From Ignavibacterium sp. (GTDB lineage Bacteria; Bacteroidota; Ignavibacteria; Ignavibacteriales; Ignavibacteriaceae): DNA of 64,000 nucleotides. The translations under genes and the position numbers were made by a program. The notes under the pieces were generated by a model. The model ran no database searches. It was not told the origin of the DNA and saw nothing but the letters and a program-made list of their open reading frames with translations. The DNA lies in contig JAVSMP010000001.1 in assembly GCA_032027145.1 (NCBI GenBank), positions 2,423,116-2,487,115 of the forward strand, given 5' to 3'. Of this stretch, positions 1-64,000 are shown one piece after another (the first letter of the stretch is position 1; each line of letters begins with the position of its first letter).

Positions 1-1396
1 GATGTCAATGGCTCCGTCAATATCGTTAACTGAAAGCACAAGATTAACATTGATTGCCGAAAGAAGATTAATGAAAATACAGGAAGTAGCAGGAGCAGTT
101 ACAAGAATTGGCAGAGGTGAAGTGGGTGCTCATACGGACCCAATAAATAGTGCGGAAATGTATGTACTTCTTAAGCCCAAAGAACAATGGCGGCGCGATA
201 TGAGTCAGGGTGAATTAGAAGAAATTATTCGTGAAGAATTTGGAGAAATACCGGGCGCGCTTGTTAACTTCACTCAGCCGATTCAGATGACTGTTGATGA
301 ACTTCTCGAAGGTGTAAGAGCAGAATTGGCTATCAAATTATTTGGCGGTGACCTTGAAGTTTTAAAGAATGAAGCAGAAAAAATTGCTTCGGTTATCAGA
401 ACTGTAAAAGGAGCCGAAGATGTTCAGGTTGACCAGGTAACGGGTGCACCGCAGTTAAAAATTGTGATAAACAGACATAGCATAGCCCGTTACGGAATTA
501 ATGTTGAAGATGTGCAGCAGGTAATTAGAACAGCGGTAGGCGGAGAAACTGCAGGACAAATATTTGAAGAAATAAGAAGATTCGATATACTAGTCCGATT
601 CACACCCGAAGCAAGATTAACGGCAAGCGACATTGGTAAAATACTTATTAAAGCACCAAATGGGACAAATGTGCCGCTAAGTCAGCTTGCTGAAATAGAA
701 GAAGTAATAGGACCGAGACAAATAACCAGAGAAAATAACCAGCGGTTTATAACTATACAGGCAAATGTTGTTGGTAGAGATATAGGTTCATTTGTTGAAG
801 AAGGACAGCAAGTAATCGAATCAAACGTGAAGCTGCCAGCCGGCTATCTTGTAACGTGGGGCGGACAGTTCAGACTTCAGCAGGAAGCAAATAAAAGATT
901 TGCAGTAGTTATTCCGATCACGTTACTTCTGATATTTTTATTACTCTTTTTCAATTTTGGATCCGTTAAAAACTCACTGCTTATTCTTTTGAATATTCCG
1001 CTTGCGTTAATCGGCGGTGTAGTAGGGCTCTGGATAACAGGACAAAATCTTTCTGTTCCTTCCTCGGTTGGCTTTATTGCGTTATTTGGCGTCGCATTAG
1101 AAAACGGAATGATACTCGTTACTTATTTTAATCAACTGATGAGAGAAGGTTTAAAAATAGATGAAGCGTCGGTTAAAGGAGCTTTGTTAAGAGTAAGACC
1201 GGTTTTAATGACCGCGCTTACAACCGCTCTTGGTTTAATTCCATTATTGTTTGCGGCAGGTACAGGGAGTGAAGTTCAAAGACCTCTTGCAACCGTGGTA
1301 GTTGGTGGATTGTTTACTTCAACTATACTTACTCTATTAGTTTTGCCCGCTTTATACAAATGGTTTTCAATAAAATTCAGCGAACGTGAAATGTAA
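1..1396 (+). CDS. Heavy-metal efflux RND transporter, C-terminal part (CusA/CzcA type)
   Basis: The reading frame is open at the window edge, so only the last ~464 residues of a protein normally just over 1000 aa are present. RND pumps use proton flow to export metal ions across the envelope with an adaptor and an outer-membrane channel. The visible part holds the second periplasmic pore/docking half (residues ~1-300) and then a run of membrane helices. The helix-rich end carries GVALENGMILVTYFNQ and GSEVQRPLATVVVGGL, which are typical of the HME-RND (CusA/CzcA) branch. The metal cannot be assigned because the N-terminal half is missing. The next gene is a PII-like protein, a known neighbour of such pumps. 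A strong stem-loop follows the stop. Confidence 0.9.
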   Translation, partial: MSMAPSISLTESTRLTLIAERRLMKIQEVAGAVTRIGRGEVGAHTDPINSAEMYVLLKPKEQWRRDMSQGELEEIIREEFGEIPGALVNFTQPIQMTVDELLEGVRAELAIKLFGGDLEVLKNEAEKIASVIRTVKGAEDVQVDQVTGAPQLKIVINRHSIARYGINVEDVQQVIRTAVGGETAGQIFEEIRRFDILVRFTPEARLTASDIGKILIKAPNGTNVPLSQLAEIEEVIGPRQITRENNQRFITIQANVVGRDIGSFVEEGQQVIESNVKLPAGYLVTWGGQFRLQQEANKRFAVVIPITLLLIFLLLFFNFGSVKNSLLILLNIPLALIGGVVGLWITGQNLSVPSSVGFIALFGVALENGMILVTYFNQLMREGLKIDEASVKGALLRVRPVLMTALTTALGLIPLLFAAGTGSEVQRPLATVVVGGLFTSTILTLLVLPALYKWFSIKFSEREM

Positions 1397-1404
1397 AACT
1401 TGTA

Positions 1405-1435
1405 GAGATGACATCTTTCTAAAAGATGTCATCTC
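1405..1435 (+). terminator. 13-bp perfect stem-loop after the RND gene
   Basis: Bases 1405-1417 and 1423-1435 are perfect inverted complements around a 5-base loop. The hairpin starts 9 bp after the RND stop codon and ends 28 bp before the PII-like start. No T-run follows, so it may be an attenuator or an mRNA-stabilising element rather than a classical intrinsic terminator. Confidence 0.55.
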
Positions 1436-1463
1436 GCTTAACTAAAAAATATGGAGAATAATT

Positions 1464-1805
1464 ATGAAAGAAATAAAAGCAATTATAAGAGATTTTAAAC
1501 TCGATGCGGTAATAACTGAGCTTAAAAAAATAGAAGGATTGCCCGGTATTACAATTTCGGAAATAAAAGGATTTGGTAAATCAAAAGCCAGAAATGCACA
1601 GGATAAAATCAGTGAAGGGTTACACGAGTTTGTGCCAAGAGTTAAAATAGAATTGGTTGTTCATAATGATATTGTTGATCAAGTGATAGATGTAATTCAA
1701 AGAACGGCTCATACGGGAAATCCGGGAGATGGAAAAATATTTGTAATTGAAGTTAGTAACGTTGTTAAGATAAGAACAAATGAGAGAGGCGCAGTAGCGA
1801 TTTGA
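1464..1805 (+). CDS. PII-like signalling protein beside a metal pump
   Basis: This 113-aa protein has the PII (GlnB/GlnK) fold signature: an N-terminal MKEIKAIIRDFKLDAV strand-helix, VPRVKIELVVHND in the middle, and HTGNPGDGKIFVIEV near residues 81-95, matching the family's B-loop. The T-loop (residues ~37-57) lacks the usual YRG(A/V)EY uridylylation segment and has a charged KSKARNAQDKISEGLHEF stretch instead. The PII-NG subgroup, described next to CzcA/CusA pumps, fits this context. PII proteins form trimers that sense ATP/ADP and small molecules and bind membrane transporters, so a link to the adjacent RND pump is inferred. A GGAG-like ribosome site precedes the ATG. Confidence 0.85.
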   Translation: MKEIKAIIRDFKLDAVITELKKIEGLPGITISEIKGFGKSKARNAQDKISEGLHEFVPRVKIELVVHNDIVDQVIDVIQRTAHTGNPGDGKIFVIEVSNVVKIRTNERGAVAI

Positions 1806-1881
1806 TGGAAGATGTTTGATGGGAAATGGATTGTGGGATTGGATTTACAGTTAAAATGGAATATTAGAATGAGATGAAGTT

Positions 1882-2754
1882 GTGAAAGAATATTTCTCAA
1901 AAAATATTGTTTTTGTTTGTTGGTTCTTTACGGTCTTAAACTCTTGCTTAATCGCACAAAGTATGAATGGATCCGCAAAAAAAACAATAGGAAAGGAAAA
2001 TCTTTTAGATCAGATTTTTGACGAATCTGAAATGGAGAATATCCACAAGTATTATGAAGAAGTTATTGAAATTGACAGCACAAATTATGATGCACTAACT
2101 AACCTTGGAGTAATTTATCAACGAGCTGCGGATTTGGAAAAATCGCTCGGGTATTTTAAGAAAGCTGTAAAGTTCAATCCTCAAAAAGCAAGAGCATACC
2201 ATAACCTTGGCATTCTGAACAGTATAATGGGACGGCTTGATGAAGCAGTTATTAATCTTAACAAAGCAGCGGAGCTTGATTCGACCAGTCCAAACTCAAT
2301 CCGTCAATTGGGAATTATTTATTTGCAGAACAAAATGTTCAACGAAGCGCTTGAATCTTTTAACCGTGCTTTGAAGAGAGATAATAAAGATACTGAAAGT
2401 TATTTGGGAAAATCTCTTGCTTACTGGCTGCTTAAAGATTATGATAAGGTACTTGCTGTGGTAAATGAAATGCAATCATTTGATTTACGTTTCAATCGAA
2501 TGGAACTGCTGCTTGCTGATGTTTATTTTAAGAAAAATGATTATGAGAAGGCAATGAAATATGCAAAGATTGATGAGGTTGAGAACTCATCTCAGGCAGA
2601 AGGTCATTACTTGCTTGGTGTTCTTTATGAAATTAGCGGAGAGAAAGACAAAGCAGAATTTGAATTTGAAGAGGCATCTGCAATTACGCAGCAAAATCCT
2701 CAAGCAAGTTTGGAGTTAAGTATCAATATTTTTTTCAATGCTGAAGTAAAATGA
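1882..2754 (+). CDS. Secreted or periplasmic TPR-repeat protein
   Basis: The 290-aa protein starts at GTG and has an N-terminal hydrophobic signal segment (residues ~7-25) ending near IAQS. It is followed by about five tetratricopeptide repeats, e.g. DALTNLGVIYQRAADLEKSL, ARAYHNLGILNSIMGRLDEA and SPNSIRQLGIIYLQNKMFNE. TPR arrays are protein-protein scaffolds. The specific partner is unknown. It lies between the PII-like gene and a kinase-like membrane gene, only a few bases from the latter, so co-transcription is likely. The GTG start has no strong ribosome site. Confidence 0.75.
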   Translation: MKEYFSKNIVFVCWFFTVLNSCLIAQSMNGSAKKTIGKENLLDQIFDESEMENIHKYYEEVIEIDSTNYDALTNLGVIYQRAADLEKSLGYFKKAVKFNPQKARAYHNLGILNSIMGRLDEAVINLNKAAELDSTSPNSIRQLGIIYLQNKMFNEALESFNRALKRDNKDTESYLGKSLAYWLLKDYDKVLAVVNEMQSFDLRFNRMELLLADVYFKKNDYEKAMKYAKIDEVENSSQAEGHYLLGVLYEISGEKDKAEFEFEEASAITQQNPQASLELSINIFFNAEVK

Positions 2755-2758
2755 ACAG

Positions 2759-3826
2759 ATGAGAGTGAAGATGATGAGTAAGGTATTAAAAATGATTTCT
2801 CCTATGATGAACAGAATAGCAGGAAGTAAAGGGGAAAAAATATTAAGCGGAACCGTTTTATTAGCAATAGCGATTAGTCTTGTTCACTTCTTAACTTTCT
2901 CCCAGGAAGAAATTTATCTTGATTTTCTGCATCAGCTTTTATCGAAGTTATATTTTTTACCGGTTCTTTTAGCTGCATTATTTTTAGGTATAAAAGGAGC
3001 AATAAAGCTGGCACTGGTCGTTTCATTATTATATCTGCCGCACTCTTTAAATACAGGACTTTTTTCAAAGTTATATATTGCAGAAAATCTTTCTGAGTTA
3101 ATATTAATCTGGACAGTAGGAATAATAGCCGGAGTGTTGATAGATAGATTAAAAAAAGTTCAAGCTGAAAAAGCCCGGCTGGCTGCGTTAGAAAAAATAT
3201 CAACCGTAATAAACGTTGTTAATAACGGTATAATGAATGATTATTCTGCTTGTGAAGGGTTAACGAAATCTTTGAAAAGTATTTATAATAATGGTGATGG
3301 AAATTCTTTTACGGTAAAATTGTTATCGGAAAAATTAGAGCGTTTGGGTTCACACATATCGCACCTATCTAACCTTGTTGCGCCTAAACCGATGAAAAAA
3401 GTTAGATATAATCTTTTTCATCTGACTAAAAAATGTATGAATGAAATTATACAGAATAATCCCGGTTATAATTTTTCTTTTAAGAGTGAACCAAAACTGC
3501 CGCCGGTTTATATGGATGTTAGGCAAATTGAATTTGCCTTGAAGCAAATATTACAAAGCTTCATAGAACAAAGCCCGGCGAAAAAGGAACTTATAATATC
3601 AGCAGCAATAAACAATGAAATGGTTGAAATATCTTTAACTCTGAATGGAAAGAAAACGACTCAAAAAAATAATGGGACGGAAGTATTTGATTTAATAGCT
3701 AATCCGGAGAAGGGATACACTTTTGCACTTGCATCTTCAATTATACACGCTCATAGCGGAAATGTAAAATTTGAAACCGGTGAAAGCGGCATCAGGTCAA
3801 TCTATTTAAATATGCCGGTAAATTGA
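2759..3826 (+). CDS. Membrane protein with degenerate histidine-kinase-like region
   Basis: The 355-aa protein has four probable membrane helices (residues ~30-128), a short coiled linker (~130-150) and a C-terminal region resembling the ATPase half of sensor kinases. The final ~60 residues read like a worn G2 box and end (GYTFALASSIIHAHSGNVKFE in place of GLGLAIVKKIVEAHGG). The phospho-acceptor HE(I/L)xxP motif, the N-box asparagine and the DxGxG box are not visible, so catalytic activity is doubtful. ATGs at 2759, 2771 and 2774 are all possible starts. It may act as an adaptor or pseudokinase in the metal operon; that role is inferred. Confidence 0.55.
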   Translation: MRVKMMSKVLKMISPMMNRIAGSKGEKILSGTVLLAIAISLVHFLTFSQEEIYLDFLHQLLSKLYFLPVLLAALFLGIKGAIKLALVVSLLYLPHSLNTGLFSKLYIAENLSELILIWTVGIIAGVLIDRLKKVQAEKARLAALEKISTVINVVNNGIMNDYSACEGLTKSLKSIYNNGDGNSFTVKLLSEKLERLGSHISHLSNLVAPKPMKKVRYNLFHLTKKCMNEIIQNNPGYNFSFKSEPKLPPVYMDVRQIEFALKQILQSFIEQSPAKKELIISAAINNEMVEISLTLNGKKTTQKNNGTEVFDLIANPEKGYTFALASSIIHAHSGNVKFETGESGIRSIYLNMPVN

Positions 3827-3864
3827 AATATGATTATTTAGAATAAAAAATTTTAGGTGAATCA

Positions 3865-4215
3865 ATGAAAAAATTATCAATATTAATTTTGCCCGCAATT
3901 TTTATAGTGGTTATCACAATAATGTATTTTACATATTTTGCCAAAACCGGTGAAATAGGTTCATTCGATAAATTCAGCCCGGGAAGTGAGATAAACCAGG
4001 GGATAAATGTATTTGTTGTTAAAGCCAAAGGGTTTGAAAGAGACGCTAACGGAAATATCATTTCTTTTTATGCCGCGGATAAAAACAATGTTGAGATAAA
4101 AGTTACTTCTCACGAACCAATTCCGCCGGAAATTGCAGATGCAGAAGTTGTAGAATTGCTTGGGCATATGCACGAAAATACTCTTACCGCTGCAAAGATT
4201 GCAATTGTAAAATGA
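3865..4215 (+). CDS. Membrane-anchored OB-fold protein, CcmE-like
   Basis: The 116-aa protein has one N-terminal membrane helix (residues ~4-26) and a small beta-rich domain with the spacing of cytochrome c maturation protein CcmE (INVFVVKAKGF, NNVEIKVTSHEPIPPEI, VVELLGHMHENTLTAAKI). CcmE carries heme on a conserved histidine; I do not see that motif in its usual context, although His residues occur in GHMHEN. It may therefore be a CcmE-like OB domain with another periplasmic role. Its stop overlaps the start of the downstream exporter by 4 bp, which implies co-expression. Confidence 0.5.
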   Translation: MKKLSILILPAIFIVVITIMYFTYFAKTGEIGSFDKFSPGSEINQGINVFVVKAKGFERDANGNIISFYAADKNNVEIKVTSHEPIPPEIADAEVVELLGHMHENTLTAAKIAIVK

Positions 4216-4883
4216 AGGGCTATGATATGACTGGTTTATCACAAATAATATTAGGCGCTTTTTTACTCAGCATAGTTCACGCTTCTATTCCGAATCATTG
4301 GATTCCTTTGGTTGCTCTCTCCAAATCGGAAAAGTGGAATGAAAAATCAACGATGGGCATTACTGCAATTGCTGGATTATCACACACGCTTAGCACAATA
4401 ATTATCGGAATCATAATTGGATTTTTGGGGTACAAACTATCGGATTCTTACTCTTTCATTGTTGGAGTAATCGCTCCAAGCTTGCTGATACTACTTGGAA
4501 TAATTTATCTTATATTGAGCTTTAGAGAAAATAAACATTACCATCATCACTCTCACGAAATTCATATTGATGATGTTAATCCCGAAGGGACAAGAAAGAA
4601 AACTACCGCTGCAATAATTCTTACTTTGGTAATCTCGATGTTTTTTTCTCCTTGTCTGGAAATAGAAGCGTATTATTTTGTTGCAGGCAAGCTCGGCTGG
4701 GAAGGAATAATTTCAGTATCGATAATCTATACTGTAATTACTATTGCCGGAATGCTTCTGCTTGTGTGGCTTGGAATGAAAGGCGTAAGAAAAATTAAAT
4801 CGCATTTTCTCGAACACCACGAAAAAACAATAACTGGAGTTTTGTTAATCGTTCTTGGAATAACTGGATATTTTATTAGATAG
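4212..4883 (+). CDS. Metal exporter-like membrane protein (NicO/RcnA/UreH-like)
   Basis: The 223-aa protein has about six hydrophobic helices and a cytoplasmic His-rich loop near residues 106-120 (KHYHHHSHEIHI). The first helix carries HASIPNHW, reminiscent of the histidine signature of the NicO/RcnA Ni/Co exporters, and a second helix has GLSHTLS. The family moves divalent metals out of the cytoplasm, or supplies nickel in UreH-type members. A second ATG, six codons in, could be the true start. The gene overlaps the CcmE-like gene and is followed 28 bp later by the P1B ATPase, so export of a soft divalent metal is a reasonable inference. Confidence 0.6.
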   Translation: MKGYDMTGLSQIILGAFLLSIVHASIPNHWIPLVALSKSEKWNEKSTMGITAIAGLSHTLSTIIIGIIIGFLGYKLSDSYSFIVGVIAPSLLILLGIIYLILSFRENKHYHHHSHEIHIDDVNPEGTRKKTTAAIILTLVISMFFSPCLEIEAYYFVAGKLGWEGIISVSIIYTVITIAGMLLLVWLGMKGVRKIKSHFLEHHEKTITGVLLIVLGITGYFIR

Positions 4884-4910
4884 AAAACGAGAATTAAAAG
4901 GTAACTTATT

Positions 4911-7010
4911 ATGAAAAAATATCAACTTAAAAATATTGACTGCGCATCGTGTGCGGCAAAGATTGAAGAAGGGCTTTCAAAGATGCCCGAAGTTAAATTT
5001 GTTTCTGTGAATTTTGCAAACTCGACTTTACAGATTGATGCACCGGATTTAGAAGAAGTAAAACAAAAGATTAAAGAGATCGAACCGGAAGTGGAAGTAG
5101 TTGAACCGACTGATGACCTTACACCGCCGGCTAAAAGGTTTGCAATAAAAGATGAACTTGCCGAGAACAAAAACGAATTGATAAAAATCTTTTTTGCACT
5201 TCTTCTGCTTTCCGTCGGGCTAATCTTCGAAGAAGAAATTCATAACACTCCTTATCATTTTGCAGAATATCTGGTTTTTATTTCTGCTTATCTGATAAGC
5301 GGCTGGGGTGTTTTAAAGGGTGCTGCAAGAAGTATTGCAAAAGGAAAAGTTTTCAACGAGCTTTTTCTTATGTCAATTGCAACGCTTGGCGCAATTGCAA
5401 TTGATGAAATGGCTGAAGCAGTTGCCGTTATGTTGTTTTTTGTAGTCGGGGAATTGTTCCAGAATATTGCCGTTAACCGCTCACGAAAGTCAGTGAAAGC
5501 ATTATTGGAGATAAGACCGGATTATGCGAACATAAAAATAAATGGAGATGTTAAAAGAGTTTCGCCAACGGAAGTTCATCCCGGACAAATAATTCTTGTG
5601 AAGCCCGGAGAGAAAATTCCTTTGGACGGAAATATTATCGAAGGAAATTCTTTTGTTGATACTTCGGCACTCACTGGGGAATCTGTTCCCCGTTCTGTAA
5701 AAGAAAGCGAAACAGTTTTAGCGGGAATGATTAATAAAAGCGGACTGCTTACAATTAAAGTAACAAAAGAATTTGGCGAGTCTTCAATTACAAAAATTTT
5801 AGAGCTGGTTGAAAATGCAAGCAGTAAAAAAGCAGAGACAGAAAAATTCATCACTACATTTGCCCGCTATTACACTCCAGTAGTTGTATTTGGAGCCTTG
5901 CTTCTTGCTGTTATTCCACCGTTGTTTTTTGCCGGACAAACATTTACTGACTGGATTTACAGAGCGTTGGTAGTGCTTGTAATTTCTTGCCCTTGTGCTT
6001 TAGTGATAAGCATTCCGCTCGGATATTTTGGCGGGATTGGTGGCGCTTCACGAAGAGGGATCCTTGTTAAAGGTTCCAATTTTTTGGATGCGCTCACAAA
6101 AATTAAGACCGTCGTATTTGATAAAACCGGAACGTTAACGAAAGGTGAATTCAAAGTTGCGGAAATAGTTTCTGCCAACGGATTCAAGGAAGAAGCCATT
6201 CTGAAATATGCTGCTTATGCAGAAGCGAACTCGAGTCATCCGATTGCTAAATCAATATTGGAAGCTTATCAGAATGAAATTCAGCAAAATGAAATAAGCG
6301 ATGTAAAAGAAATATCCGGTCACGGCATTCAGGCAAAAGTAAACGGAGACGAAATTTTGATTGGAAATGATAAGCTGCTTCATCTTGAAAATATCGAACA
6401 CGACAAATGTGATGTTGAAGGAACTGTTGTTCACGTAACGGTAAATAAAAAATATGCCGGCTATATCGTAATATCAGATTCATTAAAAGATGAAGCTGCA
6501 GAAGCAATTACTGCGCTGAACAAATTAAAAGTAGATACCGTTATGCTAACCGGAGATAACAAAAGCGCTGCTGAAGTCTTTGCAATAAAGCTTGGTATCA
6601 AAGAATATTATTCAGAGCTGCTGCCGGAAAACAAAGTTGAACATATTGAAAAGCTAATTGACTCAGCAAAAGATGGAAAAGTCGCATTCGTTGGTGATGG
6701 AATAAATGATGCGCCGGTAATTGCCCGTGCCGATGTTGGAATTGCAATGGGTGCTCTCGGCTCCGATGCAGCAGTTGAAACCGCAGACGTAGTTTTGATG
6801 ACCGATTCACCAATGCAGGTTGTAAAGTCAATTGAAGTTGCAAAGCGGACGAGAACTATCGTCTGGCAAAACATTGGTTTTGCAATGGGAGTGAAATTAT
6901 TCTTCATTCTTCTCGGCGCATTTGGAATTGCAACAATGTGGGAAGCGGTGTTCGGCGATATGGGTGTTGCGATTATTGCAATATTGAATGCTATGAGAGT
7001 GATGAAATAA
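4911..7010 (+). CDS. P1B-type metal ATPase, Zn/Cd/Pb (ZntA/CadA) type
   Basis: The 699-aa protein has one HMA domain with C11-x-x-C14, a TGES actuator motif, the transmembrane C360-P-C362 motif followed by ALVISIPLGYFGG, the phosphorylation site D404-KTGTLT, an HP locus (SSHPIA), TGDN and GDGIND. The ALVISIP context after CPC is typical of Zn2+/Cd2+/Pb2+ exporters rather than Cu+ exporters. It pumps metal from cytoplasm to periplasm using ATP. Length is normal for the family. It ends the operon begun by the upstream metal genes; the next 500 bp are decayed metal-transport remnants. Confidence 0.93.
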   Translation: MKKYQLKNIDCASCAAKIEEGLSKMPEVKFVSVNFANSTLQIDAPDLEEVKQKIKEIEPEVEVVEPTDDLTPPAKRFAIKDELAENKNELIKIFFALLLLSVGLIFEEEIHNTPYHFAEYLVFISAYLISGWGVLKGAARSIAKGKVFNELFLMSIATLGAIAIDEMAEAVAVMLFFVVGELFQNIAVNRSRKSVKALLEIRPDYANIKINGDVKRVSPTEVHPGQIILVKPGEKIPLDGNIIEGNSFVDTSALTGESVPRSVKESETVLAGMINKSGLLTIKVTKEFGESSITKILELVENASSKKAETEKFITTFARYYTPVVVFGALLLAVIPPLFFAGQTFTDWIYRALVVLVISCPCALVISIPLGYFGGIGGASRRGILVKGSNFLDALTKIKTVVFDKTGTLTKGEFKVAEIVSANGFKEEAILKYAAYAEANSSHPIAKSILEAYQNEIQQNEISDVKEISGHGIQAKVNGDEILIGNDKLLHLENIEHDKCDVEGTVVHVTVNKKYAGYIVISDSLKDEAAEAITALNKLKVDTVMLTGDNKSAAEVFAIKLGIKEYYSELLPENKVEHIEKLIDSAKDGKVAFVGDGINDAPVIARADVGIAMGALGSDAAVETADVVLMTDSPMQVVKSIEVAKRTRTIVWQNIGFAMGVKLFFILLGAFGIATMWEAVFGDMGVAIIAILNAMRVMK

Positions 7011-7037
7011 AATTTGATTGAAATTATTCTTTAATAA

Positions 7038-7220
7038 GCATCTTATATCTGCATTCCAATGGCAATTCCCACTTCCGCTGGTGCAGAGTTACAAAGACCC
7101 CTTGCAACTGTGGCTATCGGTGGATTGATGACATCAATCCTGCTTACACCTTTGCTCATTTCATCAATTTATAGCTGGTTCGAAAATAGAAAAGTTGAGG
7201 TTAATTATCTATTGGAATAA
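7038..7220 (+). pseudogene. Remnant of a second RND metal pump (C-terminus only)
   Basis: From 7038 to the TAA at 7218-7220 the frame encodes a fragment including IPMAIPTSAGAELQRPLATVAIGGL, which aligns by eye with the C-terminal end of CusA/CzcA pumps and with the equivalent part of the intact-looking copy ending at 1396. An in-frame stop lies just upstream at 7035 and no longer pump sequence is visible between the ATPase and this fragment. It differs from the copy at 1-1396, so it is a remnant of a second pump, not a fresh duplication. Confidence 0.7.
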
Positions 7221-7246
7221 ATTGAATATATTTAAATAGATAAAAA

Positions 7247-7542
7247 ATGGAACACAATCATTCACATAGCCATCAGTCGATAAATTACAACAAAGCTTTC
7301 ATAATTGGAATTACACTGAATGTAATTTACATCTTAGTCGAAGTTTTCTATGGTTTGATGATCAACTCGATGGCATTACTTGCAGATGCCGGACATATAT
7401 GTGGTCTTTCGGACCAGAGATTTATTCTGATGCCATTTCAGTCGTAACATCAAGTCCAAAACTATCGTATTATTAGAAAGAAATATTGCCTGAAGTTGGG
7501 ATTGTTCATACTACTTTCGAAGTGCATAAATGTCAACATTAG
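7247..7542 (+). pseudogene. Decayed cation diffusion facilitator (CzcD-like)
   Basis: The start is intact: a His-rich N-terminus (EHNHSHSHQ) and two CDF helices ending SMALLADAGH, as in CzcD/ZitB proteins. The frame then runs into unrelated sequence and stops at 7447. The last ~55 bases before 7542, in another frame, encode LPEVGIVHTTFEVHKCQH, resembling the CDF C-terminal end. Nearly all of the central helices and most of the cytoplasmic domain are missing, so this is an internally deleted pseudogene. Confidence 0.75.
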
Positions 7543-7545
7543 AAA

Positions 7546-8955
7546 TTATTGTGGGGACTTATCATCAAACGGTGACAGCTTATAGTTTTCAATTTTGCTG
7601 TAAAGAGTCGGTAGCGAAATGCCCAAAATTTTGTATGCTTTGTTTTTATCCCACTGAACGGCATCGAGTACTTTTTTAATATGATTTTTTTCATTTTCAG
7701 CAAGTGTGATAAATTGAACTTCATCCTTAATTTCACCCGGTTCGGGCTTTCTTAAAAGTATATTTTCCTTGTTAAGAATATCATCACTTGAGAGAACAAC
7801 TGCCTGCATTAAGGTGTTTTCCAATTCTCTTACATTCCCTACCCAGTAATGATTTTTTAACATCTCCATTACATCTTCAGGTACTTTAGTAACATTTTTA
7901 TGAAGTTCATTATTAATCTTTGCAAGAAAATGGCTAACCAAAAAAGGTACATCATCCAGACGTTCACGGAGAGGTGGAAGGTTAATTGATACTACTTTTA
8001 ATCTAAAATATAAATCCTCTCTAAATTCTCCATCGCTTACAAGTGCGTTTAAATCTTTATTAGTAGCTGCAATTATTCTTGCTTTTATCGGGATTAAAGT
8101 TTCTCCTCCAACACGTTCAAATTCTTTTTGCTGTAAAACTCTTAATAACTGAACTTGCAGATTAGGAGATATTTCAGAAATTTCATCAAGGAAAATTGTA
8201 CCTTCACCGGCAAGTTCAAATTTACCTTTTTTATCGCGTATGGAACCGGTGAAAGCTCCTTTTACGTGACCGAATAATTCACTTTCGAGAAGGGATTCAG
8301 TTAAAGCTGTACAGTTAACGGGAACAAAGGGTTTATCCTTAGTAATGCCGCTGTAATGAATTGCCCTTGCAACAAGCTCTTTTCCTGTACCGCTTTCACC
8401 TTCGAGAAGAACTGTTACTCGGCTTGTTGTAGTCTGCCCTATCTTTTTATAAACATCTTTCATAACTGAAGATTTACCAATAAGGGTATTCTCTGACTGA
8501 TATTCTTCAGTTTCAACAGTAATAAATGAAGTGAGCTGCTCGCTCATTTTTTTATTTTCAAGAGCACGGCTAATAGTAATTTTCAGCTTATCTATCTCAA
8601 GCGGTTTCTCAATGTAATCATAAGCACCTTGCTGCATTGCTTTAACCGTACTGCTCATATCATCAAAAGCGGTAATCATAATAACGTGAATGTGCGAATC
8701 AATTTCTTTTACTTTCTTTAAAACTTCAAATCCATCTGCCTTTGGCATTTTAATATCGGTTATCACTAAATCCGGAATTTCCTTTTGTGCAATTTCAATT
8801 CCTTCAGAACCATTAGAAGCTGAATAGACATTAAAGTTCAGTTTCTTTAAATAATTTGTTAATGTTTTTCTTATTGATTCATCATCATCAATAACAAGTA
8901 TTTTGAAGCTGCTATTTTCTTTATTTAATTCACTCATAGCTGTTCTATTGTACAA
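7546..8955 (-). CDS. NtrC-family sigma-54-dependent response regulator
   Basis: The 469-aa protein has an N-terminal receiver domain (residues ~15-130, phospho-Asp in LVITDIKMP), a central AAA+ domain with Walker A GESGTGKE, the sigma-54 contact loop GAFTG, and GEGTIFLDEISE, and a C-terminal Fis-type helix-turn-helix (KAYKILGISLPTLYSKIENY). Such proteins oligomerise when phosphorylated and remodel sigma-54 RNA polymerase. The gene overlaps the upstream sensor kinase by 11 bp. Sigma-54-like sites at 11206, 14864 and 19716 are candidate targets, making this the likely regulator of the metal genes. The signal is unproven. Confidence 0.95.
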   Translation of the reverse strand: MYNRTAMSELNKENSSFKILVIDDDESIRKTLTNYLKKLNFNVYSASNGSEGIEIAQKEIPDLVITDIKMPKADGFEVLKKVKEIDSHIHVIMITAFDDMSSTVKAMQQGAYDYIEKPLEIDKLKITISRALENKKMSEQLTSFITVETEEYQSENTLIGKSSVMKDVYKKIGQTTTSRVTVLLEGESGTGKELVARAIHYSGITKDKPFVPVNCTALTESLLESELFGHVKGAFTGSIRDKKGKFELAGEGTIFLDEISEISPNLQVQLLRVLQQKEFERVGGETLIPIKARIIAATNKDLNALVSDGEFREDLYFRLKVVSINLPPLRERLDDVPFLVSHFLAKINNELHKNVTKVPEDVMEMLKNHYWVGNVRELENTLMQAVVLSSDDILNKENILLRKPEPGEIKDEVQFITLAENEKNHIKKVLDAVQWDKNKAYKILGISLPTLYSKIENYKLSPFDDKSPQ

Positions 8956-11119
8956 AATTATTTTTTTCTGTTTTATTTAATTCATTTAATGGAAACACAA
9001 TTTCAAATATAGTTTCACCTGGTTTTGAGGAGACCAAATTTATTTTTCCTTTATGCTGTTCAACAATTTTCTGTGTTATTGATAATCCAAGACCGGTGCC
9101 TGAAGTTTTTGTAGTGTAAAATGGTTCAAACACTTTTATATCATCACTTATACCGGTGCCGCTGTCTATAACTAGAATCTGAACATTATTTTTATCTTCA
9201 TCAATAAATGATTTCAATTCTATTTTACCATTGCTGCTAATGGCTTCAATCGAATTATCAATTAAGTTTAAAAATACCTGCGTTAATCTTTGCCTGTCAG
9301 CCATCAAATCAATTTTACCTAAGTTATTAAGTAAAGAAATGTTTTTACTTTTTAATTTACTATTAAGCTGGTGCTTAATCTTTTCGACCAAATCAAATAA
9401 ATTAAATTCAGAAATATCTAATTCCATTTGCCTGGAAAACTGCAAAACATCTTTAACTAAATTGTTAAGCTGGTTAATTTCGGTTTGAATAATCGCAATA
9501 TTTTCTTTTTCATCTTTGTTTAACTTTAATTCTGCAGCAATGATATCTGTATTCATTTTAATAGAAGTTAAAGGAGTTTTTATTTCGTGGGCAAGTACTG
9601 CAGCCATTTTACCAAGTGCTGCAAGCTTTTCTGATTTGACCAACTGTTCTTCCAGCTTCTTTTGTTCTGTTATATCAACCTCGATAAATAAATATCCATT
9701 AAACTTGCTGCCCGTTGAAGATGGCGTAACGTATATTAAAAGAATCTTATTGTCATAATTCAACTCTCCTCTGAATTTTGAATAAAGCTGAAGTTCATTT
9801 TTTATCATAGTGAAATATTCATTTAATTCACCTTTAAATTGAACGTCAACTAAATATTCATCTATTATTTTCTCCCTGTCGGTTTTAACTATTTGACAAA
9901 ACTGGTGATTGGCTTCTATTATTCTGAAATCTTCATTAACAATAGCAATTGCGGCAGAAGATTCCTCAAAAGCATTCAGCAATAAAGAAATCCTCTCTTC
10001 TTTGCTCCTCAATTCAGAGGAATTATTTTTTAATGTTTCAGACATATTATTAAAAGCTTCTGTTAATTCACCGAACTCATCATTAGAAGAAAACTCAATC
10101 TTTATGCCATAGCTGCCTTTTTCTATTTCGTGGGCTTTATTCTTCAACATCTTTAAAGGATTTGAAATGATTTTAACAATAACAAAGGCAATGATTATGC
10201 TTACAACAACTCCACCAAATACACTAATAATAAATAACCTGTACAGCTCACGGTTACTCTCCGGCTGGAAAATAAATCTCATTAAAGGGACTTGCACCAA
10301 CAAAATAATAATAGGTACAAGAACAGAAGCGCTAAGTATAATTTTTTTTGATATGCTGAAGTTATGTATCCTTTGCATTGAAGCCCGGAACATATCATAT
10401 CTGTTTACGGCTACTGTTGTAAAGAGAATAACTCCGGCTAAAAAAGAAAGCGGACTGATTTCCACTAAGTAATAAAAACCGAGATACCAGGGAAGGAATA
10501 AACCAAATATAAAAGATGCAAGATTTGTTATGATTAAACCTAAGAACAGCAAAAGAATTTGTTTCTTCTGAATCGAATTTTCTTCCGTGTTATACCTTTT
10601 AATCAACCAGTAAAAGTTTATTGCAACAAGCAAAGCATACCATAATAAAAATACCGGATAAAGTGAAGAATATTTAACAGTGAATGAATGCTCGTGAGCG
10701 TGTGATTCTTCAATGAAATATCCGGTCCATAATAAACCCAAAAGAATAACAGAGGGAATTATTATGAGCATACTCTTAATAACACCAATTCTGCGGGGTT
10801 CGGGAAAGTTCCACGTAAAAAAAGTAACTGCCACAATAATCATCAGCAGAAACGAATGGCAGGAGTTATCAAGTATTGTAACATTCGATGAATGCATTAT
10901 CAAAAAATGAAATGCGTGAGATATTAAGTAGCCAATCACTAAAAGCAGAATCAAAATGAACAACCGGCTTTTAACAGACTCACGATTTCTCGAATATATA
11001 ATTACTATTAATCCTATGGCGGCAAGCAATGTGGATGCAAGAAAAATAGTCTGAGTTAAATCAAGGTCGAAGATTGAGTGGGTTAACAGTAATGCTATGT
11101 AAGTAAATATAAAAGTCAT
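8945..11119 (-). CDS. Multi-helix membrane sensor histidine kinase (HAMP-PAS)
   Basis: The 724-aa protein has an N-terminal block of about seven or eight membrane helices (residues ~1-240), two more helices (~258-320), a HAMP linker, a PAS domain (~385-490), a HisKA domain with AHEIKTPLTS, and a HATPase domain (N-box LIDNSIEA, DSGTGI, TGLGLSI). It autophosphorylates and passes phosphate to the partner regulator whose gene overlaps it. An extracytoplasmic loop has HAHEHS, a possible metal-sensing site by inference. The pair is divergent from the YHS/membrane-protein genes starting at 11268. Confidence 0.93.
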   Translation of the reverse strand: MTFIFTYIALLLTHSIFDLDLTQTIFLASTLLAAIGLIVIIYSRNRESVKSRLFILILLLVIGYLISHAFHFLIMHSSNVTILDNSCHSFLLMIIVAVTFFTWNFPEPRRIGVIKSMLIIIPSVILLGLLWTGYFIEESHAHEHSFTVKYSSLYPVFLLWYALLVAINFYWLIKRYNTEENSIQKKQILLLFLGLIITNLASFIFGLFLPWYLGFYYLVEISPLSFLAGVILFTTVAVNRYDMFRASMQRIHNFSISKKIILSASVLVPIIILLVQVPLMRFIFQPESNRELYRLFIISVFGGVVVSIIIAFVIVKIISNPLKMLKNKAHEIEKGSYGIKIEFSSNDEFGELTEAFNNMSETLKNNSSELRSKEERISLLLNAFEESSAAIAIVNEDFRIIEANHQFCQIVKTDREKIIDEYLVDVQFKGELNEYFTMIKNELQLYSKFRGELNYDNKILLIYVTPSSTGSKFNGYLFIEVDITEQKKLEEQLVKSEKLAALGKMAAVLAHEIKTPLTSIKMNTDIIAAELKLNKDEKENIAIIQTEINQLNNLVKDVLQFSRQMELDISEFNLFDLVEKIKHQLNSKLKSKNISLLNNLGKIDLMADRQRLTQVFLNLIDNSIEAISSNGKIELKSFIDEDKNNVQILVIDSGTGISDDIKVFEPFYTTKTSGTGLGLSITQKIVEQHKGKINLVSSKPGETIFEIVFPLNELNKTEKNNFVQ

Positions 11120-11205
11120 TATTAAAATCTTTAAATATTTTTAAACTTCTTAAATCTTTTTTTCTTCAATCGTTGCTTTAACGTTAATTTAACAAAAATG
11201 ATTTA

Positions 11206-11221
11206 GGGCACACATCTTGTC
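11206..11221 (+). promoter_or_regulatory. Sigma-54-like promoter before the YHS gene
   Basis: GGGCAC, five bases, then TTGTC reproduces the GG-to-TTG spacing of the -24/-12 sigma-54 promoter; the -12 element lacks the usual GC. It lies ~47 bp before the YHS start, in the divergent region beside the NtrC-type regulator and kinase genes. Confidence 0.5.
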
Positions 11222-11267
11222 TTTTTCTAATTAGAACATTTTAAAAATAAAACATTACGGTGCAAAA

Positions 11268-11441
11268 GTGAATAACAAAAGCAATTCTTTGAGGGATCCT
11301 GTTTGCGGTAGAAAGATAAATCCAAACAAAGCTTATGCTAAGATAAAATACGGGAAAGAAACATATTACCTTTGCTGCCCGCTTTGCCAGTCTGAATTCG
11401 AGAAAGATCCCAAAAAGTTTATTAACAATATAATTAAATGA
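11268..11441 (+). CDS. Small YHS-domain protein
   Basis: This 57-aa protein begins at GTG. It carries a YHS domain: RDPVCGRKINPNKAYA, then GKETYYLCCPLCQSEFEKDPKKF. The Cys residues of PVCG and CCPLC are the expected metal ligands; YHS domains are linked to copper and other soft metals. It lies 20 bp before a membrane protein gene and downstream of a sigma-54-like site, suggesting expression under the adjacent two-component system. Similar YHS units recur at 16187, 20193 and 23299. Confidence 0.8.
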   Translation: MNNKSNSLRDPVCGRKINPNKAYAKIKYGKETYYLCCPLCQSEFEKDPKKFINNIIK

Positions 11442-11460
11442 CAATGGAGATTAATTAGCT

Positions 11461-12345
11461 ATGAAAAAGTTAGAACCATATCCGATAGCAAGTGCATTGT
11501 TTTACATCTTTACGGTTTTTTACGTGGTGTGCATTGGTGTTAAGCTTATTCTTGGAAGTCTTGGTATTGATGGCTTCTGGCATATGCACAAAATATGGGA
11601 GATAATTCTTCCCTGGTTCGGTGGATTAGATTCATTAAGCATTATAATTGGTTTGCTTGAAGTTTCTCTCGGCTCATATTTAATTGGCTATATTGTTGTT
11701 CCCGCCTATAATCTTTTAGCAAGAAAAAAAGTAAGTGAGCATAAGATAGAAGTAAAACCAGTTATTGTAAGATTTAAAACTCTATTCTTAACATTTGTTG
11801 TTTATGTTTCTATTCTTTTTACCCTTTGCTTAATATATGATTTAATTGTTCCCGCTGAATATCAAATGCTTGGTTTATGGAAGCTGCTTATTCCCGGCTT
11901 TACAGGATTAAATTTTATCAGCTATCTGGTTGGCATTGGAGCTATACTGATTTACAGTGCATACACTGCATTCATCTTTTCTAAAACACTAAACTTTTTT
12001 GAAAAATCCGAATTAAAAAAATCTGAGAAAGAACTTGCTTCCCAAGATAATTCTTCAGTTGAAGTGTCGAGAGGAAAGAAGTATGACGAAAAATATTTTG
12101 GAGTTGCAACCGGAGTATTTGCAGCGGCTATTTTTATTCTTGCAGCAATAAAGATGATTTTTGGTGGAGAAGATTATTCTGTACTAATCAAACCGTTCAT
12201 TCCATTTTTTAATTCTGTTAGCCTAATCAATACTATTGGAGGAATTGCAGTTTCGTTTTTATGGGGCTGGGTGATGGGTTATTTCTTTATGGTTTTTTAC
12301 CACTGGTTTGATAAAAGAGTCAGTCCTAAGCAAATAAATGATTAA
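11461..12345 (+). CDS. Membrane protein with three repeated two-helix units (DUF5676-like)
   Basis: The 294-aa protein contains about six membrane helices in three repeats. Each has a segment like (I/L)xPxFxGL, then a Gly-rich helix and an aromatic end: KIWEIILPWFGGLDSLSII near residue 44, LWKLLIPGFTGLNFISYL near 141, and LIKPFIPFFNSVSLINTI near 240. Single units resemble DUF5676-type two-helix proteins found near YHS and copper genes; three in one chain looks like internal duplication. Function is unknown. It is 20 bp after the YHS gene and 12 bp before the next gene. Confidence 0.55.
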   Translation: MKKLEPYPIASALFYIFTVFYVVCIGVKLILGSLGIDGFWHMHKIWEIILPWFGGLDSLSIIIGLLEVSLGSYLIGYIVVPAYNLLARKKVSEHKIEVKPVIVRFKTLFLTFVVYVSILFTLCLIYDLIVPAEYQMLGLWKLLIPGFTGLNFISYLVGIGAILIYSAYTAFIFSKTLNFFEKSELKKSEKELASQDNSSVEVSRGKKYDEKYFGVATGVFAAAIFILAAIKMIFGGEDYSVLIKPFIPFFNSVSLINTIGGIAVSFLWGWVMGYFFMVFYHWFDKRVSPKQIND

Positions 12346-12356
12346 GGATAACTAAA

Positions 12357-14714
12357 ATGACAAAAGAGGTAAAACCATACTGGATAATATTTCTTCTCTC
12401 CCTTTCTGCTTTAAGCTTTGAAATAATACTTGCAAGAATATTTTCTTACGTGCTTGCATATCATTTTGTTCTTATAATTATTGCTTTTGCAATACTCGCC
12501 CTTGCTTTAGGACAGCTTTATGCTTCACGCCTGGCAGCAAAAAACTCTTTATCTTATAATAAATATTTTATTGTTCTCCAATTATTATTTCCGGTAAGCA
12601 TTTCTGCAATTTTTATTTTACCTTCTATTGAAAGCGTCGGAAGCGGCTCGGTTGGTTTAATCATTTATATTCTTCTTGCAGGCGTTACTTTCTTTTTAGT
12701 AGGAATTATTACTGCTTTAATATTTCAAGCCAACGGAGAAAAAAGCAGAACACTTTATGCGTTTGATATGATAGGTGCTGCCGGAGGTTCTTTGCTTGGT
12801 TTATTTTTACTAAACACATTTAGCATTGTTCAATCTCTCGCAATAATTCTGATTATCTTTTCAATTGCTTCCATTCTTTCCATTCCGCTTGTTAAAAGAA
12901 AAGGATTTATTCTAACAACAGCTTCCATAGTACTCGCGTCTCTTTACCTGATTTTATTAACTCCCGATATTGAAATAAATATTGCCACATCATCTGAAAA
13001 AGATTTACTGCGATTAAAGAGCAATCCTTCAGTTAAAACAACTACTATTGAAAGTAAATGGAATTCATTTGGAAGAACCGACCTTGTAAAATTTATCTAT
13101 CCCGATTCCACAACTTCAATGTCAATGTTTATTGATGGTGCTGCGGGAACACAAGTAGTAAACATTTCTGAATTAGAAAAAGATAAAGAAAAATTGTTTC
13201 ATACCTTGATGCATTCAAATATGTTTTTTGAGTTTAATTTTCTAAAAGATAATGAAAAAGATTCTGCCTTAATTATTGGTCCTGGCGGAGGTATTGATAT
13301 TGCCGCTGCTTATTTCGGTAAAACAAAGCAGATAGATGCGGTAGAAGTGAATCCCACCTTTGTTGATTTTATGAAGAAATACAACAAAACTACCTTTGCT
13401 GGAAAACCTAACATCAATGTAATTGTTGGTGAAGGAAGAAATTTTGTAAGAAATACAAAAAACAAATATGATTTAATATTTCTTACTATCCCTATTACTA
13501 AAGGTGGACGCTCAACCGATTTTGTCAACCTTACAGAGAACTATTTATTTACACAGGAAGCCTTAAAAGATTATTTGCATATACTAACCGAAGAAGGAAG
13601 AATAGTTTTTACTACGCACAACAGGGAAGAAACTTACAAGATTATCTCAAATTATCTGGATTTGCAAAATAAATCCGGTATAACTAATCCCGAAGCTTCC
13701 AATTACTTTTATGTCGCAGACCAGGGAATGATGCCTTTGCTTGTTATTAAGAAAACACCTTTCAATAAAGATAAAATTGAGCAGCGGCATTTTATTTCGC
13801 ATCAAGCCGGATTTGACAGAGGTGTTTCATTCTTTCCATTTTCGAAACAAGTTAAAATTGACACTATAGTTTATGGGCAAAAAGTTGAATGGAGTATGTT
13901 TGATAATGTTCTTTATGATGTTTCAAATAATAAATACAGCTTTCACGATCTAACTGAGAAAGCATCAATAAATCTTCACCCGGTTACAGATAATTCTCCC
14001 TTCTTTTTTAATTATGAATTAGGGCTGCCAGACAATTTAAATGTGTTGGTTTTTGCTGGAATTATTTTGTTGGTTCTATCTCTTTATATGTTTAAAAAGG
14101 ATTGGGGATTGAGCATCAACACTCATAAAGAAACTGAACTTAGCAGGAAAAATTTAAGAACCTTAACCATTATATCTTTTCTGCTCGGTTTTACTTACAT
14201 ACTTAGTGAATCGTATCTCTTCCAGGCAATGAATCTACAGTTAAATAATCCTTTAAAATCATTTTCGTTGCTGTTGTTTGCATTTTTAATTGGGAATGGA
14301 GCTGGCAGCTATCTTTCCAACTTAATAAAACAAAGTCATCTCAGAATAATAGGATTGGCTGTTATTGGAATAATTTTAATTCTTGCTGTTGAGGCATTTT
14401 TAATATTACCAAATTTAGAACCAAGAGTTCCTGAATTTTATTTGTTTCTGCTTGTCTTTATCCCGGCAATAATAATTGGAGTACCATTCCCTTTGCTTTT
14501 AGCAGAAATGAATGAACATAAAATAAAAAATGGTATAGCGGTTTTATTAAGTGTATCGGGAATCGCAGGATTTATCGGCTCAATTTTCACAATTGCAATT
14601 GCAATACTTGCAGGGTATAATTTTGTTGTTTATACAGCATTATTTTTATACATAATTCTGATTGTAACGACATTAGCATTCAAAATGGTTTCACCTAAAC
14701 TTGAAACTCATTAA
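12357..14714 (+). CDS. Membrane-embedded spermidine-synthase-like protein
   Basis: The 785-aa protein has N-terminal membrane helices (residues ~8-205), a soluble domain with a Rossmann methyltransferase/aminopropyltransferase core (IIGPGGGIDIAAA, then DAVEVNPTFVDFMKK and INVIVGEGRNF), and a second membrane block (~555-780). This layout matches the large membrane spermidine-synthase-like family, whose reaction is mostly unproven. Real polyamine synthase activity is doubtful, since only the nucleotide-binding core is recognisable. It closes the operon begun at 11268. Confidence 0.7.
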   Translation: MTKEVKPYWIIFLLSLSALSFEIILARIFSYVLAYHFVLIIIAFAILALALGQLYASRLAAKNSLSYNKYFIVLQLLFPVSISAIFILPSIESVGSGSVGLIIYILLAGVTFFLVGIITALIFQANGEKSRTLYAFDMIGAAGGSLLGLFLLNTFSIVQSLAIILIIFSIASILSIPLVKRKGFILTTASIVLASLYLILLTPDIEINIATSSEKDLLRLKSNPSVKTTTIESKWNSFGRTDLVKFIYPDSTTSMSMFIDGAAGTQVVNISELEKDKEKLFHTLMHSNMFFEFNFLKDNEKDSALIIGPGGGIDIAAAYFGKTKQIDAVEVNPTFVDFMKKYNKTTFAGKPNINVIVGEGRNFVRNTKNKYDLIFLTIPITKGGRSTDFVNLTENYLFTQEALKDYLHILTEEGRIVFTTHNREETYKIISNYLDLQNKSGITNPEASNYFYVADQGMMPLLVIKKTPFNKDKIEQRHFISHQAGFDRGVSFFPFSKQVKIDTIVYGQKVEWSMFDNVLYDVSNNKYSFHDLTEKASINLHPVTDNSPFFFNYELGLPDNLNVLVFAGIILLVLSLYMFKKDWGLSINTHKETELSRKNLRTLTIISFLLGFTYILSESYLFQAMNLQLNNPLKSFSLLLFAFLIGNGAGSYLSNLIKQSHLRIIGLAVIGIILILAVEAFLILPNLEPRVPEFYLFLLVFIPAIIIGVPFPLLLAEMNEHKIKNGIAVLLSVSGIAGFIGSIFTIAIAILAGYNFVVYTALFLYIILIVTTLAFKMVSPKLETH

Positions 14715-14863
14715 CAGAAATCTCTGTTATATCACAGGAAGAATCCAATAGCAAAATTTCAGGTTTGCAGTAGGTCATACTTAAGATATTTAATAGAATT
14801 TAAATTCTTTAAAAATCATACAAGAGTAACCTTCCATTATTCTAAAAAATCTAACATTTCTTT

Positions 14864-14879
14864 TGGCTTAGCTTTTGGA
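14864..14879 (+). promoter_or_regulatory. Sigma-54-like promoter before a small membrane gene
   Basis: TGGCTT, five bases, then TTGGA keeps the exact GG-to-TTG spacing of sigma-54 promoters. It ends 34 bp before the 47-aa gene at 14913, leaving room for a short leader with an AGGAG ribosome site. The -12 element lacks the usual GC, so confidence is limited. Confidence 0.4.
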
Positions 14880-14912
14880 ACTATTAAATCTAATCAAGAA
14901 AGGAGACTTAAA

Positions 14913-15056
14913 ATGCTTTGGTTAATAATAACAACTATAGTGATTTTCTTAGGTGTTTATTTTTACTTTAACTTAAGAAAACCTAAACCACAACCCGTAG
15001 TGCATAATCAGAATCAAGGTCATAGTCATAAAAATGGACACGGCTGCTGTAAATAA
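14913..15056 (+). CDS. Small membrane protein with His/Cys-rich tail
   Basis: This 47-aa protein has a single N-terminal membrane helix (residues ~2-20) and a hydrophilic tail rich in His and ending GHGCCK, with a good AGGAG ribosome site 7-8 bases before the ATG. The tail could bind metal. It resembles in layout the 69-aa protein at 18159. No known family is recognised. Confidence 0.6.
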   Translation: MLWLIITTIVIFLGVYFYFNLRKPKPQPVVHNQNQGHSHKNGHGCCK

Positions 15057-15119
15057 TCTATGTATTGTAATAAATATGAGATCATTTATTAAGCGAAAAT
15101 AATTTAAAGGAATTACGAT

Positions 15120-15776
15120 ATGGAAAGAGGAATAGAACATTCAGGTGCTTGGGCGCTTGCACTGATTTTCATTGTTATAGCATCCTGGCTGTTATATAAA
15201 TATCTCGCTCCGAAAACGTGGCGGGAGTGGACAGGAGCAGGACTGATTCAAGCGTTTATAATTGCATTATATGCAGAGATGTACGGCTTTCCACTTACAA
15301 TATACCTACTTGTCAGATTCTTTGGATTAGATCGTACTTACTTAAATGCAAATCTGTGGTCCACTTTGTTGGGTGTTGGTGAAACTGGTATGATGATCTC
15401 TATGATAGCCGGTTATATTTTACTCTTTTTGGGCTTTGGTATTTTTCTGCAAGGATGGCGGGAACTTTACAAAGCTCATCAGGAAAACCGGCTTGCAACC
15501 AGTGGATTATACAGTATAGTTAGACATCCTCAATATACTGGATTATTTATCGCGCTTTTCGGGGAAGGTGTTGTTCATTGGCCAACATTATTCTCCGTAG
15601 GATTGTTTCCTATTATTATATATGCGTATTACCGGCTCGCCCGAAAGGAAGAACAGAAGACAATTGAAAAGTTTGGAGAAGCATATCCCGAATACAAGCA
15701 AAATGTGCCGATGTTTATTCCGGTAAAAGGAAAATGGCAGCAGCTTTTTGAGCGTTCAAATGTAACACCGAATTAA
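15120..15776 (+). CDS. Isoprenylcysteine/phospholipid methyltransferase-family membrane protein
   Basis: The 218-aa protein has about five membrane helices and the family's C-terminal signature: LATSGLYSIVRHPQYTGL at residues ~135-152, then EEQKTIEKFGEAYPEYKQNVP. This family (ICMT/PEMT-like) transfers methyl groups from S-adenosylmethionine to membrane-associated substrates; bacterial members near metal genes are common but their substrates are unknown. It sits 17 bp before the next small gene. Confidence 0.75.
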   Translation: MERGIEHSGAWALALIFIVIASWLLYKYLAPKTWREWTGAGLIQAFIIALYAEMYGFPLTIYLLVRFFGLDRTYLNANLWSTLLGVGETGMMISMIAGYILLFLGFGIFLQGWRELYKAHQENRLATSGLYSIVRHPQYTGLFIALFGEGVVHWPTLFSVGLFPIIIYAYYRLARKEEQKTIEKFGEAYPEYKQNVPMFIPVKGKWQQLFERSNVTPN

Positions 15777-15792
15777 ATACTGGAAGAGTAAA

Positions 15793-16137
15793 ATGAATAT
15801 AGATAAAATAGCTTATAAAGACCGCAGTGAATTCTTAAGAGGATTTGCAGCAATAATCAGAAAAAATAATTGCGGGAATGAAGATGAACAAACAATGTTT
15901 TTAACAATCGGAAAATATTTTGGCTTTGAAATGGAGTTCCTTGAATATTCTTTAGGACATCTTATGGTAAATAAATACATCCTCGAAGAACCAGCAATTT
16001 TTTCTACTAAACCCATTGCAGAATTTTTTATCAATGATGTTGCTAAAATATTATCGCATACAAATTCAATGACAGATGCTTCTAAAGATTGGCTGATGAA
16101 AACTGCTGAAGGTAATAAAGTTGATTTTGTTTTGTAA
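15793..16137 (+). CDS. Uncharacterised small helical protein
   Basis: The 114-aa protein appears to be all alpha-helical and soluble. Its helices ([44 protein letters not shown]) loosely recall small TerB-like or acid-rich helical domains, but I do not recognise a family. It lies between the methyltransferase-like gene and a YHS gene on the same strand, probably in one transcript. Confidence 0.6.
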
Positions 16138-16186
16138 TGGATTGAAATCACAAATAGATCAATTAAAAATAGAAAGGAAAAACATT

Positions 16187-16366
16187 ATGACACACGACCC
16201 TGTATGCGGAATGGAAATAAAAGATATTTCCAAAGCGGAAAAGTACGAATACAAAGGCAAGACGTACTACTTCTGCAGTGCACTTTGTATGGTTCAGTTT
16301 CAGAACAATCCTGAAAAGTATATTAAAAAAGACGATGGAAATGAGCATAAACATCACCATCACTAA
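16187..16366 (+). CDS. Small YHS-domain protein with His tail
   Basis: The likely start is the ATG at 16187, preceded by AGAAAGGA, rather than the upstream in-frame ATG at 16121, which overlaps the previous gene. The 59-aa product has [12 protein letters not shown], then [22 protein letters not shown], a YHS domain with expected metal-binding Cys, and a C-terminal EHKHHHH tail. A soluble metal carrier or sensor is likely. It is nearly the same type as the N-terminal YHS domain of the copper ATPase at 20193. Confidence 0.85.
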
Positions 16367-16392
16367 AAGTTTGATGCAGACAAAATAAAATT

Positions 16393-16445
16393 CATACATC
16401 CATACAAACATTCAATCATTCAATCATCCAAAGTATGAATGTATG
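16393..16445. repeat. Imperfect 13-bp inverted repeat
   Basis: Bases 16393-16405 and 16433-16445 are complementary with one mismatch, enclosing short repeats of CATTCAAT. The structure lies between the YHS gene and the FAD oxidoreductase. It could be a transcript-end hairpin or a remnant of a small repeat; no T-run supports a classic terminator. Confidence 0.45.
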
Positions 16446-16486
16446 AGTGTATGATTTTATGTTATTTAAACTTAAAAAAATTGTTT

Positions 16487-17644
16487 ATGAACAGTAACAA
16501 AAATATAACAATTGTGGGTGCCGGTCCGGGTGGCTTAACAGCAGCGATTTCTCTGGCTAAAAATGGCTACGATGTTAATTTATTTGAACAAAACAATGAT
16601 GTAGGATTAAGATTTAACGGTGATTTCCAGGGGCTGGAGAATTGGTCTGATGAAGAAGATACGTTGAAAGTATTAAGCCGGATCGGCATCAAAATTAATT
16701 TCTTGTGTCATCCTTATTCGGGAAGCGATGGCTTATTTTATGGACCAAAACTTCAAAAGATTCAGGTAAAAACATCCCGTTCGCTTTTCTATTTAGTTGA
16801 AAGAGGGTCAAACGGAAATTCACTTGATCAGGGATTAAGAAGGCAAGCTGAAGATGCGGGGGTGAATATTCTTTGGGGCAGGAAATTAGATTCAGTAGAT
16901 AGTCAAGCTGCAATAGTTGGCACAGGACCAAAAGCAGCAGATGCAATTGCAAAAGGGATGGTGTTTAAAACATCACTCAAAAATCAGTTTATAGGTTTCA
17001 TTAACAATAAAATTGCACCAAAAGCTTATGCTTACCTATTAGTAAACAATGGAAAAGCAACGTTTGCGACCTGTATGTTTGAAGATTTTAAGAATGAAAA
17101 GTTATACTATGATAGAGCGCTGCGTGTATTAAATTCAGTAATAGACATTGATATTGTTGAACCAAAGGAGTTTGGTGGGTTTGTTAACTTCTTCAATGAG
17201 CCTAAAATTTCTAAAGATAACAGGATATTATATGTTGGTGAAAATGCCGGATTCCAGGATGCACTTTGGGGATTTGGAATTAAGTATGCAATGCTTTCCG
17301 GTTATTATGCCGCAAGAAGCATTATTGAAAGAAATAATTATGATGAGCTTTGCAAAGCATATCTTTATCCAAAACTTCAAACTTCTCTGGCAAACAGATG
17401 GCTGTTTGCTCACTTATACAATAAGGGATATTCATATTTGCTTAAAAAAATGGAAGCTCTTGATGATGTTATTCCCGCTTTAAGAAAACATTACAATACT
17501 TCGTTCAGCAAAAGATTAATTTATCCGATTGCACAGAGATGGTATAAAACAAGATTGATAGATAAACAGTGTATGCACGAGCACTGCGATTGCGTTTGGT
17601 GCCGGCACGGTAAGCTTGCGCACGCATCATCAGATATAGGTTAG
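16487..17644 (+). CDS. FAD-dependent oxidoreductase, geranylgeranyl-reductase-like
   Basis: The ATG at 16487 is preferred over the in-frame upstream ATG at 16439, because the FAD-binding motif then starts near the N-terminus as usual: NITIVGAGPGGLTAAISLA, with the conserved Glu-like position at NLFEQN. The 385-aa protein has a later GENAGFQDALWGFGIKYA segment, which is the second FAD-contacting motif of the geranylgeranyl reductase/PHBH group. The last ~25 residues are unusual: a Cys/His-rich end with CMHEHCDCVWCRHG, a possible metal site. The substrate is unknown. A Rieske gene follows in 21 bp, hinting at a redox chain. Confidence 0.75.
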   Translation: MNSNKNITIVGAGPGGLTAAISLAKNGYDVNLFEQNNDVGLRFNGDFQGLENWSDEEDTLKVLSRIGIKINFLCHPYSGSDGLFYGPKLQKIQVKTSRSLFYLVERGSNGNSLDQGLRRQAEDAGVNILWGRKLDSVDSQAAIVGTGPKAADAIAKGMVFKTSLKNQFIGFINNKIAPKAYAYLLVNNGKATFATCMFEDFKNEKLYYDRALRVLNSVIDIDIVEPKEFGGFVNFFNEPKISKDNRILYVGENAGFQDALWGFGIKYAMLSGYYAARSIIERNNYDELCKAYLYPKLQTSLANRWLFAHLYNKGYSYLLKKMEALDDVIPALRKHYNTSFSKRLIYPIAQRWYKTRLIDKQCMHEHCDCVWCRHGKLAHASSDIG

Positions 17645-17664
17645 TTGGAATCGGAGATTATAAA

Positions 17665-18111
17665 ATGAAAAAAAATGATAATAATAGAACAAGAAGAAAT
17701 TTTCTTAAATTCTTTCTTGGCGGAAGCTTTACAGCATTTGCTTTTTCCGTTATGTACCCGGTTGTGAAGTTTTTAATCCCACCTAAATCTTCTGAGCCAA
17801 TCCCAACCTCAGTGATAGCTGGTACAGTAGGAGAACTAAAACCAAACAGCGGAAAAATCTTTCGTTTCGGTAATAAACCCGGAATTCTTATAAATACACC
17901 GCAAGGAGAATTACGGGCATTTACTGCAATATGTACTCACTTAGAATGCACTGTACAATATCGGGATGATTTTCAGCATATTTGGTGTGCTTGCCACAAT
18001 GGGCATTATAATTTAAATGGAATTAATATATCGGGACCGCCGCCAAGACCATTAACTCAGTACAATGTAAGTTTAAAAGGAGATCAGATTTTTGTATCAA
18101 AAGTGAGTTAG
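17665..18111 (+). CDS. Rieske iron-sulfur protein with Tat-type signal
   Basis: The 148-aa protein has an N-terminal twin-arginine-like signal (TRRNFLKF, then a hydrophobic helix) and a Rieske domain. Cluster ligands are C90-x-H92 and C108 with H111; C95 and C110 can form the stabilising disulfide. It is an exported, membrane-anchored [2Fe-2S] electron carrier. No cytochrome b gene lies next to it, so it is probably not part of a full bc complex here. Its partner may be the FAD enzyme just upstream. Confidence 0.88.
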   Translation: MKKNDNNRTRRNFLKFFLGGSFTAFAFSVMYPVVKFLIPPKSSEPIPTSVIAGTVGELKPNSGKIFRFGNKPGILINTPQGELRAFTAICTHLECTVQYRDDFQHIWCACHNGHYNLNGINISGPPPRPLTQYNVSLKGDQIFVSKVS

Positions 18112-18158
18112 AAAAGATAATAATGAATTTCAGTTAGTTTGATAAAGGAGATGAGAAA

Positions 18159-18368
18159 ATGTCTGAAACATTAATATACATAATCATATTTGCAGCAATA
18201 ATGTTTTTTATGCATAGAGGGCACGGCGCTCACGGCGGCGGTGGAATGGGCGGCTGCGGTGGGCATTCACATGGTTCGCATAAAGAACACAGACAGCAAA
18301 ATGATGAATCACAACAAGAAAGAAATGAGAAAAAAGAACAGGGACATCAGCATTATTATCAAAACTAA
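18159..18368 (+). CDS. Small membrane protein with Gly/His-rich tail
   Basis: The 69-aa protein has one N-terminal membrane helix (residues ~4-19), then a Gly/His-rich stretch (RGHGAHGGGGMGGCGGHSHG) and a charged C-terminus. It resembles small DUF2933-type or metal-region proteins. A good AAAGGAG ribosome site precedes the ATG. The tail probably binds metal. Confidence 0.6.
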   Translation: MSETLIYIIIFAAIMFFMHRGHGAHGGGGMGGCGGHSHGSHKEHRQQNDESQQERNEKKEQGHQHYYQN

Positions 18369-18486
18369 TGAGCATGATAAAATTGTCAAGCACATCTATT
18401 TTATTATTTTACCAATATGCGTTGATGTTTAAAAAAATAAAGAATAACTGAAGTTTAGATTGAATTTTTAAATGTATTGATATAGA

Positions 18487-19107
18487 ATGAAAGAAATTAA
18501 TAACACTCAGGTTATAAGACATAGATATAATAGATATTCAAAATTCTATGATTTTTTTGAATTGCCTATGGAAATATTTTTGGGTAAATGGAGGAAAGAT
18601 CTAGTAGCACATTGCAGCGGTAAAGTGCTGGAAGTCGGAGTAGGTACCGGGAAAAATATCAAATATTATCCTGATAATATTGACTTAACAGCAATTGATT
18701 TTAGCGAGGGAATGCTTTCGAAAGCAATAAAAAAATATAGTAACAGACCAAACACAAAATTTATGCAAACAGATATTCAGGCGACTAACTTTGAAGCCGA
18801 TACTTTCGATACAGTTATTGCCTCTTATGTTTTTTGTTCTGTCCCGGATCCTATTAAAGGGCTGAGAGAAATTAAACGAATCTGCAAAGATGATGGGAAA
18901 ATAATTCTATTAGAACACGTCAGAAGTGATACCAAAATAATTGGAGCACTGATGGATTTACTTAACCCTTTGACTTTAAGGCTGTTTGGTTTTAACATAA
19001 ATCGAAATACCCAAAATAATATAGTTAATTGCGGGTTTCATTCTTACCAGGTTAGATATTTATGGTATGATATTCTTAGAATGTTCATTATACATAACAA
19101 GAAATAA
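18487..19107 (+). CDS. Class I SAM-dependent methyltransferase
   Basis: The 206-aa protein has motif I VLEVGVGTGKNIKYYP, an acidic ribose contact at TAIDFSEGMLSKA, and later motifs (DTVIASYVFCSVPDP, IILLEHVRS). It matches the UbiE/PmtA-like group that methylates quinones or phospholipids. The position in a metal region suggests a lipid or small-molecule substrate, or a metalloid by analogy to ArsM, but no ArsM cysteines are recognised. Confidence 0.8.
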   Translation: MKEINNTQVIRHRYNRYSKFYDFFELPMEIFLGKWRKDLVAHCSGKVLEVGVGTGKNIKYYPDNIDLTAIDFSEGMLSKAIKKYSNRPNTKFMQTDIQATNFEADTFDTVIASYVFCSVPDPIKGLREIKRICKDDGKIILLEHVRSDTKIIGALMDLLNPLTLRLFGFNINRNTQNNIVNCGFHSYQVRYLWYDILRMFIIHNKK

Positions 19108-19133
19108 ATTTCAATATAAAATCGGAGAAAAAA

Positions 19134-19523
19134 ATGACTTACTATTTTAGTAAAATTGTAAAAGATAGTTTTGAGAGCACACTTCACAAAACAGAACTTG
19201 CTCTTAAACAGGAGGGTTTCGGTATCTTAACTGAAATTGATGTGCAGGAGACCTTAAAGAAAAAATTAGATGTTGATTTTAGGAAATACAAAATTCTTGG
19301 TGCCTGTAATCCACCTTATGCTTACAAAGCACTACAAGCAGAAGATAAGATCGGAACGATGCTGCCTTGTAATGTAATTGTAATCGAACAATCGGAAAAC
19401 AAAACAGAAGTGGCTGCAGTTGATCCGGTATCATCGATGCAAGCTGTGGATAATGTTAATCTTTCTTCAATTGCACAAGAAATAAGAACAAAGCTAAAAA
19501 AAGCCGTTGATAGTCTTGCTTAA
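19134..19523 (+). CDS. DUF302-family protein
   Basis: The 129-aa protein matches DUF302: an N-terminal SFESTLHKTELALKQEGFGILTE-type region, then KILGACNPPYAYKALQAE and GTMLPCNVIVIEQ. The two Cys in these motifs are conserved in many members. Function is unproven; DUF302 genes often lie in sulfur or metal operons. It follows the methyltransferase by 26 bp, so the two are likely co-transcribed. Confidence 0.88.
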   Translation: MTYYFSKIVKDSFESTLHKTELALKQEGFGILTEIDVQETLKKKLDVDFRKYKILGACNPPYAYKALQAEDKIGTMLPCNVIVIEQSENKTEVAAVDPVSSMQAVDNVNLSSIAQEIRTKLKKAVDSLA

Positions 19524-19715
19524 ACATAGAATCAAACCTGGACAAAAGTAGAAATAGAAATAAATATTGGTTAAATACAAATTGTTTCAGATTTAAGATA
19601 TGCGAATAACCAAAATTATTTTCATCTAAACGCTTAACATATTTAAATATTTTTAAATATCTTAAATTTCCAAAGCTGAAAACCTTTGTTATCTGCCATA
19701 ATAACAACTTTTTAA

Positions 19716-19731
19716 TGGCATCTCAATTGTC
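19716..19731 (+). promoter_or_regulatory. Sigma-54-like promoter before the copper operon
   Basis: TGGCAT, five bases, then TTGTC matches the sigma-54 spacing and shares TTGTC with the site at 11206. It lies ~45 bp upstream of the Met-rich protein gene that opens the copper ATPase/cupredoxin operon, in a 253-bp gap with no other gene. Confidence 0.5.
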
Positions 19732-19776
19732 ATATTTAAAACGACAATCAATAAACTAAAATTAAAAGGTGATAAA

Positions 19777-20166
19777 ATGCTTAAAAAAAATTTGATCGCA
19801 GTATTTATTCTTGGTTTTCTTTTCACATTTGCGACTTCGATAAATGCACAGGAAAAACCGATAGAAAAGAAAGAAAGCAAAATGATGATGCAGGATGAAA
19901 ATATGCAGAAATGCATGGACAAAATTGCTGACGACAGCACTATGCGAATGCAGATGATGGATAAAATGATGGAACATACGCAAGGTGATTCAACAGGAAT
20001 GATGCAGATGTGCAAGATGATGATGAATAATCCTGAAATGCATAAGATGATGATGAAGATGATGCACGGTGAAGGAATGATGGAGGGAATGATGAAACAC
20101 GATATGATGAAGGATTCGACAAAGAACAAATCAAAACACGAATCTCATCACCAGAAAAACAAATAA
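19777..20166 (+). CDS. Exported Met/His-rich protein
   Basis: The 129-aa protein has a signal peptide (residues 1-24, ending INAQ) and a mature part packed with Met and Asp/Lys, e.g. MQKCMDKIADDSTMRM and MHKMMMKMMHGEGMMEGMM, ending in a His-rich tail. Methionine-rich clusters suit Cu(I) or Ag(I) binding in the periplasm, as in CopK/PcoE-like or Met-motif proteins; the family is not identified. It directly precedes the copper ATPase by 26 bp. Confidence 0.75.
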   Translation: MLKKNLIAVFILGFLFTFATSINAQEKPIEKKESKMMMQDENMQKCMDKIADDSTMRMQMMDKMMEHTQGDSTGMMQMCKMMMNNPEMHKMMMKMMHGEGMMEGMMKHDMMKDSTKNKSKHESHHQKNK

Positions 20167-20192
20167 CAGATTAATGAAAGGAAGTTGATAAA

Positions 20193-22868
20193 ATGGTACA
20201 CGATCCTGTATGCGGAATGGAGGTGAAGACACCCTCGGAATATTATATTGATCTGGACGGTAAACGATATGAATTCTGTTCTGAAAACTGTCAGAATAAA
20301 TTTGCCCTCGATCCGAACAGTTACATTGAAAAGATGAATAAAGTTGAGCCGTCATATAGAACAACTAGTGATGGAATAGAGAAACTTACTTTACCAATAA
20401 ATGGTTTGCACTGCACTTCGTGTGTAAATACAATTGAAAAAGAAGTAAAGAAGTTGCCTGGTATTAGAGTAGCTCGTGTTAATTATGCAACAGAGATGGC
20501 ACACGTTGAATATATGAACGGTGAGACAAATACTGAAGAGATAATCGGGGCAATTAAAAAAGCCGGCTATCAGACAGGACAATCAACTCTGAAAATAGGA
20601 ATAAGAGGAATGTATTGCGGATCGTGTGTCTCAAAAATTGAAAAAGAGCTGAAACAGAAAAGCGGTGTTATTTCTGCAAGTGTTGATATAGCAACTGAAT
20701 CTGCAATTATAAATTACATTCCCGGTCTGGTATGTATTAATGAAATAAAAAATGTAATAGAAAAACTTGGTTATAAAACTTTTGATACCGCAAGTGTTAA
20801 AATGGAAAAAGCAGAAGAAAAGGAAAAGACTACCGCCGAACCCGTTGATGAAAACCAGCTTGCACGTGAAAAAGAATATAAAACTTTGATGAGTAAATTT
20901 ATTTTTGCTGCTATTCTTTCCTTACCTGCAATTCTTTTCAGCTATCCAGATTTATGGGGATTACCGGAACAATTTCAAAAAGGAACTGAGCTGCTTACTT
21001 ACATTTGGATAGGGCTTGGCTTATTAAGCTTGCCGGTTATGTTTTGGTCGGGTTCGCAATTTTATACAGGGGCGTGGGCTGCTTTCAAAAACAGATCGGC
21101 AAATATGCACACATTAATTGCAACCGGAATTTCTGCCGCTTGGCTCTATTCTGCAGTCGCTGTTTTATTTCCCGGAATATTTCCTTCTGAAGAATTAGCC
21201 GATGTCTTTTTTGATGTTGTGTTTGTAGTTGTTGCTCTAGTTGTTCTTGGGATGGCATTGGAAATAAGAGCAAAAGGAAAAAGTTCAGAAGCTATTAAAA
21301 AGTTAATCGGGCTTCAGGCAAAAACTGCAAGAGTTCTGCGTGATGGAAAAGAACTAGATATTCCTATTGAAGAAGTTGTTCTTGATGATATAATAATTGT
21401 AAGACCTGGCGAAAAAATACCGGTTGACGGAGAGATTACAGCTGGTTCTTCAACAGTTGATGAGTCAATGATTACGGGAGAATCAATACCGGTTGAGAAA
21501 CATATTGGCGATGAAGTAATTGGTGCATCTATAAACAAAACCGGTTCATTCAAATTTAAGGCAACAAAAGTTGGAAAGGATACTGCTCTTGCTCAGATTA
21601 TTCAGATGGTTGAACAAGCCCAAAGTTCAAAGGCCCCAATCCAGAGAGTGGTGGATAATGTTTCCGGGTATTTTGTTCCAACAGTAATGATTCTTGCGAT
21701 TCTTTCATTTGTTATCTGGTATGTATTTGGTCCTGTTCCGCAATTAATTTATGCTTTAATCGTTTTTGTTACAGTTCTTGTAATTGCCTGCCCGTGTGCA
21801 CTTGGACTAGCAACACCAATTTCATTAATGGTTGGAGTTGGTAAAGGAGCAGAGAACGGAATTCTAATCAGAAGTGGTGAGGCATTAGAAACTGCACAAA
21901 AATTAGATTCAATAGTTTTAGATAAAACAGGAACTATAACAGAAGGAAAACCATCGCTTACTGATGTAATTACTTCTAATGGTTTTAAAGAAGATGAAGT
22001 GTTAGCACTTAGTGCAAGTGTTGAAAGATTTTCGGAACATCCTTTGGCAGAGGCAATTGTGAAAGGAGCGGATGATAAAAATCTAACGCTCAATGATCCG
22101 AAGGAATTTAATGCAGTTCCCGGCCACGGAGTTGAAGCAAATGTTAATGGAAGGAAAATATTTCTTGGCAACTTAAAGATGATGAAAAAATTTTCTGTAG
22201 ATCTTGGTGAACTGGAAGAAAAAAGTATAAAACTTGCTGATGATGGTAAAACACCAATGTTTATTGCAATAGATGATAAAGCTGCTGGAATTATTGCTGT
22301 TGCAGATACCATTAAACCGGATTCAAAAGAAGCGATTGCATTACTTAAAAAAATGGGATTGGAAGTAGTAATGATAACCGGCGATAATACAAGGACTGCA
22401 AATGCAATCGGCAGGCAGGTTGGTATTGATAGAGTTCTCGCGGAAGTTTTGCCGGAAGATAAAGCGTTCAATGTTCAGAAACTGCAAAATGAAGGAAAGA
22501 TAGTTGCTATGGTTGGTGACGGAATAAATGATGCACCAGCATTAGCTCAGGCAGATATTGGTTTGGCTATCGGAACCGGAACTGACGTTGCAATCGAAGC
22601 ATCTGATATTACTTTAATTAAAGGAAGTCTTAAAGGTGTTGTGCTTGCAATTCAGCTTTCAAAAGCTACGATGAAAAATATAAAAGAAAATCTTTTCGGT
22701 GCATTCTTTTACAACGGACTGGGAATACCTATCGCAGCCGGGTTGCTTTATCCGTTTTTGGGATTGTTACTCTCACCACTTATTGCAGGTGCTGCTATGG
22801 CATTTAGTTCTGTAACTGTTGTAACAAATGCAAATCGTTTAAGAAGATTTAAACCAAAATTGAAGTAA
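20193..22868 (+). CDS. copA: Copper P1B-type ATPase with YHS and two HMA domains
   Basis: The 891-aa protein has, in order: a YHS domain (residues 1-48), HMA 1 with C74-x-x-C77, HMA 2 with C142-x-x-C145, membrane helices, TGES, the C533-P-C535 motif followed by ALGLATP, phosphorylation site D577-[20 protein letters not shown] and [18 protein letters not shown] is diagnostic of Cu+ exporters. The N-terminal YHS domain is an addition seen in some copper ATPases and matches the stand-alone YHS protein at 16187. It exports copper across the inner membrane. A cupredoxin gene follows 12 bp later. Confidence 0.93.
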
Positions 22869-22879
22869 GGAGAATAAAA

Positions 22880-23257
22880 ATGGCGCTTGATCAAATATTA
22901 GTAATAATTGGTGGACTTGGATTATCAATCTGGGTTGCCTGGTATTTCTGGTTCTCAGAAAAGAAAGCTGTAAAAGTCCAATCTGTAGAAGGCGGAATTC
23001 AGGAAGCAGTGATAAAAGTGAAAGGTGGATACACACCTGATGTTCTAATTTTTGAAACAGGCAAACCAATTAAATTAAATTTCATAAGAGAAGAAACTGC
23101 TGCCTGCACAGAAGAAGTCGTTTTTTCGGATTTCAATAAAAGAGCAACACTTACACCATACAAAACTATTCCGGTTGAATTGAAAATTGATAAACCAGGT
23201 GAATATGGTTTTCAGTGTGGAATGGGGATGGTAAAGGGCAAATTGATTGTGCAATGA
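22880..23257 (+). CDS. Membrane-anchored cupredoxin-like protein
   Basis: The 125-aa protein has one N-terminal helix (residues ~4-26) and a cupredoxin-type beta domain. Cys and Met in TAACTEEVVFSDF and FQCGMGMVKGKL fit the copper-site loops of the EfeO/cupredoxin_1 group. It may accept copper from the ATPase encoded just upstream, by inference. The last step of the operon is the double-YHS gene 42 bp later. Confidence 0.82.
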   Translation: MALDQILVIIGGLGLSIWVAWYFWFSEKKAVKVQSVEGGIQEAVIKVKGGYTPDVLIFETGKPIKLNFIREETAACTEEVVFSDFNKRATLTPYKTIPVELKIDKPGEYGFQCGMGMVKGKLIVQ

Positions 23258-23298
23258 AATTCTTTTGCAGTCCTTCTCTATAAAAAGGAGATGATAAA

Positions 23299-23712
23299 AT
23301 GAATCAAAAAAATTTTATACGTGATGTTGTTTGCGGGATGTACCTAATAACTACTGAAGGATGTAAGGTAAGTGAAGTAAATGGTGAGAAATACTATTTC
23401 TGTTGTGAGACTTGTAAAGAGGAGTTCGATAAAAATATGGATAAGTATATTGATAGCATTCCTGAAAACAAAAAGGGTGAGAAAAATCCTAATAAAGTTG
23501 ATTGGGAAAGAGACCCTGTGTGTGGCGAAAGAATTAATATAGACGATGCAAAAGGTATGAGTATTTATAAAAACGAGAAATATTATTTCTGTTGTGTAAC
23601 CTGCAAAAAAGTTTTTGATAATAATCCTGCTGCATATGCAGATAAAGAAGAAGGATACTTTGATCCGAATAATCCAAATGATTTTTTAGATGGAAGGTTC
23701 AGAATACTCTAA
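23299..23712 (+). CDS. Double YHS-domain protein
   Basis: The 137-aa protein contains two YHS domains: RDVVCGMYLITTEG with GEKYYFCCETCKEEFDKN (residues ~8-50), and RDPVCGERINIDD with NEKYYFCCVTCKKVFDNN (~71-118). Both retain the metal-type cysteines. It has no signal peptide, so a cytoplasmic metal-binding role next to the copper ATPase is inferred. A clear AAAGGAG ribosome site precedes the start. Confidence 0.88.
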   Translation: MNQKNFIRDVVCGMYLITTEGCKVSEVNGEKYYFCCETCKEEFDKNMDKYIDSIPENKKGEKNPNKVDWERDPVCGERINIDDAKGMSIYKNEKYYFCCVTCKKVFDNNPAAYADKEEGYFDPNNPNDFLDGRFRIL

Positions 23713-23728
23713 AAAGTGAGAAGTTAAA

Positions 23729-24421
23729 ATGGATACTACCGGAATTAATAGCTTTGAAGATATTGTTAAACTTGTAAGAAGATCAAATTTTTTTTGTGAG
23801 AAGGATGCCATTACCCTAAAAAATACCTTATTGACAGAAATAAAAATAAATAGCATTGATTTGCCATTCAGATTAAAGTGTTTTGCTCATAAACAAGGTA
23901 TTGTATCTTTGGAAAAATTATTAAATACTAAATTAAGTAAAATCATACGCTGCAGAAATATTGGAATAAGAACAATTGTAGAATCACGAAAAATAATTAT
24001 AGATCATTTAGACAATATGAGAGACTTTTTTAGAAATTTAGAATTTGAAGGTAACATTGTGGTTACATATTTTCCCTTCATTAAGGGATTTTTTAGAACC
24101 ACAAGATTAAACTTCAATTTTGTCTATAAAGATTTATCTTGTATCGAAATACCAAAGAAAATCAATGAGTACATCAATGAAAAGAAAAAACTCAAGATCA
24201 TTTATGATCTATTAAACATTAATTATGACGAACTTAAGAAAGAAAAGAATATCGGTCACAAAACATTAGGAAAATTACAGAGTAATTTAGTTAGCTTATT
24301 AAGTTTAGAAAGGGTCATTTTCCTTGGTAAACCTAAAAAGTATGAATTAATTACAATCCCTAAAGTAAATTCACCGCTTCCCTTAAATTCTGTTTCAGCA
24401 AGTGTGATTAAATTTGTGTAG
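23729..24421 (+). CDS. Protein with two RNA-polymerase alpha-CTD-like helical units
   Basis: The 230-aa protein has two segments shaped like the RNA polymerase alpha C-terminal domain, a helix-hairpin-helix fold: LPFRLKCFAHKQGIVSLEKL followed by IIRCRNIGIRTIVESRK (residues ~51-90), and YDELKKEKNIGHKTLGKLQ (~168-186). In alpha-CTDs the first resembles the LxxRAxxxLxxxGI, TVGEL, IRNFGKKSLEEI series. It could bind DNA or RNA polymerase. The family is not recognised. Its 3' end overlaps, on the other strand, the last codons of a broken integrase fragment, so it may itself sit at an element border. Confidence 0.55.
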   Translation: MDTTGINSFEDIVKLVRRSNFFCEKDAITLKNTLLTEIKINSIDLPFRLKCFAHKQGIVSLEKLLNTKLSKIIRCRNIGIRTIVESRKIIIDHLDNMRDFFRNLEFEGNIVVTYFPFIKGFFRTTRLNFNFVYKDLSCIEIPKKINEYINEKKKLKIIYDLLNINYDELKKEKNIGHKTLGKLQSNLVSLLSLERVIFLGKPKKYELITIPKVNSPLPLNSVSASVIKFV

Positions 24422-24568
24422 TAATCAAATTTTCATGCCCTAACAATTCTTTGACCACATATAAGGAAACTCCTCTTTGAACCAACAACGAAGCAAAAGA
24501 ATGACGCAAAGAAAATGAATTTTATCATTCAATCCAATTGCACGAATAACTTTCTGAAATTTTTGAGC
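24408..24568 (-). pseudogene. Remnant of a tyrosine recombinase
   Basis: On the minus strand, bases from ~24568 encode AQKFQKVIRAIGLNDKIHF; then, after a small frameshift near 24528, LRHSFASLLVQRGVSLYVVK and ELLGHENLITTQI, followed by a stop at 24408-24410. This is the C-terminal catalytic part of a tyrosine integrase, with the HxxR box and GH motif present. It is broken: the N-terminal part is absent, the frame shifts, and the expected catalytic Tyr after TTQI is lost. It is a different family member from the intact integrase at 52027-53124. Confidence 0.8.
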
Positions 24569-24569
24569 T

Positions 24570-24592
24570 ATAAGGAGGCTTACCCTCCTTAT
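24570..24592. repeat. Perfect 9-bp inverted repeat beside the integrase remnant
   Basis: ATAAGGAGG at 24570-24578 and CCTCCTTAT at 24584-24592 form a perfect stem with a 5-base loop. It covers the last codon of the lipoprotein gene and abuts the integrase remnant. No T-run follows on either strand, so it may be a transcript-end structure or a scar of an element junction. Confidence 0.5.
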
Positions 24593-24861
24593 TCCAGATC
24601 AAGATTGGTGTACAGCTTGATATCATTAAAATTTCCAAAGTTATTTTTTATTCTGAACTTTCTAACTTCATCTGGCAGTCCAAGTTCAATAGCTATTCTT
24701 CTACCTGATTCAAGAGTTATCTCTGCATAATAGGTTTCAACTTGCAGGTTAATTTCATTCAGCAGAATGATAACATATTCATTATCTTCAGTCCAGCTTA
24801 TTTCATTTGATGAACTGCAGCTGATGAAGAGTAAAAACACTAATGCAAATAAATATTTCAT
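24589..24861 (-). CDS. Small predicted lipoprotein
   Basis: The 90-aa protein has a lipoprotein signal: MKYLFALVFLLFISC, where C15 would be the lipidated cysteine (lipobox LFIS-C). The rest has beta-rich segments (YYAEITLESGRRIAIEL, IKLYTNLDL). No family recognised. It is probably anchored in a membrane. It has a AAGGAG ribosome site and stands downstream of a terminator on the same strand, so it likely has its own promoter. Confidence 0.65.
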   Translation of the reverse strand: MKYLFALVFLLFISCSSSNEISWTEDNEYVIILLNEINLQVETYYAEITLESGRRIAIELGLPDEVRKFRIKNNFGNFNDIKLYTNLDLE

Positions 24862-24880
24862 TGCAACTCCTTTGTAAATA

Positions 24881-24910
24881 AATAAAAATGCCAGACAAGT
24901 TGCCTGGCAT
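24881..24910 (-). terminator. Intrinsic terminator of the small minus-strand operon
   Basis: Read on the minus strand, a stem pairing bases 24904-24910 with 24888-24894 is followed by a T-rich tract (24881-24887). It lies 29 bp after the stop of the 57-aa gene at 24939 and ends the Gam/regulator gene set. Confidence 0.7.
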
Positions 24911-24938
24911 TAAAGTTTGAACAGTCTGAACAAGTCCT

Positions 24939-25112
24939 TCAGTTTAGTGAGAACTCTCTTTTTTTTAGCTCTGTTTCATAGAACTCGATTATTGGTTCTT
25001 CACCTTTCTTTCGTATATCTAGATTGATGATTATTATTTTGATATTCTTTGTTTCAGTTTTAATCTCTGTAATTCTGCCGTTTTCAATGAACACATAGAT
25101 TTCTTCTGGCAT
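24939..25112 (-). CDS. Uncharacterised 57-aa protein of the integrated element
   Basis: The frame runs from an ATG at 25112 with a GGGAGT ribosome site to a TGA at 24939. The product begins MPEEIYVFIENGRITEIKTE and is charged, soluble and beta-rich at first. It lies 10 bp downstream of the 150-aa gene on the same strand and directly before the terminator, consistent with the last gene of a short operon. No family recognised. Confidence 0.6.
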   Translation of the reverse strand: MPEEIYVFIENGRITEIKTETKNIKIIIINLDIRKKGEEPIIEFYETELKKREFSLN

Positions 25113-25122
25113 ATTTTACTCC

Positions 25123-25575
25123 CTAATTGTATCCGTTGGGAGTGATTTTACTTCTTGCAATAAACAGAGTTATTGCTATCCTGTTCACATCAACCATACC
25201 ATTAAGCTGCTCTTGAATCTTCAGTGCATCCTGATAGGACGACAACATCGCATCGAAGTAATTGTCTTTCTGTACCTGATGGTTGTTATTGGTTGGTATC
25301 TGCTGTTTAATCTTAACGTCATACTTCGTTACGATCTTTGTTCCTTTCTGCTCGGCAAGTTTGGTTATCTCAAATCTGTCACCCTTCTTCAAGGTCTTGA
25401 TCTGTTCGTTTACTTCTTCAGGTGCAAAGAACAGGACTTCCTCACCGCTCTGTTCTTTCAGTGTGTACATCCAGTAAGGACCATATCTGCTTTGTCCTGA
25501 AATCGGTTCATCAAACAACAGCTCTAAGGTCTGGCTCTTGTTCAGTTCGAGCTCCAGTTTCTTTCTTTCTGCCAT
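25123..25575 (-). CDS. Uncharacterised 150-aa protein, possibly single-strand DNA associated
   Basis: The 150-aa protein has a beta-rich first half (TLELLFDEPISGQSRYGPYW, VLFFAPEEVNEQIKTLKKG, FEITKLA) that looks like an OB-type small-molecule or nucleic-acid binding barrel, and a helical C-terminus. It overlaps the end of the Gam-like gene by 65 bp. In other elements, single-strand binding proteins sit next to Gam-type proteins, so a DNA-processing role is plausible but unproven. Confidence 0.6.
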   Translation of the reverse strand: MAERKKLELELNKSQTLELLFDEPISGQSRYGPYWMYTLKEQSGEEVLFFAPEEVNEQIKTLKKGDRFEITKLAEQKGTKIVTKYDVKIKQQIPTNNNHQVQKDNYFDAMLSSYQDALKIQEQLNGMVDVNRIAITLFIARSKITPNGYN

Positions 25576-26077
25576 TACTTTCTTCTCCGTTTAGTTTATA
25601 GCTAAATTCTTCTTTGCCTTCGATCAGTTTTATTCCAGCAGGAACAGGTTTTGTTTTAATGTAAGCTTTGATCTTATTCAGATCAGGCTTAACCTGCTCA
25701 GGAACAACTGTTAACATCTCGGGTTTTGCTTTCTTTAGGAACAGCTCAAGATCCTCGATCTCAACTTTATCAGGTTTCTTATGCATCTTAAGTGTTCCGT
25801 TCGGAAGAGCGATTGTCTTTTCTCCTCTTTCCCTGATAAATGCCTCAAGCTTAAGCTCAAGCCATTTAATGCGTTCCTGAAGCTGTGTGTTCTTATGAAG
25901 AACGAAGTTGTTGATCATAGAACATTCCTTCTCAGCTTCGTGGAAGTTGTACTCAATCTGTGAACTGAGCTTCTTTACAGCAAGAAGCAGCAGATCAAAG
26001 TATGCCTCTGTCTGCTGTTCTTCTTTCTGTTCTGCCTGCTGAATAAGTTCATCGAGAAAATTTATTTCCAAAGCCAT
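25511..26077 (-). CDS. Gam-like host-nuclease inhibitor
   Basis: The ATG at 26077 is preferred to the in-frame one at 26089 because GGAAAGGAAA lies directly before it. The 188-aa product has a long N-terminal coiled helix (residues ~1-85), then ALPNGTLKMHKKPDKVEIED, the signature of the Mu Gam-like family (host-nuclease inhibitor that coats DNA ends). Gam proteins protect linear DNA from RecBCD-type exonucleases. This marks the region as phage- or element-derived. Neighbours on the same strand are a sigma-like regulator and two small proteins. Confidence 0.8.
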   Translation of the reverse strand: MALEINFLDELIQQAEQKEEQQTEAYFDLLLLAVKKLSSQIEYNFHEAEKECSMINNFVLHKNTQLQERIKWLELKLEAFIRERGEKTIALPNGTLKMHKKPDKVEIEDLELFLKKAKPEMLTVVPEQVKPDLNKIKAYIKTKPVPAGIKLIEGKEEFSYKLNGEESNGRKKETGARTEQEPDLRAVV

Positions 26078-26199
26078 TTTCCTTTCCATCGTTTAAGAAT
26101 TACAACCGTCACCAGTTCAAAAACTATTCTACCTGCCAGCTTTGCGTATCCTATTACTTTTTTTCTATCCACTCGCATTTTATTTGCTACCTTTCTCAT
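26062..26199 (-). CDS. Possible 45-aa basic peptide upstream of the Gam gene
   Basis: The frame begins ATG at 26199 and ends at 26062, overlapping the Gam start. It encodes a basic peptide with a hydrophobic centre (GYAKLAGRIVFELVTVVIL), possibly one membrane helix. The position between two co-directional genes and the 16-base overlap with Gam favour a real gene, but it is short and its ribosome site is weak. Confidence 0.35.
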   Translation of the reverse strand: MRKVANKMRVDRKKVIGYAKLAGRIVFELVTVVILKRWKGKWLWK

Positions 26200-26251
26200 C
26201 GTTTCTTTCTAAAAAATTTTTAACTTAAAAATCCTCAACCGCAAAAAGCGA

Positions 26252-26812
26252 TTAAGGATAAGCGAATTCTTCCAGACGAAAATATTCCAGGAACATTTGT
26301 TTTAATTTGCTGATGATGGTTCTTACGGCTTGATATGTGGTGTGAAGGATTTCAGCAATGTCTTTTGCTTTGTATCCTTGAATCAGGTGGGTTAGTATGG
26401 TATGCTCCCGTGTGGTTAATGTTGCTTGCCAGTTCTTAAAGTCCACGTTGAATGACATCTGTTCTTCAACTGCTTCTTTTCTCCAAGGCTTATTTGTCAT
26501 CCATTCATCAAACTCAACAATTTCAGTTTCAACATCAGGTCTTCTTCTATAGAAAGAAAGTGGATCAATAGTAGATGTACCTCCGTAACCTTTTTTGCAG
26601 AAGCTTCTCTGGTCAACTTCCTTTGCTCTCTGAGTAATAAAGCACTTGTAATCCTGTTTCTTAATTTCCTTCTCGGATGCTTTATCACGGATGAACTTTT
26701 CATAGCTCTGGCAAACTAGTTCTTGAATTTTATCTTTTCGTCTTGGATCATATCGCATCACCGCCCAATATGCTTGATCAGCTACTATCGGGTATAGCTC
26801 TTCCCAGGACAA
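26252..26812 (-). CDS. Sigma-70-family-like regulator
   Basis: The start is a TTG at 26812 with an AGGAG site seven bases before it. The 186-aa product has a helical N-terminal part and a C-terminal helix-turn-helix of the sigma region 4/LuxR type: LTTREHTILTHLIQGYKAKDIAEILHTTYQAVRTIISKLK (residues ~131-170). It probably controls the Gam-containing operon or other element genes. The N-terminal region 2 of a true sigma factor is not clear, so it could be a transcription factor rather than a sigma subunit. Confidence 0.65.
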   Translation of the reverse strand: MSWEELYPIVADQAYWAVMRYDPRRKDKIQELVCQSYEKFIRDKASEKEIKKQDYKCFITQRAKEVDQRSFCKKGYGGTSTIDPLSFYRRRPDVETEIVEFDEWMTNKPWRKEAVEEQMSFNVDFKNWQATLTTREHTILTHLIQGYKAKDIAEILHTTYQAVRTIISKLKQMFLEYFRLEEFAYP

Positions 26813-27105
26813 TAAGAACTCCTACTGTAATTATTTGGTAAGTCATTACAGGATTCTTATACCGAAAATTTATTGAAATTTTTTAATTTGATTTAAGAAA
26901 TTCCGGCCTTCAGGTTTTTAGGCCTGCTTTGAAAATTCTCAAATAAAATACTTCACTTAGATTAGACTAATTGTTATTTTAAACAGTAATGATTGGAAAG
27001 TTGCTGACACTATGAGCAAGTCCTGCAAAGAATCCTTCCTAAGCGCCGAGTTGGTGGGTAAGGCAAATAATTTTAACAAACTTATTTTTATCTGGAAAGG
27101 TTCAT
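26813..27105. other. Gene-free stretch between the element operon and defence genes
   Basis: This 293-bp divergent region has no convincing gene. It must hold promoters for the minus-strand regulator and for the plus-strand defence run. It contains a short imperfect hairpin around 26909-26935 (CCGGCCTTCAGG, five T, AGGCCTG). No attachment-site copy of the tRNA-Leu end was found here. Confidence 0.5.
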
Positions 27106-27603
27106 ATGCTTTTCGATAATCTTACCGAAATAAAATCAGCTGGTTTCTTTGGCTTCGAAGAAATCCAATCCCTTATGAATAATAACTGTACAAATGTCCC
27201 AGAGAGAAAAGGAATTTATTTCGTATTAACAGATGAGCTAAACCCTGAATTTCTTTCGCAGAGCGTTGGCGGACATTTCAAAGGTAAAAATCCTACTGTA
27301 TCAGTCCCAGATCTCCAAAGTAAGTGGGTAGAAAAAACTTTGGTGGTCTACATTGGACAAGCTGGTGGAGGCGCTTCTGACGCAACTCTCAAAAAACGAT
27401 TGAGACAATTTATGAAATTTGGACAAGGACAGCCGGTAGGCCATTGGGGAGGGCGTTTAATCTGGCAACTAAAGAACAATCGAAAATTAAAAATCTGTTG
27501 GAAGACATTGATCACCGAGGATCCAAGAGAAGTAGAGAAAAATCTAATTCAACAATTTGAAAATCATTATTACAAAAAACCATTTGCAAATATTGCTGGT
27601 TAA
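27106..27603 (+). CDS. GIY-YIG nuclease-like protein
   Basis: The 165-aa protein has the GIY-YIG fold hallmarks: GIYFVL at residues 36-41, VYIGQAGG at 81-88, a basic helix LKKRLRQF (95-102), Glu in REVEKNLIQQF (E144), and an Asn near the end (FANIAG, N162). These make the metal-dependent nuclease site of the family. It opens the defence run, 28 bp before the giant helicase gene. Whether it cuts DNA here or acts as a sensor is not known. Confidence 0.75.
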   Translation: MLFDNLTEIKSAGFFGFEEIQSLMNNNCTNVPERKGIYFVLTDELNPEFLSQSVGGHFKGKNPTVSVPDLQSKWVEKTLVVYIGQAGGGASDATLKKRLRQFMKFGQGQPVGHWGGRLIWQLKNNRKLKICWKTLITEDPREVEKNLIQQFENHYYKKPFANIAG

Positions 27604-27630
27604 AGATCTACTGCCGAAGTAAGGATTAAA

Positions 27631-30600
27631 ATGAACGTTTTCAAAATTCACTCAGATATAATCAACGAATACTCAGAATACATTTCTAGTTTCATCGATA
27701 TTGCTGATGAGAGAATTAAGGGTGAGGTGGAACAGTATTTTAATTCCCATAAATTATGGCCGCAACCCCTTATTCATTTTAACCCATCATATGCATTGGG
27801 TGATTCTGTTAGCGAGCTTTGTAATAAAAAAATAATAAATCAGCAGCTTGAAAATATTTTTAGTGGTTATAGTTTATACAGACATCAGGCAGATGCAATA
27901 AAATTAGGAGTTCGGGACAAATCCTTCATAGTTACTTCAGGTACAGGCTCGGGTAAATCGCTCACTTACATAGCCACAATTTTTAATTATTTATTTAACG
28001 ACCCTTCACAGGATGGTATCAAAGCATTGATAGTTTATCCTATGAATGCACTGATTAATTCTCAGACTGAAGAGTTTAATAAGTATAAAGAGATTTACGA
28101 GGCAAAAACCAAACAACAATTTCCAATAACTTATAAACAATACACCGGCCAGGAAAGTAAAGACGAAAAAGAAAAAATTGTTAAAGATCCTCCAGATATA
28201 ATTCTGACCAATTATATGATGTTGGAATTAATAATGACCAGATTTGGCGAGAGACAATTAAGGGAATCCCTGATTGATAAAGTGAAATTTGTGGTGTTTG
28301 ATGAATTGCACACTTACAGAGGTCGGCAGGGAGCTGATGTTTCTTTGTTGATTAGAAGAATTAAATCATTGACAAGAAATAATCTTGTTTTTATGGGTAC
28401 TTCTGCAACTATGGTTTCAGGGGAATCGTATGATGAACAAAAATCAAAGGTTGCTGAAGTAGCAAGTAAGATATTTGGTGAACCATTTACGACCGAACAA
28501 ATCATTAATGAAACTTTAATATCCGGATTCCCGCAAAAGAATTTACCTACGAAAACGGAACTGGCTGAAGTTGTTTCAGGTAAAGATGAATTCAAGCCGA
28601 TCAGTGAGGATTTATTTAATAATCCACTTACTTTATGGATTGAGAAAAATTGTGCAATAGACGACACCAAAGAGGAAGTTCTTAGAAGAAAACCACTTAC
28701 TCAGCAGGATATTGCATCCAAATTGTCAGAGTTTACTAATGTTGAAGTTAATCTTTGTGAGAAAAGGATTGTCGAGCTTTTAAAAGCGGTTAATGTATAT
28801 AATTCAAATAAATCTAAAGATGATCCTGCAATACTTCCATTTAAGATTCATCAGTTCATTTCGCAGACTGGAAGTGTGTATGTTACTTTAGATAATCCGG
28901 ATGAGCGTGATATATCACTTGATTATACTCCCTATAAACTGGATGATCAAAGAAAACAAAAACCATTTTTCAATCTTGTTTTTAGCAGAATTTCCGGCTA
29001 TGAATTTGTTTGTGCCAGGAAGGATTATTCATCAAGTAAGTTAATACCAAGAGAATTCACAGATCGGGATATCGATGATCTTGATGACGATCTAGATATT
29101 GGATATTTGATATTTGATGAATCCAATGAACTCTGGCAGCCGGAAGATATTGCAAAGCTCCCGGATACCTGGTTAAATATAAGACGCAATGGTGATATTT
29201 CTATTAAGAAGAATTACAAAAACAGCATCCCTCAGAAAATATATTTCGATGAATATGGTAGTTTTTCAGAAACCGATTCATCACTACCTCTGTCCGGTTG
29301 GTATATTTCATTTCCATTATTATTTGATCCTACCTGTGGTGTTTTCTATGATAAGAAAACTAATGAATCTACTAAGCTTTCAAAATTAGGTGTTGAAGGT
29401 CGAAGTACTTCAACCTCGGTACTCTCAATATCTATGATTAAAGCTTTGCATAATGATGGAGTTGGTTATACAGAACAAAAACTTTTAAGTTTTACTGATA
29501 ACAGGCAGGATGCAGCACTCCAGGCTGGGCATTTTAACGATTATTATAAAATAGGAAGAATCAGATCGGCCATTTATCAAGCACTTGTAAACGAACCCGA
29601 AAATAAGCTTGACTATTCTAATATCGCTAGAAAAGTTTTTGCTGAATTAAACTTACCCCAATCAGAATTTGCAACACAACCTTCATCAGGTGATTATCCG
29701 GCTCAAACCAGGGAGAATGAAGAAGCATTCATAAATATGCTTACCTATCGGATACTTTATGATCTTAAAAGAGGTTGGCGAGTCACACTTCCTAATCTTG
29801 AGCAATGTGGATTATTAACTATTGATTATAAATACCTTGATGAAACAATTGAAAGAGGGAGGTTCAAAGACGAAATTAGATTAACACAGAATCTGAGTTT
29901 TGATGATAGACTGGAATTTATAATACAGGTTTTAGATTACTTCAGGAAGAATTATGTTTTGAAACATAACATACTTGAAAAAAATGAGATCAGCAGATTA
30001 AAAAATGTCATAAGAGAAAAAGTAAAATCCTCCTGGGGATTGAATAAAAGAGAAGATATTCCTTTACCAGCATATGCCAGATTAGAAGCAATAAATTCTT
30101 ATGCTGATATTTTTACTATTAGTCTTGGATTGCAGAGTTATTTTGGTAAGTATATCAGACTCACTGCCAAGCAGAATAATTTGTTGGTAGATTCAAAAAA
30201 CTATGCTGATTTAGTTTATGAGTTATTGGATGAACTAGCGAAAGCAGGATATCTATCAAAAGTTGAGATCAACTCAGCAGGTAAGAAGATCCCACTGTAT
30301 CAGTTAAATGTAAGTCAAATTCTTTGGAGTAAAGGTGATGGCGAAAATGTAAGGGCTGATAAAGTAAGACTGTTCTCTTATAAACAATACAGACCAAACG
30401 TTAATCAGTTTTTTAAGAAATTTTATGAGATGCCATTTAATGAATTTAAGAATATGGTATCCTATGAACATACTGCTCAGATAAAAAATGAGGACAGGAT
30501 TGTTAGAGAAAACGGTTTCAGAAAAGGCGATATAAGCTTACTATGCTGTTCGCCAACGATGGAGTTGGGTATCGATATAGCAACCCTGAATATAGTTCAT

Positions 30601-32751
30601 ATGAGAAACGTTCCTCCAAATCCCGCAAACTACGCGCAAAGAGGAGGTAGAGCAGGCAGAAGCGGGCAAGCTGCATTGATATTCACGTTTTGTTCTAATT
30701 TCTCGCCGCACGATCAACATTATTTTGCCAATCCAACAGATATGGTATCCGGAGTTGTACAAGCACCGAGACTTGATTTGCTGAATGAAGAACTTCTTAA
30801 AACACATCTTCATAGTTTATATATGGCAGAGGTAGGATTAGATGCAATTGATAAATCAATGGAACTGATAGTTGATATAGATGATCTGGCTAAATTACCT
30901 GTAAGGAACTCAATCAGGGATCACATTACTATTAATGAAGAAAGAAGAGAAATAGTATTTAATAATTTCAAAAATGCTATAAAAGATTTTGAACCAGTTC
31001 TACTTGCTCAACATACCTGGTATAATGATGACTGGATTAGAAGAGAAGTCAGAAACACACCTGAGAAATTTGATCGTGCATTGGATAGATGGCGTGAATT
31101 ATATAAATCAGCAAGCAGACAGATAATTAAAGCTCAGGAAATTATTACGAATCCAAACTTCACGAATGATTCTAAAGAAAAAAGAGCTGCTTATGCTGAG
31201 CAGAAACAAGCCAACAAGCAAATAGATCTCCTATTAAATAGAAAAGCTGATGGTGGGAAGAGTTTCTCAGAGTTCTATCCCTACAGATATCTTGCATCAG
31301 AAGGATTCTTCCCGGGTTATAACTTTACACGGTTACCAGTCAGAGCTTATGTTGCGGAAAGTGATGAAGATGGTGAGTATATCTCAAGATCAAGATTTTT
31401 AGCTCTGAGAGAGTTTGGACCAACAAACATAATTTATCATAACAGTTCAAAGTATAGAATTAACCAATTGATATTGAATGAAGCAGAATCTAAAATTCAA
31501 AAAATCAAGGTAAGCAAAGGATCTGGCTATGCTTTAACCGGTGAGGACTACTCACGTGAGAGTTGCCCGTTTACTGATAAACCACTTAAAACATCTGACG
31601 ATGTAACGATATACACTGATCTGCTACCAATGAGTGATATGAGAACCTATGAAATTGATAGAATCTCCTGCGAAGAAGAGGAAAGATTATCAATGGGTTT
31701 TGATATATCTACTTACTTCACGGTTAAAGGTGGATTGCAAAGAGTAAAAACTGCAATCATAAAGGATGGAGACGATTCATTACTTAAACTTAGATTTGTT
31801 CCTGCTGCAACTTTAATCAAGCTGAATGAAAAATGGAAAACCCGAACTGATCCGGGATTTCTGATAAATCTTAAAACCGGATTCTGGAAGAAAGAAAAAG
31901 ATCTAACTGAGAATCAAACCGAAATCAAAAGAGTTCGATTATTTACAGAGGATACAGCGGATGCATTATACATCCATCCACTAAAAGCTTTAGCATTTGA
32001 TGATACCAGAACAGATGATGGAATAATTACTTTGATGTATGCCATTAAAAGAGGAATTGAAATTGTATTCCAGGTTGAATCAAGTGAAATCGGCGTTGAA
32101 GTTATGGGAGATCCTGCCTGGCCCAATATTCTAATTTATGAAGCTTCGGAAGGCAGCCTGGGAATATTATCTCAGCTTACTGAAGATATTCAAAAATTTA
32201 AAGATGTAATAAAAGAAGCTTATAATATTTGTCATTTCAAAGACGGTGAAGATGACGATCCGGAACACAAGCCTGCCACATATAATGATCTACTAAGCTA
32301 CTACAATCAAAGATATCATCAGGACATTGATAGATTCTTAATAAAAGATCAGCTTGAGAAATTAATGAACTGTTCTCTTGAGATTTTGGGAAGATCAACT
32401 TTTGGTTCTTATGATGAGCATTACAATTATCTCGTTAAAAGTATTGACCCAAATTCTTCAACTGAATTAAAATTCATTAAATATCTTTATGATAATGGTT
32501 ACAGGTTACCTGATGAAGCACAGTACACAGTTTCTGAACTTTATGTTCTCCCTGATTTTTATTACAGGGAAACAAACACCTGTGTATTTTGTGACGGTAC
32601 ACCTCACGATGATCACGTAGTGAAAGAACAGGACAGACAAAAAAGAGAAGCATTGACCAATAAAGGTTATGATGTGTTTGTATATTATTATAAAGATAGA
32701 TTAGATGAAATTATTAGTAAACGACCTGATATATTCAAAAAAGTAAGGTAG
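27631..32751 (+). CDS. Giant DISARM-type helicase with DUF1998 and C-terminal nuclease-like domain
   Basis: The 1706-aa protein has a superfamily 2 helicase: Walker A SGTGSGKS (103-110), DELH (224-227), SAT (258-260) and QRGGRAGR (1003-1010). A DUF1998-like region follows (~1440-1530, including IYEASEGSLG). Both elements occur in DISARM, normally as DrmA and DrmB in separate genes; here they are one chain. The last ~70 residues look like a PD-(D/E)XK (Vsr/DUF559-type) domain: D1642 in VLPDFYY, CVFCDG at 1651-1656, and a following DRQKREALTNKGYDVFVY. The adjacent downstream gene is DrmD-like, 2 bp away. It likely translocates on foreign DNA; the roles of the fused domains are inferred. Confidence 0.8.
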   Translation: MNVFKIHSDIINEYSEYISSFIDIADERIKGEVEQYFNSHKLWPQPLIHFNPSYALGDSVSELCNKKIINQQLENIFSGYSLYRHQADAIKLGVRDKSFIVTSGTGSGKSLTYIATIFNYLFNDPSQDGIKALIVYPMNALINSQTEEFNKYKEIYEAKTKQQFPITYKQYTGQESKDEKEKIVKDPPDIILTNYMMLELIMTRFGERQLRESLIDKVKFVVFDELHTYRGRQGADVSLLIRRIKSLTRNNLVFMGTSATMVSGESYDEQKSKVAEVASKIFGEPFTTEQIINETLISGFPQKNLPTKTELAEVVSGKDEFKPISEDLFNNPLTLWIEKNCAIDDTKEEVLRRKPLTQQDIASKLSEFTNVEVNLCEKRIVELLKAVNVYNSNKSKDDPAILPFKIHQFISQTGSVYVTLDNPDERDISLDYTPYKLDDQRKQKPFFNLVFSRISGYEFVCARKDYSSSKLIPREFTDRDIDDLDDDLDIGYLIFDESNELWQPEDIAKLPDTWLNIRRNGDISIKKNYKNSIPQKIYFDEYGSFSETDSSLPLSGWYISFPLLFDPTCGVFYDKKTNESTKLSKLGVEGRSTSTSVLSISMIKALHNDGVGYTEQKLLSFTDNRQDAALQAGHFNDYYKIGRIRSAIYQALVNEPENKLDYSNIARKVFAELNLPQSEFATQPSSGDYPAQTRENEEAFINMLTYRILYDLKRGWRVTLPNLEQCGLLTIDYKYLDETIERGRFKDEIRLTQNLSFDDRLEFIIQVLDYFRKNYVLKHNILEKNEISRLKNVIREKVKSSWGLNKREDIPLPAYARLEAINSYADIFTISLGLQSYFGKYIRLTAKQNNLLVDSKNYADLVYELLDELAKAGYLSKVEINSAGKKIPLYQLNVSQILWSKGDGENVRADKVRLFSYKQYRPNVNQFFKKFYEMPFNEFKNMVSYEHTAQIKNEDRIVRENGFRKGDISLLCCSPTMELGIDIATLNIVHMRNVPPNPANYAQRGGRAGRSGQAALIFTFCSNFSPHDQHYFANPTDMVSGVVQAPRLDLLNEELLKTHLHSLYMAEVGLDAIDKSMELIVDIDDLAKLPVRNSIRDHITINEERREIVFNNFKNAIKDFEPVLLAQHTWYNDDWIRREVRNTPEKFDRALDRWRELYKSASRQIIKAQEIITNPNFTNDSKEKRAAYAEQKQANKQIDLLLNRKADGGKSFSEFYPYRYLASEGFFPGYNFTRLPVRAYVAESDEDGEYISRSRFLALREFGPTNIIYHNSSKYRINQLILNEAESKIQKIKVSKGSGYALTGEDYSRESCPFTDKPLKTSDDVTIYTDLLPMSDMRTYEIDRISCEEEERLSMGFDISTYFTVKGGLQRVKTAIIKDGDDSLLKLRFVPAATLIKLNEKWKTRTDPGFLINLKTGFWKKEKDLTENQTEIKRVRLFTEDTADALYIHPLKALAFDDTRTDDGIITLMYAIKRGIEIVFQVESSEIGVEVMGDPAWPNILIYEASEGSLGILSQLTEDIQKFKDVIKEAYNICHFKDGEDDDPEHKPATYNDLLSYYNQRYHQDIDRFLIKDQLEKLMNCSLEILGRSTFGSYDEHYNYLVKSIDPNSSTELKFIKYLYDNGYRLPDEAQYTVSELYVLPDFYYRETNTCVFCDGTPHDDHVVKEQDRQKREALTNKGYDVFVYYYKDRLDEIISKRPDIFKKVR

Positions 32752-32752
32752 T

Positions 32753-35551
32753 ATGAAATATCAACCCGGGACATTAGTTAAGCTACGAAACAGAGATTGG
32801 GTAGTAATGCCTTCGGGCGATGAAAATGTTCTCCTAATCAAACCATTAGGAGGCACTGAAGACGAAGCAACAGGAATCTATTTACCTTTTGGATTTACAG
32901 AAGAAAAACCGGAAGTATCTAACTTTCCAGAGCCCACGACACAGGATCTGGGAAGTTTTTCTATTTCATCTTTACTTTATAATGCTGCACGACTGTCTTT
33001 CAGAAATGTTTCCGGTCCTTTCAGATCTTTTGGGAGGCTTTCATTCAGGTTAAGAGCCTACCAGATAGTCCCTCTAGTAATGGCACTCAGACAGAATGTT
33101 ATCAGGCTATTGATTGCTGATGATGTGGGTGTTGGTAAAACAATTGAAGCACTCACTATTGTTAGAGAACTGATAGACAGAGGAGAGTTAAAAAGGTTTG
33201 CCGTTGTTTGCTTGCCACACCTATGCGATCAATGGCAGCAGGAATTAAAAGATAAATTTTCCATTGACGCGGTAATCGTCAGATCAAGCACTGCAGCACA
33301 GCTTGATAGAAAGCTTAAAGATGAAAGTATCTTTAAAGCTTATCCTTACCAGGTGATTTCAATTGATTTTATAAAATCTGAAAGAAAGAAACCTGTATTT
33401 TTATCTGATTGCCCTGAACTTGTAATAGTTGATGAAGTTCACTCTTGTGCTAAACCGGAAGGTGCAACTATTAAACAACAGCAACGTTATCATCTTATTC
33501 ATAGTCTTGCACAAAATCCAGAACAGAATCTGATAATGTTAACAGCTACTCCGCACAGTGGTAAATCATCAGAATTCCAATCACTTCTTGGTTTGTTAAA
33601 ACCAGAATTTGAGTTTTATGATATAACCGGAAAAGACAAAGATAAAAGAAGCGAGGTGTCTAAGCACTTGGTTATAAGACGAAGAGCTGATGTTGAGCAA
33701 TGGCACGAGACAACAATATTTCCGCAAAGAGATCCAAAAGAAATTTCATACGAATTATCCCCTGATTACAAAAACATTTTCTCTGAATTACTCAGATTTG
33801 TAAGAAACATTGACACAAAAAATGCTTCTTCGAATGCTAAGAAAAAATTCAGATACTTTGCTATTCTTGCTTTGCTTCGCGGGGTTATGTCTAGTCCGCA
33901 AGCTGGAATTGAAATGTTATCGAAAAAAGCTAAACAACTGAATGAAGAAGAAATTCAGACAGAGGAAGTAATTGAAAACCCGGTTGCTGATTCTGATGAA
34001 AGCGATTCTGATTCAACTCCAACAAACATTCTTGATAAAGCGGATTTAACAACTTCAGAATATAAAACACTTACCGACATAGCTGTCAAACTTGAGAATG
34101 TAAAAGATAACAAAGCAGAAGTGGCACTTACACAGGTAAGCAAATGGATTAAAGAAGGATTTAATCCGATAGTGTTTTGTCGTTTCATTTCCACGGCAAA
34201 ATATTTAGGCGATTACTTTAAGGAGAAACTACCAAAGAATACTGATATGCTTGTCATAACCGGTGAGATGGTAGATGAATTAAGAAAAGAAAAAATCCAG
34301 GAGATAGGTAAATCAAAAAATAAAAGAGTGCTTATAACAACTGACTGCTTAAGCGAAGGAATAAATCTCCAGGAATTTTTTACTGCAGTTCTTCATTATG
34401 ACTTGCCCTGGAATCCAAATCGTTTAGAGCAGCGGGAAGGAAGAGTTGACAGGTTTGGTCAATCAGCAGAAGTAGTAAAAGCATATATGCTTTATGGAAA
34501 AGACAATCCGATAGATTCTGTTGTGTTGAAAGTTCTTTTGAGAAAAGCCAGGGAGATAAGAAAACAAACCGGGATCTCCGTCCCATTTCCTGAAGACAGC
34601 CAGGGAATCCTTGATGCTTTAATTAATGCAGTTATACTGAATCCAAATGCGGTATTTGATGAGTATCAGCTTAAGCTTGATTTAGATGCACCTGATATTG
34701 AAGATAAATCTTTGCAGGTTACAAATGCTTATGAAAAAGCAGCGGAAAGAGATAAGCTCACTCACAGTATTTTTGCTCAGCACTCAATTAAAGTAAACGA
34801 AATTGAAGAAGACTTAAAACAATCGGATGAAGCAATAGGTGATACAAATACAGTAAGGGAATTTTTCATCCGTTCATTAAATGAACTTGGTGCACAAATC
34901 CAGACCGTTAAAAAAGGATATCTGCTATATACTACAAACTTATCCCCCTTATTCAGATCATTCTTTGATTACCAGGATGAAGTTAAAATATCTTTTGAAT
35001 CACCAACACCTGAAGGATTTATTTACATAGGTAGAAATCATCCCTTCGTTGAATACTTATGCCAGTATCTTCTTAACGATGCACTTTCTGTTGAAAAAGA
35101 AAAAATTATTTCCAGAGCTTCGGTGATCAGTACAAATAAAGTAAAAACTAAAACTACAATCTTACAATTACGAGTAAGAATGCTGATCTCAGATAAAGTA
35201 AGAAAGAACGAACTAATTGCTGAAGAAATGATGCTTTGGGGTTATAGGAATAGTCCTTCTGAAAATGATTTCTTAAGTCACGATGAAGCAAAAGAGTTAT
35301 TAATCAATTCCACTGCTGATGTTGAATTACCAAAACCACGACAGGAATCACAACTCGACAGTGAAATGGAAATTGTTAAAAGATTGAATACCAATTTTAA
35401 TCAGATTGTTCGTGAGCGTTCCCAAAAACTTATTGAAGCACACGAACGATTCAGAAAATTAGTTACAGGCAGAAAGTATGATGTGGTTGAACCTGTTCTA
35501 CCTCCCGATATACTAGGAGTATATATCTTATTACCAATAGTCAAAAATTAG
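32753..35551 (+). CDS. drmD: DrmD-like SNF2 helicase (DISARM class 1)
   Basis: The 932-aa protein has an SNF2-type motor: LIADDVGVGKT with Walker A at 126-130, DEVH at 227-230, LTATPHSGKSSEFQSLLG, and EGINLQE, then LEQREGRVDRFGQ. The opening stretch LPHLCDQWQQELKDKF followed by VRSSTAAQLDR is the form I associate with DrmD of class 1 DISARM. Such proteins move along DNA and are thought to help recognise unmodified invaders. It sits 2 bp after the giant helicase and 2 bp before the SIR2-like gene, so translation is probably coupled. Confidence 0.75.
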   Translation: MKYQPGTLVKLRNRDWVVMPSGDENVLLIKPLGGTEDEATGIYLPFGFTEEKPEVSNFPEPTTQDLGSFSISSLLYNAARLSFRNVSGPFRSFGRLSFRLRAYQIVPLVMALRQNVIRLLIADDVGVGKTIEALTIVRELIDRGELKRFAVVCLPHLCDQWQQELKDKFSIDAVIVRSSTAAQLDRKLKDESIFKAYPYQVISIDFIKSERKKPVFLSDCPELVIVDEVHSCAKPEGATIKQQQRYHLIHSLAQNPEQNLIMLTATPHSGKSSEFQSLLGLLKPEFEFYDITGKDKDKRSEVSKHLVIRRRADVEQWHETTIFPQRDPKEISYELSPDYKNIFSELLRFVRNIDTKNASSNAKKKFRYFAILALLRGVMSSPQAGIEMLSKKAKQLNEEEIQTEEVIENPVADSDESDSDSTPTNILDKADLTTSEYKTLTDIAVKLENVKDNKAEVALTQVSKWIKEGFNPIVFCRFISTAKYLGDYFKEKLPKNTDMLVITGEMVDELRKEKIQEIGKSKNKRVLITTDCLSEGINLQEFFTAVLHYDLPWNPNRLEQREGRVDRFGQSAEVVKAYMLYGKDNPIDSVVLKVLLRKAREIRKQTGISVPFPEDSQGILDALINAVILNPNAVFDEYQLKLDLDAPDIEDKSLQVTNAYEKAAERDKLTHSIFAQHSIKVNEIEEDLKQSDEAIGDTNTVREFFIRSLNELGAQIQTVKKGYLLYTTNLSPLFRSFFDYQDEVKISFESPTPEGFIYIGRNHPFVEYLCQYLLNDALSVEKEKIISRASVISTNKVKTKTTILQLRVRMLISDKVRKNELIAEEMMLWGYRNSPSENDFLSHDEAKELLINSTADVELPKPRQESQLDSEMEIVKRLNTNFNQIVRERSQKLIEAHERFRKLVTGRKYDVVEPVLPPDILGVYILLPIVKN

Positions 35552-35552
35552 T

Positions 35553-36563
35553 ATGAATGATTTTGGATTTACAGCGGAAGATCAAGTAAAGACTGTGTAT
35601 AAAGGATTAAGCCACGTTGTTATTTTGGGTGCTGGTGCAAGCATAGCTTCTGTTTGTGATAATCCAGAAAAGAATGGAAAACTTCTTCCCTCTATGGATA
35701 ATTTAATTGATATTATTGGTTTAGAGGGTATGCTTAGTAGTAATATCAAAAAATATAATTCAAGAAACTTCGAATTATTATTTTCATCATTATATGAAGA
35801 AAATAAAGATTCTTCATTAATAAAAGATTTGGAAACAGAAGTATATAATTATTTTGATAGTTTAAGCCTGCCTGATACTCCAACTATCTACGATTATCTA
35901 ATTTTATCTTTAAGAAGTAAAGATATTATAGCGACATTCAACTGGGATCCATTTTTATGGCAAGCATTTGTAAGAAATATGGATTTTACCGATAATTTGC
36001 CAAAACTTGCTTTCCTTCACGGAAATGTTGCGGTCGGCGTATGTGAGGAGGACAAAAGTTTTGGCCCTAAATATAAACTAAGTAATAAAAGTAAAAAACC
36101 TTTCCTGCCGACTAAACTTTTATATCCAATCACAAAAAAGGATTATGCAACCAATCCTTACATTGCTGATCAATGGAATCTTTTATCGCAAGGGCTCAAA
36201 AAACCAGCTCGTGTAACAGTCTTTGGGTATTCAGCTCCGAAATCGGATGTTGAAGCAATAAAAATTATGAAGAAAGCTTATGGCAATCCAGAAAATCAAA
36301 GATTTACACAGTTTGAGATCATAGACATAAAAGATAGATATGAATTAGCAGATACTTGGAATGAATTTATTTTCAGTCATCACTATGAGGTGTATAATGA
36401 TTTTTTTGACTCCACAATAATGAGATTTCCAAGAAGAACTGGTGAAGTATTTTGGGAAAACTATATGCAAGCTAAATGGTGGGCACCAAACAACCCTCCA
36501 AGAGTAAATAAATTATCAGAGTTATGGGATTGGTATTCAAAATTTTTACCAGCTGAAAATTAG
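35553..36563 (+). CDS. SIR2-like protein inside the DISARM-like cassette
   Basis: The 336-aa protein has the SIR2 nucleotide-binding start VVILGAGAS (residues 22-30), a TFNWD segment (N130, D132) in place of the usual TxNxD, a FLHGN His near residue 156 and GYSAPKSD near 229, fitting defence SIR2 domains that degrade NAD+ (as in Thoeris ThsA, DSR and SIR2-HerA). It has no extra fused domain. It lies between drmD-like and methyltransferase genes with 2- and 3-bp gaps, so it belongs to this unit. I infer an NAD+-depletion arm added to a DISARM-like system; SIR2 is not part of the canonical DISARM set. Confidence 0.72.
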   Translation: MNDFGFTAEDQVKTVYKGLSHVVILGAGASIASVCDNPEKNGKLLPSMDNLIDIIGLEGMLSSNIKKYNSRNFELLFSSLYEENKDSSLIKDLETEVYNYFDSLSLPDTPTIYDYLILSLRSKDIIATFNWDPFLWQAFVRNMDFTDNLPKLAFLHGNVAVGVCEEDKSFGPKYKLSNKSKKPFLPTKLLYPITKKDYATNPYIADQWNLLSQGLKKPARVTVFGYSAPKSDVEAIKIMKKAYGNPENQRFTQFEIIDIKDRYELADTWNEFIFSHHYEVYNDFFDSTIMRFPRRTGEVFWENYMQAKWWAPNNPPRVNKLSELWDWYSKFLPAEN

Positions 36564-36565
36564 CA

Positions 36566-39500
36566 ATGAAAACAACCGCAATAAAAGTTGAAGGACAAAT
36601 AATTTCACCGGAGATTTTTGATAATCTCGATTCGGGAGAAATTAAAGGTCAATCACCTAAAGATTACGGATTTGATGCTAAGGTAAAAGTTAAAGAAGAA
36701 ATTCAAAGAGCCTGGGCAAATGCAAAAGATCAGTGGAAAATTTTTAAGCGTTACATTGAACCGTTAACTGAAGAAGAATCCGGAACTTCCGAAACAAGAA
36801 GATACTGGATAATTCCACTGCTTAGTTTTCTTGGTTATAATGTTACTGTTTCAAGAGCAGAAATTGTTAACGAAAACTCCTACGCAATAAGCCATCGTGA
36901 TATGAATATTGATGGCTTCCCGATCCACATAGTAAGTTTCAATGATAGTCTTGATAGAAAAAGAGAATCTTCCGGTCCACGTTTATCTCCTCACGCACTG
37001 GTGCAGGAATATCTGAATCTCACAGAACATATTTATGGATTTGTAACAAATGGTTATAAACTCCGACTGCTGCGCGACTCAGGTAAATTAGTCCGGCTTA
37101 CATTTGTTGAGTTTGATCTTCAGAAGATGATGGAAGAAGATCTTTATGCTGAGTTTTCAATTCTCTACAGACTTCTTCACATTACCCGAATGCCGCAAAA
37201 GATGAGTGAAGGTGATATATCTTTAATAGAGCAGTATCATCAGGATTCACTTGAAGCAGGTGCAAGGATACGAGAAAAACTCAGCGGTGCTGTTGAAGAT
37301 TCAATTAAAGTACTTGGCAATGGATTCCTCAGCAATCCCAAGAACCAGGAATTGATTGAACTGATAAAATCCGGACAAATGTCTGCAAATGCTTTTTATC
37401 AGCGTCTGCTCAGACTTGTTTACCGCATACTTTTCCTTATGGTGCTTGAAGAAAGAGATATTGTCTATCCGAATGATGACGGTAATGGTAATACGAAATA
37501 TTACAAAGATCTTTACTACGAATATTACAGTCTGCAGAGGTTAAGAAGACTATCTGAAAAAATTTTCTTCTTTGATGAAAAACTTTTTGATCTGTGGATT
37601 TCACTAAGAAATACGTTCAAAATATTCGGAAGTGAAAATCTTGCTGCAAAAATTAAACTTTATCCGCTGGATGGTGATTTATTTGATTATGGTTCTCTGG
37701 GTGTGTTGAGTGATTCCGATATTGATAACAGGACTTTATTACAATGCATTAAAAACTTAAGTCAGTTTGATGATAAAGACACCAAAAGCATAATAAGAGT
37801 TAATTACTCTGCTCTAAATGTTGAAGAATTTGGCTCCGTGTATGAAGGACTTTTAGAAAAAGCTCCTTCAATAAATTTTGACGGACAGCATTATTCATTT
37901 TCATTTGTTGAAGGAACTGAACGCTCATCTTCCGGTTCCCATTACACACCTGAAGAATTAGTCCAGCCATTAATTAAACATTCTCTTGATTACGTCATCG
38001 AAGATAAAATAAAAGCTGTCATTGCGAGCGGAGCGAAGCAATCTGCTGAAGAAATTAAAAAGGAAAAAGAAAATGCCCTCCTCTCCATCAAAGTCTGTGA
38101 TGTTGCGTGCGGAAGCGGACATATCCTTTTATCAGCAGCAAGAAGAATTGCACAGGAATTAGCAAAAGTAAGAACCGGCGAAGACCAGCCCTCTCCCGAA
38201 CCGTACAGACAGGCAATACGTGATGTTATTAACCATTGCATTTACGGAGTTGATAAAAATCCTCTCGCTGTAGAGCTCTGTAAAGTTGCTTTATGGCTTG
38301 AAGCACATAATCCCGGAATGCCTCTTAACTTTTTAGACCATAAAATTAAATGCGGAGATTCTATTGTGGGACTTGCACGCATTGAAGAGTTGCAGAACGG
38401 AATTGCTACCGAAGCATTTAAAACTCTGCCCGGTTATGATAAGGATATTGCAGCATCTTTCAGAAAGCAGAACAAAACAGAAAGAGAAAACAGGACACAG
38501 TTAAAGCTTACCGATACTGAAGAAATTATTAACAACCTTAATACAATCTCTGTAAAGTTTAAGCACTTTAATTTACTCCCCGATACAACCGTTGATGAAG
38601 TTAAAAAGAAACAGCAGGAATACAACCTGCTTAAAGGCAGCGACTGGATGAAATTAAAAGAGCTTGCAGATATACAGTCTGCACAGTTCTTTATTGATAA
38701 GACAAATGCTAACAAAGAGTTTTTAACCACTGATGCAGAATACTTTAGAATTTTTGCAGGACAGAAAAAGGAAGTAAATACACGCAAAATCTCGCAAGCA
38801 ATGGCAGTTGCTGTAGAGAAAAGATTCTTCCATTGGTTTTTGGAGTTCCCGGAAGTGATGCAGGAAGGTGGATTTGATTGTATTCTTGGGAATCCACCAT
38901 TTAGAGGAGGGCTTTTTATAACAAATGATTATGGTGCTGATTACACTAATTATATAAAGACTTCAATTTCAAATGCTGGGGCTACTACAGATTTAGTAGC
39001 TTACTTTTTTAGACGAACATTCTTCCTAATAAATGAAAAACGGTTTATATCTTTAATCGGAACAAACTCAATTTCGGAGGGTGATACAAGAGAAACTGGA
39101 CTCGAAAAAATTAATGAAACTAATGGATCCATTGTAATGGCAGTTTCTTCAATAAAATGGCCTGGTGTTGCAAATCTTCACGTATCATTGTGTTCTATAT
39201 TTAAAGGTAAATGGAAGGGACCAAAATATCTTAACTTCAAAGAAGTTCTCAACATTGATTCCTGGCTCTCATTAGAAAATAAGAGTGTAAAACCAAATAC
39301 TTTAACGCAGCCAATTTTAGCCTCTCTAGGAACAACTGTATACGGTAAAGGATTTTTCTTAGAGAACAATGAAGCAATGATCCTTATTAATTCAAATAAT
39401 AATTATTCGGAGCTAATCAAACCTTTTCTAAATGGTGATGATGTATTAACAAATCCTAAAGTTGAACCATCAAGAAAGGTATTCTATTTTCAAAAATTAT

Positions 39501-40420
39501 CAGAGGAACAACTACAAAACTATCCTGAGATTTATCAAATAGCGAAAGAGCGAATATTCCCAGAAAGACAAGAAAGTGGAAGTAAAAGAAGAAGAGAAAA
39601 ATGGTGGTTATATACTTCGCCTGCAGAACAAATTTATGAATCGATTAATGACCTAAAATATGTTTTAGTCACTTGTTTTACATCTAAATATATTCTTTTT
39701 GTAAAAACAGCTATTGATATGATATTTTCAAATGCAACAATTGTCATCTCTACTGATAAAAACAAATATTTTTGCATTCTACAAAGTTTTACACACGAAA
39801 TATGGGTAAAAGAATTTAGTTCAACTCTTGAAACAAGACAACGTTATGCGGTTTCAGATTGCTTTGATACTTTTCCATTTCCCCAAAACCACACAAAAGA
39901 GACCGAAGAAGAGCTTGAAAAAATAGGAGAAGAATACCACGAGTTCCGCCGCCAGCTTATGCTGGATATGCAGCTTGGCCTAACAAAAACTTATAACCTA
40001 TTTCATAATCCTCAATGTTCAATGCTCAATGTTCAGTTAGCAAAAGAGATAAGGGAGATTAAGAGTGCCAACCTGCAAATACCAATAGAAGAAGCAATAG
40101 AAAGAATAGAAAAACTTAGAGCACTCCACAAACAAATGGATGAGGCAGTCCTAAAAGCCTACGGCTGGACAGACATCAACCTCGCTCACAACTTTTACGA
40201 AGTAGACTACTTACCAGAAAACGACAGAGTCCGTTACACCATTTCCCCAGAAGCACGTAAAGAAATATTGAAGAGATTATTAGAACTCAACCACAAAATC
40301 CACGAAGAGGAAGTCGCAAAAGGGTTGTGGGAGAAGAAAACCTCAAAGAAGAAAACAAAAGCAACTGAAGTAAGAGAACAACAAGAGAAATATGGACAGG
40401 GAGGGTTGTTTGGAGAGTGA
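36566..40420 (+). CDS. Large N6-adenine DNA methyltransferase (DrmMI/Eco57I-like)
   Basis: The 1284-aa protein has a helical N-terminal region with a possible recognition part, an adenine methyltransferase core with DVACGSGH (from D512; SAM-binding motif I) and NPPF at 776-779 (motif IV), and a long C-terminal specificity-like region. Class 1 DISARM uses such a methylase (DrmMI) to mark host DNA; BREX PglX is also similar, but no BREX partner genes are present. Two small repeat insertions lie within the reading frame (38018-38044 and 40012-40036). Gap to the SIR2 gene is 3 bp. It probably protects host DNA from this cassette. Confidence 0.82.
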   Translation: MKTTAIKVEGQIISPEIFDNLDSGEIKGQSPKDYGFDAKVKVKEEIQRAWANAKDQWKIFKRYIEPLTEEESGTSETRRYWIIPLLSFLGYNVTVSRAEIVNENSYAISHRDMNIDGFPIHIVSFNDSLDRKRESSGPRLSPHALVQEYLNLTEHIYGFVTNGYKLRLLRDSGKLVRLTFVEFDLQKMMEEDLYAEFSILYRLLHITRMPQKMSEGDISLIEQYHQDSLEAGARIREKLSGAVEDSIKVLGNGFLSNPKNQELIELIKSGQMSANAFYQRLLRLVYRILFLMVLEERDIVYPNDDGNGNTKYYKDLYYEYYSLQRLRRLSEKIFFFDEKLFDLWISLRNTFKIFGSENLAAKIKLYPLDGDLFDYGSLGVLSDSDIDNRTLLQCIKNLSQFDDKDTKSIIRVNYSALNVEEFGSVYEGLLEKAPSINFDGQHYSFSFVEGTERSSSGSHYTPEELVQPLIKHSLDYVIEDKIKAVIASGAKQSAEEIKKEKENALLSIKVCDVACGSGHILLSAARRIAQELAKVRTGEDQPSPEPYRQAIRDVINHCIYGVDKNPLAVELCKVALWLEAHNPGMPLNFLDHKIKCGDSIVGLARIEELQNGIATEAFKTLPGYDKDIAASFRKQNKTERENRTQLKLTDTEEIINNLNTISVKFKHFNLLPDTTVDEVKKKQQEYNLLKGSDWMKLKELADIQSAQFFIDKTNANKEFLTTDAEYFRIFAGQKKEVNTRKISQAMAVAVEKRFFHWFLEFPEVMQEGGFDCILGNPPFRGGLFITNDYGADYTNYIKTSISNAGATTDLVAYFFRRTFFLINEKRFISLIGTNSISEGDTRETGLEKINETNGSIVMAVSSIKWPGVANLHVSLCSIFKGKWKGPKYLNFKEVLNIDSWLSLENKSVKPNTLTQPILASLGTTVYGKGFFLENNEAMILINSNNNYSELIKPFLNGDDVLTNPKVEPSRKVFYFQKLSEEQLQNYPEIYQIAKERIFPERQESGSKRRREKWWLYTSPAEQIYESINDLKYVLVTCFTSKYILFVKTAIDMIFSNATIVISTDKNKYFCILQSFTHEIWVKEFSSTLETRQRYAVSDCFDTFPFPQNHTKETEEELEKIGEEYHEFRRQLMLDMQLGLTKTYNLFHNPQCSMLNVQLAKEIREIKSANLQIPIEEAIERIEKLRALHKQMDEAVLKAYGWTDINLAHNFYEVDYLPENDRVRYTISPEARKEILKRLLELNHKIHEEEVAKGLWEKKTSKKKTKATEVREQQEKYGQGGLFGE
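38018..38044 (+). repeat. Dispersed genomic repeat in frame within the methyltransferase gene
   Basis: The segment GTCATTGCGAGCGGAGCGAA with its following bases is a short repeat type widely seen scattered in bacterial genomes. Here it reads in frame as VIASGAKQS (from I486) inside the methyltransferase, next to the SAM-binding motif, without breaking the gene. Confidence 0.65.
40012..40036 (+). repeat. Tandem 7-bp repeats in frame (AATGTTC type)
   Basis: AATGTTC, AATGCTC and AATGTTC follow each other, encoding NPQCSMLNVQ near residues 1149-1158 of the methyltransferase. Such Cys-Ser-Met-Leu-Asn-Val-Gln stretches are known as small repeat insertions in Bacteroidota-type proteins. It lies in a linker and keeps the frame. 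Confidence 0.55.
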
Positions 40421-40450
40421 AATAACTAATTTTAATCAAAGGGTATAACC

Positions 40451-41041
40451 ATGGGACATAAATGCTACATATCATTTAAGGCTGAAGACGAAGACTATAA
40501 AAAACACATTCAAGAAAACTTGAATATTGATATGATAGACAAATCCTTAGATGAACCGATAGAATCACAGGATGAAGACTACATTATGCAGAAAATCCGC
40601 GATGATTATCTTTCAGATTCGACAGTGACTATTCATTTAATCGGTTTATATGGCGCTGAATCAAGAGGATGGTGGGAACAAAGGTTTATTAAAAGAGAAT
40701 TGCAGGCATCATTGTATGATGGAAAAAATAATTCCAGAAGTGGAATATTGGGAGTAGTATTGCCAGAAATGAAAGATGTGATATTCAAAGGATCCATACA
40801 ATGCGTCACTTGCAGTAACTCTCACAATTTAGTTATAGTAAATAATTCAACTGTAATTAGAGAATTTAGTTACAATTATTTTATACCTCATAGTAAATGT
40901 TCTTGGTCAGAAGAAGACAGATATTGTGTGTTAGTTGATTGGGATGATTTTTGTAAAAATCCAGAGCAGTATATAGATCAGGCTTATAATAAAAGAGGTG
41001 AACCAATTGCTAAAAAGGTTAAGGTAAGACCGGATCTTTAA
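40451..41041 (+). CDS. TIR-like (DUF1863/ThsB-type) protein
   Basis: The 196-aa protein has the shape of the MTH538/ThsB-like TIR family: KCYISFKAEDEDYKKHI at the start, a strand VTIHLIGLYGAESRGWW, a helix with Glu in FIKRELQASL (the usual catalytic-glutamate helix), and GILGVVLPEM. TIR proteins of this type make cyclic ADP-ribose signals from NAD+ or degrade it on phage infection. It comes 31 bp after the methyltransferase and before a SLATT membrane gene, a pairing seen in nucleotide-signal defence systems. Confidence 0.72.
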   Translation: MGHKCYISFKAEDEDYKKHIQENLNIDMIDKSLDEPIESQDEDYIMQKIRDDYLSDSTVTIHLIGLYGAESRGWWEQRFIKRELQASLYDGKNNSRSGILGVVLPEMKDVIFKGSIQCVTCSNSHNLVIVNNSTVIREFSYNYFIPHSKCSWSEEDRYCVLVDWDDFCKNPEQYIDQAYNKRGEPIAKKVKVRPDL

Positions 41042-41100
41042 TAATGTCATACTAATATTTTAATGAAAAGTTTTATTAATCAATATTGAGGAGTACTGAT

Positions 41101-41547
41101 ATGACGACTGAAGGATATCTAAAGGAAAGAGTGGATGATCAAATAAAATGGTACGATCAAAAAAGTAAAAACAATCAGTATTGGTTTAAAGGATTACGCA
41201 CTGCTGAAATAATTATTGCTGCCATGATACCTTTTATAAGTGGTATTACTGCAAGTTATGAAGGGTTTGAGAAAACAGGTTTAATACTTCTTGGTTTAGC
41301 AGGAGTTATTATCGCCATAATAGCTGGGGTTTTAAGTCTAGGTCAATTTCAAGAACACTGGATTGAATACAGAACTGTATGCGAAAGCTTGAAGAAAGAA
41401 AAGTTTTTATTTAAAACAGGAGCCGAACCTTACGGGCACGATGATTCATTTAATCTATTAGTTCAGAGAGTTGAAACACTAGTCTCGCAAGAAAATACTA
41501 ATTGGGCTCAGTATATGATGAAGCGAGAAAAGAAGGAGAAAAATTAA
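41101..41547 (+). CDS. SLATT-domain (DUF4231-like) membrane effector
   Basis: The start at 41101 is chosen over an in-frame TTG at 41086 because GAGGAG precedes the ATG. The 148-aa protein has an amphipathic N-terminus (VDDQIKWYDQKSKNNQYWFK), two helices (residues ~28-48 and ~57-76) separated by a short loop, and a C-terminal helix with ESLKKEKFLFKTGAEPY. This is the SLATT pattern, a predicted pore-forming effector that opens when a nucleotide signal binds its partner. It follows the TIR-like gene by 60 bp. A TIR signal gating the pore is inferred. Confidence 0.75.
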   Translation: MTTEGYLKERVDDQIKWYDQKSKNNQYWFKGLRTAEIIIAAMIPFISGITASYEGFEKTGLILLGLAGVIIAIIAGVLSLGQFQEHWIEYRTVCESLKKEKFLFKTGAEPYGHDDSFNLLVQRVETLVSQENTNWAQYMMKREKKEKN

Positions 41548-41566
41548 GTTTTTCATTTAATAAAAA

Positions 41567-42253
41567 ATGTGCATACCTATGGCAGTTATTGATACACTAA
41601 AAAATGTGATTGTTATTGTTGATTCAATTAAAAACAACCTTTCCATTCCGGATACTTTAAAAATAAACCTTTTAGAAAGTAATAAGACTTTCTATGAAGA
41701 ATCATGGTTCATAGCTCTAATAGCAGCAGCAATTGCAGCTTTAGCTACTATAATAGGTGCTATTATAGGTCAAAGACTCCAACGTAGGACACTTAAAGAA
41801 ATATATAATGAACAAGGTTATTTAAATCGCGATAAAGAGTTATTCACAATGCGAATGAATGGATGTCTTCAGATTGCTGAAGCTATGTCTGTATTATATC
41901 ATGTTACATTGTATAAAAAAGATGGGAATAACCTTCCAGTCCTACCTACATCTTATATTACCTATCAAAATTTAAAAGACTGGAATACAGATACAACTAA
42001 ACTTGTTGATCGTAAGTTGCTTCTTTTAAATCAGGAAATCTACTCAAAATTCACTGATGTTAATCAAATGGTTCTTGATCATCTGAAGGAAATTGAAGAA
42101 AGTCAAAAACCTCAACATGAATGGGATAAATTCTGTCGTGAAATAGGCAGGAGAGAATGTGGATTCATTCAAGAAAAACAATCTACGGTAGTTAAAGCAA
42201 TGAGAGATTTTATTAAGGCTGAGTATAATATTGATTTGGAAGAAGTGAGGTAA
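41567..42253 (+). CDS. One-TM protein of unknown function next to SLATT
   Basis: The 228-aa product may start at the ATG at 41567 or 41579; neither has a strong ribosome site. It has one membrane helix (SWFIALIAAAIAALATIIGAIIG, residues ~45-67) preceded by a short N-terminal part, and a long helical cytoplasmic domain (~75-228) with several amphipathic segments. I do not recognise a family. The tight order (20 bp from the SLATT gene, 6 bp to the next gene) makes it a partner of the TIR/SLATT set. Confidence 0.6.
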   Translation: MCIPMAVIDTLKNVIVIVDSIKNNLSIPDTLKINLLESNKTFYEESWFIALIAAAIAALATIIGAIIGQRLQRRTLKEIYNEQGYLNRDKELFTMRMNGCLQIAEAMSVLYHVTLYKKDGNNLPVLPTSYITYQNLKDWNTDTTKLVDRKLLLLNQEIYSKFTDVNQMVLDHLKEIEESQKPQHEWDKFCREIGRRECGFIQEKQSTVVKAMRDFIKAEYNIDLEEVR

Positions 42254-42258
42254 ATACA

Positions 42259-43650
42259 ATGAAAATTGTTGTGATTGATTTTACTTCGAACTCTAAAAAG
42301 ACACTAAAAGGTGTAGTTGAAAAAATGAACGATACCCAATCAGAGTTTAAATTTGAGTATCAGCAAGGTCGGAGTGAAGATAGGCAGAGTCTTAAAGAGT
42401 CAATTGAATGGGATCAAGGTTTCGAATTATTAAAGCAATACAAATCAAATACAGAAAATGACAATGCAATTGGAATATTTAGTTTACCATTAGAAAATAA
42501 TTGGTTTAGTGTTACAAGATTTGAAGAGAAAGCTAGTTTAATTACTACTAATGATTGGGAATTTATTTCACATCTTAATATTGAATCATTTCTAACATTG
42601 GAATTGATAGAAAATCTATTAGAACAATTAGTTTATCATTCAGACTACAACTTTGCTCACGAACCCCCGATAGGTTGTATTCACGATATGTGTGGTTGGA
42701 AGACGGATATAAATCTGAAGATATTAACTGCATACATTTGCCCTCGATGTGTTGAAATGTTACAAAGCCATATAAGTGGCGAAAAATTAGATGCAACCTT
42801 TAAGTTACTCGAGTTAGCAAGAAATTATGCTTTTAATAAAATATCAGTTACCGATGAACCCAACGAACAGGAGATAATCTTTCCTGTTTCTATTTACATT
42901 AGAAAATTAAAGCACGAACCCGATATAAGAGAAAAATTTAGCTTGCTGCTAGACCTTTTTGATGTTTCTGTAAGAGTATCAACGATAATTTTATCATCAA
43001 GATTAAAAGAGATAATCCCAGATTATTTGAATGTAACCGAAAGAGGGAATCCCTCCTTAGGTGATTGGGTTAGTGGGTTAAATGAGGCTAAAGTTCAACT
43101 GGAGAGTACCCAAGATTCTTTTTTTTCTAATTATTATTCCTCGTTAAAAGAGGCACATTCTCTCATCTGCAGAACCGAATTGGTAAAGTTGAGAAACGAT
43201 ACCAAGGGTCACGCATACACTTTACCCCCTTTTCAGTTACAAAAGTATTTCCAGGAATATTACCCTACTGTAACTGAATTAATAAAAGTCTTGCGAAAGT
43301 TTTTAAGTCAGAAATTATTAATGGTTGATCGTTGCACTTTTGATAGAGGAATAGATTCATTTAAGTTAATAGCATCAGAGGTAAATGGTGATAACCCGGT
43401 TTTTGTAAAAAAAGAATATCGAATAAAGAAGTCTATTCCAAGACAAGAAATATTAAATAGTAAGAATGAAATGTTAATCTTTAACTCTGATAAAACGGAC
43501 TTCATCTCCTTGTTTCCTTATTTGATTTATACTATTTGTCCAACCTGCGGTCAACCAAGAAATTTAATAATTGATTCAGAAAAAAAATATTTAGATCTGT
43601 TAGTAGGCCATAGGGTTACGATAACGGATTTTAATTCAATTGAATGCTAA
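42259..43650 (+). CDS. Uncharacterised Cys-rich 463-aa protein
   Basis: The protein has two clusters of possible zinc ligands: GCIHDMCGWK with CPRC ~20 residues later (residues ~142-172), and a C-terminal CPTCGQPR (~434-441). The N-terminus (MKIVVIDFTSNSKKTLKGV) is compact; the middle is helical (~170-320). I do not recognise it as a protease or a known effector. Zinc-dependent folding is inferred from the Cys pairs. It lies 6 bp after the one-TM gene and 19 bp before the next small gene. Confidence 0.6.
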   Translation: MKIVVIDFTSNSKKTLKGVVEKMNDTQSEFKFEYQQGRSEDRQSLKESIEWDQGFELLKQYKSNTENDNAIGIFSLPLENNWFSVTRFEEKASLITTNDWEFISHLNIESFLTLELIENLLEQLVYHSDYNFAHEPPIGCIHDMCGWKTDINLKILTAYICPRCVEMLQSHISGEKLDATFKLLELARNYAFNKISVTDEPNEQEIIFPVSIYIRKLKHEPDIREKFSLLLDLFDVSVRVSTIILSSRLKEIIPDYLNVTERGNPSLGDWVSGLNEAKVQLESTQDSFFSNYYSSLKEAHSLICRTELVKLRNDTKGHAYTLPPFQLQKYFQEYYPTVTELIKVLRKFLSQKLLMVDRCTFDRGIDSFKLIASEVNGDNPVFVKKEYRIKKSIPRQEILNSKNEMLIFNSDKTDFISLFPYLIYTICPTCGQPRNLIIDSEKKYLDLLVGHRVTITDFNSIEC

Positions 43651-43668
43651 ACAAAAGGAAGAGAAATT

Positions 43669-43974
43669 ATGGACTCACAATCGAAGAAAATTTTATGGAT
43701 CCATATCAAATCGGCGTTGCGACAAGATATTTCATCACGCAACCTCAAAGATCCCAAAATCCGATTAAGAGCAATTGAAAATCTTGAAGAGCAGCTCAGG
43801 AATCATTTCCCTCAAATTTATAGCAATCCAATTGAGCTATTAAATCACGATAGAAATGAATTTAAACGCAAGTTGGGACAATATAAACCAACCGGCAGTC
43901 TCAGTGGTGCAGAGGAGAGCATCATTAATAATATTTATGATTATTTGGAACGTTTTAAGGATAATAATCAATAA
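43669..43974 (+). CDS. Small helical protein opening the PLD/helicase module
   Basis: The 101-aa protein is charged and helical (KKILWIHIKSALRQDI, IENLEEQLRNHFPQIYS, ESIINNIYDYLERFK). No family recognised. It has a GGAAGAGAAA-type ribosome region before its ATG. It comes 19 bp before the 434-aa gene and may be a regulatory or scaffold subunit of the module that follows. Confidence 0.6.
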   Translation: MDSQSKKILWIHIKSALRQDISSRNLKDPKIRLRAIENLEEQLRNHFPQIYSNPIELLNHDRNEFKRKLGQYKPTGSLSGAEESIINNIYDYLERFKDNNQ

Positions 43975-43992
43975 AATTAATGTTTACACATT

Positions 43993-45297
43993 ATGTTAAG
44001 TCCATATCTATCAGAATACGATGAAAGTACATCCAGTGAAGGAAGTCTGGACCCATTAGGGCTTTACCCAATTTCAGATCAATTAGCTACAAAATTAGTC
44101 CCGGGTTTTAGAGAAAGAATGCGTCATCCAAGATATCTTACAACTATCGCTGCTGGAATGGTTATTTGCAGTGAATTTGATGAAGACATTGCTGCCTCAG
44201 ATGATAGAACAGAACCCTGGCAAATTTATGAGTGGTATGCAGTTCACGCTTTATATGCAAAGTATAGAACAGATGATGAGACTCAGCTAATCGGTTTACC
44301 CGGAATAGATAAAGCAAAGAAAGCATACAATGCAAATATATCTTTGAATCCATCTTCTTATCTCAAAATGGCAACCGTATTCGGTTTTCACGGTGTTTAC
44401 AGGACTCTTGCTAAGGATTTAAAACTAATTGATACAAACATTCTGGGGGAATTCGGAGATGAGCTTATAAGAACATGGGAGAAAGAGGAAAATCTGGAGG
44501 GATTTTATTCTTCGCCATTCGGTTCGGGAAGGGATTTAAGAAAGCAATTTTACAATGCCATTAATGATTCGCTAAAAACTACTTCAATCGCAAGAAATAG
44601 AAATTGGAATGCTTTTTATGAATTGGCTGAACACATAGCACCATACAAAATTAATCCCATTGAACGGAAACTGCTTTATAACAAAATAATTGGAGAAATA
44701 GACTCATATCGATATCAGGTAATTAAAACAATTGAGTTAAGTGAAGTTCAAAAAATCTGGAATGATACCGGTTCTGAAAAAGAAATTCATAAAATTTTGT
44801 TTTCTTCAGCAACCAATGATTTAAAACATTTACTTAAAGCAATTTTTCAGTACGAAGAATTTGCACGCCTGCTACAGGATGCATTTGATTCTTGCTTATA
44901 CGTAATGAGTGGTCGCTCGTCAACGAGAATTAATGACTTAAAAAATAATACTGAAATTACTAAGGCAGGTAAAAAAGTTAGTGATAGTTATAAAAAAGCA
45001 ATTGATGCAATAAGTGAATATGGATTGTCATTTCAATTTGAAGAGCGATTTTCCACATTTGAAAAAGCGGTATCGGTTCCTGACTGGATTAATTTACTAT
45101 TCGAGCATCATGAAACTACACAAAAGAATAAGCCACCTAATGGAAAAAGACCATGGTTTGAAAGAACTAATGATAGCAGATTTTTAATTTATCCGGGAAA
45201 TCGACGAGATGAAAGTCCCACAGGTGAGGACTTATATGTTCATTATTATCGCACGACTCCTTTAGTATCATTTCTGAAAGATTTAGGTAAAATATAG
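43993..45297 (+). CDS. 434-aa protein of the PLD/helicase module (possible DUF6361 relative)
   Basis: The protein opens with DPLGLYPISDQLATKLVPGF and then RHPRYLTTIAAGMVI, which recalls the DUF6361 start (a ...IRDAFSDxLFPGxS ... RARYFLFIPW pattern) found next to PLD-like genes, but the match is weak. The rest is mostly helical with FGSGRDLRKQFYNAIN and RTTPLVSFLKDLGKI at the end. No catalytic motif is evident. It is followed after 2 bp by the PLD gene, so they very likely work together. Confidence 0.6.
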   Translation: MLSPYLSEYDESTSSEGSLDPLGLYPISDQLATKLVPGFRERMRHPRYLTTIAAGMVICSEFDEDIAASDDRTEPWQIYEWYAVHALYAKYRTDDETQLIGLPGIDKAKKAYNANISLNPSSYLKMATVFGFHGVYRTLAKDLKLIDTNILGEFGDELIRTWEKEENLEGFYSSPFGSGRDLRKQFYNAINDSLKTTSIARNRNWNAFYELAEHIAPYKINPIERKLLYNKIIGEIDSYRYQVIKTIELSEVQKIWNDTGSEKEIHKILFSSATNDLKHLLKAIFQYEEFARLLQDAFDSCLYVMSGRSSTRINDLKNNTEITKAGKKVSDSYKKAIDAISEYGLSFQFEERFSTFEKAVSVPDWINLLFEHHETTQKNKPPNGKRPWFERTNDSRFLIYPGNRRDESPTGEDLYVHYYRTTPLVSFLKDLGKI

Positions 45298-45299
45298 AG

Positions 45300-47369
45300 A
45301 TGGCTAAGAATAATAATCAGGGTATTCAAAAATTATTAGACTACTGGGAACCTCCTGATAACATTAAAGAACCAATTGGTTGTATTGCTACAACTTTTAC
45401 ATTTGATTCTAGTTTCTTTGAGGAACAATGTCTTACAAGATTCGTTAAAATGGAATCAGATGCTTTTTCGGATGGTCCCGCTTATTTAATAGAACGTGAA
45501 GAAAAATTCTCAGCATTAAAATGTGCTTCGGTTTTGGTTGATGCAAACCATTGTAGAGGGAAAAGAAGTCTGCGATGGGATCTTTTACCTTTTAAATCTA
45601 ACCATGGAGTACTTCACGCAAAGATTTCGCTATTGTATTGGGTAAATTATGTAAGAATTATAATAGGTTCTGCTAATCTTACTGAGGATGGTTATAGAAA
45701 AAATCAGGAGGTTTTTGGTGTTGTTGATTTCTATCAGGATTCAGAAGCGCCTTACGATTTTTTAACTCAGACTCTTGAGTATTTAAGTTTATTAATTGAA
45801 CAAAGCCAATACGATATTCAAAGTACGGCAGTAGATCGATATAGAGAATTTATAACTCTGGTTACTAAAAATTCGCGTAGTTGGAATAAAGAAAAGAAAT
45901 TTAATAAGAAAAAAGATGTTGCAATTCATCCGATCTTTACTCATCAAAATTCAAACGATTTGTTAAATCAGGTTAAAAAAGTATGGTATGAATATGCGAC
46001 AAGACCTCCTAAGTGGGCATATATAAATAGTCCCTTTTTCGATCCTCCCAATGCTGAGAATAAACCTGCGAAAAAAATATGGGAGATTCTTAATCAAAGG
46101 GGAAATGCTGAAGTTCAATACAATATAATTGCCGAAGATGATAAAGCAGTTGAAAATAAGCTGGTACTTTATGCTCCCGAAAGTTTAGACTACGCACCTG
46201 AAAACCGAAGTGAAGCATATGTGAATTTTGCAACACTTAGTGAGTGGGAAAATAAACGGTACAGACCAATACATATGAAATCCATTTTTCTTGAAAACGA
46301 AAATTGGTATTTCTATATAATTGGTTCAAGTAACTTCACATCAGCCGGATTAGCCTTGGGAAAACAAAAGAATTATGAAGCAAACATTTTATATGTAACA
46401 AATTCAATAAAAAACAAAGATGGAGAAAAATCATTAATTAATGCCTATATGGATGGTGAATTAATTGATGATGGGTTAATACTTGAATGGATTCCCAGAG
46501 AAGATGAGGATAAGTCTACAGAAGACCAACTACCTACTCTTCATAAAGCTTTCAAATCGGCTTCGTTAAATTTCAAAAGGGATAAGTTTATTATTGAGTT
46601 AGACCTTGATCAGGAGATAATGCCTAAATCATTTTACATTTATGATGAGCTGATGAAAAAAGAATTATATAATTCAGATGAATGGAAAAATGTTGGAAAA
46701 CCTTCAAATGTAATTATTGAATATGAAGAGCAAAGACCACCTTCTGGACTATTTGTAAAATGGGATAAGTTAAGTGTAACAGTTTGGTGGCCGATAAACA
46801 TATTAAATTCTTCAGTTCTTCCACCACCTGAGGAGCTCAAAGATTTACCATTAGAAGTGCTGCTCAATGTGCTATCCTCCTCGAAACCTCCGCATAGAGT
46901 GATTAGCGAATGGTTAAAGAAACAAAAGAAAACAAATGGTGAATCTGACGCCAGTCCACTTATAGATCCGCATAAACGAGTTAACACTTCAACATTTCTT
47001 CTGCAAAGAACAAGAAAAATTTCTTATGCGCTAACTGCATTAAAAGAAAAACTTCAAAAACCGATATATACCATTGAAAGTTTGAATTGGCGAATATTCG
47101 GACCAGTTGGTGTAAAAGCACTTTGTAAAGCAATTACCGAGACCGCAAAATCAGAGGAAGAAAAAGCTTTTCTACTCACTGAAATTGTTTTTGAGTTAAA
47201 AAATGTAAAACCGCATATTTCCAAAGAGACTATAAGCAAGTCAGAGTACAAGAAAACTATAGATGAAATAACTAGTGAGTTAAAAAAGGAAATTGACAAT
47301 CTGGATTTAACTAAGGACCAACAGTTGAACGACTACATTACGAGTGTTTTCCAGGAAATTGAGAAATGA
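45300..47369 (+). CDS. Two-HKD phospholipase-D/Tdp1-like nuclease
   Basis: The 689-aa protein has two HKD-type motifs: HAKISLLYW with IIIGSANLTEDGYR (H106, K108) and HMKSIFLEN with IGSSNFTSAGLALG (H325, K327). The two-motif layout with GSANLT and SSNFT resembles Tdp1-like and DrmC-like PLD enzymes, which cut or release phosphodiester bonds. The C-terminal third is a long helical part (~530-689). It overlaps the following helicase gene by 4 bp (ATGA), which indicates translational coupling. A DNA-end nuclease role is inferred. Confidence 0.82.
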   Translation: MAKNNNQGIQKLLDYWEPPDNIKEPIGCIATTFTFDSSFFEEQCLTRFVKMESDAFSDGPAYLIEREEKFSALKCASVLVDANHCRGKRSLRWDLLPFKSNHGVLHAKISLLYWVNYVRIIIGSANLTEDGYRKNQEVFGVVDFYQDSEAPYDFLTQTLEYLSLLIEQSQYDIQSTAVDRYREFITLVTKNSRSWNKEKKFNKKKDVAIHPIFTHQNSNDLLNQVKKVWYEYATRPPKWAYINSPFFDPPNAENKPAKKIWEILNQRGNAEVQYNIIAEDDKAVENKLVLYAPESLDYAPENRSEAYVNFATLSEWENKRYRPIHMKSIFLENENWYFYIIGSSNFTSAGLALGKQKNYEANILYVTNSIKNKDGEKSLINAYMDGELIDDGLILEWIPREDEDKSTEDQLPTLHKAFKSASLNFKRDKFIIELDLDQEIMPKSFYIYDELMKKELYNSDEWKNVGKPSNVIIEYEEQRPPSGLFVKWDKLSVTVWWPINILNSSVLPPPEELKDLPLEVLLNVLSSSKPPHRVISEWLKKQKKTNGESDASPLIDPHKRVNTSTFLLQRTRKISYALTALKEKLQKPIYTIESLNWRIFGPVGVKALCKAITETAKSEEEKAFLLTEIVFELKNVKPHISKETISKSEYKKTIDEITSELKKEIDNLDLTKDQQLNDYITSVFQEIEK

Positions 47370-50167
47370 GTTATAGCTACAGTTTTGAAAATAATATAGA
47401 TCTTTTTGTAAAGGACAGAATTTCTTTTGAGGATGCTAAGAGGCAAATGGCGACCACTCGGGAAATTCTGATGAGGTTAGAAAACCAACCAGGACTCATA
47501 CTTGCAGATGAAGTTGGAATGGGTAAAACATTTATCGCGTTAGCAGTGGCTGTTTCAATAGCATTGCAGGATTCTCAAAAAAGACCAGTCGTTGTTATGG
47601 TGCCAACCTCGCTCAGAGATAAATGGCCTAAAGACTTTAATTTATTTAAAGAAAAGTGTTTGCCGCTAAATTTATCTAACAAACTTACATATGGTTTTTC
47701 GGATAAAGCAGTTGATTTTTTGAAATTCCTGGATGATCCTAAAGAGAGAATGAAGTCAATTGTTTTTCTTACTCACGGGGCTATGAGTCGAGGTCTTACT
47801 GATGGGTGGGTTAAACTGGCTATTATAAAACGTGCTCTGTTTAACAGGAAAGATACTCGTTTATTGAAAAAAGCATTATCACGTATTCTAGGAGATTTGC
47901 TATTTCTAAAATGGGCAACCAAAGATGAAAATATGTGGATTGATTTATTAGAAAGCCATACAGAGAAGTGGTTAAATATAATTCGTGATTATGGAGTTGA
48001 TCCCGAAGGAGACAATGACAGCTCATCGGATGATGACCCCGTACCAGAAGCAATAACAAAAGTTCTTGAAGAATTACCAACAATTTATTTTGAAGAATTA
48101 TATCAAGCCATTTGCAATATTCCTAAGAAATCATCTCCATATCTGAATGAAAGAATAAAAACTACACGTGCAATATTAAATGAAAACATAAGAGACATTT
48201 GGGAAAAAACAGTCAGATCACTAAGTGTTAAATTACCGTTGCTTATACTGGACGAGGCTCATCATTTAAAAAATGCACGAACTCGACTGGCCTCACTATT
48301 TAATACGGAAGATTCAATTGAAGATGCAGATGAGTTTTCTAAGGGTTCATTATCAGGAATATTCGAAAGAATGCTTTTTCTAACAGCCACTCCTTTTCAA
48401 TTGGGCCATCATGAACTTTGTTCAGTTCTTGATCGATTTTCCGGTATCTCTTGGTCGGGACAAAGATCACCATCAATTACACTTACTGAGTATAAAACTG
48501 AAATTGATGAATTAAGAAGCAGATTAGATAAAACGCAAGTAAGCTCATTGAGATTGGAATCTGCCTGGAGCAGAATGCAAATTAAATCCAATAATTCAAT
48601 AGATGTTGATACTTGGTGGGATAGGATTCTTGATAAAGGAAATAAGGACCCTGATATAGATGATCTAATTCAAAAGATTGAAGATGTAAAAAGTAGTGTG
48701 AAAAATGCGGAAATATTGTTGAAGAAATATGTTATAAGACACAATAAGAGCAAATATTTGCCTGGAGATTTTGCTAATGTTAAACGACGAGAGAATCTTA
48801 TTGGTAAAGCAATACTTGATGACATAACGTCTTCAGATGAGATTGATGGATTGAGCATTAAAGATAATTGCATATTACCATTCCTGCTGGCATCGAGAGC
48901 AGCTGTGCTTAATGCTGCAGCAAGGCCTGTGTTTGCCGAGGGATTGGCATCTAGTTATGAGGCTTTCTTAAATACTAGAAAGTCAAAGGTTACAACCGAT
49001 AGTGATGATGAAGAAATTTCAATAGATAATTATAATGAGTGGTATCATTCAAATATAGAAAAGTATATTTCTACTGAATTACAAAATTCATCTGAAATTA
49101 CTCATCCTAAAGTATCAGCCACAGTCAAAAAAGCAGTAGAGCTATGGATGAAAGGTGAAAAAGTATTAATATTTTGTCACTATATAGCTACTGGAAAGTC
49201 TTTAAGACAATATATCTCTTATTCACTCAATAAATATATTCAGGAAGAAGCAGCTAAAAAACTAGGATGTGACTTATCAGAGACAGAGAAGAGACTTGAT
49301 AATATCGGCAAACGATTCTCAACTAAGGATTCGCAATTCATGTTGGCCTTTGAGAATGAAATGAACACGATGATAAAGAACTATCATTCAATTAAAAAGC
49401 ATAAAGATGATGTGATTGAAATTATAAAAAGATATATAAGGACGCCTTCATTTCTGATTAGATTTTTCCCACTTGATATGCAGGAGAGATTCAGCAAAGA
49501 AACACTTTTGGAGGCAATGGGAAATAAGGATCTTTCCGGAATTACATTAAGAGAAACGATTCTTGACTTTTTTAATTTTCTGGAAAATAAGTGTGGAGTG
49601 AATGAAAGAGAAAAGTATATCGGAGCTTTATTGGATATACAAACAGGAAATATACTAAGTGCTGATGCACGCAAATTTTTGATGGATGATGAAATTCAAA
49701 ACGAAAGGACTGAACTACTAATACCCAATGTAAGATTGGTAAATGGAGATACAAAGTCAGAAACCCGGCAAAATCTGATGTTGACCTTCAATACTCCATT
49801 TTATCCAGATATATTAATTACAAGCAGTGTTCTAGCAGAAGGAGTTGATTTACATTTAAACTGTCGATTTATAATTCACCACGATTTATCTTGGAATCCT
49901 AGTACACTGGAACAAAGAACTGGTCGCATTGATAGAATTGGCTCAAAAACTGAAAGATCTGGAAAATCAATCAATGTTTTTATTCCATATGTATCTGAAA
50001 CCCAGGATGAAAAAATGTATAGAGTAGTTATGGATAGAGAGAAATGGTTCAAGATTGTAATGGGCGATAATTATAAAGCAGATGTCAAATCAACGGATAA
50101 AATCTCGGAAAGAATTCCCTTGCCCAGCAAACTTACTGAAGAATTAGCGTTTAACTTAGAGATTTAG
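47366..50167 (+). CDS. SNF2-type helicase paired with the PLD protein
   Basis: The 933-aa protein has GLILADEVGMGKT (Walker A 51-55), DEAHHLKN (DEAH 296-299), LTATPFQLG, EGVDLHLN and QRTGRIDRIG (from residue ~850). These define a complete SF2/SNF2 motor. Long insertions lie between the two halves (residues ~370-620). It is a second, distinct motor from the DrmD-like one. Its start overlaps the PLD stop. The pair resembles helicase-nuclease defence modules, but it does not match a system I can name. It is the last of the tightly packed genes. Confidence 0.82.
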   Translation: MSYSYSFENNIDLFVKDRISFEDAKRQMATTREILMRLENQPGLILADEVGMGKTFIALAVAVSIALQDSQKRPVVVMVPTSLRDKWPKDFNLFKEKCLPLNLSNKLTYGFSDKAVDFLKFLDDPKERMKSIVFLTHGAMSRGLTDGWVKLAIIKRALFNRKDTRLLKKALSRILGDLLFLKWATKDENMWIDLLESHTEKWLNIIRDYGVDPEGDNDSSSDDDPVPEAITKVLEELPTIYFEELYQAICNIPKKSSPYLNERIKTTRAILNENIRDIWEKTVRSLSVKLPLLILDEAHHLKNARTRLASLFNTEDSIEDADEFSKGSLSGIFERMLFLTATPFQLGHHELCSVLDRFSGISWSGQRSPSITLTEYKTEIDELRSRLDKTQVSSLRLESAWSRMQIKSNNSIDVDTWWDRILDKGNKDPDIDDLIQKIEDVKSSVKNAEILLKKYVIRHNKSKYLPGDFANVKRRENLIGKAILDDITSSDEIDGLSIKDNCILPFLLASRAAVLNAAARPVFAEGLASSYEAFLNTRKSKVTTDSDDEEISIDNYNEWYHSNIEKYISTELQNSSEITHPKVSATVKKAVELWMKGEKVLIFCHYIATGKSLRQYISYSLNKYIQEEAAKKLGCDLSETEKRLDNIGKRFSTKDSQFMLAFENEMNTMIKNYHSIKKHKDDVIEIIKRYIRTPSFLIRFFPLDMQERFSKETLLEAMGNKDLSGITLRETILDFFNFLENKCGVNEREKYIGALLDIQTGNILSADARKFLMDDEIQNERTELLIPNVRLVNGDTKSETRQNLMLTFNTPFYPDILITSSVLAEGVDLHLNCRFIIHHDLSWNPSTLEQRTGRIDRIGSKTERSGKSINVFIPYVSETQDEKMYRVVMDREKWFKIVMGDNYKADVKSTDKISERIPLPSKLTEELAFNLEI

Positions 50168-50194
50168 AAAATTATTAAATTTAGTTGAAAAATA

Positions 50195-50590
50195 ATGGCA
50201 GAAATAGCAAGAAATAGCACAGGTTTATCAGGCGAATATTTTGTTGCAGCTGAATTGCTTCGTAGGGGATTTAATGTTGCAATAACTATGGGCAACGCAA
50301 AGGCAATAGATTTAATTGCTGAGAAAAAAGGGAAGACCTTTCCAATACAAGTGAAATCTATTTACAAAAAGAAAAATGTAGGTTGGCCAATACTTAAAAG
50401 TAAAGTTAAAAGAAATCATTTTTATGTTTTCGTAAATCTTAATGCTGATAAGATGGAAGAGCCGGTATATTTTATTTGTACTGCTGCTGAGGCAAAGAGA
50501 AATATAAAAGAGTATTCAACCAGAGGGATATTGAATATGTATTTAATTAACAATGATAAATTCAAGAGTCGGTGGGATAAGATTAAATAA
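50195..50590 (+). CDS. Small PD-(D/E)XK nuclease-like protein
   Basis: The 131-aa protein has the small PD-(D/E)XK layout: E13 in STGLSGEYFVAAELLRR, D36 in KAIDLIAEKKG, and the QVKSIYKKKN strand with K48 about ten residues later. Similar small proteins are labelled intron- or mobile-element endonucleases, and as holliday-junction-like or DUF4365-type enzymes. It may cut DNA. It is 28 bp after the helicase gene and is likely part of the same transcript. Confidence 0.65.
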   Translation: MAEIARNSTGLSGEYFVAAELLRRGFNVAITMGNAKAIDLIAEKKGKTFPIQVKSIYKKKNVGWPILKSKVKRNHFYVFVNLNADKMEEPVYFICTAAEAKRNIKEYSTRGILNMYLINNDKFKSRWDKIK

Positions 50591-50617
50591 TTCTATAATT
50601 TGAAAAATTAAATAAAT

Positions 50618-51400
50618 ATGCTCGGCGCAATAACAGGCGACATAATTGGTTCGATCTATGAATTCATAGACACGAAACCAGAAATGGATTTCACTCTGTT
50701 TACTAATGAATCCTTCTTTACAGATGATTCGGTTTTAACTGTTGCTTTGGCTGACAGTATATTATCTGGCACTGTTTATAGAATAAAACTTCTCGAGTAT
50801 TACCATCAGTATCCGGATTGTAGCTATGGATTAAGATTTCACGAATGGGTAAACAGTAAAAACCCACAGCCTTATAATAGCTGGGGAAACGGATCAGCTA
50901 TGCGGGTTAGTCCTGTTGGCTGGGCTTATAATGATCTTGAAACAGTCTTACAAAAAGCAAAAGAGAGTGCAGAAGTAACGCATAATCATCCTCAAGGAAT
51001 TAAGGGTGCTCAATCAACTGCTGCTTCAATATTTCTTGCACGCACAAAAAATTCCAAAAAAGAAATAAAAGAATTCGTAGAAAAGAATTTTGAGTATAAT
51101 CTAGATTTGGATCTTGAAGAATTAAGAGAAAATTATCGCTTCAATGAAAGTTGCCAGGATACTGTACCTCAAGCAATCTTCACTTTTTTAATCTCAGATT
51201 CTTTCGAAGACTCAATTAGGAAAGCAATTTATATCGGCGGTGATTCTGATACACTTGCTGCAATTAACGGATCAATAGCAGAAGCTTTTTATGGCGGAGT
51301 TCCGCAAGAGATTAAGGTAGAGATTTATAAAAGGTTGGATGAAAGATTAATGGCTGTCAGCGCTAACTTTATTGAAAAGTATATGTCATATATTTATTGA
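50618..51400 (+). CDS. ADP-ribosylglycohydrolase family protein
   Basis: The 260-aa protein has the family's metal-binding signatures: FTDDS (residues 34-38) and GGDSDTLAAINGSIAEA (~210-226), plus NSWGNGSAMRVSPVG and VTHNHPQGIKGAQ. Members remove ADP-ribose from proteins (DraG-like) or from other substrates. Its position after SIR2- and TIR-type genes, both NAD+ consuming, suggests relief or clean-up of ADP-ribose signals; this is inferred. A perfect-stem terminator follows. Confidence 0.88.
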   Translation: MLGAITGDIIGSIYEFIDTKPEMDFTLFTNESFFTDDSVLTVALADSILSGTVYRIKLLEYYHQYPDCSYGLRFHEWVNSKNPQPYNSWGNGSAMRVSPVGWAYNDLETVLQKAKESAEVTHNHPQGIKGAQSTAASIFLARTKNSKKEIKEFVEKNFEYNLDLDLEELRENYRFNESCQDTVPQAIFTFLISDSFEDSIRKAIYIGGDSDTLAAINGSIAEAFYGGVPQEIKVEIYKRLDERLMAVSANFIEKYMSYIY

Positions 51401-51413
51401 GCTTTAATCAAAT

Positions 51414-51444
51414 AACCCCTGCTGATTGTGGGGGTTAATTTTTT
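51414..51444 (+). terminator. Intrinsic terminator after the ADP-ribosylglycohydrolase gene
   Basis: AACCCC at 51414-51419 pairs with GGGGTT at 51431-51436 and a T-run follows to 51444. It closes the defence-type run and separates it from the AlkB-like gene. Confidence 0.85.
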
Positions 51445-51474
51445 ATATTCCATATTATAAAAAGGAATAATTTT

Positions 51475-52023
51475 ATGTTCGGAATATCAGGACTATTGTA
51501 CATTCCAGATTATATCACGTCCGATGAAGAATCAACTCTATTAAAAACAATAAATAAACAGCAGTGGGATAATACACTAAGCAGACGAGTGCAGCATTAT
51601 GGTTATCGATACGACTATAAAGCCAGAACAGTGACTCCTGAGATGTACATTGGAGCTTTACCTAAGTGGTTAAATGATCTGGCTGTTCAATTACATAATG
51701 ATGGCTTGTGTGAAGAAGCTCCAGACCAGGTTATTGTGAATGAGTATCAGCCAGGGCAAGGGATATCTGCACACATCGATTGTGAAAGTTGTTTTGGACC
51801 AAGAATATTCAGCTTGTCATTAGGAAGCACTGCGATAATGGAATTTACTCTTGAAGGAAAACCAAAGAAGGAAATACTACTAGATCGAAGATCTTTGGTG
51901 ATAATGTATGGTGATGCAAGATCAATTTGGAAGCATAGCATACCTGCTCGTTTGAAAGATAAAGGAATTGAAAGGGGAACAAGAATCAGCCTGACTTTTA
52001 GAAATGTTGAGAAAGATTTTTAA
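51475..52023 (+). CDS. AlkB-like Fe(II)/2-oxoglutarate dioxygenase
   Basis: The 182-aa protein has the AlkB core: H100-x-D102 in ISAHIDCE, H154 in IWKHSIPAR as the third iron ligand, and R170 in GTRISLTFR, which binds 2-oxoglutarate. AlkB proteins repair alkylated DNA or RNA bases by oxidative demethylation. An AAAGGA ribosome site precedes the start. It has its own transcript after the terminator, running toward the integrase gene, whose stop codon is only 4 bp away on the other strand. Confidence 0.92.
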   Translation: MFGISGLLYIPDYITSDEESTLLKTINKQQWDNTLSRRVQHYGYRYDYKARTVTPEMYIGALPKWLNDLAVQLHNDGLCEEAPDQVIVNEYQPGQGISAHIDCESCFGPRIFSLSLGSTAIMEFTLEGKPKKEILLDRRSLVIMYGDARSIWKHSIPARLKDKGIERGTRISLTFRNVEKDF

Positions 52024-52026
52024 GTT

Positions 52027-53124
52027 TTAGTTGCCATTCTGAATTTTATCTAGTTTCTCTGCCGTTTCTCTCATGTAATCAGGTGAAAAGTGAGCATAAA
52101 TTTTTGTTGATTCTAAGTCGGAATGAGATAAGAAATTCATCAGCTCATGGTAACTACCAATCTTCATAACAAAATTAGCTCCAAACGTATGTCTGAGCAT
52201 ATGAATGGTCCCTTTAAAATCAGTTTTAGACAATACTTTATTTAGCTTTTCATTAGGAGTGGCTTGGCGGATTTTCTTGCCCTTTTCATTCACAAATACA
52301 TAGCGAGAGTGTTTACCAACTTGTTGTTTCAATATTTCAAAGGCAGTTTTAGTCATTCGAATTGTGTGTATTTTTCCCGATTTAGTTTGAAATTCATCTG
52401 TAGAGATAATAGTCATCGTAGGATTATTTTCATCCATGGAAACATTATCCCATGTTAAATTTATTAGTTCCTTTTTGCGCAAACCTGTATAGACATAAAA
52501 TTTAAAGATTGGAACCCAGTATGGATCAAGATTTTCCCAGATTACTTTTAGCTGATCATCAGTATAATATTTAACAGTGTTTGTCTTTGGCACTTTAAAG
52601 GGAACAGTTTCAGATGCTGGATTGGTATCAATATATTTCTCCTTAATAGCATTATTAAACATTTCAATCAATAAATCTCGGAGTATATTAACAGTATTTT
52701 TATGCCATGGCTTCTTCTTATTAACTGGTTCATTGGTTAATCTATTAAAACACGCCTGCAAATATTTTGAAGATATTAGTATAATATTTTCACATGCTGG
52801 AGAAAAATATTTATACATAAACTTTTCAAATCCATCAAAATAATTTTTGTATCTACTATAAGTTGTTTTTCGAACAATACCTGATTTAGTATTTAAATAC
52901 TGAGCTATCAGTTCTTTTAAGGAAATGATCTTTGATTGAGCAGGATAAATGCCATGAATTCCTAATGTAAGTTTTTGTTGCCTATCCGCTCTTATTAATT
53001 CAGCATCTCTTTTATTGTGAGCAACAATTTCTCTTATTCTTTTTCCATTTAGGTTATAATCAAGCTGATATGATATTTTATTTTTGCGCCTTACTGGAAC
53101 TAGTTTTACAACAGGTACTTTCAT
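52027..53124 (-). CDS. int: Tyrosine recombinase (integrase) of the element
   Basis: The 365-aa protein has an N-terminal part with an arm-binding and core-binding layout (~1-170) and a catalytic domain with R216 (YTGLRKKEL), H308-x-x-R311 (HMLRHTFG), H334 (LSHSDLE) and the nucleophile Y343 (TKIYAHF). All key residues are present, so it is probably active. The gene reads away from tRNA-Leu(CAA), which it abuts by about 110 bp, the normal place of an integrase beside its attachment site. Direct repeats at 53162-53180 may be recombinase binding sites. Confidence 0.93.
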   Translation of the reverse strand: MKVPVVKLVPVRRKNKISYQLDYNLNGKRIREIVAHNKRDAELIRADRQQKLTLGIHGIYPAQSKIISLKELIAQYLNTKSGIVRKTTYSRYKNYFDGFEKFMYKYFSPACENIILISSKYLQACFNRLTNEPVNKKKPWHKNTVNILRDLLIEMFNNAIKEKYIDTNPASETVPFKVPKTNTVKYYTDDQLKVIWENLDPYWVPIFKFYVYTGLRKKELINLTWDNVSMDENNPTMTIISTDEFQTKSGKIHTIRMTKTAFEILKQQVGKHSRYVFVNEKGKKIRQATPNEKLNKVLSKTDFKGTIHMLRHTFGANFVMKIGSYHELMNFLSHSDLESTKIYAHFSPDYMRETAEKLDKIQNGN

Positions 53125-53161
53125 TATTTTTCCTAAATATTCCTAACTCTAAGTTAAAAAA

Positions 53162-53180
53162 TTGACACGTATTTGACACG
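53162..53180 (+). repeat. Two TTGACACG direct repeats before the integrase gene
   Basis: TTGACACG occurs at 53162-53169 and 53173-53180, spaced 11 bp apart, about one turn of DNA, 38 bp upstream of the integrase start. This could be arm or regulatory binding DNA for the integrase. Confidence 0.5.
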
Positions 53181-53200
53181 CGAGGAAAGTTTAAAATTAG

Positions 53201-53225
53201 AAAGGCCTTGTATTACAAGACCTTT
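53201..53225 (-). terminator. Stem-loop after tRNA-Leu
   Basis: Bases 53201-53225 form a near-perfect inverted repeat (AAAGGCCTTGTA / TACAAGACCTTT, one G-T type mismatch). On the minus strand it lies 11 bp after the tRNA 3' end, consistent with a tRNA terminator. Confidence 0.6.
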
Positions 53226-53236
53226 CGAGAATTGAG

Positions 53237-53322
53237 TACCGAAGGCCGGACTCGAACCGGCACCTGGTGTAAGCCAGACTGGATTTTGAGTCCAGCGCGT
53301 CTACCAATTCCGCCACTTCGGC
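53237..53322 (-). tRNA. tRNA-Leu (anticodon CAA)
   Basis: An 86-nt gene with acceptor stem GCCGAAG/CTTCGGT (first pair G-T), anticodon stem CTGGA/TCCAG around loop CTCAAAA (CAA anticodon), a leucine-type long variable arm, and a T-arm with GGTTCGAGTCC. CCA is not encoded. An integrase gene follows its 3' side, as in tRNA-targeted elements. Confidence 0.95.
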
Positions 53323-53508
53323 ATAAATAAATTCACTAAATCAAATCTTTTTGAAGCTTTGTATCAATACAAATTTCCAAAAATGATGTGCAAAAGATAA
53401 AAAAACTTAATTTAACTAACTAACAAAATAGTGCTTCAATAATAGAATTCTCTCTAAATGGTATAAAGTTTTTGAAACTTCTTTCGATAATAAGTTAGCA
53501 CCGGTTTA

Positions 53509-53524
53509 TGGCACAGTGATTGAA
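53509..53524 (+). promoter_or_regulatory. Sigma-54-like promoter before two small genes
   Basis: TGGCAC, five bases, then TTGAA has the full -24 box and correct spacing; the -12 box lacks the usual GC. A short leader with an ACAGGAG ribosome site leads to the start at 53554. Confidence 0.5.
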
Positions 53525-53553
53525 TAGCATAGTTTAAAACAACAGGAGTTATC

Positions 53554-53745
53554 ATGAAAAAAACTTACAACAACAAAACAAAAAAATTTAACAAGAAGCA
53601 GGATATGTTTATTCTTGTTAGCAAGTGGGATAATATAGAAGATTATTCAGAAGAAGAAATTGAAGATCTTCTCGAAGAGAATAATATTCCGGAAATATCA
53701 TATATAGAAGAAATTGAGAAACCAGAGTATATTATTTTTGATTAA
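53554..53745 (+). CDS. Small acidic protein, unknown
   Basis: The 63-aa product has a Lys-rich start (KKTYNNKTKKFNKKQD) followed by an acidic part (EDYSEEEIEDLLEENNIPEI). It has a good ACAGGAG ribosome site. No family recognised. It and the next small gene share the leader sequence AACAACAGG / AACAACAGGTATC and a promoter, so they form a pair. Confidence 0.6.
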   Translation: MKKTYNNKTKKFNKKQDMFILVSKWDNIEDYSEEEIEDLLEENNIPEISYIEEIEKPEYIIFD

Positions 53746-53762
53746 AAACAACAGGTATCAAA

Positions 53763-53972
53763 ATGAGTAAAACTTATATCGGACAAGACGGTCATTACGA
53801 TATTGAAGATGACGGCAGAGTTATCCAGAAGATGGTTAATGAGTTTGGAAGATTAACCGGTATTACAAAAGTATATTCAAATTTTAAAAAGATCCCAAAC
53901 TTATTAGATAGAAATAAGATCGAATATTTTCTTCAATTGCTCAATATTTATAAGGTCTCGGGACGGGTTTAA
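53763..53972 (+). CDS. Small protein, unknown
   Basis: The 69-aa product begins MSKTYIGQDGHYDIEDDGRV and is otherwise helical (IEYFLQLLNIYKV). No family recognised. It follows its partner by 17 bp after a repeated AACAGG leader. It stops 111 bp before the GlnRS gene. Confidence 0.6.
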   Translation: MSKTYIGQDGHYDIEDDGRVIQKMVNEFGRLTGITKVYSNFKKIPNLLDRNKIEYFLQLLNIYKVSGRV

Positions 53973-54083
53973 ACTTTTATTTACTACTTGTCCCCTGAGC
54001 CTTCACTCATAAATTACTTCCTGACAGCTATTACTCTTTAAATCATCTTTCTGTATTTTTGTATCAAACAACGATATTGAAAT

Positions 54084-55784
54084 ATGGAAAACAACTTATC
54101 AAATAAAAATGATTCATCGAAATCAAAATCTAAAAACTTTATCTATGAAATAATTGATGAAGATCTGAAAACAAATAAATGGAATGGGAGAGTTCATACC
54201 AGATTTCCACCTGAACCAAACGGATATCTTCATATTGGGCATGCTAAATCAATTTGTCTTAATTCCGGAATTGCCCGTGATTATAACGGTAAATTTAATT
54301 TAAGATTTGATGATACAAATCCTACCAAAGAAGATCAGGAATATGTTGATTCAATTATTGAAGATGTAAAATGGCTCGGCGGAGATTTTGAAGACAGAGT
54401 TTTCTATGCTTCAGATTATTTTGAGCAGATGTTTCAATGGGCAGTAAAGCTAATTAAAAAAGGCAAAGCTTATGTTGATGATTCTGATCCGGAAACTATG
54501 CGAGGTCTGAGAGGTACTATCACTGAAGCTGGAAAAGAAAGTCCGAACCGTAATCGTTCTATTGATGAAAATCTAAATTTATTCGAAAGAATGAAAAACG
54601 GCGAGTTTAAGAATGGTGAAAAAGTCCTTCGTGCAAAGATTGATATGTCATCACCCAATATGCTTTTACGAGATCCTGTAATGTATAGAATTATTCATTC
54701 TGAACATCATAGAACTGGAAATAGATGGTGTATTTATCCAACTTATGATTGGGCGCATGGGTTAGAAGATTCAATAGAAGGGATTACTCACTCTATCTGT
54801 ACACTCGAATTTGAAGTTCATAGACCATTGTATGATTGGTTCTTAAAAGAATTGGAAATTTATCATCCGCAGCAAATTGAATTTGCCAGATTAAACCTGA
54901 CTTATACAGTTATGAGTAAAAGAAAATTACTTGAGCTTGTTGAACAAAAATTTGTTGATGGATGGGATGACCCAAGAATGCCGACTATTTCAGGTTACAG
55001 AAGAAGAGGCTATACACCTGAGGCAATTCAGAACTTTGCAGAAATAATCGGTGTAGCAAAGCGTGATGCGATGACCGATGTTGCATTACTTGAGTTTGCT
55101 GTCCGTGAAGATCTAAATAAAAAAGTTCAAAGAATAATGGCTGTTCTTGATCCATTAAAAGTTGTAATCACTAATTATAACGGTCAGGAACTATTGGAAG
55201 CAGTTAATAATCCTGAAGATGCTTCGATGGGACATCGTAAGATTAGTTTTTCAAAGGAAATTTATATTGAAAAAAATGACTTTATGGAAAATCCAATTAA
55301 AGGTTTCCATCGTTTGGCTCCGGGTGCTGAAGTAAGATTACGCTATGCATATATTATTAAATGTGATGAAGTTATAAAAAATGATAAAGGAGATATAGTT
55401 CAGCTTAACTGCAGTTATGATCCTGATACCAGAAGCGGAACAGGAACAAGTACAAAAAAAGTTAAAGGCACAATCCACTGGGTTAATGTTAGAGATGCAG
55501 TAAACTGTGAAGTGAGATTGTATGACCGTTTGTTTACTGTTGAAGATCCCTCAGGCGTAAAAGAAAAAGATTACAGAGATTTAGTGAATCCTGAATCGCT
55601 TAAAATAATCTCAAATGCTAAGCTTGAACCCTTTGTCCAAAATTTTAAACCTGGAGAAAAGTTTCAGTTTGAAAGACTGGGATATTTTTGTATTGATACA
55701 AAATTCACTGATAGCTCAAAATTAGTTTTCAACAGAACAGTAACTTTAAAAGATACCTGGGCTAAAACTGTAAATAAAAAATAG
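54084..55784 (+). CDS. glnS: Glutaminyl-tRNA synthetase
   Basis: The 566-aa protein attaches Gln to tRNA-Gln. Class I signatures are present: [15 protein letters not shown] (HIGH) at residues ~43-57 and MSKRK (KMSKS) near 276. It has the GlnRS-type C-terminal beta-barrels ([20 protein letters not shown]). Length is normal. A TATTTTTG box at 54054-54061 resembles the -7 element of Bacteroidota promoters. Confidence 0.96.
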
Positions 55785-55806
55785 AATTATAATAATTAGT
55801 TTAATT

Positions 55807-56469
55807 ATGCCGCAGAATAAAAATCCAAAATTATATTCAGTGATTACAGGAGATATTATCAAGTCTTCAAAACTGAGTATAGAGATGCACAAAAAACTTG
55901 TAAAAGTTTTAAGAAATTGTTCAAGAGAAGTATTGAAGGTTTTTCCCGGTGCACTTAAATACGAGCCTGAATTATTCCGTGGTGATAGCTGGCAATTATT
56001 AATTCAAAAACCTGAAAAGGCTTTAAGTATTGCTCTGTTTTATCGTGCATATTTAAAAGCCAATTTGATGGTTAATAAAATTGATGCAAGAATGGCAGTA
56101 TCTGTTGGTACAGTCGATTATATTGAATCTTCTGTTGGCGTGGGAGATGCGTATAAGATTTCCGGAAAAGCTTTGGATAAAAAGGGTAAACGCAAGATTA
56201 AATTTGTGTCGGAGATTCTAAAGAATCCTGAAGTTATTGATTTAATTATTTATAACTCAGATTTTATTTCGTCAAGGTGGACAAGGAACCAGAGTAAAAT
56301 TATTCTACTTGCCCTGCAAGATTATGATCAGAATAAAATTGCTCTTAAACTAAAAATATCACAACAAGCAGTTTCTAAACAATTGGATTCAGCAGGCTGG
56401 AATATTATTTCTAATAATATTGAGTTCTTTATTAGTGTTTTATTAAGCGACAACAGGAATATTATCTGA
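55807..56469 (+). CDS. SatD-like protein with C-terminal helix-turn-helix
   Basis: The 220-aa protein opens YSVITGDIIKSSKLS, the pattern of the SatD family, and ends with a possible helix-turn-helix (YDQNKIALKLKISQQAVSKQLDSAG, residues ~177-201). It is 22 bp after the GlnRS gene. It could regulate the following DUF3307 gene through the twin palindromes at 56504-56554. Biochemical function is unknown. Confidence 0.6.
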   Translation: MPQNKNPKLYSVITGDIIKSSKLSIEMHKKLVKVLRNCSREVLKVFPGALKYEPELFRGDSWQLLIQKPEKALSIALFYRAYLKANLMVNKIDARMAVSVGTVDYIESSVGVGDAYKISGKALDKKGKRKIKFVSEILKNPEVIDLIIYNSDFISSRWTRNQSKIILLALQDYDQNKIALKLKISQQAVSKQLDSAGWNIISNNIEFFISVLLSDNRNII

Positions 56470-56503
56470 TATTATCAGCAAATGAATATTGTTGTTTTTA
56501 TAA

Positions 56504-56554
56504 ATACAACCTTAAAAGGTTGTATTAACTATATACAACCCTAAAAGGTTGTAT
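56504..56554. repeat. Two near-identical palindromes between SatD-like and DUF3307 genes
   Basis: ATACAACCT, loop TAAA, AGGTTGTAT (56504-56525) is perfect; ATACAACC, loop CTAAAA, GGTTGTAT (56533-56554) is a second copy. They are 29 bp apart centre to centre, close to three DNA turns. The pattern looks like a twin operator, possibly for the SatD-like protein's helix-turn-helix. Confidence 0.6.
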
Positions 56555-56668
56555 CTCTTGATTGCTGTCAAATAACAGGAATAGTTGATCGAACGTTAAT
56601 CTTATATTAAAGCTAAATAAGTGTTAAAGGTTATATGAATTATCTGCATAACCAATAAATAATATTTT

Positions 56669-57415
56669 ATGAAAACAGAGTTTATTCAAATATTGATACC
56701 TTTATTGGCTGCACACTTCCTCGGTGATTTTATATTTCAAACTGATAAGGATGTAAGGAATAAAAAAAGCTATCTGATATTTGGGAAACATATTATCATT
56801 GTAACAATCCTGAGCTACATTCTGGCTGGCGTATGGAATAGTTTATTAATACCAATTATAATATTACTCTCACATCTTATTATTGATTCCCTAAAAAAAT
56901 CATTTAAGAATGATTCTTTATTATTGTTTGGGCTTGATCAATCAGCTCATTATTTAGTGATAATATTATTATCATTTTATTTAAGTGATAAAATTAAAAC
57001 TGAATACATAAATCTATACTGGAATAATTTATTTGGGAATAATTATCTGAGATTATTAACAATTGTAACTTCGATTATCCTGGTAACAAAATTCAGCGGT
57101 ATAATAATCAGTTATATAATAAAGCCTTTCCAAATAAAAATATTTAAAGATGAAAACAACAATAAAGATGAAATAAATACCGGTAGAGTTATAGGATATT
57201 TAGAACGGTTTGCTATTTTGATTTTATTCCTTGCAAATCTTCCAACCATAGTTGGTTTTTTAATTACTGCTAAATCAATTTTAAGGTATGGCGAGATAAA
57301 AAATAATAACGATAAGGTTTTGGTAGAGTATGTTTTAATTGGGACACTTTTAAGTTTTGCAATCGGGATTACCATTGCTCTGCTTGCTATTGAAACACTA
57401 AACTTACTTTCTTAA
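56669..57415 (+). CDS. DUF3307 membrane protein
   Basis: The 248-aa protein has multiple membrane helices and the family's start: LAAHFLGDFIFQTDKDVRNKKSYL, then LLSHLIIDSLKKSF. DUF3307 proteins are often encoded beside SatD-like proteins; the function is unknown. The C-terminus has three more helices (YLERFAILILFLANLPTIV, LSFAIGITIALLAIE). It ends 3 bp from the convergent GluRS gene. Confidence 0.8.
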   Translation: MKTEFIQILIPLLAAHFLGDFIFQTDKDVRNKKSYLIFGKHIIIVTILSYILAGVWNSLLIPIIILLSHLIIDSLKKSFKNDSLLLFGLDQSAHYLVIILLSFYLSDKIKTEYINLYWNNLFGNNYLRLLTIVTSIILVTKFSGIIISYIIKPFQIKIFKDENNNKDEINTGRVIGYLERFAILILFLANLPTIVGFLITAKSILRYGEIKNNNDKVLVEYVLIGTLLSFAIGITIALLAIETLNLLS

Positions 57416-57417
57416 TA

Positions 57418-58878
57418 TCATAGAGAAATATTTTCTATCGCTTTATCTATTCTTTTAATCACTTCATCTTTACCAAGTATAAACAGCAGATCAAACATTC
57501 CTGGACCAGTGCTTTGTCCGGATACAGCTAATCGTAATGGATGGATAAGTTTGCCTTTCCCAACATTAAGTTCTTCAGAAGTTTTACTAAGGGCGTATTC
57601 AAAATCTTCTTTTGTTGGATTAGTCAGATTCTCAAATTCACTTTTTAGTTTTTTAAGATGGTCAGGAGTTTCCGGTTTCCAGTTTTTATCAATAGATTTT
57701 TGTTCATACTCCTTTGGAGGTTCATAAAAATATGTGCAGTTATCTATAAAGTCTTTTACAAAAGATACGCGTTCTTTCATTGCTTCAATAATCAGTAACA
57801 GGTAGTTATCAGAAAAACTTTGATCTTTATATCTGGATTTATGAAGCTCTTCTTTCAGCATTGTAATTAAATCACTGTTGGCTTTTTTGCGTAAATGCTC
57901 TGCATTGAGCCAATTTAATTTCTGAAGATCGAAAACTGCTCCTGCTTTATTAACTCTTTCCAATGAAAAACTATCAATCAGTTGATCCAAATAATAAAAC
58001 TCTTTGTCATCGCCGGCATTCCAGCCGAGCAAAGCAACAAAGTTGATAAGAGCTTCTTTCAAAAATCCTTTATCACGATAATCTTCAACTGCAACATCGC
58101 CTTGTCTTTTAGAAAGCTTGGATCGATCGGGATTTAATAGTAGTGGCAGGTGAGCAAAAACCGGTCTCTCCCAACCAAAAGCATCATAAAGTAAAACATG
58201 TTTTGGAGTTGAAGATAGCCATTCTTCACCGCGGATAACATGAGTAATTTTCATCAAATGATCATCTACAACATTTGCAAGATGATAAGTAGGGTAGCCA
58301 TCGCTTTTAATTAAAACCTGATCATCAACATTATTGCTTTCAAACTCAACATGTTCACGGATTACATCATCAAATTTAATTACTTGATTTGATTCGACAT
58401 TTAATCTTATAACTTTTGGAATACCTGATGAAAGATTTTTTTCGATTTCTTCTTTTGACAGATGGAGACAATGTTTATCATATTTTGACTGAGGGAGTTT
58501 TTGTTTTTCCTGTTCTTCTCTTAATATCTGCAGCCTTTCAGGGGTGCAAAAACAATAATATGCTTTTCCTTTTAGTAACAGTTCATCGGAGTATTTCTTA
58601 TAAATCTCAAGTCTTTCTGACTGCAGGTAAGGTTTAAAACTTCCTCCGATTTCAGGTCCTTCATCAAACTGTAATCCAGCCCATTTAAGAGCTTTTATAA
58701 GATTCTCTACAGCACCTTCAACATAACGGTTCCTATCAGTATCTTCAATTCTTAAAACAAAAGTTCCGTTGTTTTTTTTTGCAAATAAATAATTATATAA
58801 AGCAGTCCGCAATCCACCAACATGTAAATATCCAGTTGGACTAGGTGCAAATCGAACTCGTATAGTTTCACTAATCAT
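57418..58878 (-). CDS. gltX: Glutamyl-tRNA synthetase
   Basis: The 486-aa protein charges tRNA-Glu. HIGH-type motif FAPSPTGYLHVGGLRTAL (residues ~10-27) and the KMSKS-type KLSKRQG (near 265) are present, with a GluRS-type anticodon domain at the C-terminus. Length is normal. It is convergent with DUF3307 and lies 81 bp from the hybrid kinase on the same strand. Confidence 0.96.
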   Translation of the reverse strand: MISETIRVRFAPSPTGYLHVGGLRTALYNYLFAKKNNGTFVLRIEDTDRNRYVEGAVENLIKALKWAGLQFDEGPEIGGSFKPYLQSERLEIYKKYSDELLLKGKAYYCFCTPERLQILREEQEKQKLPQSKYDKHCLHLSKEEIEKNLSSGIPKVIRLNVESNQVIKFDDVIREHVEFESNNVDDQVLIKSDGYPTYHLANVVDDHLMKITHVIRGEEWLSSTPKHVLLYDAFGWERPVFAHLPLLLNPDRSKLSKRQGDVAVEDYRDKGFLKEALINFVALLGWNAGDDKEFYYLDQLIDSFSLERVNKAGAVFDLQKLNWLNAEHLRKKANSDLITMLKEELHKSRYKDQSFSDNYLLLIIEAMKERVSFVKDFIDNCTYFYEPPKEYEQKSIDKNWKPETPDHLKKLKSEFENLTNPTKEDFEYALSKTSEELNVGKGKLIHPLRLAVSGQSTGPGMFDLLFILGKDEVIKRIDKAIENISL

Positions 58879-58959
58879 TTGAGTATTCCTGTGTAAAAAA
58901 AGCAGAAGAGAAAAAAATTTTCTGGTACATCACAAAATGATCAGCTATCAGAAAGCATG

Positions 58960-61320
58960 CTAATCTTTGGTAATTTTGTTTTCAGTATAATACCTGACCT
59001 TTTCAATAAATTCCTGGCTGTCAATTGGTTTTGGTATATAATCAGTTGCTCCAGCTTCAAGACATTTTTCACGATCACCTTTCATAGCAAATGCAGTTAA
59101 GGCAATTATAGGTGTATCTTTATAATCATCAAGTTCCCTGATTTTTTGTGTTGCTTCAAAGCCATTCATTACAGGCATTTGCATATCCATTAAAATAAGA
59201 TCATACTTTTGTTCCTGTACTTGTTCATAAGCCTGCAATCCATTTTCAACAACAACAATTGATTCAAAATTATTTTTCTTCAACAATCTGGTAACAATAA
59301 TTTGTGAGTGTTTGTAATCTTCTACTAAAAGTATTTTTACGGTATCCTTGTTTTTTTTAACTTCATCGGGAGTTGCCGGTTCATCGTATCTGTTTATAAA
59401 CGCGCTAACTGTTTCTGCCAGATCTTCAATATTAGAACTGCTCTTGTGGAGCAGATCAGAAAATAATCCATCTATTTTCTTCAGATCATCCTGATAAGTT
59501 TCTTTACCTGTATAAATAATAATAGGTAGTTTAGAAAAGCTCTTATTTGATTTTATCATTTTTATAAGATCAAAACCATTAACAACGGGCATATCAAGAT
59601 CAATAATTGCAAGATCAAGATTAAGATTTTCAATCATACCAATAACTTTTGATGACTGATGTTCTGCAATCGCATTAAATCCTGCTTGTTCTACAGCTTC
59701 TTTAATCAGATTTAATGTAGGAATGTCATCATCAACAACGAGAATATTTGAATCTTTCTTCAGCCGATAACTTGTTAAGACTTCAACGAGATATTTATAA
59801 TTGATCGGTTTAACAAAATATTCAACAGCACCCATCATAAAAGCTTTTTGCTGTTCTGCTTCAACAGAGCAGACTATTATAGGTATATGCTTGGTAATCG
59901 GGCTTTCTCTAAATTGTTTTAAAAGTTCAAATCCATTTGCATCTGGCAGGATTATGTCCATTATTACAGCTAAGTACTGCTGAGTTTCAACAATCCTCAT
60001 TGCTTGCTGTGCTGAATTTACAATTGTAGGTTCATAACCCCATTTGGTCAGGTAATTACTTAGCAGTTTAGATGTAGCATAATCATCTTCAACTACCAGT
60101 ACTTTATTTTTGGTACCGATTGGCTTTGGTAAACCTGAAAGCTGACTTTCTATTGTGCTGCCAATTTCTGCCGAAACTGAAATAGTATAAGTAATTCCTT
60201 TTCCAATACCACTCGAAATACTGATATCACCATTTAAAAATTCTATATACTTTCTGGTAAGAGTCAAACCAAGTCCTGTTAAATTACCAAACTTAGATAT
60301 CTGTAATTCATTCATTGCAAAAGGTTGAAAGAATTCGGTAGTTTTTTTAGCATTAAGACCCTGACTTGTATCAGTTATTCTGAAAACCAGTTTTTTATTT
60401 GTGGGAGCAGAAGCTATTATTGAAATTTTACCATGTTCTGTCAATCTAACAGAGTTAGTTATAATGTTAAGCAGAACATATCTGAGTTTTTGAGTATCGA
60501 TCTTTATGTTATCAGGAATGTTTTTATCTATTTCAAATAAAAATTCTATTCTGGATTTATCAATCTTCGAGCTAAACAATGATATGATCTCATTTAAGTA
60601 ATCTCTGAAGTTTGTATTTGTAAAATTTATTTTGGTTATTCCGCTTTCAAGTTTACTCAGATCAATCAAATCGTTTATTACCGAAAGAAGTTCAAAAGCA
60701 TTATCCTTTAAAGTTCCAACATATTCTGTCTGTGAAGGTGAAAGATTTTCTTCATTAAGTAATGAGGCAAAACCCATTATGCTATTAGTTGGGGTTCTCA
60801 ATTCCTGAGCTATACCAGCTATAATTGAGCTTAAAGAATTATTAAGATTTCCTTTACTGCCGATCCAGAGTTTAATAAGATTTTTTATTCCTTCGCTTAT
60901 CAGCTCAATATTATCAGAATCACTTTGTGTAAAAGAAGATTTCTTTGCAATTTTTAACAAAGCGATTTGACCATCACCAAGATTAAAAAGCACACAACCT
61001 TCATTCATTAAATGATCTGTAATATTAAAAGCGCAGTTGGATTGTATAGTAAAACGCTGGAACTGTTGTTTGGCAGTTAAATTTGCGCAATTCGGACAAT
61101 TGATCTGAACTTCATTAGTTAATGTTTTCTTAGATGTTAATGATTTTCCGATTACTTCCAGGCTGCCATTACTTTTTAATTTGAACAATGCTGTTGCTTC
61201 TAATTCAAATTCTTTTACAAGAAAATCACAAAGCTTTCCGGGGAAATCTGCGGCAGAGCGAACAGCTGCTTGTATTAATTCGTTGTATTTACTTAAAAAA
61301 TCAATTTTTGAACTTTGCAT
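58960..61320 (-). CDS. Hybrid sensor kinase with three receiver domains; phospho-His replaced
   Basis: The 786-aa protein has an N-terminal sensor part with Cys residues (NCPNCAN at 74-80) and no membrane helix, a HisKA-like helix where the expected phospho-histidine is Gln172 (AGIAQELRTP), a HATPase domain, and three receiver domains: from ~398 (Asp in IMDIILP), from ~516 (IIDLDMP) and from ~660 (LMDMQMP). The Glu and Arg-Thr-Pro of the H-box are kept, so only the His changed. It may be a pseudokinase that receives phosphate at its Asp residues from another kinase. Confidence 0.88.
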   Translation of the reverse strand: MQSSKIDFLSKYNELIQAAVRSAADFPGKLCDFLVKEFELEATALFKLKSNGSLEVIGKSLTSKKTLTNEVQINCPNCANLTAKQQFQRFTIQSNCAFNITDHLMNEGCVLFNLGDGQIALLKIAKKSSFTQSDSDNIELISEGIKNLIKLWIGSKGNLNNSLSSIIAGIAQELRTPTNSIMGFASLLNEENLSPSQTEYVGTLKDNAFELLSVINDLIDLSKLESGITKINFTNTNFRDYLNEIISLFSSKIDKSRIEFLFEIDKNIPDNIKIDTQKLRYVLLNIITNSVRLTEHGKISIIASAPTNKKLVFRITDTSQGLNAKKTTEFFQPFAMNELQISKFGNLTGLGLTLTRKYIEFLNGDISISSGIGKGITYTISVSAEIGSTIESQLSGLPKPIGTKNKVLVVEDDYATSKLLSNYLTKWGYEPTIVNSAQQAMRIVETQQYLAVIMDIILPDANGFELLKQFRESPITKHIPIIVCSVEAEQQKAFMMGAVEYFVKPINYKYLVEVLTSYRLKKDSNILVVDDDIPTLNLIKEAVEQAGFNAIAEHQSSKVIGMIENLNLDLAIIDLDMPVVNGFDLIKMIKSNKSFSKLPIIIYTGKETYQDDLKKIDGLFSDLLHKSSSNIEDLAETVSAFINRYDEPATPDEVKKNKDTVKILLVEDYKHSQIIVTRLLKKNNFESIVVVENGLQAYEQVQEQKYDLILMDMQMPVMNGFEATQKIRELDDYKDTPIIALTAFAMKGDREKCLEAGATDYIPKPIDSQEFIEKVRYYTENKITKD

Positions 61321-61722
61321 ATTGGTTTTTTGATTTTATGAATATCACTCTTAAAAATTTATTCTAATCTAATTAGATTTTACTTTATTGCAAAATTAAA
61401 CAATACCAGTCATTTTATCTAAATAATTTTTCTTGATTTTCAGTATATCACAATCATCTAATTGTTGTCATCTCACAATTGTTTTAAGCATAATAAGCTA
61501 AAACTTTATATAGTTAAGTATTTAACTGTCTTACATTACTTTAAAATCCTTATAGAATATTAATTCAGTTTAAAGTAAACTGAATATAGAGATCATTTTT
61601 TATCTGACGCATTAACTTTAAAATATTTTCAAAATTTTTCTGAGATATTGAAAGTAGTTAATTATTTAGCATTGATTTAACCAATAGCTTAAATTAGTTT
61701 TCAAAAAAAAATCTACTACTGT
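61321..61722. other. AT-rich non-coding stretch with divergent promoters
   Basis: About 400 bp with no supported gene. It separates the hybrid kinase from the divergent surface protein and must hold both promoters. No structured RNA or clear repeat is visible. Confidence 0.5.
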
Positions 61723-64000
61723 TTGAAATCTGTAAAATATTTATATCTGATTTTATTCTTTTGCAGCTTGTGGTCTAATCTTTCTAAAGCGCAAAGCGAT
61801 TACTCTACAATTATTGTCTCTGATACAATTACGATAAACTTTAATAATCATTATCCGATTTCACAGGTTAATATCATCCCTAATTCAGAACAGATTTATC
61901 TTAAAGGAAAACAATTAACTTCAGAAGATTACGAGTTTTTATATTCACAGGGATACTTCAAACTTTCACCCTCACTGCCTTATTCTATTTTTGATACTCT
62001 TATTGTGAAATACAGATCCTTTAAACTTTCATTAAAAAAGGAATATTATAAAAAGAGTCTGGTTCTTAAATTTGATGATAAAACAGGCGATACTGTTATG
62101 GTGCTTTCATCAGCTTCGGGCGGATTTTCACCCGATGCAATATTTGGTTCGGATATGCACAAAAGCGGAACTATAGTAAGAGGATTTACTGTAGGAACAA
62201 CAAAGGATTTTTCACTTACCAGTGGATTGCGTTTACAGCTTTCTGGCAAAATTTCTGATGACATTGAAATTGTTGCTGCCCTTACTGATGAAAACACTCC
62301 AATCCAACCTGAAGGGAATACTGAGAGATTGGAAGAGCTTGATAAAGTTTTTATTCAGATGAAGCATAAAAATGTTACAGGAACATTTGGTGACTATCAG
62401 CTAAAGCAAAGGTATGGTGAGTTTGGAGTTATTGATAGAAAGCTTCAGGGCTTGATGGGAGATTTCAATTACGGTAATGTTTCAGGTTATGTATCAATTG
62501 CAAACTCAAGAGGTAAGTTTAACACTAACAGTTTTAATGGCTCGGATGGTGTGCAGGGTCCATACAGATTAAGTGGACTGAATAATGAAAGAGATATAAT
62601 CATTATTGCCGGCACCGAAAAAGTATTTCTTGATGGTGTTGAAATGAAACGAGGTGACAATAATGATTATGCAATCGAATACTCAAATGCAACAATTACT
62701 TTTACCCCAAACAAATTAATAACATCTGCCAGCAGGATAAGTGTGGACTTTGAATATACTGACAGACAATTTGCAAGAAGTTTTTTTGGCGCAGGAACTT
62801 CGGTTAAGCTATTTAATGAAAAAGCAAATCTTAAAGTTCAATATTTACGTGAAGGGGATGATCAGGATTCACCTATTGATTTATCACTTAGTGAAGATGA
62901 TAAAAATATTTTATCACTTGCAGGTGATGATCGTGATAAGGCAGTTAAATCCGGTGTAAAACTTGCTGAACCTGATTCACTTGGGCAAATAAAAGGTATT
63001 TATACAAAGGTTGATACTATAATTAATGGAAACCAGTTTTCATATTATGTTTACAATCCGGGTGATTCAGCTTCACTGTATAATGTCAGCTTTAGTTTTG
63101 TCGGCGATGGTAACGGAGATTATTCAAGACAGAGTATTGGTTATTATAATTTTACCGGCATAGGAAAAGGAAGCTATCTGCCAATAATTTATTTGCCGCT
63201 TCCACAGCTAAAACAACTTGGCAGCGTAGCAATTGATATTCTTCCTTTTGAAAATATTTCATTAAGCCTTGAGTATTCAGGAAGCCTTTGGGATAAGAAT
63301 AGATTATCTTCTTACGATGATGGTGATAATTATGGTTATGCAAGAAATGTTTTATTAAAAGTTTCACCTTCACAAATAACGATCGGGGAATTGAATCTTG
63401 GCAGAGCTGGATTTTCATACAAAGACCGATACAAACAAGGTAAGTTTACATCTTTAGATAGATTTGATGAAGTTGAGTTTAACAGAAATTACAATACATC
63501 AGCACAAACAAAACAACAAGATGAATCTTTAAGAGAAATAGGATTGCTGCTTCAGCCAATAAATGAGCTAACAGTAAATTCATCTGCCGGATTTCTGAGG
63601 AAAGGTAATGATTTTTCATCTGACCGCTTTAATAATATAATCAGATTTTCTGATATGAAATCTTATAATGTTGAATACAATCTGGATATTGTTAATTCAA
63701 AAACTTCATTGCTAAAAAGCAATTGGTTAAGGCATAAAGGAAATACATATTATTCAGTCTGGTTTCTAAAACCCGGTTTTGAGTTTATGGCTGAAGATAA
63801 ACAAGATAAACAGACTGCAAAAGATTCTTTACTAAATGGAAGTTTGAAGTATTTCGAATATTCACCTTTCATTGAACTAATAGAAATTTCGGGTATTAAA
63901 GCTTTAACAAAGTTTACCCTCAGAGATGATCATTTACCTTTAAATGGCAAAATGATAAAAGAATCCAGATCAAAAACATTTACACTCGAAATTAATTACA
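61723..64000 (+). CDS. Large exported surface or outer-membrane protein, 5' part
   Basis: An open frame from a TTG at 61723 runs to the window end (759 codons, no stop). The first residues form a signal peptide (MKSVKYLYLILFF, cleavage after SKAQ). The mature part is rich in beta strands, Ser/Gly/Asn and short turns, with GLRLQLSGKISDDIEIVAAL, DENTPIQPEGNTERLEELDK and VFIQMKHKNVTGTFGDY. Such features recall large Bacteroidota outer-membrane or cell-surface proteins. The 3' end and the family are not known. No ATG lies closer to the signal peptide than this TTG. Confidence 0.7.
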   Translation, partial: MKSVKYLYLILFFCSLWSNLSKAQSDYSTIIVSDTITINFNNHYPISQVNIIPNSEQIYLKGKQLTSEDYEFLYSQGYFKLSPSLPYSIFDTLIVKYRSFKLSLKKEYYKKSLVLKFDDKTGDTVMVLSSASGGFSPDAIFGSDMHKSGTIVRGFTVGTTKDFSLTSGLRLQLSGKISDDIEIVAALTDENTPIQPEGNTERLEELDKVFIQMKHKNVTGTFGDYQLKQRYGEFGVIDRKLQGLMGDFNYGNVSGYVSIANSRGKFNTNSFNGSDGVQGPYRLSGLNNERDIIIIAGTEKVFLDGVEMKRGDNNDYAIEYSNATITFTPNKLITSASRISVDFEYTDRQFARSFFGAGTSVKLFNEKANLKVQYLREGDDQDSPIDLSLSEDDKNILSLAGDDRDKAVKSGVKLAEPDSLGQIKGIYTKVDTIINGNQFSYYVYNPGDSASLYNVSFSFVGDGNGDYSRQSIGYYNFTGIGKGSYLPIIYLPLPQLKQLGSVAIDILPFENISLSLEYSGSLWDKNRLSSYDDGDNYGYARNVLLKVSPSQITIGELNLGRAGFSYKDRYKQGKFTSLDRFDEVEFNRNYNTSAQTKQQDESLREIGLLLQPINELTVNSSAGFLRKGNDFSSDRFNNIIRFSDMKSYNVEYNLDIVNSKTSLLKSNWLRHKGNTYYSVWFLKPGFEFMAEDKQDKQTAKDSLLNGSLKYFEYSPFIELIEISGIKALTKFTLRDDHLPLNGKMIKESRSKTFTLEINY

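Follow-up and report, generated by a model that had tools for sequence, protein, structure and literature searches.

The question raised by this locus is whether a short run of genes in an Ignavibacterium genome constitutes a new defence module, as a sequence-only reading had proposed, and if so which genes belong to it. The window, a 64,000-nucleotide stretch (G000:C1:2423116-2487115), comes from a 3.67-Mb genome assembled as a single contig. The four open reading frames that had been predicted are present at their predicted positions, all on the plus strand: a 101-aa ORF (43669-43974), gene A (434 aa, 43993-45297), gene B (689 aa, 45300-47369), and gene C (933 aa, 47366-50167). The 2-bp gap between A and B and the 4-bp overlap of B with C are as originally described; the gap between the 101-aa ORF and A measures 18 bp, not 19.

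Comparison with other genomes, a check proposed at the outset, reduces this run to three genes. Orthologues of A, B, and C (50, 45, and 62% identity) occur in the same order and on one strand at a locus, L004, in a genome of the same order but another family (G460), amid other neighbouring genes. Because the arrangement recurs in another family, it is unlikely to reflect chance. At L004 we found no homologue of the 101-aa gene, and no match to the 463-aa gene upstream or the 131-aa gene downstream of the window cassette. The 101-aa gene is present in three of the 146 genomes of the order, namely this one, G419 (same genus), and G406. In G406 (locus L080) it lies near a DrmMI-like methyltransferase 63% identical to that of the window, and no A, B, or C was found within the 19 kb read around it. 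L004 thus has A-B-C without the 101-aa gene and G406 has the 101-aa gene without A-B-C, so the core is A-B-C, and we rejected the four-gene module. Overall, the order and strand of A, B, and C are constant in all 11 loci where all three could be shown: the window, its counterpart in G419 (L003, B broken), L004, L025/L027 (counted once), L030, L032, L011, L012, L018, L023 (where C is an ORF without annotation), and L024. Distances in the eight loci measured range from -17 to +6 for A to B and from -43 to +37 for B to C.

C carries the SNF2 motif set (ADEVGMGKT at 47, DEAH at 296, LTATP at 339, and QRTGRIDR at 850) and scores above the Pfam cut-offs for SNF2-rel_dom and Helicase_C, in agreement with its first description as an SNF2-type helicase; we refer to it as an SNF2-type SF2 ATPase. 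A PDB sequence search with the C profile returned 14 chains at 1e-5, of SNF2/RapA type. Because all SNF2 proteins match one another, C was judged by score order and by tree. Among the PADLOC matches listed, the nearest model is that of PDC-M27C (130.6 bits, 1.7e-38), followed by DrmD (88.3 bits, 1e-25) and ZacC (1e-23), and the C profiles give window C the same ranking (PDC-M27C, 2.7e-44; ZacC, 3e-17). In a tree of 14 rows the window groups with L004 (100/100), PDC-M27 groups with L025 (99/98), and the Zac proteins form a separate clade that excludes the window (100/100). No grouping of window C with ZacC was found in this tree.

B was correctly recognized as a two-HKD protein of the PLD superfamily. 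We identified two HxK...GSxN sites (H106/K108/N126 and H325/K327/N345/E360), and the H, K, and N of both are invariant in the four divergent B rows aligned. The best PADLOC model is ZacB (4.4e-12, over two short stretches), followed by DrmC (3e-7) and PDC-M27B (2.9e-4, residues 99-161); the ZacB model did not report the window genome at 1e-5. Among profiles the strongest match to window B is B' (2.8e-15), the PLD protein of about 800 aa that accompanies a protein of about 530 aa, A', in the A'-B' pairs L019-L022; PDC-M27B (1.8e-6) and ZacB (6e-4) follow, with no decoy better than 0.4. The B tree (15 rows) again joins the window with L004 (100/100), unites the Zac proteins (100/100), and places PDC-M27 with L025 (93/91); in the B and C trees alike the links between these groups are not resolved, with long branches flagged by the program. 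A PDB sequence search with the B profile gave no chain at 0.1. An AlphaFold2 model of B (pLDDT 47.8, pTM 0.34) was too poor for use; with it, Foldseek returned no hits at E <= 0.001 and 371 at E <= 10, the best being 3hsi at 0.12.

The pairing of a PLD-type protein with a helicase in one operon therefore stands as first described, including the remark that the partners differ from those of DISARM and Mokosh. DISARM, like the window cassette, includes a PLD protein and an SNF2-type helicase, and the PADLOC matches of B to DrmC and of C to DrmD might suggest a DISARM or Mokosh subtype. We consider this extremely improbable, given that the window cassette has no DrmA or DrmB, that the NCBIfam cut-offs are missed by far (DrmC on B, 26 of 133 bits; DrmD on C, 106.6 of 610 and 46 of 950 bits), and that C scores 131 bits against PDC-M27C versus 88 against DrmD. 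No Mokosh model appeared among the 10 PADLOC matches for B or the 25 of 49 listed for C, in a library that presumably includes Mokosh models.

The 434-aa protein A is more remote from known families. We found no family match in Pfam or NCBIfam, and specifically none to Pfam DUF6361, the family to which ZacA belongs, at E up to 1. PADLOC models give A 0.005 for PDC-M27A, over residues 2-27, and 0.015 for ZacA; the window genome was not reported by the PDC-M27A model at 0.001 or by the ZacA model at the limit used. A fourth group of loci (L025/L027) provides an intermediate: its A reaches 2.5e-18 with PDC-M27A and, in a tblastn comparison, 0.001 with window A. With L025 included in the PDC-M27A group, hhalign aligns A over 385 columns at E 2.5e-8 (score 67.1; best of 150 column shuffles 24.8, reversed 18.6, with 0 of 150 as good), in three collinear blocks that include an N-terminal DPLGL block and a C-terminal block ending in a G..PW motif. 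Without this bridging row the E-value is 0.003 and only the C-terminal part is aligned. A and A' have about 200 columns in common (6.3e-5, 0 of 150 shuffles as good). The similarity of A to ZacA alone is N-terminal (5.2e-4, 1 of 150 shuffles as good), and the window and PDC-M27 A proteins combined match ZacA and A' combined at 7.5e-9 over 162 columns (0 of 60 shuffles as good); PDC-M27A against ZacA directly gives 0.1.

When searched against 442 decoys (222 ORFs and 220 shuffles), the PDC-M27A model found window A at 7.7e-6, and none of the decoys appeared up to E 1. The window A model, built from the window and L004, found two apparent ATP synthase gamma subunits (5e-6 and 7e-6) ahead of L025 (2e-4), these two decoys having been chosen from 395 genomes for their likeness to A. 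Because such gamma-subunit-like proteins outscore L025, single E-values of this size prove little, and the claim of homology is carried by full-length collinearity and shared operon position. On these grounds A is judged to be a full-length remote homologue of PDC-M27A once the intermediate L025 is included, with an N-terminal part that appears homologous to ZacA/DUF6361. The faint resemblance to DUF6361 noted earlier thus appears to be genuine. A PDB sequence search with the A profile gave three chains at E <= 1 (best 0.032), none sensibly related. The AlphaFold2 model of A (pLDDT 50.6, pTM 0.36) was also too poor for use; the A and B models were built from alignments of three and four rows. 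With both structure models this poor, the role of A is a guess.

The window family is rare and patchy. At E <= 0.001 the A profile matches in 3 of 395 genomes of the phylum (this one, G292, and G007); the G292 and G007 matches look, by eye, like ATP synthase gamma subunits and were dropped, and we take the genome of the window to be the one true occurrence and the other two to be chance matches. The B profile matches in 3 of 146 genomes of the order (G000, G419, and G460), the C search at 1e-60 in 1 of 148, the genome itself, and a pattern scan of genome contigs with C returned two loci, L003 and L004. Searches of plasmids with the A and B sequences, and of viral contigs with the A sequence and the ZacA and PDC-M27A alignments, gave no result. 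Such a distribution, together with horizontal movement and placement among defence genes (see below), argues against a Tdp1-like operon for host DNA repair or plasmid maintenance, a reading toward which the L004 B protein leans with a sub-threshold match to Tyr-DNA_phospho (0.035) and which we regard as very unlikely.

Six plasmid records match C; the five read comprise the two PDC-M27 loci (L030 and L032), a DrmD locus (L029), and two broken or partial loci (L028 and L031). In 247 genomes the PDC-M27A model gave just two weak matches, both with internal stops, and ZacA three: the Zac loci L011 and L012 and one of the A' family. Forty-three plasmid records match ZacA, and the three read (L018, L023, and L024) are all Zac. 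A viral contig (L026:4931-16278) has a PLD gene resembling ZacB and a helicase gene resembling PDC-M27C, with a 405-aa gene ahead of them and genes of 885 and 1048 aa after them; it was left out of the A-B-C count because homology of the 405-aa neighbour to A was not shown.

The surroundings of the cassette bear on its mobility. The segment 42861-53322 is identical to the corresponding segment of IGN3 (CP053447.1, L003) except for a one-base length difference in B. It ends at a tRNA-Leu (caa) gene (53236-53322, minus strand), and a tyrosine-type integrase (52027-53124, minus strand) lies at its right end. Identity with IGN3 stops exactly at the end of the tRNA-Leu gene, beside the integrase, and flanking sequence is only 87% (methyltransferase end) or 88-89% (three genes beyond the tRNA) identical; by this comparison the segment moved very recently between two related species. 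Comparison of the tRNA-Leu region with all of the window to its left revealed no direct repeat of at least 13 bases. The IGN3 copy of B (L003:5934-8004) has its reading frame broken by a single base in a homopolymer, through decay or assembly error.

Other genes on the segment include one for a 463-aa protein with a conserved CxxDxC...CPxC-like stretch (42259-43650), whose relatives occur in 6 of 247 genomes including this one, one of them adjoining the Zac locus L012. Downstream, 27 bp past C, is the 131-aa PD-(D/E)XK protein (50195-50590), which resembles part of PDC-S01 (6e-6), followed by genes for an ADP-ribosylglycohydrolase and an AlkB-like 2OG-Fe(II) oxygenase (50618-52023). Farther upstream, positions 40451-42253 encode a ThsB-like TIR protein, a SLATT/DUF4231 two-helix protein, and a 228-aa protein, possibly a TIR-SLATT pair without ThsA. 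Positions 27631-40420 encode a DruE/YprA-like helicase of 1706 aa, a DpdE/DrmD/BrxHII-like ATPase of 932 aa, a 336-aa gene, and a DrmMI-like methyltransferase. This order fits an ARMADA type I-like operon as outlined in portions of a preprint (PMC12458937), the assignment being ours.

Defence-type genes thus lie near the cassette here (Thoeris-like ThsB, DrmMI-like) and elsewhere (type I restriction and SIR2 at L004, DRT genes at L030, and a GajB-like gene at L018). One alternative is that A-B-C is an add-on to neighbouring restriction-type systems, in this case the ARMADA-like operon, and uses their methyltransferase to tell self from non-self. Consistent with this, the genes form a single unbroken run on the plus strand with the methyltransferase upstream, a fragment of a type I restriction gene lies upstream at L004, and two A'-B' pairs (L019 and L022, on plasmids of Myroides and Prevotella) are embedded in or adjoin type I restriction-modification (RM) operons. 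However, no methyltransferase was found among the annotated or listed neighbours of L030, L032, L018, and L024 in the stretch read, and the exchanged segment has A-B-C without one. We therefore regard an add-on as unlikely.

The reading we favour is that A-B-C forms a DNA-degrading cassette directed against mobile elements, most likely phages, and belongs to the Zac/PDC-M27 kind as a deep variant. Translocation on duplex DNA is a property of SNF2 motors, and PLD nucleases function without metal. A precedent is offered by SauUSI, which combines a PLD nuclease, an SF2 ATPase, and a recognition part; as described in sections of PMC7913695, target recognition activates translocation by the ATPase, and the nuclease shreds DNA. 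SauUSI differs in being a single polypeptide, in which each chain has one PLD site and an SRA-type domain serves for recognition. By analogy, A would gate the complex after recognizing some feature of infection or of the invading DNA, C would spend ATP moving along double-stranded DNA, and B would cut DNA without metal, its two half-sites standing in for the dimer formed by single-site PLD nucleases, among them BfiI and SauUSI. Work that SauUSI performs in one chain would thus be divided over three proteins. From the constant A-B-C order, the homology of A, the invariant sites of B, the defence neighbours, the recent transfer, and the SauUSI precedent, we infer both the defensive role and the mechanism, with moderate confidence. 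The substrates of PLD-superfamily enzymes include lipid, RNA, and DNA, and instead of a C-guided DNA nuclease B could be an abortive-infection effector that attacks RNA or membranes. Its partner is an SNF2-type ATPase and its recognizable relatives in the libraries are nucleases or DrmC-like, which makes such an effector quite unlikely.

How, then, does the cassette stand among named systems? PDC denotes a putative defence candidate, mostly unvalidated according to excerpts of PMC12988326. A literature search turned up no assay for members of either Zac or PDC-M27 (the preprint defining PDC, 10.1101/2024.01.29.577857, lay outside its reach), no mention of DUF6361 or PDC-M27, none of Zac as a defence system among the papers listed, and no origin for the name Zac. 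Like the window and L004, the PDC-M27 loci L030 and L032 encode A, B, and C in one order on one strand, and PDC-M27 is the candidate to which C is nearest among the PADLOC matches listed and to which A aligns over 385 columns. In contrast, window A and B barely reach its models (0.005 over 26 residues, and 3e-4), and the B and C trees put the two families in separate clades. Zac (ZacA/B/C), also a PADLOC candidate, has the same gene order, the best PADLOC match of window B, and the shared N-terminal region of A, yet window A lacks a DUF6361 match and C scores ZacC below PDC-M27C. The A'-B' pairs provide the strongest profile match to B but differ in having no C directly downstream of B' in the four read, so an operon of this sort need not include the motor.

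As PADLOC already lists two candidates in A-B-C order, the arrangement is not new in kind. The suggestion of a new module thus survives only for the subtype, for which we found no defined counterpart, and the best reading places the window family within the Zac/PDC-M27 kind, as a deep variant that is new and has its own clade in the B and C trees. We think it slightly more probable than the converse that Zac, PDC-M27, the window family, and the RM-associated A'-B' pairs make up one ancient superfamily, with a common A and two-site PLD nuclease and an SNF2 motor repeatedly gained or lost. A would then represent a novel class of sensor or licensing subunit, at present divided by PADLOC among unrelated names. 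The comparison brings two separately listed candidate systems and an RM-associated gene pair under a single A-B(-C) plan, with an A family, without known fold or function, common to the Zac, PDC-M27, window, and A'-B' groups. Beside Zac and PDC-M27, the window family offers a small, testable cassette and a third well-separated branch that should be useful for finding conserved residues.
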